Shown: positions 1-64,000 of the stretch, one piece after another
How the letters are laid out: the number at the start of each line of letters is the position of its first letter
Position numbering within the stretch: the first letter of the stretch is position 1
Assembly (NCBI GenBank): GCA_964017185.1
Contig: OZ024872.1
Span: forward strand, 46,214,188 to 46,278,187
Direction of reading: 5' to 3'
Origin: Rugalucina vietnamica
Taxonomy: Eukaryota; Mollusca; Bivalvia; Lucinida; Lucinidae
DNA: 64,000 nucleotides
Program-made: the position numbers and the translations under genes
Notes under the pieces: model-generated
What the model was told of the DNA's origin: nothing
Databases searched by the model: none
What the model saw: only the letters and a program-made list of their open reading frames with translations

Positions 1-128
1 TCAAGGAACATGGAACCTAAATGTACATTTGACACGACAGTTTACATAGCAAGAAGTATAGAAATGATGTCATAAATGATGTCATAACAATTAGCCAGGT
101 TACTTGTAAATACTTTGTAAACAGTTAC

Positions 129-305
129 CTGGGCATTCATCGTGAAACCAGATAAAGATCGCTTCCCAGCCGACCCCTTCATTCAATTTAGATACAATCT
201 TGTTATTCACAGCCAAATGCATAAATTGGCGAGCTGCATTTAGTTCTGCAACCACGTCGTCCTTGAAATATCTACAGCGGTGCAGGCAGCCAAATAGCTG
301 GTTTA
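129..305 (-). CDS. Internal exon, 59 codons, probable 3' continuation of the cysteine-rich gene
   Basis: The minus strand is open from a pyrimidine-rich acceptor (AG at 306-307) to a GTAACT donor (127-128), with phase 1 at both ends. It translates to a compact segment with QLFGCLHRCRYFKDDVV near the start and WEAIFIWFHDECP at the end, containing three cysteines and four aromatic residues near its C-terminus. I do not recognise the family. The phase matches the alternative donor at the end of the Thr/Ser-rich exon (1587), so it fits as the next exon of that gene, but it could be the first visible exon of a separate gene. Confidence 0.5.
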
Positions 306-3300
306 CTGGGACACTGTGATGGTAAAGTGATTGAAGTTATAATACGAGATGACGACCCGTTGAATAACTGAAAAGTCTTCATCAAAGACACACTTAGAGC
401 ATAAATAATGGTAACAGTAATGGCAATTGACAACTATTACATTCCAACTGTGAAGCAAAAGTTCATCTTAGTTTATAATAGGGATCTATGGTTTTATTAA
501 AGGGGCTAGCCGCTAGTAAATCAATATCAGAGTAAATTTGGAGTGCAAGTATTTAAAACAAAATTCAGTAGTTATGGCGATGTCCATTCGCACTATGTCT
601 GCTTATAAATATTTCTATTCTGTGATAACATCTTTTATATCAAAATTATTGTTAATTGTTTGAGATATTACAGTGTATTACAACCTTAACGGCGTCCTTG
701 TTATGGGACATAGGCAAACAGCATAGCCCCAGATGTGACGCCGCAGAACGCGGCGTCCCATCTGGGGCTATTCTGTTTGCTTAGAGAATGTTCATCGAAA
801 AATTGAATAGAATTTAAATTAAAAAATCACTCCTGACGCCCCTAAAAATAAAAATGGACTCACCCAATAAATAATGATGGGAGAATCCATTCGTCAAATA
901 TGGGTTAATAGTTAATTTATCTGAAAGTATTTGCTATACAACCTGCATAATTGCGATTCACTCGGTGGAGGCAGAGGACAGAGTCCATGACACTTATCTG
1001 AAAATGTATGAAAATAAACTACATGTACATGTCTAATGAATGCGAGCGAATTTAGCGTATTTTAAAACCTTCTTTGCAAAACATTAAAAGATTATGTATT
1101 TTTTTCCAAATTCGTCAAATGAACGAACACGGCTGTCTTTAAACTTTTCTGTTTAGCCAAGGGAAAGGGTTTTTTTGCCATGAGTCAGTCGCCATTATAA
1201 ATGCACAGACAACAAGTTAATGATAAAATGTATGAGTCTGTGCATAAGAAAACCAACAATGTGGGGTTCCGACACAAACCGGACTGTGCAACCACAGAAG
1301 CAGGCTAGAAGCTTGAAATTTCGGATTTAAGAAGAAGAGGGATTATACTATCTGTGTAACGAAAAAAAGGTACTGATCAGAGCTGCGCCATTGTTTTCAC
1401 CTATGCAGATTGTGGGTTTTCCCATGCAGCGGCTAATATATTATTGGTTTGTTAGCCAACTTTAAGTTTTGTGATTTTGTGTGAAATCGTCGATTTCGAA
1501 GAAGGCTCTTTCTCATTCGGCTCATCTGAAGACAAAATAAAATTAATAGAAATTTGGTGTCGATATGAGTGACAAAGAAGTCGTACCTTCTGTTGTCATC
1601 GTCCACGACTGTGTAAACCAGTCACTATGAGTATTAGTCTTTGTCACTGAAGTCGTTTCAGTCGACGTTGAGCCTGACACTGTAGTCCAGTCTTCTGTCG
1701 ATATTCCAGAGTGTGTAATTGTTTCAGTCGGTGTTGACGATGACATTGTCTGATCTGTGGAGGAAATCCTCGGATCTTCTCCATCTTTGGAAGTGAAGGG
1801 AAAGTCAGTGTCATGATAATGTTCGCGAAAATCAATTATCGATTTGATTCCATAATGCCAGTAATGAGAGACCAGACAGAGCAATGTTGACGTTGGCCGC
1901 AGATCTCTTTTAATATGACAAAAATGGGCTCCTCCGATTCATACATAGGCCCAATTAGAGCTGAGTTTCCGTTTAAAAGAAAATAAAACGACTTGTTAGA
2001 TCTACGTACTAGCAAGTTGTGTTATTTGCTGTATTGTTTCTTGCACAGGCTCATAAATGAGTGTTTATTACCCAATGGATGTTCAAGCATGCATGTAGCA
2101 AATAAAACATAGATTATAAAAAAACATAATGTAATAACAGTACGTCGCTGTTCTTAGATTTAAGACTACCATAAAACATACCGTCGTAACACTGTTCAAC
2201 ATCAGTGAGCCCAATGGTATCTTCAGACGGGTTAGAGCCTTCAGGACACTTGGTGCAAAGTTCGGTTCCGTTCCACGAGGGTTTGAAAGTTCCAGGGCGG
2301 CACTTCGTACAGGTCTGACCACACTGAGATCTTTCGTATCCAGCGGGACAGAAGGCTGAAATTAAAAGATCAGGTACTTGGAAGAAAGACCAAATGTACA
2401 ATCGTCATGTGTATAGATCATTAAAAGGTTTTATTGGCAAAATTGACAATGTTCTTTCAAAATGCAAATTACTTTGAAAAATATGAAATATGCTTCAGAC
2501 GGGAGACACACATCAAAAGTAAGTGTCTCTCAAATAGCACAAGTGCAAGATCACCTATCATGATGACTGACGAAATTGTCCAAGGACCTCAAAGGCTTTC
2601 ATCTCGGTGTATTTGCAAATCGTATCAGTGAATTAGACACTCATCTCTGCACAATATGTTTGTATTGAGCCCTTAGAGGGTTATTATTACTTCTTAAGGG
2701 TCACAGTTGAGGGTTCGTTCATCACCCGAAATTATGCAATATGACTCATACTATCTCCCTTTGAATGATTTCACTGCTTCCAAAGAACAAAAATTATGTA
2801 TTTTATTTGTATTGAACCATTACTCTAACCACTACTTGAATTCACTAAATGAAAGCGGCAAAGCCTGATTCCCAAATTATGTTCTACGTACGGACACATT
2901 CCTCCCTGGACTGCGCCCCCTTCCTCAGTGTTGTACAATCTGGAGGACATTTCTCACATAGTCCGGAGCCATCGTTATCCTTCCATGTGCCGTAATCACA
3001 GGGAAAACAGTCAATGACTGGCAAACATCGGTACCCCTTAGGACATGAAACTGCAAACGACATACAATGTATGCAGCATTATAAGAAAGCATGCCTGTAT
3101 ACTCACATACTGAAAGGCTTGAAATTTCGGATGTTACTATTGGAAACATTTTTCGCATAGGTAAAATTGATAAAATATGTAATGTTCGCCCTCATCTTCT
3201 TGCCAGTTAGAAGTTTTCAATTATTCAATCGCCACATCAGATAACATTCAAATAATATTAATAAACGCGCATTTGAACTTCAATTTGTTAAAAAAAATCG

Positions 3301-3604
3301 GTGGAAACCACACTCATGTAATAAATGCCATAAATACTACTATCAAAATATATATGTATACTTCTTTCAAATCAGTCGGAAATATAAACTTCTTTCAAAT
3401 TAGTCAGCCTTCTCGTTTAGTAAAATAATAATATTTACATCCTAAGTATTTAGATACTGCGTCTGTTGCAGAGTCTGTATCGTCATCTAATGGCGTCTGA
3501 AATAAAGAAAAACTTCAGCGATAGGTCTCTACCTGTTCAAATGCCTGCAGTGCTGAAAGGACTGATAATACACATATTGCAAGCAAACTTGAGACCTGAA
3601 GCAT
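129..3604 (-). CDS. Secreted cysteine-rich protein with two GCC2/GCC3 (ephrin-receptor-like) modules, 3' end probably outside the window
   Basis: Proposed exons in coding order: 3533-3604, 3439-3496, 2892-3050, 2182-2355, 1587-1784, 129-305. Exon 1 encodes a 24-residue signal peptide (MLQVSSLLAICVLSVLSALQ...). Exon 2 is a short acidic spacer. Exons 3 and 4 each encode a Cys-rich module with the spacing C-P-x-G-Y ... C-x-x-C ... C-x-x-C-P, ending in ...SREEC and ...DVEQC, as in GCC2/GCC3 (ephrin_rec_like) repeats of extracellular proteins. Exon 5 is Thr/Ser-rich and mucin-like. Exon 6 encodes an unrecognised segment with LFGCLHRC and WFHDECP. Exons 3-6 are all phase 1-1, the classic shuffled-module phase, and every junction keeps frame. 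The end is ambiguous: if the GTACGA donor at 1585-1586 is not used, exon 5 reads to a stop at 1543 and gives a complete 234-aa protein; if it is used, the gene continues through 129-305 and off the window. ATGs upstream of the chosen start open a short overlapping frame. Function unknown; a secreted adhesion or recognition role is only inference. Confidence 0.62.
685..908 (+). mobile_element. TTAA-ended hairpin MITE, copy 1 of 5 (MITE-1)
   Basis: Begins TTAACGGC and ends TATGGGTTAA. Its core is a hairpin with arms of about 26 nt around CCCCAGATG...CATCTGGGG. Other copies: 27956-28182 and 48511-48703 (opposite orientation), 36272-36474, 52372-52583. The complete ends read TTAACTCATTTA and, on the opposite strand, TTAACCCATATTTG, so the TTAA is either target duplication or terminus. 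TTAA specificity is typical of piggyBac-type transposases; no transposase is encoded. Confidence 0.75.
1233..1435 (-). mobile_element. TGAGCC-ended palindromic MITE (MITE-3), left-most copy
   Basis: Terminal inverted repeats of the form TGAGCC...GAGAAAACCAACA and TGTTGGTTTTC...GGCTCA enclose about 235 bp with a central hairpin (AGGCGCAGATCAGCT / AGCTGATCAGCGCCT). This copy is diverged. The family is the most abundant in the window (see 37301-37533 for a full copy and the list). Confidence 0.7.
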
Positions 3605-3670
3605 GATCAATCATGATGTGCCTCATAATTCTAATATCCTGAAACAAATTCTTGCTGGAGCTATATAACC

Positions 3671-3674
<4 letters not shown>

Positions 3675-3718
<44 letters not shown>
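3675..3718. repeat. (TG)n microsatellite just upstream of the cysteine-rich gene
   Basis: About 22 TG dinucleotides, starting some 70 bp upstream of the signal-peptide exon start on the minus strand. It may lie in the promoter or 5' UTR and is likely length-polymorphic. Confidence 0.95.
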
Positions 3719-3721
<3 letters not shown>

Positions 3722-4099
3722 CAGTGACAAGTAAACAACCCTAGTTGTTCGTAAACTTCTAAAATGTTCAGAAAAAGTTCTTGATTTTATAACTGACTAG
3801 TATTTTGTTTCGATGCCAAAGTGTAATCCACACTGACAAGTCCAAAGGGCAAGACGTCATAATACCAAAATCAGGAAGTGACTGACACTATATTACTGAC
3901 CCATTAAGCGCTTCAATAATTAGTTCTTTGAAATTGAAGACACACACAGTCTTTATATAGATTATGAAACAGAAGAATAAATCATGCGTCTTCTACACAA
4001 AGCATTGAAACAAAAGCACATACCCGGCCATGTGAAAATAGGTTTTTCGACATAAAAAGAATATAAAATGACATTTTGAGAAATCAATGCCAAAGAAAA

Positions 4100-5090
4100 A
4101 TAAGAGCTGTCGCAGGACAGCGTAGCTCGCCTGACTTGTGCTTTGCCACTACATCTGTTAAAATCTATGACCCATGACCTTGACCTCAAGGTTACTCAGG
4201 TGGGTCATGATGGTACTGCGTAAAACTTAAGACCAATATCTAGCAACATGCAAAGTATCAACTCAATCCATCAATATGGTCAAGAGATATAGACTTACAA
4301 AAACATTAACCAAAAACTTAAACACAAAATTTCTAAGTCTGTGACCTTGACCTCAAGGTCATCCAGGGTGGGTCATGATGGTACTGCGTAAAACTTCAGA
4401 CCAACATCTAGCAACATGCAAAGTATCAACTCAATCCATCAATATGGTCAAGAGATATAGACGTACAAAAACATTAACCAAAAACTTAAACACAAAATTT
4501 CTAAGTCCGTGACCTTGACCTCAAGGTCACCCAGGGTGGGTCATGATGGTACTGCGTAAAACTTCAGACCAATATCTAGCAACATGCAAAGTATCAACTC
4601 AATCCATCAATACGGTCAAGAGATATAGACTTACAAAAACATTAACCAAAAACTTAAACACAAAATTTCTAAGTCCGTGACCTTGACCTCAAGGTCACCC
4701 AGGGTGGGTCATGATGGTACTGCGTAAAACTTCAGACCAATATCTAGCAACATGCAAAGTATCAACTTGATCCATCAACATGGTCAAGAGATATAGACTT
4801 TTAAAAAACTTTAACCAAAAACTTAAACACAAAATGTCTATGTCTGTGACCTTGACCTCAAGGTCACCCAGGGTGGGTCATGATGGTACAGCATAAAACG
4901 TCAGACCAATATCTAGAAAACATGCAAAGTATCAACTTGATCCATCAACATGGTCAAGAGATATAGACTTTTAAAAAACTTTAACCGAAAGTGTGACGCG
5001 GACGCACACGTAAACGTAAACGTAAACGTAAACGCGCACGACCGAGGTGACTACAATAGCTCTATGCACTTCGTGCAGGCGAGCTAATAA
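4100..5090 (+). mobile_element. Pearl-like element A with five ~168-bp tandem units
   Basis: Bounded by inverted ends TAGCTCGCCTG (4133) and CAGGCGAGCTA (5076-5086). The body is about five direct repeats, with the GACCTTGACCTCAAGG motif at 4176, 4342, 4511, 4679 and 4848 (period 166-169 bp). A short microsatellite of ACGTAA units (about 5008-5034) comes just before the right end. Ends, then core repeats, then microsatellite, then hairpin end is the layout known for bivalve pearl/Helentron-type non-autonomous elements. No coding capacity. Confidence 0.75.
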
Positions 5091-5514
5091 CACTGCCAAT
5101 TTAACACCGACCAATCAATGCACATAGGCTTAAAGCAGAATGAGTCGAGACGAGACTAGTCATATTTATCCTGGATTGAGTTTTATCAGAAATATTGTTT
5201 ATAAGTCAATTTAACGCTGAACCAGGAAGAAACCTTTGTATTTTTTCCACAGTTGCTCTATCTGGTGTCAGTTAAAACCTCAACAAAACAACTCTCACGT
5301 ATTAGACTAACGTTTTCGAAAATGCAGCCCAAGATCTCTGTGCATTCCTAAGTGAATATCAATTTGGGAGAGTGATAGGGAGCACATTATAAATTGGCCA
5401 GGATCTGACTTTGCCAGTTTAGTCATTGGCCTGAAAAACTTGAACAGTACACGAGTCAAATAAAAATCAAATCTAAGATCCTTTAGAAATACTGTAATGT
5501 TGTACATTTCAAAA

Positions 5515-5665
5515 GGGTAGATACAAAGGCTAGTATTATCCAAGGGGGGCAAATATATTAAATGTTGGTTACAAAACGCATCTAAACAAATGATAATTTT
5601 CTGATTTCTGGAAATATCCTCGCTTATCTCAAATGACCAAAGGGAAATATAATCTGCACTATGGA
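5515..5665 (+). repeat. Dispersed repeat R1, partial copy
   Basis: Resembles 22430-22556: both contain GCTAGTATTATC/ACTAGTATTATC, an ATATATTAAA core, TTTCTGATTTCT, and end in CTGCACTATGGATGAT. R1 also occurs at 5730-6106 continuing at 7051-7145 (interrupted by a TIR element), at 11266-11530 and at 22236-22556, always in plus orientation. No coding capacity seen; possibly an old element or duplicated intron DNA. Confidence 0.6.
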
Positions 5666-5729
5666 TGATGTACGGGGGGACATTTAGGGCCGCCACACGA
5701 CACAACACCAGCTACAGTAATAGCAAATA

Positions 5730-6106
5730 AAAGTTAAAACTGAGATAATTCACCTGAGAGCAGTGAACGGGGATGGGCCATATCATGGTTTCGGCTTCAT
5801 AAGCCTCTTCAGTGACCCTGTAGATTTGACAACATGGAGTCAAAGAGAATTTTACTGTAATTTGCGCGTTTCAACAGGGTAGTCGAAACCGGCGTTTTAC
5901 GAATGCGCGAATCGATATATCAAATGCGCAGATTTTTTTTACGAATGCGCGAAAAAAAGACTATCAAATGCGCGTTTAAAATGCGCGGAAATTAATTGCT
6001 TTTACAGGTATTTTAAGGTATACCGATTGTATCTCACTATCAAGACCGAAGTTATGATAGCGAGTCGAAACAAAGACTCTTGAGTATTATCCAAAATGGG
6101 TCCAAC
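5730..6106 (+). repeat. Dispersed repeat R1, left part of an interrupted copy
   Basis: Matches 11266-11450 and 22250-22440 (AGAGCAGTGAAC, GATGGGCCATA, GGTTTCGGCT, CAACAGGGTAGTCGA). At about 5890-6060 it carries an extra stretch with repeated AATGCGCGAA motifs absent from the other copies. The copy breaks at 6107 where a TIR element is inserted and resumes at 7051. Confidence 0.6.
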
Positions 6107-7050
6107 TATACACATGGAAATAAGTTAGGGAACACTGTAATAATGTGACTACCAACTTTGGACTGTATATATCCTTCTCGTAAAAAAGTATGAAGAATGT
6201 TTTGACAACTTGTCAGAATCTGTAGTATCCAAAGTTGTTGTTATGTGAAAATGGTTAGCATCAAACATAAACTGCGGCGGAGAGCGGCCCGGCCATCTTT
6301 GATTCAGAAAATGTTTGCTAAATTCAAGAAACGCACTGCTAGTCTTTGCGATAACTTCGTTATTTGAACTCAAATTGTCGTAATTTTTCGTAAGCACAAA
6401 GCTGAGACATTGCTTGTCGAACTTTGATCATAAACTTTTTATTTTCTGACCGACTGTCGGCGGTAGGTCCATACTTTTACGGGGGTAGGTTTCATGATCA
6501 CGTTTTGTTTTTTGGGTATGCATTTTGCAGGTTGTAAATGTTGGGCCAGATATTCGATATGATCCTTTAGGAATCTAAACATGCACGTTCTGGTTAGTGT
6601 CCAAGGGGAAATATTCTTTTACGGCTTTATTTGCAAAATATACAAGATTTTTGCTTTCCACAGAAATCAATGCAAACTGTAGATTTTGTATGATTAGTTG
6701 GTTTGGAGATGAAGCATGATACTTTATGTCTGAAGTCGTTTATTCATTCAGAACGATCAGATTCAACATTTTATTCCTGTTTTGCTTTCAAAAATTGAGT
6801 TTTGCGGAGTGCAGAAGCAAAAAGGCAAACTTGTATTCAGTAAAAGTGGAGTTGTTCATATATGGCATATTGTATCCTCCGTAGCACTAAGACAAAATGT
6901 TGTAAATTTCCATACATTGGTCTGTAGCTAGGCCAAGATATGACATATATGTGATAAAAATTTCAGTATCGCCAGAAAAACGGAAAATGGATTTTTTTCA
7001 AACTTTCCCCAAGGGCTAAAAGTGCTCCCTAACTTATTCCCATGTGTATA
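6107..7050. mobile_element. TIR element of about 940 bp nested in repeat R1
   Basis: Inverted repeats of 30 bp with two mismatches lie at 6107-6136 and 7021-7050 (TATACACATGG.AATAAG in one orientation, CTTATTCCCATGTGTATA in the other). R1 sequence flanks both sides, so insertion into R1 is directly visible. The TATA/TA at the junctions suggests a TA target duplication (Tc1/mariner-like), but this is inference. No transposase ORF. Confidence 0.75.
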
Positions 7051-7144
7051 TATTAAATGTTGACGGTTAGAAAACGCCTTAGTTTTTAGTAAAACAAAGA
7101 TAATCTGAAAATTTAATATGTAACAAAACAACTTTAAATTGAAA

Positions 7145-9146
7145 CTAGAGGACCATTGGTCCTGTAGCTCACCTGAGAGATTATCACATTGTAAGCTCAT
7201 GAGATTTAAATTAATTGAGAATCGTCAATGAAAGTCTATGCATGGACACTATTGACCCCCGGGGCATGGCCAAATTTGACCCAGGGGCATGACTGGCACA
7301 ATTTATAATGGGGACTACCAAACATTGCTACATACAAAATATAGAAGCTCTGGGCCTTTTAGTTTCAGAGAAGAAGATTTTTGTTAGTTTTTCCCATTGT
7401 AGGTCTATGGAGACTATCTACCCCCGGGGCGTGGCCAAATTTGACCCCAGGGGCATGGCTGGCACAATTTATGTAGAGGACCATTAGCCATTGCCACATA
7501 CAAAATATCAAAGCTGTGTGCACTGTGGTTTCAGAGAAGAAGATTTTTGAATTTTTTTCCCATAGCAAGTCTATCGAGACTATCAACCTCCGCGGCCTGG
7601 CCAAATTTGACCCCAGGGGCATGAATGGCACAATTTATGTAGAGGACCATTAGCCATTGCTACATACCAAATATCAAAGCTGTGGGCCTAGTGGTTTCAG
7701 AGAAGAAGATTTTTTTTATTTTTTTCCCCATAGTAAGTCTATGGAGACTATCAACCCCCGGGGCGTGGCCAAATTTGACCCCAGGGGCATGAATGGCACA
7801 ATTTATGTAGGGGACCATTAGCCATTGCTACATACCAAATATCAAAGCTGTGGGCCTAGTGGTTTCAGAGAAGAAGATTTTTTTTAGTTTTTCCTATTGT
7901 AGGTCTATGGAGACTATCGACCCCCGGGGCGTAGCCAAATTTGACCCCGGGGACATGATTGGCACAATTTATGTAGAAGACCATTAGCCATTGCCACATA
8001 CAAAATATCAAAGCTGTGGGCCCTGTGGTTTCAGAGAAGAAGATTTTTTAATTTTTTTCCCATAGTATGTCTATGGAGACTATCAACCCCCGGGGCGTGG
8101 CCAAATTTGACCCCAGGGGCATGGCTGGCACAATTTATGTAGAGGACCATTAGCCATTTCCACATACCAAATATCAAAGCTGTTGGCCTAGTGGTTTCAG
8201 AGTAGAAGATTTTTTTAGTTTTTTTTTTCCTATTGTAGGTCTATGGAGACTATCGACCCCCGGGGCGTGGCCAAATTTGACCCCAGGGGCATGATTGGCA
8301 CAATTTATGTAGAGGACCATTAGCCTTTGCCACCTACAAAATATCAAAGCTGTGGGCCCTGTGGTTTCAGAGAAGAAGATTTTTTTTATTTTTTCCCATA
8401 GTAAGTCTATGGAGACTATCAACCCCCGGGGCGTGGCCAAATTTGACCCCAGGGGCATGAATGGCATAATTTATGTAGAGGACCATTAGCCATTGCTACA
8501 TACCAAATATCAAAGCTGTGGGCCTAGTGGTTTCAGAGAAGAAGATTTTTTTTAGTTTTTCCAATTGTAAGTCTATGGAGACTATCGACCCCCGGGGCGT
8601 GGCCAAATTTGACCCCAGGGGCATGGCTGGCACAATTTATGTAGAGGACTATTAGCCATTGCCACATACCAAATATCAAAGCTGTGGGCCCTGTGGTTTC
8701 AGAGAAGAAGATTTTTTAATTTTTTTCCCCATAGTAAGTCTATGGAGACTATCGACCCCCCGGGGCGTGGCCAAATTTGACCCCAGGGGCACGAATGGCA
8801 CAATTTATGTAGAGGACCATTAGACATTGCTACATACCAACTATCAAAGCTGTGGGCCTAGTGGTTTCAGAGAAGAAGATTTTTTTAGTTTTTCCCATTG
8901 TAAGTCTATGGGACCTATCTGTTGCCATGGAAACCACAATTTTGATACAATCTGCTCCAAAACCTAATGCCATCAATCCCCCAACCCAATTATGGTTCAC
9001 ATTAAATTTGATCAAGATTGGCCTACTAGCTTCAGAAATATTCTTCTTTGAAATTGTGGACGGACGACGGACGGACGACGACGGACGACGGATGCCTGCC
9101 TATCCTATAAGCTCACCTGTGAGCCTTCGGCTCAGGTGAGCTAAAA
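7145..9146 (+). mobile_element. Pearl-like element B with ten ~168-bp tandem units
   Basis: Starts CTAGAGGACCATTGGTCCTG followed by TAGCTCACCTGAG. The body is about ten direct repeats (period 165-170 bp), each with a CCCCCGGGGCGTGGCC box (at roughly 7254, 7420, 7587, 7754, 7919, 8087, 8256, 8423, 8588, 8757) and TTTCAGAGAAGAAGATTTT. An ACGGACG-type microsatellite (9058-9093) is followed by a strong hairpin, AGCTCACCTGTGAGCC / GGCTCAGGTGAGCT, and AAAA. Same architecture and nearly the same unit length as element A, but unrelated unit sequence. ORFs inside are repeat artefacts. Confidence 0.85.
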
Positions 9147-9164
9147 ATAACATAACTCAGTCTT

Positions 9165-9500
9165 AGGATTTAATAAAACACATTCGTATCTTCAGACCAT
9201 GTCCATAACACATGTAAAGTTTCAAAATAATCAAAATTAAACTGAAGGAGGAATTATATACACAAGGTACCCACTGTTCATTCAGTTGCATTGTCAAAAT
9301 GTCCAAAAAATTGCCAAGTTCAAATTGCAAAAAGGGTGGCAAACGTTAATCTGAGGATTATATCCATACCGGATGCACATCTCAAATGCATTGTCAGGAC
9401 ATCTGTTAAGTTTCAAAAGAATCGGAGGAGTTGCGCACGCAAGGTACATACTTATACTATGAGACTTAAGTTTAGCAATTTTCAATTAATTTCCAAATTG
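9165..9500 (+). mobile_element. Truncated pearl-like element, two core units
   Basis: Two units resembling the core of the element at 39386-40325: AAAATGTCCAAAAAATTG, AAGTTCAAATTG, TTAATCTGAGGATTATATCC and GGAGTTGCGCACGCAAGGTAC. The ends are missing. It lies directly behind element B. Confidence 0.6.
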
Positions 9501-10905
9501 TGAATTGATATGAAGATGAACTGAAAAAAAAACTCTTTAACCCATCAATATTTAAACCTAAAGGAACCACAATTTCCACTTTTCGCTGGAAAGCCATCTT
9601 TTCCTGATGCAATTACGTTGCGTCAAAATTTACAGGGGGTCACCTTAAAATTCACATTGTTTCTCGGCCTCTGAAAAGTTAAAGGTTTATTCCTAAAACA
9701 GTCATTTAACACCTTCTTGTGGTCAAAAAGAGTACTGTACGATGATCGTAGAGATTTGGTTACATTCTGAAATCAGGTAAGGCCCCGATGTATGACGTAA
9801 CTGACGTTGTATTGTTCCGTTGCTTTTCTACCGAAATGATCCCATACGTGTTTATTTGGTGAAATGATGTGCGACTTTGCTTTTTGTACGAGAAAACGAT
9901 CGCTAAATAGGCCTAGACGGTTTGATGTGTTCATGTCTATGCTTGCACGTTTACGTTTAACGTTGACAGGACCGGAAACCTATCGGCGATATTCACGGTG
10001 CTCGCACCACGCAGGTTGTTTCCAGTCAGCTGTTTCGATCGTAGGATTTAATAAAACAGTCAGCTGTTTCGATACAAATCCCTCTTTCCATGCCGTTAAT
10101 TATCAAGCCTGAAATTCGTAGATTGCATAGGAATCGATTACGTTACTATGACGTCAAATTGTCATTGCCCTATATCATGGTAGCCTTACGTTGTCTGGCG
10201 TCATGATGTCGGTTTTTGACGTTGTTAGCTGACGGAATGCTCTAGGAGATTTTTCGTGCTCGCGCAAGCTTAAAAGCTTCAACTGTCTTTCTTATTCTTC
10301 ATGTCTGCACCGAGCGTATTGATCTTCGTGTTACGTTGGTTTAACGTCAGGCCATAACGGCGTCCCCTGATGGAATTTTTCAAATGTCATTCCGGTTTAT
10401 TCTTAATGACACTTTAACCAATAAACAAGGCAAAAATTGATAACATGTGATGCATGTGGAATGCTGAGCACGTGATTTGCAAGATATTTTAAACGTAACG
10501 TAGCAACTGGTGGACGTAAGAAAAACACACAAACTCGTCTCGATACATGAATTTGACCATCACTTGACATTTTAAAAGCGTATCGACAGTTTTCAAATTT
10601 TTGATTTTGAAAATAATGATGGATAAAAATTGCTAAACTTAAGTCCTGTAGTATATATATGGGGATGGAAGGACGGACATGTATACGGAAGGACGGAAAC
10701 CCTCCGCTTTTCTCTGAAAAGGCGGTGGACAAAAATTGACAATCTATCAAGTTAAGCTATTAAATTACGACGGTTTCGAAATCTAGCTAAAACACAGACC
10801 TCAAAGTTCGAGCATCCTAAAAGGGGTTCAGAAATTCATATGATTGAGATACTACTAGTATTTGAAAAAAAGTCTCATCAAAATACTGATAAAAGGGGAA
10901 TTTAC
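9501..10905. other. No recognisable gene
   Basis: About 1.4 kb without a supported exon. A duplicated CAGTCAGCTGTTTCGAT string occurs at about 10023 and 10058. It may be intron of the gene that starts at 11004, but I could not find a convincing second exon. Confidence 0.4.
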
Positions 10906-11004
10906 ATCAATTGTACTCCATGACTGTGGCTTGTTCGTTGCTTCTTCCTGTTGTGCTGTGGCAATTCCAGTTATGACAAACAACCAGATGAGTTCAGTAT
11001 ACAT
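10906..11004 (-). CDS. Orphan first exon encoding a signal peptide
   Basis: ATG at 11002-11004 opens a 33-codon exon: MYTELIWLFVITGIATA, a typical secretory signal with probable cleavage after TA, followed by QQEEATNKPQSWSTID, then a GTAAAT donor at 10904-10905. The exon is phase 0 at the donor. It lies about 1.65 kb downstream of the lipocalin stop and must belong to a different minus-strand gene whose later exons should fall between 3605 and 10905; I could not identify any, and repeats may have displaced them. It could be a pseudogene remnant. Confidence 0.45.
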
Positions 11005-12478
11005 CTCTCTATTTGAAATGGCCAGTTAGTTTCAGTCGTGGTAACGTAGACTGTATATCTGTAAAATGATATGGAAGATACAAATATGAACTTCAATAAG
11101 ATGTATATTTTATTTCTATTTTTATTTCTTTTTTATTGTTTTCATATGTTTTATTCTGTTACGGGCAGATAATATAAATAACGACTAATCTTAAAGTAAA
11201 AGAAACCTCAATCACAGTCTTGATTATGGTGTGTTATTAGACAATTCAGAAATGAAATAAAGATAAAACTGAGATCCTTTAAGAGCAGTGAACATATTAA
11301 TGAGAAAGGGGATGGGCCATACCGCGGTTTCGGCTACTTAAACCTCTTCAGTGACCCTACAGGTTAGGCAACATGGAGCCAAAGTGAATTACTGTAATTT
11401 TGCATCTTTCAACAGGGTAGTCGATACAAAGACTAGTAGCAAATCGAAATGGGACCAAATATCTAAAAACGTTGGTTAGAAAATGAATCTAAACCGATAA
11501 TAATTTTGATAATTAATGCATATTTATAGCTACTTTGTAGAAAATGTTCATAAAAATTACCAATTTTTCAATTTATTCCAAAACACAAATCTGCATTTAC
11601 TGATACAATACTATAGAAGATGAGAGAGAAAGTTACCAAATGAATTCAGGTGTAGCAAGCAAATCATTAAATGTCTTTGTTGGCACAATGGACTAAAACA
11701 AAAAGAATGGTGTTGCATTTATAAGTCCTTTGTTTTTGTGAAATGAAATATCGTCTTTGATTTCTCTATTATTTGTATGTTTTGTAATTGATCATTAAAA
11801 GTGTGACCATGCAAATATATTCGAGTTACGTCAGAAGTAGGTTATCGAGTTTAATTGACACATACATGATTATGCAGAGTTAGCGGCATTTGATAGCGAG
11901 TAGGAAGAAGGCGATAAACGTTCTTCTGATCAACTATAAGACTTTATTTGGTAAAATAGTTCTTCATCACATACTGTTTTATCAACGACATTTATTTCAA
12001 TCCCATAAGCAATAATGATAGAGGGAATGGGGAATACGATTTATAAGTTCCATGAACTTACCCCAAAATAGCTGTCCAACAAAATGGCCGACAAATATGT
12101 AATGATATAGTCTTCAAAAATATATTGTCGCGGATGCGACATGCGTCATATTCGGATTTTTTTTTTCGTCGACGTTTGTCTCATGTGCAAACGAAATATA
12201 GCTTTGTGGTGTTCCTTCTAAGCATATACGAGCTTTTTTTTTAAAATGAGCGCTGTTTTTATACGATGTCCATCACACGCGTGTCTATGTACTTTGTTCT
12301 AGGACTAGTTCTCCGCTTTAAAACTGTATGTTGGTCCTTTGCCTGTATGCTCTTAACGTTTATATAGCGATGAAACTTTTACACTCGTAAAGAAAAAAAA
12401 AACAACAAAACATGTATCAAATCAGGGTATCTCATTTATCATCCGGATACATATGAATACAACATAATTGCATGTTGC
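11005..12478. other. Intergenic, with one repeat R1 copy
   Basis: R1 copy at 11266-11530. Otherwise AT-rich DNA with no supported exon. Confidence 0.5.
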
Positions 12479-12484
12479 TTTATT
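12479..12484 (-). terminator. Candidate poly(A) signal AATAAA of the lipocalin gene
   Basis: TTTATT on the plus strand reads AATAAA on the minus strand, about 172 nt downstream of the TGA at 12656-12658. Position is suitable; no transcript evidence. Confidence 0.4.
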
Positions 12485-12655
12485 CTACAACTAATACTTG
12501 TTTCACTATGATCTTTTTGAACAGCATTTCGTCTCATAGTAAAAATGTTATCACGGTGTAAAAAGAAATGCTATCTTTTCTGTTCTGCAATATTTCTCCA
12601 GAATTCGCAAATCCAGCTTGGAACCCAATTGTCCAAAACTGCTCATCGAACAGAG

Positions 12656-12922
12656 TCATACAGCAGAGAGAATAACTGTCAACAGTATTAAAACACTAGA
12701 TGCTGAGAAAAGGATGCCTGTAAATAGACACAAAAAATAATAAATAAATTTGTTGAACAATATTTGGTAAATAAAGGAACAAATTATAAAGAGATAAAAT
12801 GTATATCGCCTAGGAAAAATAGGCTCCGAGTAAACATAAAAATAATGGACATAATACTAATATAATAGGAAGGACGTAGACAAAAAGATAGAAAATATGC
12901 TTACCTTTGCTGGTTGGACATT
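12656..12922 (-). other. Linker micro-exon and GPI-signal exon ending the lipocalin gene
   Basis: An 18-nt micro-exon (12905-12922, ECPTSK) joins in phase 1 to a final exon (12656-12717) encoding GILFSASSVLILLTVILSAV-stop. A short small-residue region followed by about 14 hydrophobic residues at the very C-terminus is the pattern of a GPI-attachment signal; the anchored residue is probably in the SK-G region. GPI-anchored lipocalins are known (grasshopper Lazarillo). Confidence 0.7.
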
Positions 12923-15900
12923 CTGAAAATTTGAGTGAAATATAAGTCAATACGATCGATGCATAACAGACGTTTTACAACGTCTGTCGTTCCTCAAACC
13001 CGACTACTAGTAGACCCCTCCTGAGACTTAATACATGTATAAATAAAATGATCTACACTGAAAAAAAGTTATAAGAGGCCACCTTATATTTTTCTTCTAG
13101 TTCAGAAAGTAAAATACGATCAATTAAAATTCATGATCATATGAATAAACCAATGTCTAACAATGGCTCTGTGAGTTTCTGCATTCCAAAATGCGTGATA
13201 CTTCTCACACAGACGAAGCATGTGTAAAGGTACCCTATTTCAAAAAGTCACACTTTATTAACATCAAATTAAATGTCCTATTATGACGTTGTGTTTTTAC
13301 ATTTTAATTTATTTGAAAGTGCTACTGGACTGCCATGATGCAAGATAAAATTAAGTCAAAAGTGTTGCTGCAATAAGAATCTTCGTTTCTGTTTTGTACA
13401 TGCAAGAAGACAACAACCTGAATAACAGGAATTCAGCTTTTGTATGCAATTTGCATACCAACTTTGTTCTTCTCCAGTTGCGTTATTATCAGCAGCACGG
13501 CATTGAAATTTTCAGCGATTATTTAGATTAAATACTAGACTCTGATAAATTTTGAAAATTAAAAAAATCGTCCACAAATTTTGTTATTTTGTTCGTTAAA
13601 AATTGGCAATGAAACCGGAAGTGTGCGGCAGCCTTGACCTGTTGGTCCTCGAAAATGGTCTCAAACAGTTCAGTCGAGCTATATCTCTCATTTCCAGGCC
13701 TCATCAAGTGAATTTAACAGGGGTCAACATGTTTAAGAGGCACATTTATGAATTTTCCAAAAAATCTCAAAATTTGCGATTTTTAAAAATGCATAAAAAT
13801 TCTACCAGTAGAGAAAATTTGAATGTTGAATGTTTTTCCGAGCCGTAACGACCCCTTTGATGACACCCATTCCTAATTTCAATAAATGGTGTGCTGTATC
13901 CAATTTTTTATTTAAAAACATTGATTTTTGCATTATTACTCCAAAAACGCCTTTAGTAAAAGAAAATTATTTCTTAACACTTTGGAACTTTACTTACTTG
14001 AAAAACACGTCTTTTGGCAAAAAATCGTGCAATTTTGAACATGGCTTAGAAACAAAAAATAAGTTTGAAAAGTGGCCTCTTATAACTTTTTTTCAGTATA
14101 TATAGGAATTGACATTTTGATTATTGCTTTTCAACAAGAGGTTCAATGTAGCTTAAAACAGATGAACGTACATGTGTATTTCTATCAACACACTTTTTCT
14201 TCAATACGGTAACATCTATGTTCTTTCTTTTTATCATGGACATTCGATTAAGATACTAACTATCCCGAAAAAAATGACCTCTAACATTTCCAGTGTTAGT
14301 TGCCACGAATACGTTACTTATACAAAAAGCGCAAACTATATGCGAGTGATCCATTAGAGTTTTTTGGACATACCATGTCAAAACAAAATTATGTCAAAGT
14401 GTATCACCTACACTCTCTACGAGGTCCAACAAAAGGATTACCATGAGTATGATCTACGTTGACGAGATCGTCAAGATTCAGACACAGCCCAATGACAGTC
14501 TTTCTAGCATCAACATAAGCTTCTGATTCAAGAGACAGCGTCCGGGTCCAAAGAGTGACACTAGGTTTGCTGCATTTTGAACTCGAGTCTTGGCTAAGAC
14601 AACTGTATTCGACATAATAGGATGAGTAGTCGGTACCCATGACGTAGGATTCTTGCTGGACAATTCCTACAATGGAATTTCACCTGGTGAGTTTGACAGC
14701 TTATCAATGTTTTTTACACATTGAAATTTATTTCTTATCATTCTACTATGATATATAAACAGATTTGACGAATCGTCAATTTTATAAGATCTTACAAACA
14801 AATTATAATCAAAGGTTTGAGGAAGGCTTAAACATCTCAAAGATAATTCAGTTCTTAATAATAAGTTTCTGGCGTTCTTTTACCAGCTGATGCTGTTCGT
14901 GTGGTCAGTAGTTTCCCAGTAGTCTCAGGTTGATGGATCACAATCTTTTCAGTCTTGCACTGACCATTCTCGTTTTTATATCTAGAAATGTATAATTAAA
15001 GATTCAACACGAATGTTGCAACAATAGAGTTGCAAATATGTGTCATAACATAGGGCGGTACGTAAATACATCGTGGGCAGATGAAACTTGAGTGCAAGGT
15101 AAACGCTATCAGGAGAGAGTAAATATCCAAGGCGTATGACTTAACCGAATGCAAACGATGAATGCACGTAGCAGTTTGTGATTTTGGGGGTTCATCACTG
15201 ACTTTTTTCTATAAATGATGCATTCTTACCTGACAGTCGTATCTGCAGATTGTGTCTTATTGTCTGGTTGGCCAATGTCAATGACGTAGTTGGTGGTCTT
15301 CTCTGATTGGTTGGTTGTAAAAACACTCTTTTTATACCAACGTCCTTGCAGCTAGAATAAAGCGACTTGCATTTTAATAGCATTTTCATTACACTTTCCT
15401 TTAATAAAATTCTAAAGGGTGGATCAAGATTTCTTACTTGCCATTTGTGTTGCAATTGCATGTCAAGGGTAGTGATGAATTGACTGTTTACATTGGCAAA
15501 GATTTTTTTACACCAATTAGCTATTGTGCCTACATTTTGATTTGTGCCCCGGACAGTGACGGTAGTACAGAAGAAAACAATATCTGCGAAGGATCCACGT
15601 TTCTGGACGAAATGGTTCTAGGTGGCAGTTTTGATAATATATTTTGCCTGTACATGTACACATTAAACATCAATGTCATGAGACGCGTACTTTTTTCCTT
15701 TTACCTTTTTACTCCATACGATCTATTTCAGCAAACATTTCTTTATCAAACGTTGAAAATCAACATAAATTGTCAGGGATCCAGTTCATCAAGTTACAAT
15801 CAGCAAAATAGACTGATCAACACGCAAGAATTAACTGATAATATAATATGGATTAGGACTTACCCTCGATAAATCCAAGTTTTCTACAGCCATCTGTTTT

Positions 15901-18900
15901 ATCGAAGGGACCGTACAATCTATATCATATTAGAGACATGAAACCACACCGACCATTCGGAGTAAATGTTGTGAAAAATGTTTTAAACTGCAACTTGAAA
16001 AGGAATGTACAAGTACGATGTGCTTGAAACGGATGCACTGTTTACAGAGTAGTAATCCAAACACGTTCGTTGCGATATATCCAAAGAAAAGTTTCAGGGA
16101 ACTTTTTCATATGTTCTCTCATTGAAATTGCTTCATGCAGTGGTTTAAAATATAGTAAATGGGCATTGTATTGTTTGGATTTCGGGCCAGCTACTATAGA
16201 TGATTATTAACTTATTTTCAGAAATCAAAATACAAGGTATTGTAAGTAACTTATACATTGAAATATGTGTAACAAGGACATACCTCTGTCTTTTGGACAT
16301 TCTGAAAAAAAAAATGGTTTTGTTTAGGCACGCACAAAGTCGCATAATATCTAAGGATGCTTGTAGATGCATTATCATCATGATCACGATGTCACTGAAA
16401 ACGCCCTTTCAGCACGGCGTGATTATGTATTTAAAACTGCTCTCCCATATACCGAATTTCCCTTGCGAATGCCCTTCCGAATGCAATTTTGAGCAAATTC
16501 GCATTAATCGCTAGAAATTCGGAAGCATTCGGTAGCATTTGTAAGCATTCGGAAGCATTCGGTGAAAATTTCAAGTCGTTGCGAAAATTAGGAACATGCT
16601 CCTAAAAATCGCAAGGAAATCATATTCTTAACATATTCGTAAAGAATTCGTAAACAATTCGGATTGGTTGCAAGACATTTGTAACACTCGCAAGCCATTT
16701 GCAAGGATTCGGTAGCATTAAATTCTATTGAGTTTTGATGTCCGTAAAGAATCACTAGTGAATCGCAACATTTTCACATTCAAGACTCAGTCTTTAGCAT
16801 AATTTATTTATTCTGGCCCATCCTTCAAGTAAAGGCCATAATTTAAGGTATTTAGCCTTAAGCTATCCGTCAATGTATGACAGACAAACTAAAGCCCCGT
16901 GAAATATTTGTTTGCCCAGTAAAATTGTCTTTTTATTGTCACGGTGTACATCGCAATTTGAGAGAAACAACAAAGTGGTGTGCGTTTCAAGAGAAGACTT
17001 GGATCAATAATTAAATATTTTTTCCATGCCCCTTCGCATTGTGGGTGGTTTCATTTTACATTGATATTATTGGCTACAATGTTTGCGAATGAGTAAAAAA
17101 TGAAAAGAATTCGGCAAGCATTCGCTACACATTCGCTTCATTTGTAAGGTGTTTGCAAGACTTTCGTATTATTTGTAACGGCATTTGTAAGCGTTCGGAA
17201 CATTCGTAAGGCATTTTCAAGAATTCGGTAGTGTGGATGGCAATCAATCGCATTATTCTTAAGACATTTGTAAGGATCCGTAAGCATTCTTAACGCTTTC
17301 GCAAAGACATCGTTTTGTACAAGCCCCGCCCCGTCCATTCGCATCATATTCGATAATTTCAGCGCGAATTTCAAATTTTAGCATTCGCAAGGGATATTCG
17401 GTATATGGGAGAGCAGCATAAACATCCCTGATCTTTTCACATTTGATTCATTGCATCTATGAAATTTCTGTTACTCCCTGAACCAAGTTCAAGAAACTTT
17501 GGCTCGTAATTTGTACTCCCACCGACGGATTATAGTCTACATTGTATATGATACACTTATTTCTCTCAATTTGTGACTTTTTAGCATTATTTATTTACCA
17601 GTTGTTTGTTGTGTAGGCAAATACATTGTCGTATTAACACACAAAATTGTCTTCACATTTTCAACTTCAGCAGCTGCAGACGCAGATAATGTTGGAAATC
17701 TACTCCAGATCCACGAGTCTGCGTAGTTGCATCTTCCGGTCTTGTCTAATTCACGACAACCGTAAATCACAGCATAGTTGTCGTAATCTGTCTTCATCAC
17801 CCAGTAATCCGATGTGTAGATATCTGGAATATATAAGCTTTCTTCCGCCAATCATAGTTATTTTGGCAATGTGGTGGCTTTGAACATTAAATGTATTCAT
17901 TTACATATCGTGTCATCGTGAAGTTTCATACATCATGTCGGTGTAGAGCGGGTTAGGGTATTTCCGAACAGCTAAGGCATAATTTCCGTAAAAACTGAAA
18001 ACAAGACGAGTCTAGCCTTACTTTGTGCCAAATGACAGAAAATCCAATGCCGAACATTAGCGGCATATCGCGGATGGTTAAATCATTTACCCCTTCCGAT
18101 CACGTGACATTAAGTTACATGACCATCGCCGGGTATTTCCGAACGGGCCGGGTCAACCGGACGAATGCGTCGTCTAATTCCGAACAACTGTATATTTTTA
18201 AACGATAAACATGAAGATGGAATTATAATTGAGTTGAAACGATATTTTATGTTGTATCTTAACGATTTTAATGTAAAAGACAATATAATACCCAGAGATG
18301 CGTAACGCGGGTTTGTGACAGCAGTCTTTAGTGTAATGCTTTAGTATTTAGGAACCCATGATAACCCGGAAAATGTCGTAATTTTTATCAGCATTCTAAC
18401 CGTTTACTTAGTCTCTCCAAGAGATTGATATTAATTCATTTGGCAATGAAACGCGAAAGATCAAGTCCCTTTCCAGGTTCCGACTCGAATTCGTCAAAAC
18501 ATACACACACTTAGTGACAACGGCAAGAGTCGTCCGGAATTAGACGGCTGATCAATTTTGGACAGTGTATTTCCGAACGGTTGACGATAACAATAACTAT
18601 AGGTCATAAGTGATGGTTGTAAATTGGAATCAAGAATTCATTTATTTCGTGAGCCGATAATGCATAGTATACTTGGATTTTTTTCAATGTGCAGGGCAGG
18701 GCTTTAGCTAAGCCCAGCCTTGGATGATTTCATTGTTGAGAAAGGGTCCCATAGCTGACAATGTATAATTGAGGTAAATGTGACAATGCTTGTTGTCTTT
18801 GTGCTATACCTGTGTCTCACCTGAATGATTTCAAAATATGTGAAGTGTATGGTAGACACACAAAAACATAAATATAACCATACAGCCCATACGCTACACT

Positions 18901-21900
18901 CAAATATTTCTATCAAGTTAGCCAATGCACCTATCTTTGTCAACAACTCTTTGCTTTACTGATGGTACATGACCGCAGTAGAAGGTCAATAAAGTACCAT
19001 TCGAAAAAAAAAAATAAAGCGATTCAGAGAACCAGCTGATTTTACTTATTTTTCCTACAAGGTAAGGTCAAATTAGCAGCAAATTTGCTGCATCAAAAAC
19101 AGTCAAGTTAGCAGCAATTTTACTGCAGCAAAGTCATGTTACATGTAGCAGCAATTTTGCTGCAGCAAAAGCAGTCAAGTTAACGGCGATTTTGCTTGCA
19201 GCGTTGGAATTAAATTTGCTGCAGCAAAATAGAAAATACAGTCAAGTTAGCGGATTTTGCTGCAGCGAAATTGGTCGTTAGCAGCTATTTTGCCACAGCA
19301 AAAAACAGTCAAGTAAACCTAGTATCTTTCTGGCATGCGAATTTCTCGCGACTGTTTTGCGAATTTTGTCGCAGACTTTCGCACGACATTCGTGCGAGTG
19401 TCGTGAGAATTTTCTTGTGTCGCGAACTGGTCGCGAAGTTTTTCAACATGTTGAAAAATTTTATGCGAATTTTTTCTCCAAAATATTTCGCAAGACTGTC
19501 GCGCGACTGTCGTGCGACGGTCGCGCGACGTTCGTGCGAGTGTCGCGAACTTGTCGCCGCGAAATTTTGGCGAATTTACAATGCGAAATTTTCGCGACAC
19601 TCGAACGAATGTCGCACGACGGTCGCGCGACAGTCTTGCGAAAACCTCGCGACTATCTGGCGAGAAAATAAAATTAAGCGACATTCGTACGAATGTCGCG
19701 CGACACTCGCACGAATGTAGCGCGACTGTCGTACGAATTTGAATTAAAATAAGTTACATTCGCGGGAAAGTCGTGAGACACTCTCACGAATGTCGCGCGA
19801 CTGTCGTGCGACAGTCGCGCGACTATCGCGGGACAGTCGCGCGATATATTTTCAAAATTAGACCGAAAGTCGCGATTTTGTCGCATAAATGTCTATTCAA
19901 TGAGACTGCAACGTGAAAGTTGTGTTTATATCGTTTATCTTTGTCGCGAAATAGTCGCGAACTATTTGCGAACTAGTCTCTAGTTGTCGCATTCCAGTGA
20001 GATAGGGGCTTTAGCAGCAATTTTGCTTGCAGCGAACAGTTTTGTAGCAGATTGTTTTTGGCTTTAATCTAGGTGATAGCGCATAAGAAAATGACAATTA
20101 ATGACACAATCACATCCATTCAACGTCACCTACAACCAACGTTCAACAAAAAGTTCCATGTAAGTGGAAATATTTGTCGCCTTTTTTATTATTACATTTT
20201 TTTCCGTCTGGCTGTCATCGCTATGTAGAAAATGATAATGAATGCTGCAACAGAACTTTTTACCAACGTTATGGAACATACAGTTTCGTCTGGCTGTGAG
20301 CGCTATAGGAAACGAATACTTATGCCGTTCTATCCCACCCAGCAGCAGTAAAAGTGTCCATAGACTGGGAAATAGGTGGGTTATAAAATGTCTGTTTGTG
20401 ATGACATTCATCGTTTCTTATATATGTATGCGCTCATAGACAGACTTAAACGAAAACGAGAGACCAAATTGTGCTGTAGCTCACCTTAGTGATTTGCTTA
20501 TCAGTGTAAGCTTCAAGATAGACGATAATACTCTGGAGCCTTGTCTGTATGGACCCCATGGGCACAATATTGACAGTATTTATAAAGAGGAGTACTATAC
20601 ACTAATTTGCACTAAATATGAAAGTTATGGGCCTTGCAGTTTAGAAAACTTTATTTTTTTCAATCTAATGCAATCATTCCCCCATTTCAATGATGCTTCA
20701 GATAAAATTTGATCGAGTTGTCGACGATAATTTTCCTCTTTTAATGATGACAGGGAACTTTTGTCTGTAACTCGGGTAATACGATAATACTCTGGAGCCT
20801 TGTCTGTATGGACCCCATGGGCACAATTGACAGTATTTATAAAGAGGAGTACTATACACTAATTTGCACTAAATATGAAAGTTATGGGCCTTGCAGTTTA
20901 GAAAACTTTTTTTTTCAATCTAATGCAATCATTCCCCCATTTCAATGATGCTTCAGATAAAATTTGATCGAGTTGTCGACGATAATTTTCCTCTTTTAAT
21001 GATGACAGGGAACTTTTGTCTGTAACTCGGGTAATAGGAGGGATAGAAAAGGTTGTTTGTGGATATTTAAACAAAATCAATAGGTGACAAAAAGTTCTAA
21101 CTTGACCGTTTATTCCTATCTTTTTTTCTGTTGCTGCTGCTGCAGCAACAGATTCGCTGATAACTTGACTGAGCTGTCAGTCAAATTTAACAAATCTGTA
21201 GTATGACAGCACAACACTTTACAGATCCATACTGTGACTTCCAGTAAGAAGTTAGTGCACTTTTTTGCCGCCTTCATTAGTTTAATGTAAGCCTGCATCT
21301 TTGATATTTATTTGTATCAGAATTTAAGTTTTAAACAGAGAGTCATACAACAAGAATGTTTACCAGGCATTTACTAAGGGAATTTTCAATATGGTCATAC
21401 ATAAATACAGTCCTGTAGTACAGAATATTTTTCTGTGACAGTATGTGTTTACCCATCATTTTCGGTGCATGAGGTTAACTTTTGACACTGATTGGTTCAA
21501 CAATAACAAGTGGTCAAAGTATTAGTCCAAGTGAGAACTACCTATTTTTAAATGTAATGGTCAACTTTGTCATTGTCAATCAAAAATTGACAGGCTCCGC
21601 CCTGCACATTGAAAAAAATCAGACTATACATTGGATAACAACTCTGGGCATCAGAACGAGAGCTTAAGCCCAATGACAAGTGGCCTTGTGCACTCGCACA
21701 AGGCGGATGCGCGGTCGTTACTAACACATTTTAAATTAAATTTAAAATATAACCACTGCATGTAGCAGCAGCCAATGCAATGCAGGGGGAACATGAAGGA
21801 ACTAAACAAATATCATATGCAAAGAAAAGTCGGTTGAAGCAAACGTTGAACTAAGACAAGGGCTTTATAAAATCGTTCGGAAATTACCGGCGTTCGGAAA

Positions 21901-24900
21901 TAGACGGACCCGCTCTAGGTCTGCCGTTTTTCAAAGTTTAACGTGTTTCAATATAACGTACTTCTTTGTGTACATGGCAGTCAAAACAATAATAAAGATT
22001 AAAAAAAACGAAGTACTATCAATCTTAAAAACGATCACCTGAATATCAAGAATTACTTTTCCAGCGACTACTTTCGATCAAATTACTATTTTATTATATT
22101 AACAGATTGGCCAAGCAGTTTAGAGAAGGTTTATGAACAAAGGCCCGAGACTGGGCATATTTAGCTATTTTTTCTTGTAAGACTTGCGGCTCAGGTGAGC
22201 TAAAACGCTAGAGGCACATTAAGCAATAAAACAAAATTTAAATTTAAACAGAGATCCTTTAAGAGTAGTGAACACATTAATGAGAAAGGGTATGGGCCAT
22301 ACCGCGGTTTCGACTATTAAAGTCTCGTCAGTGACCCTTTAGATTTGGCAACATGAAGCCAAAGAGAATTACTGAAATTTTGCAACTTGCAACAGGGTAG
22401 TCGATTAAAAGACTAGTATTATCTAAATGGGACCAAATATATTAAACCTTGGTAAGAAAATTAATCTTAACCGATAATAAATTTCTGATTTCTCAGAATA
22501 TCCTCCCTGATCTCAAAGGACCAAAAAGAAAATATAACCTGCACTATGGATGATAAAAGTTACTTACACGTTGTATTTATGTTCCTCCGGTAGAGAAATT
22601 TCCCCGGTGTCGTCGTGGTTATTAATTGTCCTTGGTTGTAGAAACATTTCGTTAAATCTGCGGGGTCCCTGCATAACAACAACGAAAACACAGTTTTATA
22701 GATTTTGTAAAATAATTTCAAGCTAAAACTACTTTTAAAACATGTACCGTCTGTGACACAGGCATTGTATACCGGTATATTATCAATATTTTCATATACA
22801 TTGTATATCAACATGTGATTTATAATTTCTGTACGCTTTTGCTTAAGGTTCACAAATTGGTCTATTCGTTCGTTTAACGCACTGGCATATTTACAGTGGC
22901 GACTTGTCGCTTAGTTTCATTCCTGACTGAACTATATCGATTCCATTCTTATTACTTTGTAATATTTGGATTTTCACAAGTCCTTTTTTTTTCAATCCTC
23001 CGGGATTGCCATTGCAATATTATATTTCTCAGAGATTTTAAATTTAGTTACATCAATTCCTGACCTTTTAATTTTTACTTTTCAAATAAAGAAAAGCTAA
23101 ATACCTTCCACGAATGAAGCCCGTGAGAATGGTTTCATCACTGTTTATGTCATAGACGTGTTGATAATCCTGGAACAGGTATTCTGCTGGGATAAAACTC
23201 TGTGGGAGCCAAGCTATTTCATACCATTTACCGGCATACTGAAAAATAATGCTGGGATAAAACTCTGTGGGAGCCAAGCTATTTCATACCACTTACCGGC
23301 ATACTGAAAAATACTGCTGGGATAAAACTCTGTGGGAGCCAAGCTATTTCATACCACTTACCGGCATACTGAAAAATACTGCTGGGATAAAACTCTGAGG
23401 AAGCCAAGCTATTTCATACCATTTACCGGCATACTGAAAAATACTGCTGGGATAAAACTCTGTGGGAGCCAAGCTATTTCATACCACTTACCGGCATACT
23501 GAAAAATACTGCTGGGATAAAACTCTGTGGAAGCCAAGGTATTTCATACCACTTACCGGCATACTGAAAAATAATGCTGGGATAAAACTCTGTGGAAGCC
23601 AAGCTATTTCATACCACTTACCGGCATACTGAAAAATAATGCTGGGATAAAACTCTGTGGAAGCCAAGCTATTTCATACCACTTACCGGCATACTGAAAA
23701 ATACTGCTGTGATAAAACTCTGTGGGAGCCAAGCTATTTCATACCACTTACCGGCATACTGAAAAATAATGCTGGGATAAAACTCTGTGGAAGCCAAGCT
23801 ATTTCATACCACTTACCGGCATACTGAAAAATACTGCTGGGATAAAACTCTGTGGGAGCCAAGCTATTTCATACCACTTACCGGCATACTGAAAAATAAT
23901 GCTGGGATAAAACTCTGTGGAAGCCAAGCTATTTCATACCACTTACCGGCATACTGAAAAATAATGCTGGGATAAAACTCTGTGGAAGCCAAGCTATTTC
24001 ATACCATTTACCGGCATACTGAAAAATAATGCTGGGATAAAACTCTGTGGGAGCCAAGCTATTTCATACCACTTACCGGCATACTGAAAAATAATGCTGG
24101 GATAAAACTCTGTGGGAGCCAAGCTATTTCATACCACTTACCGGCATACTGAAAAATAATGCTGGGATAAAACTCTGTGGGAGCCAAGCTATTTCATACC
24201 ACTTACCCGCATACTGAAAAATACTATGCTGGACAAACTATCCGAGTGATGTGGTAAATGGAGATTAATAACAATGAACAGTGACAAAACAAAAATCATA
24301 CATTTTCGTCCATTATCGCAACCTCGGTGCAATTTTAACTTTACATGTGGTAACATCGAGTTGGACTTGACTGATAGATTTTTGGATTCAAGAAAACCTT
24401 GACATGATATGGCTTATGATGTATATACAAAACTATATCAATCACTTGTAGAACCTGTACTTTTCTACTGCGCCGGTATCTGGGGATTAACGGGCTTTTC
24501 TAAAGTAAAAACGGTGCAAAATAAAGCTTGTAAATACTTTCTGGGAATGGCTCAAAATGCATCTAGAGAGCTGTCGCTTATATTGTAAGCTTACAAATAC
24601 TGCGGACAATATAAAATCAATATTTAAATGGTCGAAATCCCACGGCAAGTGCTGGGAGAAACGTTTTATGGACTTTGTGGGTGATGCTGGTTTAGCGAAT
24701 TTGTTTGAGACTGAATCTGTTAATACCGAATATGTTATTAAACAGTGTAAGTCTAAATTAATTGAAATGGACAGAATTAAATGGCATTCTGACATGTTTA
24801 ATGATACTGGACTTGTTAACGGCAATAAACTACGAACTTACAGGATATATAAGACTACTCTAGAACCAGAAGTGTATGTTAAAAACTTTCTTATCAGGGA

Positions 24901-27900
24901 TCATCGCCGCGTTTTGGCTATGTTCCGATGTGGTAATTTGCCCTTGTACATAGAAACTGGGCGTTATGCTAGACCAAAAATACCTCTAAATGAACGTACA
25001 GGCTTTCATTGCAAAGATGTTGTTGAAAATGAGATACATTTTCTCCTTGAAAGTCCCTTTTATGATGATCTGCGTAGAAAGTTGTTTAAAAATGCAAATT
25101 TATGTAATTCGGACTTTGACGCTCTTAATTTTACATATAAATTTATATTCTTAATGAACAATATAAATATACAGCCTCTTGTTGCAAACACTTTATTTGA
25201 CATGTAGCAAAGAAGAAAACGAGTATTATAAACATTTTAAGAATATGTTTTTTTTTTAAGGTTTTAAGTATTGTGAGATTTTACATATGCATAAAATTTA
25301 CATGTATTAAGCAATATTTGAAATGTTGTGTTGTTTTATATCATGTTTTATATGCTTTGTACAGACATGTGACACGTTAATAAACTGTTTACTTACTTAC
25401 TTACAGTTACTTACTTACTTACTGAAAAATACTGCTGGGATAAAACTCTGAGGAGGCCAAGCTATTTCATACCACTTACCGGCATACTGAAAAATACTGA
25501 AAGCGTTAGATGTGATCCTAAACGAGGAACCACCGCGCTTGGTACATGTATATATACTCCTCAAAAGAAGTTTTCCACCACTTAGATTTTTTTAAAAAAA
25601 TATTTTTAAGTGATATTTTGACTAACAAATTTTAAACCTACTTTTTTGAATTTGCACAGTCTGAATGAGTTTGATAAAGTGTGTGATAAGACCAAAAATG
25701 ACACATCTACACAGGTAAATGGTGTAGCTAGAGCAGAACAATCGGAACTGCCTCGTCCAATGAAAGATCAGATCTTTGATTGAGCAAGGAGTTGCGATTG
25801 GAAGCTAGTCTAAGGCAGACAAATACCAATAAGGCCACGAAGGTAAATAAACCCCCTTGGCACATCATTACGAAAACTTGCCCATGCAATATATAGAAAT
25901 TTTTTGGTTGTAAAAATGAAAATTTTCACTGTAAAATTTTTGATATTTTTCTTTATTTTTGCTCAAAACATAGATTGTGGGTACACGTTAGAACCGCCTC
26001 TGCGAGGCGGTTCTAACGAGTGCACCCAATCTATGTTTTGGAGCAAAAATAAGAAAAATAGGTATACCCCTGCATACCCCAGTTTTTCTATATGAAAGGG
26101 TATACATTACATGGACATGTTTTCCTGATGTTATAGTAGAATGTATTAGATTCTTCGGTATGTGAACACAAATTTTCAAGCGGCGGGGTATAAAAGGAGC
26201 CTTAATAAAGACTTACTCGTCGAATGTCGAAATTCTTTTGTCTTCGACTGTCAATTGAGTAGATCGTACATTCTGGAATTTAAGTAAATTAATTAATGAA
26301 AACAGATTTTGACAACGCCCCTTTCTCTGGGAAAAGTTCAGGCTTGAAGTGTAAATACATATGTATTTAGCACTTAAAGTAAATATCCACTTCTAGTCAG
26401 AACTTTGAACAAATCACGTAAAAAACAGGGGTACTGTCCAAATAACACATTTGAGAAAAGGCTACATGATGCTCCAAGGAAATATAATGAATTTTCAATA
26501 TGTAGTCGGGTCATTCATAAATGAGCCTGTGCATGAGAAAACCAACAATTAGGGTTCCGACCACGTCCGACACAAACCGGCCTGTGCAGCTATAGAAGAT
26601 GGCTAGAAGCTTGAAATTTCGGATTTAGGAAGAAGAGAGATTGTACTACTGTATCTGTATCTGTGTCAGTTACTGCACAGCTGATCTGCGCCTTTGTTTT
26701 GCCTATGCTTTGTTTTCGCCTATGCAGATTGTTGGTTTTCCCATGCGTCGGCTCAAATTGCAACGAATACATGCATTACTATGTGCACATGCACACTATA
26801 CGAGAAGCTTATGCACTAGGAAAGACAAATATGTCTAAGCTAACCGCGAAGCTGATCAGCGCCTGTGTTTTCGCTACACGGATAGTACAATTCCTCTGCT
26901 TTCTCAATCCAAAATTTCCAGCCTCCAACCATCTTCTATGACTGTACAGCTCGGTTTGTGTCGGACCTGTCAGAAATCCAAAATGTTGGTTTTCTCACGC
27001 ACATGCTCATTATTAAAAAGAATCTGACTTACCCTCATGCTCCGTGCATTCTGAAAGACACAGAAAATAAAAACTAAAGATAACAAGCAGCCTAATCATT
27101 TCGAGCATTTCATAAATTAAGGCAAACTTTAAGATGCACATTCAGTTGTTGTCAAGTTGTTGTACAGTTGTACAGTGCGCCTCGTCTCAAGTCAACGAAT
27201 CTTTGGTATTTCGGTATTTATACGTAACTTGGATAATGCACATACTAACATGTAATGACAAAATTTAAGCTTGTGAATTAAATATTTTTGTCAAAACATC
27301 ACCCTTTACAAACTGAGTTAGACAATGAACATATTCAAATGTACGCATCTAGGTTCATGCTTGACAAGAGCTAGGAATCATTGAGATAATGGCGAAATTT
27401 TACGAAATTACGAAAACATGCCCACCATGCCCATGCAATATACAGTGATTTTTAAAGTTGTAAAAAATGAAAAAATTCAGAAGAAAATTTATGATATTTT
27501 TTCTTATTTTTGCTCAAAACATAGATTGTGGGTACACGTTAGAACCGCCTCGTCGAGGCGGTTCTAACGAGTACCAACAATCTATGGAGCAAAAATAAGA
27601 AAAATAGGTATACCCCTGCATACCCAGTTTTGCTATATAAAAGTGGGGTTTAAGAGGTAATACATTACACGGACATGAATCATTGAGATAATGGCCGAGC
27701 TCACCATCTGTCTGATCCGTCTCCAAGAACGCCGACTTGTTGACGCACAGTGTACGAAGAACGTCATCAACGATCATTGCCTGTCCGGCATGTAATAATC
27801 CGGCCGGTGTCCGAGTCCAGACCCACACCATAGGTTCGGCACAACCGCCGGTCGGTCCCTGTTTCTGACAGCCGTACACTACAGAATAGCTTGTATAGTC

Positions 27901-30900
27901 CGTGCTGATTATCCAATAGTCTGTAGTTCTGCCGCCTGCAAAAGACTGGTAATGATTAACCCATATTTGACGAATGGATTCTCCCATCATTACCATTAGG
28001 GCGAGTCCACTTTCATTTTAGGGGTCTTAGGAATGATTTTACTTTTTATCTCATTTTTCGATGAAATTCCTCCAAGCAAACAGAATAGCCCCAGATGGGA
28101 CGCCGCGTTCTGCGGCGTCACATCTGGGGCTATGCTGTTTGACTATGTCTCATAAAAGGGACGCCAGGCTTAAATGAGTTAATATGCCCATAGAACATAA
28201 TTTTGATTTTACGACTGTAAAGACGAAATTTTGTGCAAACGTGTCTAACGTAACATTTTTTTTTTTTTTTTTTTTTTTTTCAAATGAAAATTACACGTTC
28301 ATACACGTACATGTATTTCTTTATTTAGGAGTTCTTTTTTCGAGTAGTGAGTTTCGAGTAAAAAAAAGTGAGTTTGGAGTAACAAAAGTGAGTTTCGAGT
28401 TTAAAAGAAAGTGAGTTTCGAGTAACAAAGTGAGTTACTAGTTTCTGGAAAAAAGTGAGTTTCGAGTTAAAAAAAAGATTTTTTCAACTCGAAACTCACT
28501 TTTCTTACCAGAAACTCGAAACTCAATTTTTTAATTAGAAACTCGCTTTTCTTACTCGCTACTCGGAGTACAATTCCTCTTCTTCCTAAATCCGAATTTT
28601 CAAGTTTCTAGCTATCTTCTGTGACGGTATAAGACGGTTTGTGTCAGACCTGGTCGGATCCCAAATTGTTGGTTTTCCCACGTACATGCTCATTTTAGGT
28701 ACACATGTAGACAATGTTTAAAGAAAAGGCAAGAAAAAACGTCGATAAGCATTTGTCATAGAAGTCATAATCATTGGCCCATGGTTACAAATCATATTCA
28801 TGAGTGCAATAATAAGAATGACCCCTACCTCGAATGTGTTGCCATTTTCCTGGAACTTCGGTCGTTTTGATGTGCTCCGTATAATGAAAGCACTTGCTCA
28901 GGTCCGGTGGATCCCTGAAACAAATGGGAAGAAAATGTTGCGCTCGTCAAACTTAACTGTCGAGTTTCTAGGAATTAAAAATTAATGTAACTGTTTTTGT
29001 TGAATTGCGTTTTCGCTTTTAAGTATATAAGCATATGTTTGAGAGATGTTTGAACAGATCTACTGCTTCTGCAGTGGCAGGACGTGTTCATGGTGACACA
29101 ATACAGCGAGTCTAACCCTCTACTACAGAGCTACCGTAATCTATGCTTTTTGTTTGTTTGTTTGTTTGTTTGAATTGATGCTTTACGTCCAAGTCAACAG
29201 CAATGGTCATGTCGGGACGTTGTCTTCATTTTATGGGACTTTTACCCAACACCATGATGTCATGACACTCAAGATGTGCTTCATAAATATAACCACCCAA
29301 CTAAGCCAAATAATGAATGGATGGTTTGACTAAACCACTTTTCCTGGGCAGGCTCAGACACGAGCATTTAACCAGTAATTAGATGGTCGGTCTGTCAACT
29401 AGAAGCTTTGCCTGGAGTCACAAGCAGCCCATCTATTTCTCCTATGCACCAGTCATTTGTATCCCCGGCTCCCCCGGGGCCGGGGATAGCGGGGACATAG
29501 CGGGGCTAAGTGACTGGCTTTAACCTCTGATGTGTCCCGGCAGTGCCGGGGATTTGCCGGGGTTATGATTTCCCGCCAATACACTGTCACATTAATTCAA
29601 ATTAGATTTTAATGATATTTTTAACATTTAATTATCTTTATGGTACTTATTTAATTTCCAAATGCACCCAAACATTTACATGCATAAAATGAGGCCCTTC
29701 TCCCATGTTTCAGTTTCATCAGAACAACTCCCAGCTGTTGTTCCACGTTATTGTCAGCCCCTGGGGAGCCGGGGCTTTTAGCAGGGGTTTTACCAAAACT
29801 CTTGCCCGGCCCCGGGGGAGCCGGGGATGCAAATGACTGGTGCACTAGGCTCAAATGGCCGGGCGCCCATATAATCTATGCGTTTTCTATTATGATCTAT
29901 GTCCAAGTTTTCTTGATTTATTCACTCGGCATGCATTATTTCGCAAAATGATTGTGCGGCAACATTTTACAAAATGATTGTAATATTAACAACACTCCTT
30001 CACCTGCCAGTTACAAACGCGGTGATCGTGGTTCCATCTGGATGCAGGTAATACGTCTTGGTAAAATCTTGTGAGATTGGCACGTCGGAATGATCAGGGG
30101 CGGGTAGCCATATCTGCTCATACCATCTCACGCCAACATACTACAAAGTAACACAGCATCAACGATAATAATTAGCAAATATCTTGTGAAATTTCGCTAT
30201 TGTTGTTTAAATAGCGTACAAGTCTGTCTACGGTCACGTCATTTTTGCTGACTTCTTTCCAAAAACACGGGATGGCACAGCTTCAATTGCTTATATTTAT
30301 ATTATGGCTTGCCTAAATTGTTTATACAGTCGTGTTAGGTCCTACATAATCAAGCTGATCGTGACAGTAGTTTTTACTTGATGATCTACATAATCATTAA
30401 AATTGTCACCGTGGGAAAATAGCATATAACGGCGAAGTAGCCTATATTGGGGAAGACTGAGAAAATTGATGTTGACAGCAAAGAATATTAACATCTTTGA
30501 CTCGAGGCTCAACGACCATTGGAGCGTTTTAATGCTATCTTGGTGTTCGATTTGATGGTTCAAACTTATCGGTCCTACTATTGTTTGTAGGACAAGCATA
30601 ACCGATCGTGGGATCAGCCTTTCGTCCCATGTATGAAACGGTGTGTCTTCGCAAGCCAAGGGTACTAATCAGGGGTTAGTATCTCGAAGACATCGTAAGT
30701 TAACCTGTTAACGACATACTTACGATGGACTTAAGATGACCACCTTAAAATTTACGCACTTGCTATTCCAGTTAAAGCTGTCGTAACTTTTTTGAAATGA
30801 ATAAGATAAGTTGGCCACTGATTCTACATCCATGGTCCGCGCAAGTCATTTAACCTAAACTAGCAAGCCTTGTGATGAATGAAACTAGTTCGGATGGTGG

Positions 30901-31103
30901 CGTTGGTTTTTACCTTTATATGTTTGAAAGCACGGTTTTATTTCTGTACCTATATAAACAAGTGATAACAAAATTTTAAAGAATCTACCCACCTTCGTAA
31001 TGTCGAAGTTTGGCTGGACCGTAATATCCGAAACACTGCAACTTGTAGACACCGACTGCAATCCAGCTACGAATATGAACACAACAAACAGGGCTCTCCT
31101 CAT
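12656..31103 (-). CDS. Three-domain lipocalin, secreted and predicted GPI-anchored (17 exons, 587 aa)
   Basis: Exons in coding order: 30993-31103, 30004-30140, 28829-28914, 27705-27935, 27034-27051, 26217-26272, 23105-23238, 22568-22668, 17599-17823, 16284-16301, 15864-15893, 15438-15529, 15230-15351, 14884-14981, 14442-14666, 12905-12922, 12656-12717. They sum to 1764 nt with every junction in frame. The product starts with a signal peptide (MRRALFVVFIFVAGLQ), carries three lipocalin domains each with a G-x-W segment (GVRWYE, GKWYE, GRWYK), a T-D-Y ... Y ... C segment (TDYTSYSVVYGC, TDYDNYAVIYGC, TDYSSYYVEYSC) and a conserved W-[TS]-R, and ends in ILFSASSVLILLTVILSAV-stop, a GPI-type tail. 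Exon phases repeat across the three domains, and domains 2 and 3 have no start codon or signal exon of their own, which argues for one gene. Lipocalins bind small hydrophobic ligands outside the cell; the ligand here is unknown. The acceptor of the 15438-15529 exon is uncertain (15520 keeps frame too). Confidence 0.82.
13054..14103. mobile_element. TIR element of about 1.05 kb in the last-but-one lipocalin intron
   Basis: Inverted repeats CACTGAAAAAAAGTTATAAG (from 13056) and the matching CTTATAACTTTTTTTCAGTA (to 14099) extend through GAGGCCAC, about 28 bp with one mismatch. The TA next to each end suggests a TA target duplication. Internal ORFs (13603-13848, 13830-14105) are short and unrelated to known transposases as far as I can tell. 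Confidence 0.75.
14442..15529 (-). other. Lipocalin domain 3 (exons 12-15), the most diverged
   Basis: Exon 15438-15529 gives a degenerate N-terminus (ANWCKKIFANVNSQF...HKWQ). Exon 15230-15351 has LQGRWYKKSVFTTNQ. Exon 14884-14981 has GQCKTEKIVIHQPETTGK. Exon 14442-14666 has YVMGTDYSSYYVEYSC and LWTRTLSLES and is 225 nt, exactly the length of the matching exon in domain 2. If the donor at 14440-14441 were skipped, a stop follows at 14404, which could give a shorter form lacking the GPI tail. Confidence 0.75.
16437..17416. mobile_element. TIR element filled with ATTCG-type degenerate repeats (lipocalin intron 9)
   Basis: Near-perfect inverted ends of about 37 bp: CTGCTCTCCCATATACCGAA at 16437 and its complement ending at 17416, extending inward through CCCTTGCGAATGC. 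The interior is dominated by variants of GCATTCGGAAGC and ATTCGCAAG, split by an unrelated AT-rich block (about 16790-17090). No coding capacity. The pattern resembles the element at 19323-20004. Confidence 0.8.
19050..19316. repeat. GCAGCAAATTTGCTGCAG-type short palindromic repeats
   Basis: About five imperfect units of roughly 45-50 bp, each with TTAGCAGCAATTTTGCTGCAGCAAAA and AGTCAAG spacers (motifs abbreviated: GCAGCAATTTTGCTGC core). Each unit is itself a palindrome. Confidence 0.7.
19323..20004. mobile_element. CpG-rich element of degenerate TCGCGCGACTGTCGTGCGA-type palindromes
   Basis: Some 680 bp made almost entirely of variants of GCGACATTCGTGCGAGTGTC in both orientations. Weak inverted ends (TATCTTTCTGGCATGCGA at 19323 and TATCTCACTGGAATGCGA read from 20004) suggest an element boundary. 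CpG content is far above the surroundings. The many ORFs read through it in several frames on both strands are translations of the repeat. Confidence 0.65.
20467..21040 (+). repeat. Pearl-like 5' end with a 259-bp tandem duplication
   Basis: A TAGCTCACCTTAG end (20478) is followed by two nearly identical 259-bp units (20522-20780 and 20781-about 21035) differing by small indels, so the duplication is recent. A matching 3' end, GGCTCAGGTGAGCTAAAA, occurs at about 22188-22205 but other sequence intervenes. Confidence 0.65.
22236..22556 (+). repeat. Dispersed repeat R1, longest clean copy
   Basis: Contains GAGATCCTTTAAGAGTAGTG, GGTTTCGACT, CAACAGGGTAGTCGA and CTGCACTATGGATGAT. It ends 11 bp from the donor of lipocalin exon 8 (22568). 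Confidence 0.6.
23186..24228 (-). repeat. 65-bp tandem array containing the 5' part of a lipocalin exon and its splice acceptor
   Basis: Sixteen head-to-tail units start at 65-bp steps from 23186 to 24161, with a seventeenth relic at 25433-25495 beyond a LINE insertion. On the minus strand each unit reads TATTTTTCAG then TATGCCGGTAAGTGGTATGA and on to ATCCCAGCA: the acceptor plus about 54 nt of exon 7 (23105-23238). The unit next to the true exon has GTAAATGG where most copies have GTAAGTGG, so most copies carry a consensus 5' splice site 7 nt after the acceptor. Units differ by only a few substitutions. 65 is not a multiple of 3, and reading through units meets stops, so the array is intronic. 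Confidence 0.92.
24229..25428 (+). mobile_element. 5'-truncated LINE (non-LTR retrotransposon) fragment inserted in the 65-bp array
   Basis: Encodes the C-terminal part of a LINE reverse-transcriptase polyprotein: LYQSLVEPVLFYCAGIWGL, then VQNKACKYFLGMAQ, then after a frameshift near 24560 an open frame to 25207 with LRTYRIYKTTLEPEVYVK, FRCGNLPLYIETGRY and ENEIHFLLESPFYDDLR (the usual Cys/His-type C-terminal motif, with cysteines partly lost). It ends with ACTTACTT simple repeats, a LINE-style 3' tail. Array units flank it on both sides, so it inserted after the array formed. Missing 5' part and the frameshift make it dead. Confidence 0.85.
25866..26130 (+). mobile_element. Hairpin MITE-2 (CATTACGAAAAC ends), copy
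   Basis: Ends CATTACGAAAACTTGCCC and GGACATGTTTTCCTGATG. The central hairpin has arms of about 40 nt (TTTTGCTCAAAACATAGATT ... GTTAGAACCGCC / GGCGGTTCTAAC). Other copies: 27394-27677, 31798-32068 and 59354-59623 (the last two in the opposite orientation), with a partial copy at 38101-38217. Length about 270 bp; no coding. Confidence 0.8.
26522..27010 (+). mobile_element. MITE-3 copy plus a second partial copy
   Basis: A full copy spans 26522-26755 (TGAGCC...GGCTCA). A second copy lacking its left part follows to about 27010, ending CTCACGCACATGCTCA about 20 bp before the donor of lipocalin exon 5. Confidence 0.7.
27394..27677 (+). mobile_element. Hairpin MITE-2 copy flanked by an 18-bp direct repeat
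   Basis: Same element as 25866-26130. It is flanked by AATCATTGAGATAATGGC at 27376-27393 and 27678-27695. The right repeat ends only about 8 bp from the donor of lipocalin exon 4 (27703-27704). The direct repeat is unusually long for a DNA-transposon target duplication. Confidence 0.75.
27956..28182 (-). mobile_element. MITE-1 copy adjacent to the acceptor of lipocalin exon 4
   Basis: Reads TTAACCCATATTTGACG at the left and AAATGAGTTAA at the right. The left end lies 18 bp upstream of the acceptor AG of exon 4 (27936-27937), so it borders the pyrimidine tract and branch region. Confidence 0.8.
28258..28280. repeat. Poly(T) tract
   Basis: More than 20 consecutive T in lipocalin intron 3; could be the tail of an old minus-strand retro-insertion. 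Confidence 0.9.
28338..28566. repeat. Fold-back array of GTGAGTTTCGAGT and its complement
   Basis: About five copies of GTGAGTTTCGAGT separated by A-rich spacers run up to about 28460, then about four copies of ACTCGAAACTCAC run on to 28566. The two halves can form a long hairpin centred near 28476. Nothing coding. Confidence 0.85.
29150..29400 (-). mobile_element. SINE-like repeat (pair with 35048-35345)
   Basis: Contains TTGATGCTTTACGTCCAAGT, GTCATGTCGGGACG, TTTATGGGACTTT and AACCAGTAATTAGATGGT. The copy at 35048-35345 is in the opposite orientation and ends CGTAAAGCAAAAAAAA. The A-rich tail next to the shared end suggests a retroposed element. Confidence 0.5.
29455..29844. mobile_element. 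GC-rich TIR element with CTA target duplication
   Basis: Inverted ends of about 40 bp: TGCACCAGTCATTTGTATCC (29455) and GGATGCAAATGACTGGTGCA (29844), extending inward through CCGGCTCCCCCGGGGCCGGG. CTA flanks both sides (29452-29454 and 29845-29847). A 3-bp target duplication would fit a PIF/Harbinger-type MITE. It stands out by GC content in lipocalin intron 2. Confidence 0.8.
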
Positions 31104-31150
31104 TTTCAAGGTTGAAAAAAGTTTTGATTAACTTTGTTGGTTAAATACAA

Positions 31151-31349
31151 ATGAGCAGCGTCGTGAGAAAATCGGATTTTCGCCCATGCGAACTTACAAA
31201 GACGCGGATCAGCTTCAGCGCCTTTGTTATCGCTACACGGATCTTCTTCTTAAAAACAAAATTTCAAGCTGCTTCTGTGACTTCACATACCGGTTTTTGT
31301 GAGATCTGATCGGAAATCCTGAAGACCACTTTTCTCGCGTCGCGGCTCA
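31151..31349 (+). mobile_element. MITE-3 copy just upstream of the lipocalin start
   Basis: TGAGCAGCGTCGTGAGAAAA to TCTCGCGTCGCGGCTCA, about 50 bp upstream of the start codon on the minus strand, so it overlaps the likely promoter or 5' UTR. Confidence 0.7.
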
Positions 31350-31499
31350 AAGATGATTGAGAACTTTCAAACGGGTTAAATTTCAACAACGAAGCGTATC
31401 GTTCAAAGGTCGTAGGTAGGTAAATACACGCGATTTCAACCATTTTTTTACACTCAACAAAAAAGATAAAATCAAGTTCTTTGTTTGAACAGTTTTTCA

Positions 31500-31655
31500 G
31501 TCATGTCGGGACAGAGCCACGGCTTCCTGGGTATTAACCAGTAATCTGTGGTGTTAATGTGCCTTGCTCAAGAACTCAACACGCTGCTGTCAGTGGGGAT
31601 CGAACACAGGACCTCTCGATTCTGAGTCACCGCGCTCCTCCCCCCCCCCCCCACA
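31500..31655 (-). mobile_element. tRNA-related SINE-like repeat, family S1
   Basis: Plus-strand features GTCGGGACAGAGCC, CTTGCTCAAGAACTCAACAC, GGATCGAACACAGGACCTC. The minus strand carries a Pol III B-box-like GTTCGATCC. Relatives: 54140-54302, 58540-58712, 60095-60245 and 60557-60720. A poly(C) run follows at 31638. Confidence 0.55.
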
Positions 31656-31797
31656 AGCTTTTCGTGAAAAGATTTCACAGTCATTGGCGGACGCGATGCA
31701 GTGGTTAGCAAGCTCAGTTCATTGACCATTTTTCTTTCCAATCTGCTGGCTACAGCAGGAATAACAAAATTTCTGTCATGTAGGCTTATTATTCTGT

Positions 31798-32068
31798 CAT
31801 CAGGAGAACATGTCCGTGTAATATATACCCCCTTATACCCCACTTTTATATAGCAAAACTGGGGTATGCAGGGGTATACCTATTTTTCTTATTTTTGCTC
31901 CAAAACATAGATTGTGGGTACTCGTTAGAACCTCGGTTCTAACGTGTACCCACAATCTATGTTTTGAGCAAAAATAAGAAAAATATCAAAAATTTTCAGC
32001 TGAAAATTTTCAATTTTAAAAACTTAAAAAAAAATCTCTGTTTATTGCATGGGCAAGTTTTCGTAATG
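31798..32068 (-). mobile_element. Hairpin MITE-2 copy, reverse orientation
   Basis: CATCAGGAGAACATGTCCGT to GGGCAAGTTTTCGTAATG. The central arms GTACTCGTTAGAACC / GGTTCTAACGTGTACCC are intact, with a shortened loop. Confidence 0.8.
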
Positions 32069-32399
32069 ACTGTTCTGTGACAGCTGTAGACCTCGGACAC
32101 GACTGGCTTCTGGTTGCATCATAAACATTCAATTGGACGTTTCTGTCTTTTTTAGCTCGTTACAAAGGGCTACGAAAATAAACCCTTTCATTGAGAGATA
32201 CCGGATTATTTTTGACCTCTTTATACATGTTATACTTAGTGTTATCGCATCATCAAAGTGTGTCATATAGTCATACCATGAATTCTTTTGAAATCCAGAG
32301 GACCAATGGCCCTGACAACACTCTCCTAAAATTTGATTTTTTTTTCATTCAGTTTTACGTCCCTTTCAAGATTATTTCAGCTCATATGAGACGGGCCAA

Positions 32400-32577
32400 T
32401 CAGTAGGTGGGGCGAAAACTGGAGAACCCCGAGAAAAAACACCTGACACACCCGCAAGCAGAACTTGGCTTGTCTCACATGTGGCCAGAGCGGGGCTCGA
32501 ACCCACACAAGACACAGCGATGAGATCAGTGATCGAGTAGGATTAAGAAACAGCGCTCTTAACCGCTGGGCCACGGG
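32400..32577 (-). mobile_element. tRNA-derived SINE
   Basis: On the minus strand it begins with a tRNA-like head: A-box-like TGGCCCAGCGG close to the start, and about 60 nt on the B-box-like GGGTTCGAGCCCC, followed by a tRNA-unrelated body (CAAGCCAAGTTCTGCTTGCG). Spacing suits an internal Pol III promoter. No cloverleaf can be built, so it is not a tRNA gene. Confidence 0.7.
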
Positions 32578-32849
32578 GGCCGCCTCCTGAAATTTGGTCT
32601 TTGAAAAGTGACCATTGGTCTACATACTCTGATGGGCCAGAGTCCCGACGCCACACACGGGGGTTGTCCAAGTAATTCGAATAAATTTTCACCAGACTAA
32701 TATTTTGGTATTTTGAATTAATTTTCTCGCATATTGGGAGACGTGGCCCCACTCTCTGCGATTTTTTCGCGTATTAATTTGTAAACACTGCCAAATATTT
32801 TTTTCGAAAACAATTCTCTAATTACTTGTGAGCCTTATTCAATAAAAAA

Positions 32850-32880
32850 TATTTAAAAAAAAAAAAAAAAAAAAAAAAAT
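32850..32880. repeat. Poly(A) tract
   Basis: A run of A about 28 long, preceded by AATAAAAAATATTT; possibly a retroposon tail. Confidence 0.85.
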
Positions 32881-32974
32881 TCATGACGTGTGTCAAATCT
32901 GTTCCAAATCCAGCCGACACATATCGGAACTATACCGACACATATCGGAACTATTTCTATAACACTATCAGCTT

Positions 32975-33725
32975 TTGTAGCTCACCTGAGCCATTAGCAT
33001 AGGATGGCCATGATCCGGCGTCTGTCCACTAGAGTGACTAGAGTACTTCGATGTGTTTATTAATTATGACTATTTTACGGCAAGGTCAACATAGGTCACC
33101 CAAGCATTTGAATGGGGAAATTGTTAAAATGTCATTTGAAGAGAGAAACTTGCATGGAATTGGCAAATGGACTGAAGATTTATAATTCTGAAAAAATTTG
33201 ACCCCAGGGTTTGGTCTGAGGGTTTGGCCTGCCAAAACCTCGGGCAATATACCTGTACATGTATATTACCATAATATTCAAAGATCTTCTCTGAAAGAAA
33301 CTGGCCAATCAAAGCCAAATTTTTATAGAAGGCATCCATACAAAGGAGGAGTCAACGTGTTTACAAATAAGCCAGGTCACATGACCAAGATGGCAGCCAT
33401 GCCCATATGTGGTAAAAACCCGTCAAAACTCTTCTCCTGAACTTTTTGAATGAATCTGGGCATGTAGCATTTGGGACTAGAGCACTACAATGCGTTTATT
33501 AATGTTTACCTTTGGATGACCTTGACCTATATGGCAAAGTCAACATTGGTCACCCATGCATTTGAATGATTGAAAATTTGTTAAAATGTCATTTGAAGGG
33601 GAAATTTTGCAGGAAATGATCAAATATACTGAAAATATATGATTCTGAAAAAAAAAAACAAAAAACAAAAAAAAAAAAAAACTGGACCCCAGGGTTTGGT
33701 CTGCCCCATCCTCTGGCAATATGAT
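32975..33725 (-). mobile_element. Truncated pearl-like element, reverse orientation
   Basis: Starts TAGCTCACCTGAGCC followed by GGATGGCCATGATCCGGCGT, the reverse of the right end of the element at 43664-45616. Two internal units (about 33060-33240 and 33480-33720) share TTAAAATGTCATTTGAAG and ACCCCAGGGTTTGGTCTG. It breaks at an A-rich stretch near 33645. Confidence 0.6.
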
Positions 33726-35428
33726 ATCTAGCTAATGGCCTAATATGATTTGGGATCAAATGTTGGTTTTCGCAACTTGTGTCCATGTTTACAGGTCATG
33801 CAGCAGGCTGCAGTCAGTACTCACTTGGCTACGAAAAAAATCTGGTTCAAAGGAGGTTGGAGGTTGGTTGAATAAAGCATAACAAGTATCATTTTTATCA
33901 TGACAATATTTTAACATTCATCAATTGAAACTTTCTTTCAGATTGTGACATAGGCTTAAAGGTGCATGTATTGACCTTGTTTTGTTTTGAACTGAATGAG
34001 ATTTATCATCATGAAAACTCAATATACACAAATATATGCAGTTCTAAAACTTGAAACTAATTTAATTGATGGATTTGGCATTTTACATCCTTGTTGTACT
34101 CACCCAAAGGACAGACAAGGCCCGGGATCGAACCCACAACCCCTGTTTTACAGGGTGAGTTACTTTACCACTATGCATTGGAGCCTTCTCTTATGCATGT
34201 GGCTAAAGATTCATATGTATCATGAGTAAGCCTGTCTTGCATGAGATATACCAGAATAGATCAATCTGAACATATGTAAAGTGTATTTTCCATGTTTTAT
34301 GGCTCTTGAGATAGTACTTTGCCTATTGTTTTTGGAATCCTACAATTTTTTAACTAAATGAGCCACATCATAAGTAAATCTGCTGTTTTCCAATGTGCAT
34401 ATAAAGAGAGCAAATTAACTGCACTGTGTGTAACTAACAAGTTGAAGCACCTCTGTATTGACTCGATAATCCTTTCTAATGCAGAATGTTCAATATCCTT
34501 TACAATCTTCTATGACTGAACAGCCTATCTGTGCAAAATCATGAGCAAGGCTTTTAACGCTAGATGGGAAAAGAGGGATCAGCTGTGAATTAACTAATGC
34601 TTTTGCTTAACAATAGGACAATCCCTTGTCTTTAAATTAAATCCAAAATTCAAAATTTTAGTCTTCTTCTTTGACTCTGCATCTCTGTTTGTTTCAGACC
34701 TGATCTGAGACAGATTTTCTGTTGAACACATCTATCTAGACACTCTTCACACGTCACTGTTTATCTATTCCAAATTGTCTAATGCCTCTGTCATCCATAA
34801 AGCATATGACCAATTCCATTTCCTTGAAAATTGCACTGTTCTGATAACGGTTCAGATCACACTGATGAACTTTTCATAAATATCTTCTATTTTTCATCAG
34901 GTCGACGGCTTCACCATTGTATTTCTGCAAAAACAGAAGAGAACAACCATAAAAACCACATTCATTCCTTTAAACTTAGAGTGCACTTTGTTTTTCTAAA
35001 TTGCTATTTTTTCTCTAATTATAGCTATAGCTCTTGCCATTGGAGAAATAGTTGGGCTGCTTAAGTTGTGTCATCTCCTGAGGCAAAGCTCACAACCAAC
35101 TGACCAACCATCTGATTACTGGTTAACCGCTTAAAAGGTCAGAGCCTGACCAGGTAAAGTGGTTGAGTCAAACCATCCATCCATACATATAAGCCTTTGT
35201 ATGTTTACCCAAGTTGTTACATTTCAAAGCACATTTTGCATGTCATAATATCCCACTGTTGGGTTGAAGTCTCTTAAAATGGAGCTGCTGTCTCGACATG
35301 ACCATAGCTATTAACTTGAACGTAAAGCAAAAAAAAAAAAAAACAACAGAAAATTACTTCTACCCAAAACGAAAACAACAGATGATATTCTAATTTCATT
35401 TAAATATTCTAATTTCATTTAAATAAGC
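33726..35428. other. Intergenic DNA between the lipocalin 5' end and the SART1 3' end
   Basis: Contains a diverged SINE-like segment (34075-34190, with GGGATCGAACCCACAACCCC) and the SINE-like copy at 35048-35345 ending in poly(A). No supported exon. Confidence 0.5.
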
Positions 35429-35434
35429 TTTAAT
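35429..35434 (-). terminator. Candidate poly(A) signal ATTAAA of SART1
   Basis: TTTAAT on plus reads ATTAAA on minus, about 165 nt after the SART1 stop codon. A variant signal at a suitable distance; unconfirmed. Confidence 0.35.
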
Positions 35435-35596
35435 ACATTTTCTAAGCGGGTAGTAAGGCATGATGGAAAGGGATGGATGTGGTGAAAACCTGGCAAGGAC
35501 ACAGTGTGGACTTAGTAAGAACATGAATATGATGTAGAAGGCAGCATATAACCCGAAGGCAATTACTTTTTCAAGCAAAGACTCAAAGAGAGTGAC

Positions 35597-38500
35597 TTAC
35601 GTAAATCCTTTGTTTCCACTGAGGACAATATATGGGGTCTTCTCTTGTGTTTGTTTCTGTCTCAGCAGCTCAACTGTGTTCAGGGGCGTGTCGGTAGAAC
35701 TCATACGCTTCATCAGCTGTCAATCATAAAATGCATGATATAGACATGTCCAATGAGAATTTCCACCTTTATACATGTACAGTATTAGGCATTTACAACT
35801 GTAAAATACATATTGGCATGAAAAACACTATCCAAAACCATTTTTAGAAAAAGAAAAAGCAAAAAAGGAAGAAAAAAAGAACAGATGGTCAAATTGAAAA
35901 AGTATACCCATAAGCATTCTATCGGAAATGGGGGTGCTTGGGGGTGGGGGTGTATAAAACCTTGTGATATAATCAATAATAGATGTTTCCTTCAAAATTT
36001 TTAGACATGGACGTTCTACAGGCATTGAAAACCCAATAACACATGGTACGGTACCTTTTTAAAAGTCAAATCTTGTATCTAGAATTGCCTCCCTTTCACA
36101 TGCCTGATCTATGTTGTGTTTTTTATTGATCTTTATTTATGATATGTAACAGCACAGCTGAACTGCACAGATGATCAGTGCCTTTGTTTTCGCTTCACAA
36201 ATACATGTTGTAAAATCCCTCTTCTTCGTAAATCAAAAATTTCAAGCTTCTATCCCTTTTCAGAGATTGTACATTATGGGACATTGGCAAACAGTATAGC
36301 CGATATGTGAAGCTGCAGAACACAGTGTCCCATCTGGAGCTATTCTGTTTGCTTGAAGGCATTTTGTTGAAAAATTAAATAAAATTTCAAAATCTCTCCT
36401 GACACCCCTCAAAAGCGAATTGAGCTCACCCAAATGATAACAATGGGCAAGTCCATTTGCCACAAATGGGTTAATCACTTCAGCAACCTCATGAGAAAAC
36501 CAACAATCTGCTTATGCGAAAACAAAGGCTCAGACCAGCTTCACGGTAACCACGAAGCTGATCAGCGCCTTTGTTTTCGGTTCACAGATAGTACAATCCC
36601 TCTTCTTAAATCCAAAATCTTATGTTTCTAGCCTGCTTCTGTGACTGTACATGCTGGTTTTTGTCGGACCTGGTCGGAAACCCAAACTGTTGGTTTTCTC
36701 ACCCAGTGGCTCACTTACATTATCTTCTTCTTGTTTCTTTGATCTTTTCTCAGTTTTCTTCTTCCCCGAGCCTTTACCATGGAAACGGTGAGATAACTGC
36801 CTAAAAGCCTCCTTCTGATTCAGATTACGACCCGCTTCATCGATATACTCCAACTTGAAGCCTGGTTTATACCCTTCTTTCTCTTTAAAGTCTTGAAGCA
36901 TACCGCTGTATCTGTCCCGCTTCTTATACTTCTCATCTAGGTCACTGGAGAAGAAAATGAGCTGCATCAGGAGAAAACCTGATATTAGCATATGCAAAAC
37001 CGAAGACACTAATCAGCTGTGTAGTAATTGCACAGCTGATCAGCCCCTTTATTTTTGTTCAACGGGTAGTAAAATCCTTTTCTTCCTTAAAGATGCAAAA
37101 TTTCAACCCTCTTACCATCTGTGGCTGTTTGGTCTGGTTTGTGTAAGACCTAGTCAGAAACGCCAAACACAGGATTTCTCATGACAGTTCAAATAACTCA
37201 GTTGTGAGTAAACTTGCTCTATGGGGTTCCCACCAGCCCTGAATATACTTCAGACTGTCACTAGAGACTTGAAACTTTGAATTTTGACACAATGCTACAT
37301 GAGCCGTGTCATGAGAAAACCGGATATTTGCCTATGCGAAAACAAAGACGCAGATCAGCTTCCCAGTAACTTTGAAGCTGATCAGTGCCTTTGTTTTTGC
37401 TCCATGGGTAGTACAATTACTCTTCTTCCAAAATCCCAAATTTCAATTTTAACGATCTTCTGTAGCTGTGCAGGCTGGTTTGTATCAGACATGGTCGGAA
37501 ATCATGAAGACTGGTTTTCTCACGTCACAGCTCATATGTAGGTTGGGAAGACAGTAGTTTGGGATATGAGCAAATCAAGAAAGTTTATTCAAAAGTAGCA
37601 GAATGTAAAGAAGTTAATGTTCTTACACTAGAGATTTTAGGAAAAGTGTATCATATCCCTGACATGCAGTGCCTGCCAAAAATGCCCGCGAGGGTGTAGG
37701 CAGTATTTGAAGATAGATAGATCATAGTGGTTGAGCCAATGGCCTTGTAAACATGGGGTCACTAGAGTAGAGCACGACCAAGCTTATCCAGTCTTTTCAT
37801 TTGAAGTATTCAAAATTAGGTCTGGTCTCCATTATGACCATACCTGTTGAGTAGGACATTAAATACACCACCATCACCACTTACTCATATCTCTTATCCT
37901 CTATAGAGTAATTCTGAGCTTCGAGGTCTTCCTTATTTTTGACGACTCGGTGGACCTTGATTTTCTCGTGTTCCATGAACCCCTTACTGACGGCCACCTG
38001 CAGAGCTGCGGCAATTCCCGACGTCATCACTGGCTCATCTTCCAATACAGGCTTCTCTTCTCCCTGGAAATAATCCCCAATAAGCATTTATTATGAAAGC
38101 AGGCCCATGCAATATACAGATTTTCCTTACAGTTGTAAAATTTGAAAATTTTCAGTTGAAAACTTGTAATTATTTTCTTAATTTTGTTCATAACATAGTT
38201 TGTTGTTACACATTAGAACCAGCCTGTTCCTCCCTCTGTCTATGTTTTTCCAACACTTGATCAAGCACAAGAAAAAGAACAAGCCACAACAAATCTACTT
38301 GGAATGGTCAGTGATAAATCAAAAAGTGTTTTATCTCTAGATATTGACAGGTCTCTCATCCCTCCATCTACACTAACAATTGACCATACATTATTATTGC
38401 ATAAATACCAGTGTCACACGGTATTAACAGCCGTGTATTAATGAAGAGAAAGCCATGCATTAAAACTGCAATTCACGCGTGCATGTGCTGTTAATACATG

Positions 38501-41500
38501 GCTTTCACTTATGCTCGTTACCAGGCGTCACGCAAAGCATGTGCCAATAATGAGAAACTGAAGTCCGCCCGGAACGAGCATATAAACCTAAGCTTTTACA
38601 CGTATGAAAAAATATGATGAGGCTGTAAAATATAGTGCACCATTATTTCTTTCTTTTCTGCAGAATTTATGCAATAATAGTGATCAAAAATGATTTTGTC
38701 ATTTATTAACATTCGCTAGGTCCCTCGGGGAATGTTGAAAACCTCAGGCTAGGCCCTCAGTTTTCACACTCCCCTTGGGACCTAGCGAATGTTAATGAAT
38801 GGAAAATCATATTTAATCCCTGTATTCATACTATCAATTTGTGTTACAAATTACAGACTACAGTAATTAGTATTTGTCACCTCTAGATTGACTGGTGTCT
38901 CATCAATCTCTACTCTGTTCCAACCAGTAGGCTCTTCTTCTTCCTCCCTCCGTCTTCGCTGTTCTAATAATTCTTTCTCAAATTCCTAGGGAAAAAAAAA
39001 ACAGAGATGATTAAAGATTAAATTATATCTAGAATAGCATTGTCCTAAAAGTCCTTTTACAATTTGCATACACTGGTACTAAGCGACAGTAAAACTAGAT
39101 AGCCATGTTTTTCAATCCTCGATTTATTTATTATTTTGTATCTTTTGATTCTATAATGAGCTAATCATGAGAGAAAATCGGCTTTTTGCATAATGCTAAA
39201 TTAAAGGGCAGTGATCTTTTTTTTTTTGCCCACAAATACTAAATCCCTCTTCCTCTTAAATCTGAATTTTCAAGCTTCTAGCCTTTTTCTGAAGCTGTAG
39301 AGACTAGATTGTGTCAGACCTGGACAGAGCCCTGAAGACCCGTTTTTTCATGTCAAGCTCATTTCAAGGCCTTAGCTATTTTAAAACTAGAAAATGTGTT
39401 TATGAAACACTATGCCCCCAACTGGTAAGTCACTTTCAAAATGTAAAAATGTCCAAAAAATGACTAAGTTCAAATTGTAAAAAAAATTGACAAAAATTAA
39501 TCTGATTAGTATATCCCAACCACATGCATATCTTCAAAGCATGGTCACAATGTCTGCAAAGTTACAAAAGTATCGGTATAAAATTGAAGGAGGAGTTGCG
39601 CACACAAGGTACCCTCTATCCATTCACTAAAATGCCCGAAAAAATGACTAAGTTCAAATTGTGAAAAAAATGACAAAAAAATAATCCAAGGATTATATCC
39701 AAACCACATGCATATCTTCATGCCATGCCCAAAACACAAGTAAAGTTTTAAATGAATTGGCATGAAACTGTAGGAGGAGTTGCGCACACAAGGTACCCAC
39801 TGCCCATTCACTTTCATTGTGAAAAAGCCCAAAAAATGGCTAAGTTCAAATTGCGAAAAAAAGGGCAAAAATTAATCTGAGGATTATATCCAAACTACAT
39901 GCATATCTTCAAAGCATGGTCACAACATCTTTATCTTCAAAGCATGGTCACAACATCTGTAAAGTTTCAAGAGAATCGTAATAAAACTGTAGGAGGAGTT
40001 GCGCACACAAGGTACCCACTATCTATTTACTTTATCAAGAATTAAAAAGGGAAATAACTCTCACAGAATGGGCCCCTAGCCCCTTGAATTTACCTGAAAA
40101 AAAAAAAAAAAAAAATACGGGTCCTCTTGATTTTCATATACAAACTACATACCAAATTTCAAGATCCTAGCTCTAACGGTTCCTGACCGAGTGCTCACGC
40201 ATCACAGACTGACTGACAGACTGACTGACAGACAGACAGACTGACTGACAGACTGACTGACTGACTGCACGGACAGACCCAAACCAATATGCCCCCTCAA
40301 CTTCTTCGAAATTGGGGGCATAAAAAACATTCATTAAACCTCTGATTTGCCAAGGAAAAAAACTAAGGAAAACATCAATGAACAAAGAATTCACATAAAT
40401 CACTCACTGCTAATTCATCTCTTTCAATCTCATCTCTATTCCCTGCCTGGCCATATGTAGGTATATCACCCAGTGCTCGACAGAACTCGGAGGTGGCATT
40501 CAATGTTATTGAGGCCTGTCTGGATGGAGAATCTGGCTCTTTCTTGACACGGTTCTCTAATACAATCTTTTCTGCTATCTGAAAATAGTGAAAACTTAAT
40601 GTAAAAACAATTGGACAACTTGTCAATAAAGGAAAATAAAAGCCCCACAAAAACTGATATACCATTTGATGTGGATTGTTATTTTTCACTTACTAGACAC
40701 GTCATATTCAAAGTCTGAAACATTAAATGAGCCGCAATGTGAGAAAACCAGTCTTCGGGATTTCCGACCAGGTCTGAAACAAACCAGCCTGTGCAGCTAC
40801 AGAAGAAAGCTATAATCTTGAAATTTTGGATATAAGTAGAGGAGATAATTTACTATCCGTGTAGCGAAAACAAAGGCGCTGATCAGCTGTGCAGTTACTG
40901 CACAGCTGATCTGCGTCTTTGTTTTCACATAGGCAAAAAATTTGGTTTTCTCATGATGCAACTCATATGCTATGGCAATCCATTTCAATCACCAAACTGC
41001 ACACTGTATGATTTCAGAACCAAATAACTCATTTGTTGTAAGATCATCATGAAAAATTATTTCTGATGCTTTAATAACTCTAATGTACCCAAGATGAACA
41101 TAAACTAACCTTTTCAGGATCTTTTCTGTTTTTCTTCTGTTTAACTTTGATGGCTTTTGAGAGGGCTGATTGTAGCTCCTGCTCAGCTTCATCCTCTATA
41201 GCAACACCAGTCAGGTCTTCATCTACCTCAACTAGGGGAAAATTCAATACAAAAATTTAATGTTGTCACATTTTTTATTTTCCTTAATTTTAGAAGAAGG
41301 CTATATGCTTGAAATTTTTGGATTTAGGAAGAAGAGAGATTGAACTATCTATGGAGCAAAAACAAAGGTGCTGATCAGCTGTGCAGTGACTGCACAGCTG
41401 ATCTGCACTTTTGTTTTTGCATATGCAAATTGTCATTTTTCTGATGCATTAGCTTGTACTTTTTCATCTGTTTAACTTTGATAGCTCACTGAGTTATGTC

Positions 41501-44500
41501 AATGCAACATGCAAACATTATTTAACCAAAAACCATTCATTATCACAGACAAGGTTTTATACTATAAGTATTAAAGTTTTTATACACTACCTACCATCAT
41601 CTTCATCACTAGAGTCCACCTCCATGTCACTGCCAGAGGGGTCAGGGGACCCGGGTGGGGGTAGTTCGGCTGGGGGTGGGGGCTGAGGGACTAGTGTCAG
41701 GCCTGGAATACCCACTCCAGACTGGTCAGGGTCTACAAAGCCTTGGTTGTCAGCTTCTTCTGTGGTGACAGGGGCTGCACCCCTACCTCGAGATCTGGAA
41801 GAAGAAAACACATACTCTAAACATACCTGAATTATCATTTACATGTAGATGTATCAGCCATGTTTTATGTAGTGAAGGTGTGGTTAATTATATGGGTAAT
41901 CTTATTTTCAAGATTCTGTGTATTCTTTAGAAACTTCTAGATAAAGTAAATGGTAAGTGGTATGCAAGCAAACACAATATAGAGTTTCCTTGTGGTTCTT
42001 CATGCTTAAGCACCATTTTAAACAACAACTCCTTAAGCCCCCATATTAATTTAGAAAAGGAAGGTGTATTCATATTTTTTCTTATTGCTTTTCTATCTGT
42101 ACAAAAATCTTATAAGTAATTAATAAAAAATTTCTTGTTTTCAAAGCCATTTAAATCATTGAACATCGCAATAGCAAGAGCAATAGCAGTAACTGCACAG
42201 CTGATCAGTGCCTTTGTTTTCACTACACAGATAGTGCAATCCCTCTTCTTCCTAAATCTGAAAGTTCAAAATTCTAGCCACCTTCTATGACAGTACACGC
42301 TGGTCTGTGTTGAACCTGATTGGAAACCCAAATTGTTGGTTTTCTCAATCGATGGCTCATTTTTTTTTTTACCTAGATCCAAAGTCTTCACTACTGTAAG
42401 CAGTGCCGTTCTGAGGGAGTAAGTCATCAGCTTTTAACACCTTCTTGGTTCGAATTTTCCTTACTTTCTTTTTCACCTTCTTAAATTTTGCAGCCTGAAA
42501 AGGAAGACAAGTATTTTAACTATTGTTTTGATATTCATTTTCCTTTTGAAGTCACAAAACCAAGCAAATAATGAATAAGGCCACATCAGGCCAGGCTACC
42601 AATGCTTATAAAATGTCAAATATTTATTTTTCAGAATTGTCAGAATGAAAACTCATAGAACTTCAATAGGCTTTTAATAAGCAGGAAATCTTGTTTAAAC
42701 CAAGTCTGATTTATAAATCAGACTTGGTTTAAACAAGATTTCCTGCTTATTAAAAGACCAATAATAGATTTGCATGGACAACATAATAACTATTAAAGAC
42801 ACTTTGTTTAAGTTGATCGACAGGGCCCAGTTGTTCAAAACTAAATACGTCGTTAGTTCATGTTTCGTTAAAATTTCAAACATTAATATTACAAATACAC
42901 TGTTATTTTTTGTTGAAAAAAATTTGAGAATCCTTTGCACTGCAAAGGATTCTCACATTTTTTCAACAAAAAATAACAGTGTATTTGTTACTTTAGCTGA
43001 TATTTGCTTAACAAATTTATGTCTTAACGATATTGTTAAGCTAACGATGCTTTGAACAACTGGGTCCTGAACAATGATACAGCTGAATTGAACCTTTATT
43101 TTCCAACTGAAGAAATTTATTGATCTAATTTATAAATTATGTCTGGTTTGTGTCTGAACAGGCATGAAACTATGAAGACAGATCTTGTGAAGCATTTCAA
43201 TGTAATAAATGTATACTTACAGCTATCTCTGCTGCTGTTAAATATTCTGTTGCCAAGGTTATGTTAGTTTGTAAATTTTGCTGAAATGGAAGAATGTCAG
43301 AAGCTTTAAAACTTTAAACATTGTATTTTACACTTTGGATTGAATGAATTTCAATGAAGGGTTGAAAAACTCATGGCATTGCATAATTCCAAAATTAAAA
43401 CGAATATATATAGATTATTAGTCAATCAATTTGTGATACCGCATTTATGCATTTATCACAAAGGGAGTTTGAAACTCTGATAAAGAAACCAGTGTGCAAG
43501 CATGAATTCCTTTACCATATTGGAGCCATCGCCTGAGAAAACCAACAGTTTGGGGTTTCCTACGGGTCTGACTCAAACCAAGCTGTACAAGCACAGCAGC
43601 AGGCTAGAGGCTTGATATTTTGGATTTAAGTAGAAGAGGGATAATACTATCCCTGTAGCAAAACCAGAGGACCATTGGTCCTGAGAACGCTCACCTGAAG
43701 CCTGATCTTGGAGTATTAAGTCATCATGAAATGACCCTGATCTTGAATACTCACACACCTTTATTGACTTCATAAGCTGTCTGCATCTGCAAAGTTTCAG
43801 GGGTTGGTAACTCAAAGCCATCTTAAGCTTAAGATCAACTTACGAACAACTTAAGTATATCTTAGAGATTATGGTGAAAGACTGAAAAGGACCTTAAGTA
43901 ATGGTGACAACATAACAGCATCGTAACTTTGGCAACGTCTTATCTTACAAAGTGGCACCTTTCATTTGAAAAAAGTTCCGACAGCTTAGTGTAACTTGAA
44001 TAGCAATGGCGTAAATTTTAAGGTGGTCATTTTAAGTTTGTCGTAAGTTGGGGAATTTACGATGCCTTCGAGTTACTGGGCCCAGGTCTCAGGCTGCAAT
44101 AGTTTCCAAACCCAGTGATATCTGAGAAAACCAAAATTTTAATTTTGATATTTAAATGACCTTGGGTCAAGGTCAAGAAATGACCTTAGCCTTCATTTAT
44201 TACCTACCTTCATTGACTCCATTAGTTGTCTGCATCTAGCAACTTTCAGGTCTCAGGCTGCAACAGTTTCCAAAATATCCATTGTTTTCGCCTTTTCCCA
44301 TGTAAAAGCCTATGTTTCCAAAATTGACCTTGCCGTAAAATAGGTAAAGGTCATCCTTTCAACAAACTATGATGGGCTGGAGTCCCAAATGCTACATACC
44401 AAGTTTCGCGTAAATCGGCCAGCCGATTCTGGAGAAGAAGATTTTTGAGTGGTTTTTACCATAGTTGGGAATGGCGGCCATCTTGGTCATGTGACCTGGA

Positions 44501-47500
44501 TTTTGCGATCAAACTTTCGTTTCCCCTTCCCATGGATGCTCCACATAAAATTTCGCTTTGATTGGCCAAGCAGTTTCAGAGAAGATCTTTGAAAAGTGTG
44601 TATGGACGACAGACTGGCCAAGGTCAAGAGATGACCTTGACCTAAATTAATCACATACCTTCATCTACTCCATTAGTTGTTTGCATCTACCACTTTTCAG
44701 GCCTCAGGCTGCAATAGTTTTCAAAAAATCCATAGTTTTCACTTTTTCCCATGTAAAAGCCTATGTTTCCAAAATTAACATTGCCGTAAAATAGGTCAAG
44801 GTCATCCTATGGTCATCATTTGATCAAACTATGATGGGCTGGAGTCCCAATACTACATACCAAGTTTCATGAAAATCGGCCTGCCGGTTCTGGAGAAGAA
44901 GATTTTTGAGTGGTTTTTACCATATATGGGCTTGGCGGCCATCTTGGTCATGTGACCTGGATTTGGCGATCAAACTTTCGTCTCCCCTACCCATGGATGC
45001 TCCACATATAATTTCACTTTGATTGGCCAAGCAGTTTCAGAGGAGAAGATCTTTGAAAAGTGTGTATATGGATGCCATACTGGCCAAGGTCAAGAGATGA
45101 CCTTGACCTAAATTAATCACATACCTGCATCTACTCCATTAGTTGTTTGCATCTACCACTTTTCAGGCCTCAGGCTGCAGTAGTTTTCAAAAAATGCATA
45201 GTTTTCACTTTTTCCCATGTAAAAGCCTATGTTTCCAAAATTGACATTGCTGTAAAATAGGTCAAGGTCATCCTATGGTCATCATTTGATCAAACTATGA
45301 TGGGCTGGAGTCCCAAATGCTACATACCAAGTTTCATGAAAATCGGCCAGCCGGTTCTGGAGAAGAAGATTTTTGAGTGGTTTTTACCATATATGGGTGT
45401 GGCGGCCATCTTGGTCATGTGACCCGGATCTCGCAATCAAACTTCAATTCCCCCTACCCATGGATGCTCCACATAAAATTTCACTTTGATTGGCCAAGCG
45501 GTTTCAGAGAAGAAGATCTCTGAAATTGTGGACGACGGACGGACGGACGCCAGACGCCGGATCATGGCCATCCTATAAGCTCACCTTGTGAGCCTTCAGC
45601 TCAGGTGAGCTAAAAAGGCGCTGATCAGCTCTGTGGTTACCGCAAAGCTGGTCGGCGCCTCTGTTTTCGCATTATTCAGTATGCATATATCATTTTGAAT
45701 CATGGATACAGTATTTGCCATGTTGCATTGTGTCCCAAAGGTTCACCTGGGAAAAACATAATCTTATTCTTTATATAAAAATAAAGTATCCATGATACTC
45801 AAAAGTATAAATCAGCAAACTCAAAAACCGCTATCAGCCCCATATGAATTGTCTTTATTTGCCTTTACTTTGTATGTGGTGTAAATATTTTTTAACTAAA
45901 GAATTTAGAACCTGTAAACGTAGTACATTTTGTCATTTTCAGAAAATCATGATTATGATAAAGGTTAAAGACCTAAATGAAAATGAAAAGTCTTTTAAAG
46001 AAAAACTTTACGGAATTTTACAATTACAGTTCAATCTCATTATAACATGCCTCATGAACATAACACCAGGGCTGGAGTCAAATACTTTCAAAAGTATTCA
46101 AATACATTACAATTACTTTCAGTGATGAATGATTACAATTACATTACAATTACCAGACCATAAGAAATGTAATGATTACAATTACAATTATTTAGAAAAG
46201 TAATGATTACAATTACAATTACTTCTCAAATAGAATGTTGGACGATGACAGAAGCTGGCTCACATATTCTATAATCTCATCCTGTTAGCTTTCAGCTAGG
46301 GTGAGCTATTACAGTAGTGCTGTTATAATACTGGTTTTCAAAACCATACAAAGTATGTACATGATTAAAAGTGTAGTGCTGTAGATAAAAATTACCAATA
46401 ACTTGCTATGCTTTTTCAAAATGGCTTAAAACTGGTGCAGCCATTTCAAATTGAGCGAAATGAGTGCCTTGAAACAAATTAACACACATCTTATTATAGT
46501 AGATAAACTGTTATTTAGGAACTAACCATTTCACAAGAAAATCCATTTGTCATAATTGTGACAAAGCTCAATGGTATATACTAACAATAGGTAGCAATTT
46601 AGATGCCCACAGGTACTTTTCACTTGAGCTGACTATTTTAATCTCAAACAAAAGATTTTTACACCTTTGTGATGTAGGGCAAGGCACAGAAAAATGTCAT
46701 GTTGAAATCTTGTTTGGTTTTGCTCTTGATTTTTTTAGTCTCTATAACCTGTAGACCATTTGGGTTCTAACTTCGGAACTGCATAAGTCATTCATCATGC
46801 AGAATACTCAAATGCTACACTTGAGATTCAGGTAAAACAACAAACAGATAAGAACCCATTTTTAATGCTCTGGCTGGCACAATGAATTTACCTGTGAAAT
46901 ATCCATGAAGACATGAGTAGAACTAATCATTGTTTGTCCAATTTCTTTAAACCCCCCAGCAAATAAAGGAAAAATTTCTATGAGCTGTCAATGTTAACTA
47001 TACTGAGGCAAAAATACATAATCTTCTAGAATTTCCTATAGTAAGATTAATTTATTTACTTTTATCATTTTTTTCTAATGCATCTGGCATCTAAAACATC
47101 TGATTTGGGCAAGTGACAAAATGTTTTATATTTGTTTTTATTGAATGTCATTGTAACCAAGTACCTTGTTGGGAATGGGAAAGATTTAGTCATTTTGCTC
47201 TTTGTGCATGTTTTATTTTTTGTGATGTTTTCTTATCTTAATTGTGAATGTCTGTGTTAGGATTTTAAATTTGATTGTACAATTGCTGTGCCTTCATGCT
47301 TGCTTTACTTATCTTTTGTTTCTCAAGTTTCACTATCTGTACCATTTAGTTTCTAGTTGTGGCTTAATTTGCAGTGGAAAAAGTGAAATGTTTTTGAAAG
47401 TATTTGAAAGTAATTATAATTACAACTGAGAAAATTTTCAGTAATTGTAATCATTACATTACATGTATTTGAGCCAATTCATGATTACAATTACTTATGA

Positions 47501-50500
47501 TTACTTTGAAAACTGTATTTAATTACAGTTGATTACAATTACTGATTACAATTACTACAGCCCTACATAACACGGCCATATCATGGCTCCCAAAATAATT
47601 ATTTTGCTATAAGTCTATTGTAAATAACATCATTATAACATGGTTTCACTTATCACAGGGTCTGTTTTTATGGACCCCAAGATAGTGCTATAATGAGGTT
47701 AACCAGTACACTGATAGATTCAGGATTTTCTATGGACATTATTTAAAAGCAACATACTGCTGATGCTCTGAGTTCTGCCTTTATTCTGTCCATCTGTTTG
47801 TCTTCTTCTGCATTGTAGGATCCTCCAGCACCTGCAGAAGACATCAAACAGCTATATTGCAATTGTATTGATGATACGTGGGTCAATTTGCAGTCGAAGT
47901 ATCATTTATATAATAAATCCATGCTCTTTGAACATTAATGATTTACGTGAAGAGATTGCATCAGAATACCTATACATAATACTGTTCAGCAAACTTTATG
48001 GCTATAAACAATTAGCAATACTATTTGCTCTTTTGTCCTCATTTGTCCCCAAAGCATACATTCTGGATAGCCTGGCATTCAGGACATGTATTTAGATATT
48101 TGAATCTACTACCAGATATTCTTCTTACTGAAAAGTACATAACCAAATGAAGGGCTATTACCATGGTACTTTATTACTTCCCCATTAGCTGAAATACACT
48201 AAATCTGACGTTGATAGTAAGTAGTTGCATTCTGACTACGATGGTCATTTCTTTACTTTTAAGTGTTTGTCAGGTTAAAGTGATATAATTGTTATCTATA
48301 TTTAGTGGACTGATACCAATCTAACATTCTGGATAGAGGATACCCATAACAAATGCCAGACTGAAGTGCTGGGCAAAGCCTTATCTGTCTGAACTTGACA
48401 CTAATGTATTATTCTTACACCATACCTAGCTGGAATCTTTTCTTCTTCTCACCCTCTATCTCTTCATCGTATTTTGACAAGATTTCTTTGGCTTTAAACT
48501 GCAACAGAAATTAACACATTTGTGACAAGGATCTTACCCATTATTATCATTTTGGTGAGTCAGTGGACATTAGAAATGATTTTACATTTATAAGCATACA
48601 GAAAAGCCTCAGATGGGAAGCTGCATACTGCGGAATCATATATGGGGCTATATTATTGTTTGCCAAAGTCACCTAAAGAGGACAAAAGGCTTAAATGAGT
48701 TAACAGTATCTAATGTGAAGACTTATCTATCTCTTGTCCTTTGATGTTGGGATGGTGTTCCTGTTTAACATCCCACCAAACAGCTTATGTTTTATGGGCA
48801 CCAGACCTCACTTTAAATTCTCATCCAAAAGACTGGTCAAGTCAAGGCTCGATCTTGCAACTACTGGTTTACAAGGCAATTAGCATAAATGCTTTGAGTT
48901 TGAGTCTAAATAGTTATACATAAATGATACATTAAGCACACTTCTTGCAAACTAATTTTCTAAATACAAAGGCCCTATTCCCCATTCAAATATACTGCTA
49001 AATGACCCATGTTGGGCACACCTACCATGCCATATTCATCCTCCTCTGCATCATCGTAAGGGTTATAGTCTGGTTTCTTTTTTCTATTCTCTACATTACG
49101 CAAGGCTTTCTCAGCATCTATCATGTTGACGTTGATCAACGTCTCGGCATCATCTTCGTCATCAAGAATTCCTGAGAAAAGATCATAAGTGTGCATAAAT
49201 ATGAGCCGTCTCGTGGGAAACCCAACAATGTGGTTTCCGAACAGGTCCGACACAAACCCGACTGTACAGCTACAGAAACAGGCTAGAAGCTTGAAATTTT
49301 GGAGTTAAGTAGAGGAGGAATTGCACTAATGACTATCCCAGTAGCGAAAACAAAGGCGCTGATCACGCGAAGCTGATCTGCACCTTTGTTTTCGCCTATG
49401 CAGATTGTTGGTTTTCCCATGGGGCAGCTCATATATAAAACAGACTTCTTGTAGTCTGGTTTGTTCAAATCTCTTCAGAAGAAACTACAAGACTAGAAAT
49501 GCGTGTTTGTAAAACACTATGCCCCCAACTGTATGCTTGTCCCTAAACTGGCAGCTTGTATGATTCATTTATTTCATTTGAATGAAGTGAAATTTAATTT
49601 CCTAAAGAAGCTGTTTGGTTGCCTCTGTTTTTGACCTCGATCCAGAAACAGAATGTAAGCTTTTTGCAAACAAGTTAGAAATGGAGTAAAAATTTCAAAA
49701 TGGAGTTATTTTGTCAAAATTTGACGGAAAGTCCTCAAAAGTTAATCAGGTGATCTTCTTCTCAGCCCCAACCAGTATACCAAATATGAAGGCTCAAGCT
49801 TAAATACTTTTTCAGATATCTTGCACACAAGATTTTCAAATTTTGTTTAAAAAGGGGCATAACTCCAAAAAGGCGCATAACTTGAAAATGAAAAAAAAAT
49901 ACGGGTCAACTATTTTTTCATGAGGAATTTATATACGAAATTTCAAAACCCTAACATTCATCGTTCAAAAGTTTCAAATTTCACCGAAAAGTGGAAAAAT
50001 CAATCAAAATTTCAAAATTCCGTAGTTTTGTCAAAATTTGACGGAAAGTTCTCAAAAGTTGATCAGGTCATCTACTCATCAGCCCCAACCAGTATACCAA
50101 ATATGAAGGCTCTAGCTCAAATACTTTTCGAGATATCTTGCACACAAGATTTTCAAATTTTGTTTTCAAAGGGAAATAACTCAGAAAAGGGGCATAACTC
50201 GGACAAGAAAAAAAATATGGGTCAACTATTTTTTCATGAGGAATCTGTATATGAAATTTCAAAACCCTAACATTCACCGTTCAAAAGTTTCAAATTTCAC
50301 CGAAAAGTGGAAAAATCAATCAAAATTTCAAAATTCCGTAGTTTTGACAAAATTTGACGGAAAGTTCTCAAAAGTTGATCAGGTCATCTACTCATCAGCC
50401 CCAACCAGTATACCAAATATGAAGGCTCTAGCTCAAATACTTTTCGAGATATCTTGCACACAATGTTTTCAAATTTTGTTTTCAAAGGGAAATAACTCAG

Positions 50501-53500
50501 AAAAGGGGCATAACTCGGACAAGAAAAAAATATGGGTCAACTTTTTTTTCATGAGGAATCTGTATATGAAATTTCAAAACCCTAACATCCACCGTTCAAA
50601 AGTTTCAAATTTCACCGAAAAGTGGAAAAATCAATCAAAATTTCAAAATTCCGTAGTTTTGACAAAATTTGACGGAAAGTTCTCAAAAGTTGATCAGGTC
50701 ATCTACTCATCAGCCCCAACCAGTATACCAAATATGAAGGCTCTAGCTCAAATACTTTTCGAGATATCTTGCACACAATGTTTTCAAATTTTGTTTTCAA
50801 AGGGAAATAACTCAGAAAAGGGGCATAACTCGGACAAGAAAAAAATATGGGTCAACTATTTTTTCATGAGGAATCTGTATATGAAATTTCAAAACCCTAA
50901 CATTCACCGTTCAAAAGTTTCAAATTTCACCGAAAAGTGGAAAAATCAATCAAAAATTCAAAATTCCGTAGTTTTGACAAAATTTGGCAGAAAGTTCTCA
51001 AAATATGATCAGATCATCTACTCATCAGCCCCAACCAGTATACCAAATATGAAGGCTCTAGCTCAAATACTTTTCGAGATATCTTGCACACAAGATTTTC
51101 AAATTTTGTTTTCAAAGGGAAATAACTCAGAAAAGGGGCATAACTCAGACAAGAAAAAAAATACGGTTCAACTATTTTTTCATGAGGAATACACACATGA
51201 AATTTCAAATCCCTAACATTCACCACTCAAAAGTTAACAGACGTACACACGCACACACACACAGACAGACAGACAAGCCGAAAGCAATATGCCCTTCCAA
51301 CTTTTTCAAAGTTGGGGGCATAAAAAATACAGACTATACAATTATCTTTATATCTATATGTATGAAAAAAAACTGGTATCATTTTCAAAATCCTAAATTA
51401 GAGAAAAACTCATAACTGAAAATTGGTTTACCGGCCTTCTTAGTGGAGGCAAGAAACATATTCCTCCAATACCATTTACTGAGCAAAGAGCAAGAAAGGG
51501 AATAAAGAACATATAGATCAAACAGAATATGAGCTGCCGTGTGAGAAAACCAACAATCTGCATAGGCGAAAACAAAGGCGCAGATCAGCTTCGCAGTAAC
51601 TGCGAATCTGATCAGCGCCTTTATTTTCGCTACACAGATAGTACAATTCCTCTTCTTTTTAGATCCGAAATTTCAAGCTTCTAACCATCTTCTGTGACTG
51701 TACCGACCAGTTTGTGTCGGACCTAGTGGGAACTCAAATTGTTGGTTCTCTCATGCACAGGCTCATATAGCAGCAATGTCTTACACGCAGGCTCATATAG
51801 CAACAATGACATTTATTTGAAATGTTCAAGACTTTCAATTCAACAAGTGCCTAATCCTACCTACCCCTGTCTTTCAAGGTCAATATAACTGACTGGCCCT
51901 CTTTGAAGGAACTCATATCATGCTCTACCTTCAACCCTCTTAGATCACGGGAAGTGTATTTCTGAAAATGAAAGCATACAATCATGGCTGATATTGAACC
52001 AAAAATTGTCTATTTAAAAAAGAAAAAAAAAAAAAAAACATAGCTAGTTTTTAACTCAAAATTAAATTCAAGGTGAGACAACTATTATTTGAGCCCCATC
52101 ACGAGAAAACCGCATTTTTGCCTCTGCGAAAACAAAGGCGCAGATCAGCTTCCCAGTAACTGCAAAGCTGATCGGCGCCTTTGTTTTTGCTACTCGGACA
52201 GTAAAATCCATCTTCTTCTTAAATCCGAAATTTCAAGCTTCAAGCCTTTTTCTGTGGCTGCACAAACCTGTTTGCATCAGACCTGGTCGGAAACTCCGAA
52301 GACCAGTTTTCTCGCTTCGTGGCTTATTTACACCAAACCCAAAGGCATAGTAATTTGTTATTACCATTATATTAACTCACTTTATGGGACATAGGCAAAC
52401 AGAATAGCCCCAGATGTGACGCCGCAGAACGCGGTGTCCCATCTGGGGCTATTCTGTTTGCTTAGAAAATTTTCATCGAAAAATTGAATAAAATTTAAAA
52501 ATCACTCCTGACGCCCCTAAAAATGAAAGTGGACTCACCCAAATGATAATGATGGGAAAATCCTTTCGTCAAATATGGGTTAAATCAGTATGTTTTACCT
52601 TTTCCTTTGGTTTGAACTCTTCTTCTACAAGACTTCCAATACCAAACTCTGCATCCATCTCTTCTAACAACTTAGCCTGTAATGCAAACAAAAATATTAG
52701 GTTCTATATTTTTGTCTGTTTCAGTCATGTCACATCCTAGGCGATATTACCAATACTATGGGTAATTGGTTATTGGTAATTAATGTGTCTTACTTAAAAG
52801 AATGCAATGTAAGTGGGCTTTAACTCCTCCACCCCCACCCCCCAACCCTTGATTCTGAGATTCTTTTTCATAGTGAAAATCCATCCAAATTATCCAGATA
52901 GTGATTTTGATGCAACCCCTATGTTGACATTAAAAGGCAGCATGTTTTCTAAGCACTACGTTTTGAAGATTAACTTGCCAAGTCAAATCATTCAATGTCT
53001 CTTGCTAAATCTAAGCCTTCCAACATGGGTCTAGGTAACTAACAGAATACTTATATCAGTGTGTCCAAGTTCGCATCTATTGTGAGAGCCAGGGACTAAT
53101 TTCCCTCCTTGCGCACTCCCCTGGTGATGTATTGTCATTTTGGCATATCACCAGTAAACCATTCAGATTCAGATCAGTCAAGAAATTTCTCAAAAATTGG
53201 CCAATTTATTTGAATTTTAAGCAATTGCTGAACAGATTTGAGGGTGTCGAAAATCAGGCTCTTTATGATACATTTACTCACCGTTTTATCTGCCTTTTCT
53301 TTCTCTCTTTGTTTCATTCTGTTCCGTCTCACCCAGGTGGCTGCATCTTCATCAGAATCTGAATCACCCAGAGTCTTGATCTTACTGCAGAGAAAATGTT
53401 AAACATTATTATTTTGTTTCATTTTTTTTTTTCTAAATCTAAACTAACTTCACATGTGTCAAACGAAAAGGTTTATGTAATATGTGTGTCAATCCTTGAC

Positions 53501-56500
53501 ACAATGGTCGTTTAACAAAGACAGAAATCTGAATTAGAACGACTACCTTGATGCCATTTCTTACCTATCAAAGACATCGACCAAACAATGAAAAAGAACT
53601 CACCCAAGTTTTTCATTGATTCTTCTCCTATCTTTGGACACTTCCAACTTTTCTTTAAGTTTCTCTGTCTCTTTGAGTTGCCGAATATTTCTGGCAGGGA
53701 CATGAATGTCATCTTTCAATGATTCCTTTTGCTGGTCTAAAATTTAGCCAAAAATGTAAACAGGTGGTTTAAATGGTAACTTGTCAAGTAATCATTTAGA
53801 ACTTCCACTTCTAGACTTTGTCCAATCTGTTATTAAAATCTGATTATTAGTATTTGTTAATTTGTACTGAGGCTTAACTTCTCATTCAAAATTTGAGCCA
53901 CCTCATGGGAAAACCAACAATCTGCATAGGCGAAAACAAAGACGCAGATCAGCTTCGCGGTAACCGCGAAGCTGATCACGCCTTTGTTTTCGCTACTCGG
54001 ATAGTACGTTTCCTCTTCTACTTAAATTCGAAATTTCAAGCTTCTAGCTCTTTTCTGTGATTGTACAGGCCGGTTTGTGTCGGACCTGTTCGGAAATCAC
54101 ATTGTTGGTTTTCCCACGAGGTGGCTCATTTGTTTCAGCCATCACTCATGTTGGGACAGAGCCACCACTTCCTGCATATAAACCAGGGGGGGGGGTAATG
54201 TGTCTTGCTCAAGGACACAACACAGCACAGTCAGCTCTCCTTGTGGGGATCAAAAACAGGACTACTGGATTATGTGTCCAATACTCTACCACCAGCCCCC
54301 ACCTAAATTATAAGAGTCTGTTTAAATGAATATCATTTACCATACCTTGGGAGCTTCCTGTTACTTCAAGAGGTTTCAGTCCTAGTTTGGCTCTCAGTTT
54401 GCTGAAAACAAAAAACCCATTAGAATGACTACCTTGATGCGATTTCTTACCTATAAAAAACAACCAAAAATGAAAAATACTGACCATGTTCATGATGATT
54501 AGTCAAAGTGGTGTGTGACATTTTCTGTTAAAATACTCATGCTTAACATGCTTAAAGACAATCCAGAGTTGTGAGTGAACATTTTACATGTAAATTTATC
54601 TTCACTGGATATCTTATGCAAAAGTTCATGTTAGATCTGCATGAATGGGACAGACTTATAGAGCTAACTCTATAAAACTTTATTTTTGGTTTCAATGTAT
54701 CAGGGTGTTATGGTTCCTGTTGTATGTAAATAAGGCTGACACTTGACAGTGACTTACTTTGTTTCCTCAATGCTCAGGCTGATATCTCCGCCAGATGACT
54801 TGGCTGTAAACAAAAAAGTTAGTCTTATTTAATAACAAATTTATCTTATGAACACATACACAGACTACATAAACCATAAAAATCTAGACAAAGCCAGGAC
54901 CTTTCACTACATTACAAAAAACTGTGCCTAGTGGAGCGGTCTGGAAGGTTCACTTTTGTGAGAAACAAAACAATATCTGCCACCTTTCCCTTCATTCTAT
55001 TAATTAGGTCAAGGGAACAACTCTTTATTGTTGTCATCAGGAAGGAAATTAGTTCCAGTTACCGGTAGTGTTTTCCCTAGCCACCTTTACTATGGCGCTG
55101 CACCATGCCATTTCTTGACAGCAGACAGCACAATGCCCTTTTTCCCAGTACCATGTCCTAGTCCTGAATCTACATTCTGTGTCTTACATTTTGGTAAAAA
55201 GTGTCAAAATCAGACAAAAAATAGAAACAAGATTTTTTTAAGAAGTCTGCAGAATCAAGGTAAAATTTACAGTCCACGACTTCCACAGTTGTGGATTGCT
55301 TTAATCCTTCCTTCTTTGTTTATTGCTGTAGGCTGTGTTGAAAGTATTTACTTTATTGAGATTACACCATATGACAGCAAAAGCAGGGACTTTTGGTGCA
55401 ATTTTTGGCCTTTCAGTTTCTGACTGGTAAAACTAGCAACTTAAACCCTGAATTTGGGCAATTTTCAGAACATTTAAAGTAGATATCTTTAAGTTGACAA
55501 CTGGCAAGTAGTTATTTTGTGTATGAATATTAAAAGCATAAAAATGCATAGATTTCAACACCAAAATTTAACATTTCCAAAACAACGAATATATTAAGAA
55601 ATTGGATTTTCCTGTCATGCACAAAATGCTGCTTACTGGCATGAAGATCATGTGAATTTTCAGTCAGTGGCTTTGTCAGCATCAGAATTAGAATAGATTA
55701 CTGGTGAAACGTCAAACTGACAATACCAGGGGATGGGGCTTGACTGGAGGGGATTAGTCCCGAGCTCTCACAAGAGCATGACAGTCTTGCAGATAGCCAG
55801 TGACTTCTGAATAGTTTACTGGTGACATGCCAAATGACATTATTTCATCATGCTCCCAGTTTCAAAAATATAATTTCCCGTCACAAACCTTGCCGCACGA
55901 TTTTGGACCTTTTCCAGTTCTTCATGGAGGCCATGAGTGTGAGGGTCCCAAACTGAGCTTCCATATTCCAAGACCGGCCGCACCAGTCCTTTATAAGCTG
56001 CTTCTTTCACATCTGGGGGACAAGAATACAAATTTCTCCTCAAGAATCCGAGAGTTCTGTTAGCCTTTGTACAAACATTGGAAATATGAGTATTCCATTT
56101 CAAATCATTTGTGATAGTTACACCCAGGTATTTTATGCTTTCAACGTTTTCCAGTACAGTGCCCTCAAGGGTGTAGTTAGCCTGTATCTTACTAGATTGT
56201 TTATTTGTTGCATTTGACGGGTTGAAATCTCATTCCCCAGACTCAATGTCTGCTGAGATGTCATTTATATACAAGGAAAACAGCAAGGGGCCGAGAACGG
56301 TGCCCTGAGGGACACCTGACACAACTGGAGCCCAATACGATTTAATACCATTAACCACTACCCTTTGTTGTCTGAAATAAAGGAAAGCATTTATCCAATT
56401 CAGTGTTGTTCTCACCTATTCTTTTAAATCAGTAAGACCATGACACTGAGGAATTCACATGTATAGGTGACAAGATGACTGTCTTGAGTGTCCCCTCATA

Positions 56501-56825
56501 CTGAGTCAATTTTAGATCATCACCTCTAATGACATCATTCTGACCGAATTAAGACAACAGAAATATTTTTACCATTAGGTCTGTATTCTTCTTCCAGTTC
56601 ACCTTCTTCTCGATCTGGATCATAGTAATCACCGCCCTGACTGGGTGCATGTTTGTCTTCAATCTCATCGTACAAACCACGCTCTCTCCCACGCCTGTCG
56701 TCAACCTCTTCATACAGATCACTATCTCGATGTCGTTTGTGACTCCTCTCCCTCGACCTGGATCGGTGTTTCCTCTTTCGTTTGTGCTCTCGGTCTTTCT
56801 CCTTGTGTTTCTTTGATGACCCCAT
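35597..56825 (-). CDS. SART1: SART1 / Snu66 homologue, U4/U6.U5 tri-snRNP component (19 exons, 787 aa, complete)
   Basis: Exons in coding order: 56573-56825, 54758-54803, 54346-54401, 53604-53736, 53282-53384, 52599-52676, 51865-51961, 49026-49171, 48426-48498, 47758-47831, 43221-43280, 42373-42494, 41595-41794, 41110-41231, 40408-40578, 38881-38985, 37885-38063, 36719-36944, 35597-35716. They total 2364 nt with all junctions in frame, giving 787 aa against about 800 in human SART1. The start is the [21 protein letters not shown]-terminus, followed by an Arg/Ser-rich basic segment. Exons 2-3 encode [19 protein letters not shown], the HIND motif that binds Hub1/UBL5 in Snu66 proteins. Later landmarks are [46 protein letters not shown] and C-terminal TPYIVLSG. 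Exon 13 adds a proline-rich insert ([15 protein letters not shown]). The protein acts in the nucleus in tri-snRNP assembly and pre-mRNA splicing; mammalian SART1 is also reported in hypoxia signalling. The 5' end is duplicated upstream (60296-64000). Confidence 0.97.
36272..36474 (+). mobile_element. MITE-1 copy, diverged
   Basis: TTATGGGACATTGGCAAACA to ACAAATGGGTTAA. The hairpin arms have accumulated mismatches (GATATGTGAAG opposite CCCATCTGGAG). SART1 intron 18. Confidence 0.75.
36485..36713 (+). mobile_element. MITE-3 copy abutting the donor of SART1 exon 18
   Basis: The right end GGCTCA finishes at 36713. The donor GT of exon 18 is at 36717-36718, so the element end supplies intron bases from about +6 onward (GTAAGTGAGCC on the minus strand). 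A partial relative precedes it at 36146-36262. Confidence 0.8.
36958..37185 (+). mobile_element. MITE-3 copy 11 bp from the acceptor of SART1 exon 18
   Basis: Starts TGAGCTGCATCAGGAGAAAA at 36958. The acceptor AG is at 36945-36946, leaving only the pyrimidine tract between. With the copy at 36485-36713, exon 18 is bracketed by two copies of one family. Confidence 0.75.
37301..37533 (+). mobile_element. MITE-3, full-length representative copy
   Basis: TGAGCCGTGTCATGAGAAAA to GGTTTTCTCACGTCACAGCTCA. Central hairpin GCAGATCAGCTTC / GAAGCTGATCAGTGC. Further SART1-intron copies: 39157-39361, 40728-40965, 41290-41454 (partial), 42185-42360 (partial), 43524-43664 (partial), 45614-45665 (hairpin only), 49202-49431, 51530-51764, 52091-52326, 53893-54128; duplicate at 60311-60546. 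Also 28569-28694 (partial). No coding capacity; superfamily not assigned. Confidence 0.85.
39386..40326 (+). mobile_element. Pearl-like element C (TGCCCCCAA ends), three to four core units
   Basis: Starts AACTAGAAAATGTGTTTATG then ACACTATGCCCCCAACTG. Units contain AAAAATGACTAAGTTCAAATTG, ATTATATCCAAACCACATGC and GGAGGAGTTGCGCACACAAG (about 39445, 39630, 39825). A GACT/GACA microsatellite (40197-40277) precedes the hairpin end TATGCCCCCTCAACTTC ... TTGGGGGCATAAAA. Confidence 0.8.
42671..42756. repeat. Perfect 86-bp palindrome (43-nt arms, no spacer)
   Basis: CTTTTAATAAGCAGGAAATC ... its exact complement ending TTAAAAG, centred between 42713 and 42714 on TTTATAAA. SART1 intron 11. Confidence 0.95.
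42821..43069. mobile_element. Fold-back MITE with a central 98-bp near-palindrome
   Basis: Ends CAGGGCCCAGTTGTTCAAA (42821-42839) and TTTGAACAACTGGGTCCTG (43051-43069). The centre (42891-42988) is a near-perfect hairpin, ACAAATACACTGTTATTTTT and its complement, around GAATCCTTTGCA. Short ORFs here come from the symmetry. Confidence 0.85.
43664..45616 (+). mobile_element. Pearl-like element D with ~460-bp units and a nested MITE
   Basis: Starts CAGAGGACCATTGGTCCTGA, GCTCACCTGAAG. Units share CAGGCCTCAGGCTGCAATAG, TTTTCCCATGTAAAAGCCTA, GCGGCCATCTTGGTCATGTG (unit starts near 44249, 44699, 45165). An ACGG-type microsatellite (45530-45550) precedes the hairpin GAGCCTTCAGCTCAGGTGAG CTAAAA. A different MITE (about 43809-44082, with TTAAGGTGGTCATTTTAAG and a relative at 30660-30850) is nested in its left part. 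Confidence 0.8.
46067..47565. mobile_element. hAT-like non-autonomous element with 8-bp target duplication
   Basis: Ends CAGGGCTGGAGTCAAATAC and ATTACTACAGCCCTA are inverted repeats (CAGGGCTG / TAGGGCTG). CATAACAC flanks both sides (46059-46066 and 47566-47573). Subterminal zones are rich in GATTACAATTAC repeats; the 1.1-kb centre is AT-rich without a transposase. The 8-bp duplication and CAGGG terminus are typical of hAT. It lies in SART1 intron 10. Confidence 0.85.
48511..48703 (-). mobile_element. MITE-1 copy 10 bp from the acceptor of SART1 exon 9
   Basis: Left end TTAACACATTTGTGAC begins at 48511, the acceptor AG is at 48499-48500, and right end AAATGAGTTAA. The hairpin is diverged. Confidence 0.75.
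49492..51326 (+). mobile_element. Pearl-like element E with ~315-bp units
   Basis: Starts GACTAGAAATGCGTGTTTG, AACACTATGCCCCCAACTG. About five units with GTCAACTATTTTTTCATGAG at 49905, 50221, 50536, 50851 and 51167 (period 315-316). An ACACAC/GACA microsatellite (51245-51277) precedes the hairpin end TTGGGGGCATAAAA. Because 315 is a multiple of 3, an uninterrupted 326-codon frame runs through three units (50236-51216); it is a repeat artefact. Confidence 0.85.
52372..52583 (+). mobile_element. MITE-1, best-preserved copy, 13 bp from the donor of SART1 exon 6
   Basis: TTAACTCACTTTATGGGACA to AAATATGGGTTAA. The donor GT of exon 6 is at 52597-52598. Confidence 0.85.
54140..54302 (-). mobile_element. 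tRNA-related SINE-like repeat S1 in SART1 intron 3
   Basis: GTTGGGACAGAGCCACCACT, poly(G), CTTGCTCAAGGACACAACAC, ending in a degenerate CTCTACCACC. Same family as 31500-31655. Copied in the duplicated block at 60557-60720. Confidence 0.55.
55822..56430 (-). pseudogene. CR1/jockey-like LINE reverse-transcriptase fragment in SART1 intron 1
   Basis: Minus strand reads [17 protein letters not shown], then the RT motif [20 protein letters not shown], then, after loss of the FADD catalytic segment, [57 protein letters not shown] and [13 protein letters not shown]. The order matches the RT and post-RT region of CR1-like elements common in aquatic animals. The deletion of the active site and a stop near 56230 make it inactive. 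It is in the same orientation as SART1. Confidence 0.9.
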
Positions 56826-57154
56826 TTCTATTCGATTGTTCTTTCTGTATGAGCTTGTATTTTTAAAGAGAAATTTGGTAAATATTGAAATAAAACAAAA
56901 CGAAATTTTCACGTTTATAAACAGGAAATAGCAAACCGGAAGCGGAAATTGATCTAGTGACCTAAACATCGTGTTAGAAAATCCCGCCTACACAGGCTCA
57001 CCTTTGCAATCCGCCAATAGTCAATACTTTTGGTTTGAATACAATGTCATATATGCGTGCAGCTCAGTGTTGTTGGGGCTTTTGTTCATTGTTCATTTTA
57101 CTATAGATCGTAATCAATTAAGATAAGGTAAAACAGTAAATTGCCGATAATATT
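56826..57154. promoter_or_regulatory. SART1 5' flank, likely promoter
   Basis: About 330 bp upstream of the SART1 ATG, repeated at 63244-63572. It contains no TATA box at an obvious position. This short unique-looking flank is conserved between the two copies only because they are recent duplicates. Assignment as promoter is by position. Confidence 0.4.
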
Positions 57155-57590
57155 ATGGAGAATACGACAATTTTCTTCACATCTGGTATCAACCAGAGAT
57201 TTCTTCTAAATCTACATCTATATGCTGGACCGTCATTCTTGGCTAATACTCCCAACCTAACTTTGCTTAGAATGAAAGGGTGGATAGCATCTTCCTTGAA
57301 GATGCCAGTGAAGGGATCTCAGCTACAAAAGCTGGTAGAGAGTTCCACAATGGAACTGTATGCGGGAAGAAATTAAACGACTACATCTATATGTTGGACC
57401 GTCATTCTTGGCTATTACTCAACGCGTTGACTTTCCGGGCTCCTACCTAACATTGCTTAGAACGAGGGGGTGGATATCTCCTTCCTTGAAGATGCCAGTG
57501 AATTGATCTCAGCTACAGAAGCTGGTAGAGGGTTCCACAATGGAACTACTTGCGGAAAATAATTTAACAACTAAATCCTCGACGACTTTG
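57155..57590. repeat. Direct duplication of about 190 bp (LINE 3' segment)
   Basis: CTACATCTATATGCTGGACC (about 57210) to GGAAGAAATTAAACGA repeats at 57380-57590 with about 85-90% identity and an extra ACTCAACGCGTTGACTTTCC. On the minus strand both encode a LWN-SLPAS-type LINE tail. The first copy is reproduced at 63573-63794. Confidence 0.65.
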
Positions 57591-58420
57591 TAAAGATTAA
57601 GTTGGATCTCTGACCGTCTGGATTTAAGGGGAGGATTCACTGCTTGTGTTCTTATACCTGTTAATAACGAAACGGGAAGCTCGGTGTTGTGTACCATCTC
57701 CACATTCTTGATCTCCTCTTTGTACTGGGAACTCCATACAGAACAGCAGTACTCAAGATTTGGTCGTATCATACAAAAGTAGGCGCTTGCTTTGGTGTCC
57801 TCCGTACCGGCATTGAGATTTCTTCTCGGGGAGCCAAGGGTACTGTTTGTTTTCTTGGCGACCCGATCATTATGTTTTCCAAGACATTTTCGACTGTAGC
57901 TCTACACCTAGATATTTGGTATATTTGGTGCTATCCTGGACTTCAAGGACGTGTCCCGTCTATTGGTAGGGATACTTGATTTGTGTTTTTGACTTTGTCA
58001 CAACGACACTGCATTTTTGTGGATGGAATTCCATCCCCCTTTTGTTCTTTTCTCTATCAGCTAGTGTATGGAGGTCCTGATGAATGATCATGGAGTCTGC
58101 TTGGCCTCTGACGGTTCCATAGACAATACAATCATCAGCACTGAAATAGTCTAGTTTGAGAAGTCAGATTGACCGGGAAGTCGTTAATGAACAGGCGAAA
58201 AAGCAATGATCCCAAAACAGAATGACTGGCACGCTTTCCGGAGTCACTGACAACATTCTGTGCCCGGCCTTAGAGGAACGTTAACAATTTGTGGAAATGT
58301 CCTCTTATTCAATAGTAGTAGAGCTTCCGGAGGAGGCGTTTGTGTGGAACACGGTCGAACGCCTTGGAGAAATCAATGATGAACGTGTCCGTCTGTTATT
58401 ATCAGCCAGTAACTGATGGA
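57500..58420 (-). pseudogene. Second, degenerate CR1-like LINE reverse-transcriptase fragment
   Basis: Minus-strand pieces in order: TFIIDFSKAFDRVPHKRLLR (RT motif A), LGSLLFRLFINDF, SADDCIVYGTVRGQ (catalytic DD region), HQDLHTLADREKNKRGMEFH, and MIRPNLEYCCSVWSSQYKEE. Several frameshifts and stops. A different subfamily from the copy in SART1 intron 1. Confidence 0.8.
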
Positions 58421-60295
58421 AAACTGACTCTACGTCTAAAGAACCGGCTGGTTTGGATTATAAATGCGAAATCAAACTAGGAGTACTAGTCAGAATAACA
58501 ATCTAATGGTTATGACTTTCAGTCCCAGTCAGCCCACCATGCAATGTTCGGTCAAGTCGGGACGGAGCCTAACTTCCTAGGCCTGAGCGAATTACCAGTA
58601 CTACGGGGAGCGTAAGTTTTTCTCAAGCACTCTTCACGGCAGTGGTAGGCATCGAACCCAAATCATTATGCTTCCACTAACTTGTTCACTAATAGGCCAC
58701 TGGTACCGCGCCCCAACGAAATCTAATTGAATTATTGTGTTAAAAAACAACACTGAAAAAAAAAATAAAAAATAAATAAATAATAATAATAAAAAAAAAT
58801 GTTCCTTTCATGACCCAAGAACATGTTCCTGATGCCTTTGAATGTGTACATAATTTACATATATCAGTGCCAAAGTTTAAAACTGGGCTTCATCAAACTT
58901 CGGTTACATATGTGTCCTGTCGATAGCCGGTAAAACAATTAAACTTAAAGTTTGTTTGTTTTGTCCCCGGGACGTTGAACCAGTTAACTTTAGTCATGCC
59001 GGGACAGGGTCCAAGTTCGTAACTGTTGTGTCATGCGCCCGTAGTGTAACACGTTGACTCCTACATGTACCATTAAACATGTTTTAGAATAATTATACAA
59101 AATTTAGTTACATACTTCAGGGGGTTCATTGCCATAACTGATTATAACTATATTAAAATTATGCACGGTTTAAACTATTTGAATGCTTATTAATTAAATC
59201 TATATGCCCTTAACTACTGAGACTTTAAACACGCCAACTTCTGCATTCTAAAGGCTAGGTAGGACTCGGCGCATTCTGCATTCTAAAGGCTAGGTAGGAC
59301 TCGGCGCACTTTCACTTCAGTATTCAGGGCAAAATGATTTCCACCACCCTGGACATCACGAAAACATTTCCGTGTAATGTATACCCCCTGATACCCCACT
59401 TTTATATAGCAAAACTGGGGTACGCAGGGGTATACCTATTTTTGCTCCAAAACATAGATTGTGGGTACTTGTTAGAACCGCCTCGCTGAGGCGGTTCTAA
59501 CGAGTACCCACAATCTATGTTTTGAGCAAATATAAGAAAAATATAAAAAAAATTCAGCTAAAAATTTTTAATTTTTAAAGCTCAAAAATTCTCTGTATAT
59601 TGCATGGGCAAGTTTTCGTAATGCACACTCGTGAACACGAAACTCAAACGCAGAAATAACGCTACATAAGCATGCAGGAAGCAGTTGCTCCGTCCAAACA
59701 TGGCTGAAAAGTTATTAGTGCAACAAATTTATGAACATCGTTCGATAAATTGTCATTGCACAATCATATGACACTACATGTATATTTGAAAGTAAGCAAA
59801 ATTATACAACACCCATTCGTTGACAGCTTTTGGTTTTTCCCATTTTGTTTTCTGCTTTAATAAAAGAGCCACGTGTCCTGAAAAACAAAACTGGTTGTTA
59901 TATACAAGTTTTTGTTGTTGTTTGTTTACGTTCATTGTTTAAAGCTTACGGACGTGGTGCATATTACTTCTGCCACTAACAATTTTTCTTCTTAAGTCCG
60001 TGAAAGAGAACAACGACCGTACGATATTTGCATGACCAAGCACAGAAGAATGTTTGTTTGTGTTAAAATCATCAATAACGTCCCAGTCGAAATGTTTCAG
60101 TCATGTCGGATCGGAGCCAACGCTTTTAAGGGTACCTACCAGCACTATTGGAGCGCATTATTATACGTATTCCTAAAGGGTACAGCTCGGCGGGAGTAAT
60201 TTTCGAACCCAGGACCTCTCGAGTCGTAATCATACACTCTACCGCGTAGTAAAGGCCTCTGCACATATGAAAACAAAATGTATCGGACGTGAGGA
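58421..60295. other. Intergenic repeat-rich DNA
   Basis: Contains S1-like SINE segments (58540-58712 and 60095-60245), A-rich simple sequence (58757-58800), a 36-39-bp direct duplication (59240-59308, GCATTCTAAAGGCTAGGTAG) and the MITE-2 copy at 59354-59623. No exon supported. Confidence 0.5.
59354..59623 (-). mobile_element. Hairpin MITE-2, well-preserved copy
   Basis: CATCACGAAAACATTTCCGT to GGGCAAGTTTTCGTAATG. The central arms GTTAGAACCGCCTC / GAGGCGGTTCTAAC are perfect, with a very short loop. Confidence 0.85.
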
Positions 60296-63200
60296 TTCTC
60301 ATTCAAAATTTGAGCCGCCTCATGGGAAAACCAACAATCTGCATAGGCGAAAACAAAGACGCAGATCAGCTTCGCGGTAACCGCGAAGCTGATCACGCCT
60401 TTGTTTTCGCTACTCGGATAGTACGTTTCCTCTTCTACTTAAATTCGAAATTTCAAGCTTCTAGCTCTTTTCTGTGATTGTACAGGCCGGTTTGTGTCGG
60501 ACCTGTTCGGAAATCACATTGTTGGTTTTCCCACGAGGTGGCTCATTTGTTTCAGCCATCACTCATGTTGGGACAGAGCCACCACTTCCTGCATATAAAC
60601 CAGGGGGGGGGGGTAATGTGTCTTGCTCAAGGACACAACACAGCACAGTCAGCTCTCCTTGTGGGGATCAAAAACAGGACTACTGGATTATGTGTCCAAT
60701 ACTCTACCACCAGCCCCCACCTAAATTATAAGAGTCTGTTTAAATGAATATCATTTACCATACCTTGGGAGCTTCCTGTTACTTCAAGAGGTTTCAGTCC
60801 TAGTTTGGCTCTCAGTTTGCTGAAAACAAAAAACCCATTAGAATGACTACCTTGATGCGATTTCTTACCTATAAAAAACAACCAAAAATGAAAAATACTG
60901 ACCATGTTCATGATGATTAGTCAAAGTGGTGTGTGACATTTTCTGTTAAAATACTCATGCTTAACATGCTTAAAGACAATCCAGAGTTGTGAGTGAACAT
61001 TTTACATGTAAATTTATCTTCACTGGATATCTTATGCAAAAGTTCATGTTAGATCTGCATGAATGGGACAGACTTATAGAGCTAACTCTATAAAACTTTA
61101 TTTTTGGTTTCAATGTATCAGGGTGTTATGGTTCCTGTTGTATGTAAATAAGGCTGACACTTGACAGTGACTTACTTTGTTTCCTCAATGCTCAGGCTGA
61201 TATCTCCGCCAGATGACTTGGCTGTAAACAAAAAAGTTAGTCTTATTTAATAACAAATTTATCTTATGAACACATACACAGACTACATAAACCATAAAAA
61301 TCTAGACAAAGCCAGGACCTTTCACTACATTACAAAAAACTGTGCCTAGTGGAGCGGTCTGGAAGGTTCACTTTTGTGAGAAACAAAACAATATCTGCCA
61401 CCTTTCCCTTCATTCTATTAATTAGGTCAAGGGAACAACTCTTTATTGTTGTCATCAGGAAGGAAATTAGTTCCAGTTACCGGTAGTGTTTTCCCTAGCC
61501 ACCTTTACTATGGCGCTGCACCATGCCATTTCTTGACAGCAGACAGCACAATGCCCTTTTTCCCAGTACCATGTCCTAGTCCTGAATCTACATTCTGTGT
61601 CTTACATTTTGGTAAAAAGTGTCAAAATCAGACAAAAAATAGAAACAAGATTTTTTTAAGAAGTCTGCAGAATCAAGGTAAAATTTACAGTCCACGACTT
61701 CCACAGTTGTGGATTGCTTTAATCCTTCCTTCTTTGTTTATTGCTGTAGGCTGTGTTGAAAGTATTTACTTTATTGAGATTACACCATATGACAGCAAAA
61801 GCAGGGACTTTTGGTGCAATTTTTGGCCTTTCAGTTTCTGACTGGTAAAACTAGCAACTTAAACCCTGAATTTGGGCAATTTTCAGAACATTTAAAGTAG
61901 ATATCTTTAAGTTGACAACTGGCAAGTAGTTATTTTGTGTATGAATATTAAAAGCATAAAAATGCATAGATTTCAACACCAAAATTTAACATTTCCAAAA
62001 CAACGAATATATTAAGAAATTGGATTTTCCTGTCATGCACAAAATGCTGCTTACTGGCATGAAGATCATGTGAATTTTCAGTCAGTGGCTTTGTCAGCAT
62101 CAGAATTAGACTAGATTACTGGTGAAACGTCAAACTGACAATACCAGGGGATGGGGCTTGACTGGAGGGGATTAGTCCCGAGCTCTCACAAGAGCATGAC
62201 AGTCTTGCAGATAGCCAGTGACTTCTGAATAGTTTACTGGTGACATGCCAAATGACATTATTTCATCATGCTCCCAGTTTCAAAAATATAATTTCCCGTC
62301 ACAAACCTTGCCGCACGATTTTGGACCTTTTCCAGTTCTTCATGGAGGCCATGAGTGTGAGGGTCCCAAACTGAGCTTCCATATTCCAAGACCGGCCGCA
62401 CCAGTCCTTTATAAGCTGCTTCTTTCACATCTGGGGGACAAGAATACAAATTTCTCCTCAAGAATCCGAGAGTTCTGTTAGCCTTTGTACAAACATTGGA
62501 AATATGAGTATTCCATTTCAAATCATTTGTGATAGTTACACCCAGGTATTTTATGCTTTCAACGTTTTCCAGTACAGTGCCCTCAAGGGTGTAGTTAGCC
62601 TGTATCTTACTAGACCGTTTATTTGTTGCATTTGACGGGTTGAAATCTCATTCCCCAGACTCAATGTCTGCTGAGATGTCATTTATATACAAGGAAAACA
62701 GCAAGGGGCCGAGAACGGTGCCCTGAGGGACACCTGACACAACTGGAGCCCAATACGATTTAATACCATTAACCACTACCCTTTGTTGTCTGAAATAAAG
62801 GAAAGCATTTATCCAATTCAGTGTTGTTCTCACCTATTCTTTTAAATCAGTAAGACCATGACACTGAGGAATTCACATATATAGGTGACAAGATGACTGT
62901 CTTGAGTGTCCCCTCATACTGAGTCAATTTTAGATCATCACCTCTAATGACATCATTCTGACCGAATTAAGACAACAGAAATATTTTTACCATTAGGTCT
63001 GTATTCTTCTTCCAGTTCACCTTCTTCTCGATCTGGATCATAGTAATCACCGCCCTGACTGGGTGCATGTTTGTCTTCAATCTCATCGTACAAACCACGC
63101 TCTCTCCCACGCCTGTCGTCAACCTCTTCATACAGATCACTATCTCGATGTCGTTTGTGACTCCTCTCCCTCGACCTGGATCGGTGTTTCCTCTTTCGTT

Positions 63201-64000
63201 TGTGCTCTCGGTCTTTCTCCTTGTGTTTCTTTGATGACCCCATTTCTATTCGATTGTTCTTTCTGTATGAGCTTGTATTTTAAAAGAGAAATTTGGTAAA
63301 TATTGAAATAAAACAAAACGAAATTTTCACGTTTATAAACAGGAAATAGCAAACCGGAAGCGGAAATTGATCTAGTGACCTAAACATCGTGTTAGAAAAT
63401 CCCGCCTACACAGGCTCACCTTTGCAATCCGCCAATAGTCAATACTTTTGGTTTGAATACAATGTCATATATGCGTGCAGCTCAGTGTTGTTGGGGCTTT
63501 TGTTCATTGTTCATTTTACTATAGATCGTAATCAATTAAGATAAGGTAAAACAGTATATTGCCGATAATATTATGGAGAATACGACAATTTTCTTCACAT
63601 CTGGTATCAACCAGAGATTTCTTCTAAATCTACATCTATATGCTGGACCGTCATTCTTGGCTAATACTCCCAACCTAACTTTGCTTAGAATGAAAGGGTG
63701 GATAGCATCTTCCTTGAAGATGCCAGTGAAGGGATCTCAGCTACAAAAGCTGGTAGAGAGTTCCACAATGGAACTGTATGCGGGAAGAAATTAAACGACT
63801 ACATCTATATGTTGGACCGTCATTCTTGGCTATTACTCAACGCGTTGACTTTCCGGGCTCCTACCTAACATTGCTTAGAACGAGGGGGTGGATATCTCCT
63901 TCCTTGAAGATGCCAGTGAATTGATCTCAGCTACAGAAGCTGGTAGAGGGTTCCACAATGGAACTACTTGCGGAAAATAATTTAACAACTAAATCCTCGA
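60296..64000. repeat. Direct copy of 53879-57582 (offset 6417-6418 bp)
   Basis: Collinear with 53879-57582. Differences I noticed by eye: A/G at 53901/60318, one extra G in the poly(G) run, A/C near 55692/62110, TT/CC near 56197/62615, G/A near 56460/62878, T/A in a T-A run near 56856/63274, and A/T near 57138/63556: roughly 0.2%. The copy carries MITE-3, S1, SART1 exons 3, 2 and 1, the LINE fragment and the promoter region. It reaches the window edge, so its full extent is unknown. Confidence 0.95.
60764..63243 (-). pseudogene. SART1: Duplicated SART1 exons 1-3 (partial second copy)
   Basis: Copies of exon 1 (62991-63243), exon 2 (61176-61221) and exon 3 (60764-60819) with intact splice sites and reading frame, encoding the basic N-terminus and the HIND motif. 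Exons 4-19 are not repeated within the window. A transcript starting here could splice exon 3 into the downstream gene (for example to exon 4) and make the same protein from a second promoter, or it may be inert. It could also be an assembly duplication. Confidence 0.85.

Follow-up and report, generated by a model that had tools for sequence, protein, structure and literature searches.

Does the lipocalin gene on the minus strand of this window (the whole 64-kb stretch of DNA analysed) encode several lipocalin domains on one polypeptide, and if so, from what kind of lipocalin was the chain built and how is it held? The gene that we assembled runs from 31103 to 12656 and comprises 16 exons encoding 565 aa (Table 1), in place of the 17 exons and 587 aa of the initial annotation; the start at 15893 then given to an exon of domain 3 breaks the frame into the next exon, and the exon chain corrects it to 15919–15864 (56 nt). 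All 15 introns are bounded by GT–AG (sites chosen by hand). Across the 1,698 nt of the joined exons a single reading frame stays open; the other two frames contain 27 and 32 stops. Nine codons upstream of the exon 1 ATG lies an in-frame stop. Along the product, one signal peptide (exon 1) is followed by domains D1, D2 and D3 and a hydrophobic C-terminal tail; such a hydrophobic end had been proposed for the last exon only, and exon 16 indeed carries the single one. In a crude donor matrix, 9 of the gene's 15 donors scored below 5, two of them at 1.5 and 1.8. An exon candidate between exons 11 and 12 (15647–15534) was rejected, as it contains a stop in the frame passed on by exon 11. A search of 1,689 stop-to-stop frames of at least 25 aa, a limit because of which smaller lipocalin exons could escape, found no additional lipocalin exon above the inclusion threshold in the window besides the gene and its minisatellite copies.

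Table 1 Exons and associated features of the three-domain lipocalin gene (positions in the window; signal peptide cleavage in exon 1 placed by eye)
Feature	Position	Strand	Description
Exon 1	30993..31103	-	111 nt, ends phase 0; signal peptide (approximately MRRALFVVFIFVAGLQSVSTS) and D1 N-terminal segment, first Cys
Exon 2	30004..30140	-	137 nt, phase 0-2; D1, G-V-R-W variant of lipocalin motif
Exon 3	28829..28914	-	86 nt, phase 2-1; D1 middle, Cys aligned to RBP4 C70
Exon 4	27705..27935	-	231 nt, phase 1-1; D1 TDY / GC..GC / W-T-R / LC
Exon 5, microexon	27033..27050	-	18 nt, phase 1-1; D1 sixth Cys and linker (ECTEHE)
Candidate alternative first exon	27033..27141	-	signal-peptide-like ORF into microexon 5
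Exon 6	26217..26272	-	56 nt, phase 1-0; D2 N-terminal segment without signal peptide
Exon 7	23105..23238	-	134 nt, phase 0-2; D2 G-K-W; first part is the last 65-bp minisatellite unit
65-bp minisatellite	23185..24232	-	16.1 copies, 97% matches
Exon 8	22568..22668	-	101 nt, phase 2-1; D2 middle
Exon 9	17599..17823	-	225 nt, phase 1-1; D2 TDY / GC..RC / W-S-R / LC
Exon 10, microexon	16284..16301	-	18 nt, phase 1-1; D2 sixth Cys and linker (ECPKDR)
Exon 11	15864..15919	-	56 nt, phase 1-0; D3 N-terminal segment
Exon 12	15230..15351	-	122 nt, phase 0-2; D3 G-R-W
Exon 13	14884..14981	-	98 nt, phase 2-1; D3 middle
Exon 14	14442..14666	-	225 nt, phase 1-1; D3 TDY / SC..KC / W-T-R / LC
Exon 15, microexon	12905..12922	-	18 nt, phase 1-1; D3 sixth Cys (ECPTSK)
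Exon 16	12656..12717	-	62 nt; hydrophobic C-terminal tail GILFSASSVLILLTVILSAV-stop, candidate GPI signal
AATAAA, candidate poly(A) signal	12479..12484	-	downstream of stop

Internal intron phases run 0-2-1-1 in D1, again in D2 and again in D3, a repetition already recognized in the initial annotation. The five-exon module (phases 1-0-2-1-1-1; exon lengths in Table 1) is phase-symmetric, and every domain closes with an 18-nt, phase 1-1 microexon.

The lipocalin family is marked by the motifs G-x-W and T-D-Y and by a final motif that contains Arg. The whole product matched Pfam PF00061 in three stretches (8.8e-23, 81.5 bits); taken singly, D2 (42.1 bits) and D3 (32.4 bits) passed the cut-off of 23 bits, and D1 (22.3 bits) lay just under it. 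TDY and the Arg of the last motif are present in 3/3 domains. G-x-W had been reported for all three, together with TDY...C and W-[TS]-R; it is found in two (D2 and D3), whereas D1 has G-V-R-W. D1 and D2 are 41.6% identical (3.6e-43), D1 and D3 27.4%, and D2 and D3 27.8%. The product contains 18 Cys, exactly six per domain, with only five residues between the last Cys of one domain and the first of the next.

Searched against the PDB, the three-domain profile ranked retinol-binding protein 4 (RBP4), the vitamin A carrier of vertebrates, at the top (83.3 bits), followed by sandercyanin (56.1) and ApoD (49.7), whereas D3 alone was slightly nearer AMBP (27.6 bits, versus 25.6 for RBP4). Five of the six Cys align with RBP4 C4, C70, C120, C129 and C160 in all five domains compared (the three here and two of a paralogue on contig C13 of the same genome), and the sixth, from the microexon, sits about where RBP4 C174 is expected. 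Both members of the C120–C129 pair occur in 5/5 domains; the first occurs without the second in ApoD and in the C14 lipocalin (ApoD-type single-domain genes lie on contigs C14 and C9 of the same genome), and AMBP has neither. ApoD has no counterpart of the Cys at RBP4 positions 70, 129 and 160; what the domains share with Lazarillo and ApoD-type proteins is the predicted lipocalin fold. At the positions that we take to line the RBP4 retinol pocket, few residues are identical to RBP4 and several are charged (3/17 in D1, 4/18 in D2 and 4/17 in D3, against 1/18 in RBP4). With these contacts not conserved, nothing singles out retinol as the predicted ligand, and we do not file the protein, with its three domains, as RBP4, a single-domain soluble plasma protein. 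In a tree with long branches flagged, ApoD and the C14 lipocalin split off together at 100/100, but a clade of RBP4 and the five domains reached no more than 34/68. Passages of PMC8420045 present the third disulfide, C120–C129, as a distinct RBP4 feature, and the phase 0 intron after nt 111 here has its likeness in the human RBP4 position c.111+1 given in PMC3506607.

The placement of several lipocalin domains on one polypeptide, predicted from genomic sequence, is well supported, because an exon of the C13 paralogue crosses the junction homologous to D1–D2 uninterrupted. Exon 1 of this paralogue (108 nt, phase 0 donor) encodes a signal peptide and CNVADIPVQPHFDIKR, and its large exon is a single unbroken run of 360 codons plus stop that holds two domains and a tail. 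The junctions QTNPCPIDKDCAIYTID in the paralogue and QTDECTEHEECTIYSID between D1 and D2 have equal spacing. No extra domains were found near the paralogue (C13:46580600-46608400) in frames of at least 18 aa, and because it has two domains, the evidence for joining D2 to D3 is the repeated module. The initial proposal of one gene with three lipocalin domains is thereby strengthened as to the single chain, on a predicted transcript.

Could D1 and D2–D3 instead be separate neighbouring genes, the link over intron 5 being an artefact of joining? The candidate first exon upstream of D2 would fit such a split, as would weak phase-1 acceptors in intron 5 that lead to short hydrophobic ends, but we regard it as highly improbable: microexon 5 shares its length, phase and initial E-C with microexons 10 and 15 and supplies the sixth Cys of D1, intron 5 contains neither AATAAA nor ATTAAA, and the C13 paralogue crosses the same junction in one exon. 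Less remote, though still unlikely, is a gene with two promoters and two products: a start at 31103 would yield all three domains, and an internal one a D2–D3–tail chain whose own signal peptide would be fused to microexon 5. Reading from in-frame ATGs at 27141, 27108 and 27099 gives MIRLLVIFSFYFLCLS and continues into ECTEHE, with a donor score of 6.6, and a TATA-like TATAAATA lies upstream at 27222 (one of five on the minus strand of the 64 kb). Signal-like extensions occur at 1 of the gene's 15 acceptors and, over both strands, at 6 of 403 pyrimidine-rich AGs in phase 1 (4 of 403 at the candidate's strength). They arose in 1.7% of 5,000 shuffles with the last 8 nt kept and in 1.9% with the last 24 kept, but in 32% of 5,000 with the last 40 kept, because the T-rich acceptor tract alone reads as hydrophobic residues. 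The second product would also gain an extra Cys (ECTEHEEC...), and the homologous segment is internal to one exon in the C13 paralogue. Since the candidate first exon precedes D2, a two-domain D2–D3 isoform is possible; likewise, a transcript could end after D2, because read-through of the exon 9 donor meets a stop after two codons and AATAAA at 17595. Searches for terminal exons serving D1 alone (intron 5) or D2 alone (intron 10) gave weak candidates only. Before D3, no signal-peptide exon was found at a donor score of 5 or of 1.5, levels reached by 6/15 and 14/15 true donors by the script's count; controls at 1.5 gave one signal-like match in intron 8 and two in window positions 1–12655. The earlier view that D2 and D3 lack signal exons thus holds for D3, but before D2 it meets the signal-peptide-like ORF 5' of microexon 5.

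Whether the full chain is still made, and how it is held, raises two further alternatives. Each minisatellite unit duplicates the acceptor of intron 6 together with the beginning of exon 7, and the array at this acceptor might spoil splicing in a decaying gene: in all 16 upstream copies in which TATGC follows the AG, continued reading in the exon frame ends at a stop. Such decay seems very improbable, as the joined exons stay open in one frame with GT–AG borders and the last copy retains the same acceptor. The exon 16 tail, judged by eye, is a candidate GPI signal, with the S of SKG as candidate omega site. A single polypeptide that is secreted or held by a transmembrane segment would suit the short spacer between this site and the hydrophobic run, but the tail stops inside that run without cytoplasmic residues, and the C13 paralogue's tail has SKG and the same layout in common with it; we consider a non-GPI product distinctly unlikely.

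The single three-domain chain with a putative GPI anchor remains our preferred reading. GPI-anchored single lipocalins exist, and one of them, Lazarillo, had been drawn as the parallel; polycalin of the lepidopteran midgut is closer, being a single chain that combines a signal peptide and a predicted GPI site with lipocalin domains in tandem. Se-polycalin is described in PMC5220377 as having 1,113 residues, a signal peptide and a GPI-anchoring site. The three-domain anchored form that had been called unusual therefore has a known architecture. Polycalin has many domains, whereas the bivalve chain has three, of the RBP4-type six-Cys kind. The two arrays, likened here through the polycalin description rather than by sequence, are likely to be of independent origin. 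The novelty lies in RBP4-type domain chemistry outside vertebrates, in a genome where single-domain lipocalins of the ApoD type occur as well; the tandem GPI design itself is known.

We think it probable that this is a polycalin-like gene, in which an RBP4-type lipocalin gene with one domain grew into one for an anchored three-barrel carrier or sink of small hydrophobic molecules. Tandem duplication of the phase-symmetric five-exon module would have produced the D1–D2–D3 chain, each added module opening with a Cys exon and each 18-nt microexon supplying the sixth Cys of its domain. The chain would be made as one mRNA, secreted and tethered to the cell surface through GPI, with its cysteines presumably paired as in RBP4. 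Each of the three close-packed barrels may take a small hydrophobic molecule, giving up to three ligand sites per anchor. As to function, our best guess is a carrier or sink for such molecules that is multivalent and held at the surface; its cargo might be pigments, lipids or dietary compounds, and its site an epithelium of gut or mantle.

In the published scenario of PMC8420045, an APOD-like ancestor gave rise to RBP4 early in chordate evolution. This origin would have to be dated further back if common descent is the reason for the similar Cys pattern and the shared first intron. We tentatively suggest, as somewhat less than an even prospect, that RBP4-type lipocalins predate the protostome/deuterostome split, third disulfide and first intron included, and that in bivalves the line gave rise to GPI-anchored multi-barrel proteins of the cell surface, a second invention of polycalin. 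The locus shows a tandem lipocalin design with a putative anchor outside moths and on another type of domain. Its exon module illustrates how arrays of this kind can lengthen: the repeated unit of five exons is phase-symmetric, and its last microexon provides the closing Cys and the linker.

Among the literature matches listed, we noticed no multi-domain mollusc lipocalin, and of 30 stretches fitting a pattern in bacterial and archaeal genomes none was confirmed. A search for molluscan haemocyanin as a marker of the taxon yielded no match, and neither did its controls. A review of molluscan endocrinology names RBP4 in a figure (PMC12965858). Oyster rbp4b, which PMC10543319 takes from among shell proteins bearing a lipocalin domain and a signal peptide and reports as expressed in the mantle, resembles the present gene, by that description, in being a bivalve gene with a lipocalin domain and a signal peptide. 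Yeast Svf1, with two lipocalin domains on one chain and presented in PMC10583516 as a potential ceramide carrier between the ER and the cis-Golgi, is like it in having more than one lipocalin domain per chain, but as described there is not a secreted anchored array.

The gene was rebuilt with 16 exons, 1,698 coding bases and a product of 565 aa, replacing the 17 exons and 587 aa of the initial annotation, whose start for the entry exon of the third lipocalin domain (D3) breaks the frame; in our model this exon is 15919-15864. All 15 introns are GT...AG, with borders picked by reading, and donor scores on a crude matrix are 1.5-7.3 (below 5 in nine of 15). The joined exons contain 27 and 32 stops in the two alternative frames and have a GC content of 45%, compared with 37% in the introns. 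An in-frame stop lies 9 codons 5' of the ATG, and AATAAA at 12484 lies 3' of the stop codon.

Location and structure of the features (window positions unless a locus or contig is named)
Feature	Location	Exon lengths (nt)	Description
Three-domain lipocalin gene	31103 to 12656, minus strand		
First domain (D1)		111/137/86/231/18	
Second domain (D2)		56/134/101/225/18	
Third domain (D3)		56/122/98/225/18	
Two-domain paralogue, contig C13	L038:745-4363		only first intron
65-bp minisatellite	23185-24232		16.1 copies, 97%
Insertion	about 24232-25420		(TAAG)n end
SART-1 C-terminal exon	36620-37012, minus strand		PF03343, 4.8e-29
Open frame	56535-56987		looks by eye like SART-1 N-terminus
315-bp tandem array	49689-51235		4.9 copies, 95%; overlaps 366-aa open frame
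ApoD-type lipocalin exons	L039-L042 (C9:25.23-25.29 Mb)		five places, both strands

The annotated repetition of intron phases in each domain is exact in the rebuilt exon chain. The repeat unit of D2 or D3, which runs from the N-terminal exon to the 18-nt microexon, has phase 1 at both ends and can therefore be inserted again with the frame kept open. Identity is 41.6% between D1 and D2, 27.4% between D1 and D3 and 27.8% between D2 and D3, which makes D3 the most divergent domain. The G-x-W motif claimed for every domain does not hold for D1, which has one extra residue (G-V-R-W); C13A, the first of the two domains of the paralogue on C13, also has it (G-I-T-W). The minisatellite unit joins the acceptor of intron 6 to the first part of exon 7. 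In every upstream copy, direct read-through from the acceptor ends in a stop, so the number of copies could affect splicing. The adjoining insertion, apparently a mobile element, parts one minisatellite copy (25486) from the others, and its 232-aa plus-strand frame had no Pfam match at E 0.01.

Pfam PF00061 matched three stretches of the whole protein; taken singly, D2 and D3 scored above its cut-off and D1 narrowly below. Among PDB sequences, RBP4 was the best match for D1 (40.7 bits) and D2 (54.5 bits), and D3 matched AMBP (27.6 bits) slightly better than RBP4 (25.6 bits); a three-domain profile scored RBP4 at 83.3, sandercyanin at 56.1 and ApoD at 49.7 bits. Each domain has six of the protein's 18 cysteines. 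Multiple alignment places five of the six at RBP4 C4, C70, C120, C129 and C160 in all three domains, and likewise in C13A and the second domain of the paralogue (C13B). The sixth, encoded by the microexon, lies 15 residues past the C160 equivalent; RBP4 C174, outside the aligned stretch, lies 14 residues past C160. The cysteines would pair as in RBP4. The third disulfide is termed a distinct feature of RBP4 in PMC8420045, which also gives the three-bridge pattern for APOM. Exon 1 is 111 nt long and ends in phase 0, and the first introns of RBP4 and of this gene fall at the same aligned residue if the RBP4 signal peptide is taken as 18 residues. PMC3506607 gives that peptide as 1-16 and places a human RBP4 intron after c.111, a phase 0 site following codon 37.

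A tree of 10 of the 13 aligned rows (omitting one fragment of sandercyanin and two from C9) supported a split of the ApoD type from the remaining rows: human ApoD and the C14 sequence grouped at 100/100, with seven RBP-type rows across that branch. The five domains and RBP4 did not form one group (34/68), so the tree does not show their orthology to RBP4; AMBP, uncounted, joined RBP4 weakly. Several branches were very long, and only one of seven inner branches was starred. Label shuffling gave equally good clustering in 41 of 500 cases.

Searching the genome (1.09 Gb, 47 contigs) with the protein gave 33 matches out of 37 candidates; beyond the window, one match on C13 was strong (6.8e-55) and those on C9 and C14 were weak. 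Exon 1 of the C13 paralogue (108 nt) encodes a signal peptide and has a phase 0 donor, GTAAGT. After the intron, a single exon of 360 codons plus stop encodes two lipocalin domains, also seen as two PF00061 stretches, and a hydrophobic tail; the TAG reported within the match is the intron acceptor immediately 5' of this exon. C13A is nearest to D1 (36.5%) and C13B to D2 (32.7%, versus 20.4% for D3). No further lipocalin domain was found in C13:46580600-46608400. The long exon spans the site equivalent to the microexon 5/exon 6 junction without a gap (QTNPCPIDKDCAIYTID versus QTDECTEHEECTIYSID in the window gene). An intact exon of this kind would derive most simply from a spliced two-domain mRNA, by which the later introns would have been lost; retention of the first intron alone is consistent with such mRNA-mediated loss.

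A second, two-domain isoform beginning at an internal first exon 5' of microexon 5 seems unlikely to us. A scan for signal-peptide exons gave one candidate in the phase of exon 6, whose in-frame ATGs (27141, 27108 and 27099) run into microexon 5, and TATAAATA, one of five on the minus strand, lies 5' of it at 27222. Such a candidate arose at 6 of 403 pyrimidine-rich AGs and in 1.7-1.9% of 5,000 shuffles, but in 32% of 5,000 shuffles once the last 40 nt were kept, and the product would carry an odd cysteine. Before D3 no signal-peptide exon was found even at a donor threshold of 1.5, which gave three matches in control stretches; the annotated lack of signal-peptide exons before the later domains stands for D3, and D2 has the candidate described above. 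Another candidate, before exon 7 (24299-24207), would skip the N-terminal cysteine exon and sits in repeat-rich intron 6. As for internal ends, the introns contain 18 AATAAA and 15 ATTAAA hexamers, neither occurring in introns 5 and 10. Read-through at the exon 9 donor meets a stop two codons later, and AATAAA follows directly 3' of exon 9 at 17595, so a transcript may end after D2.

The tail of the three-domain protein, ECPTSKGILFSASSVLILLTVILSAV, terminates within a hydrophobic run and shares SKG with that of the paralogue, PCPDQAPSKGAVIQKGLTMLLIMILVVI; on these grounds it is a candidate GPI signal, whose putative attachment site would be S or G. At both junctions, five residues lie between the closing cysteine of the upstream domain and the opening cysteine of the downstream one (Cys 190/196 and 368/374), a spacing that forces the barrels close to each other. 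The protein carries five N-glycosylation motifs. At the positions lining the retinol pocket of RBP4, residues are hydrophobic or small at 12/17 in D1, 12/18 in D2 and 9/17 in D3 (RBP4 15/18, AMBP 9/17) and charged at 3/17, 4/18 and 4/17 (RBP4 1/18, AMBP 7/17); retinol is therefore not predicted as the ligand. By analogy with polycalin, a lepidopteran multi-domain lipocalin with a signal peptide and predicted GPI site, the protein would most likely carry or sequester hydrophobic molecules while held at the cell surface. The anchored multi-domain architecture had been considered unusual, but known relatives already have it; the novelty lies in the type of domain and, probably, in the phylum. PMC10543319 places oyster rbp4b in the mantle, whose epithelium is therefore a candidate site.

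The genes on C9 and C14 appear to encode one domain each. The C14 gene best matched ApoD (78.1 bits, versus 24.1 for RBP4). Four of five C9 exons examined have a stop a few residues past N-C-P, and the fifth (L040) lacks N-C-P; L039-L042 are apparently a cluster of single-domain lipocalin genes. C47 (L045-L046) is a mitochondrial contig whose 30,680 bases make it large by animal standards; in our judgement this size, the COX1 sequence and the repeats look bivalve. COX1 on this contig has nine TGA codons, AAA at the Lys of GVKVFSW, ATA at Met positions, and AGG and AGA at conserved Ser positions; judged by these readings, it uses the invertebrate mitochondrial code. Such a code rules out vertebrates and is unlike that of echinoderms; alone it would be compatible with amphioxus.
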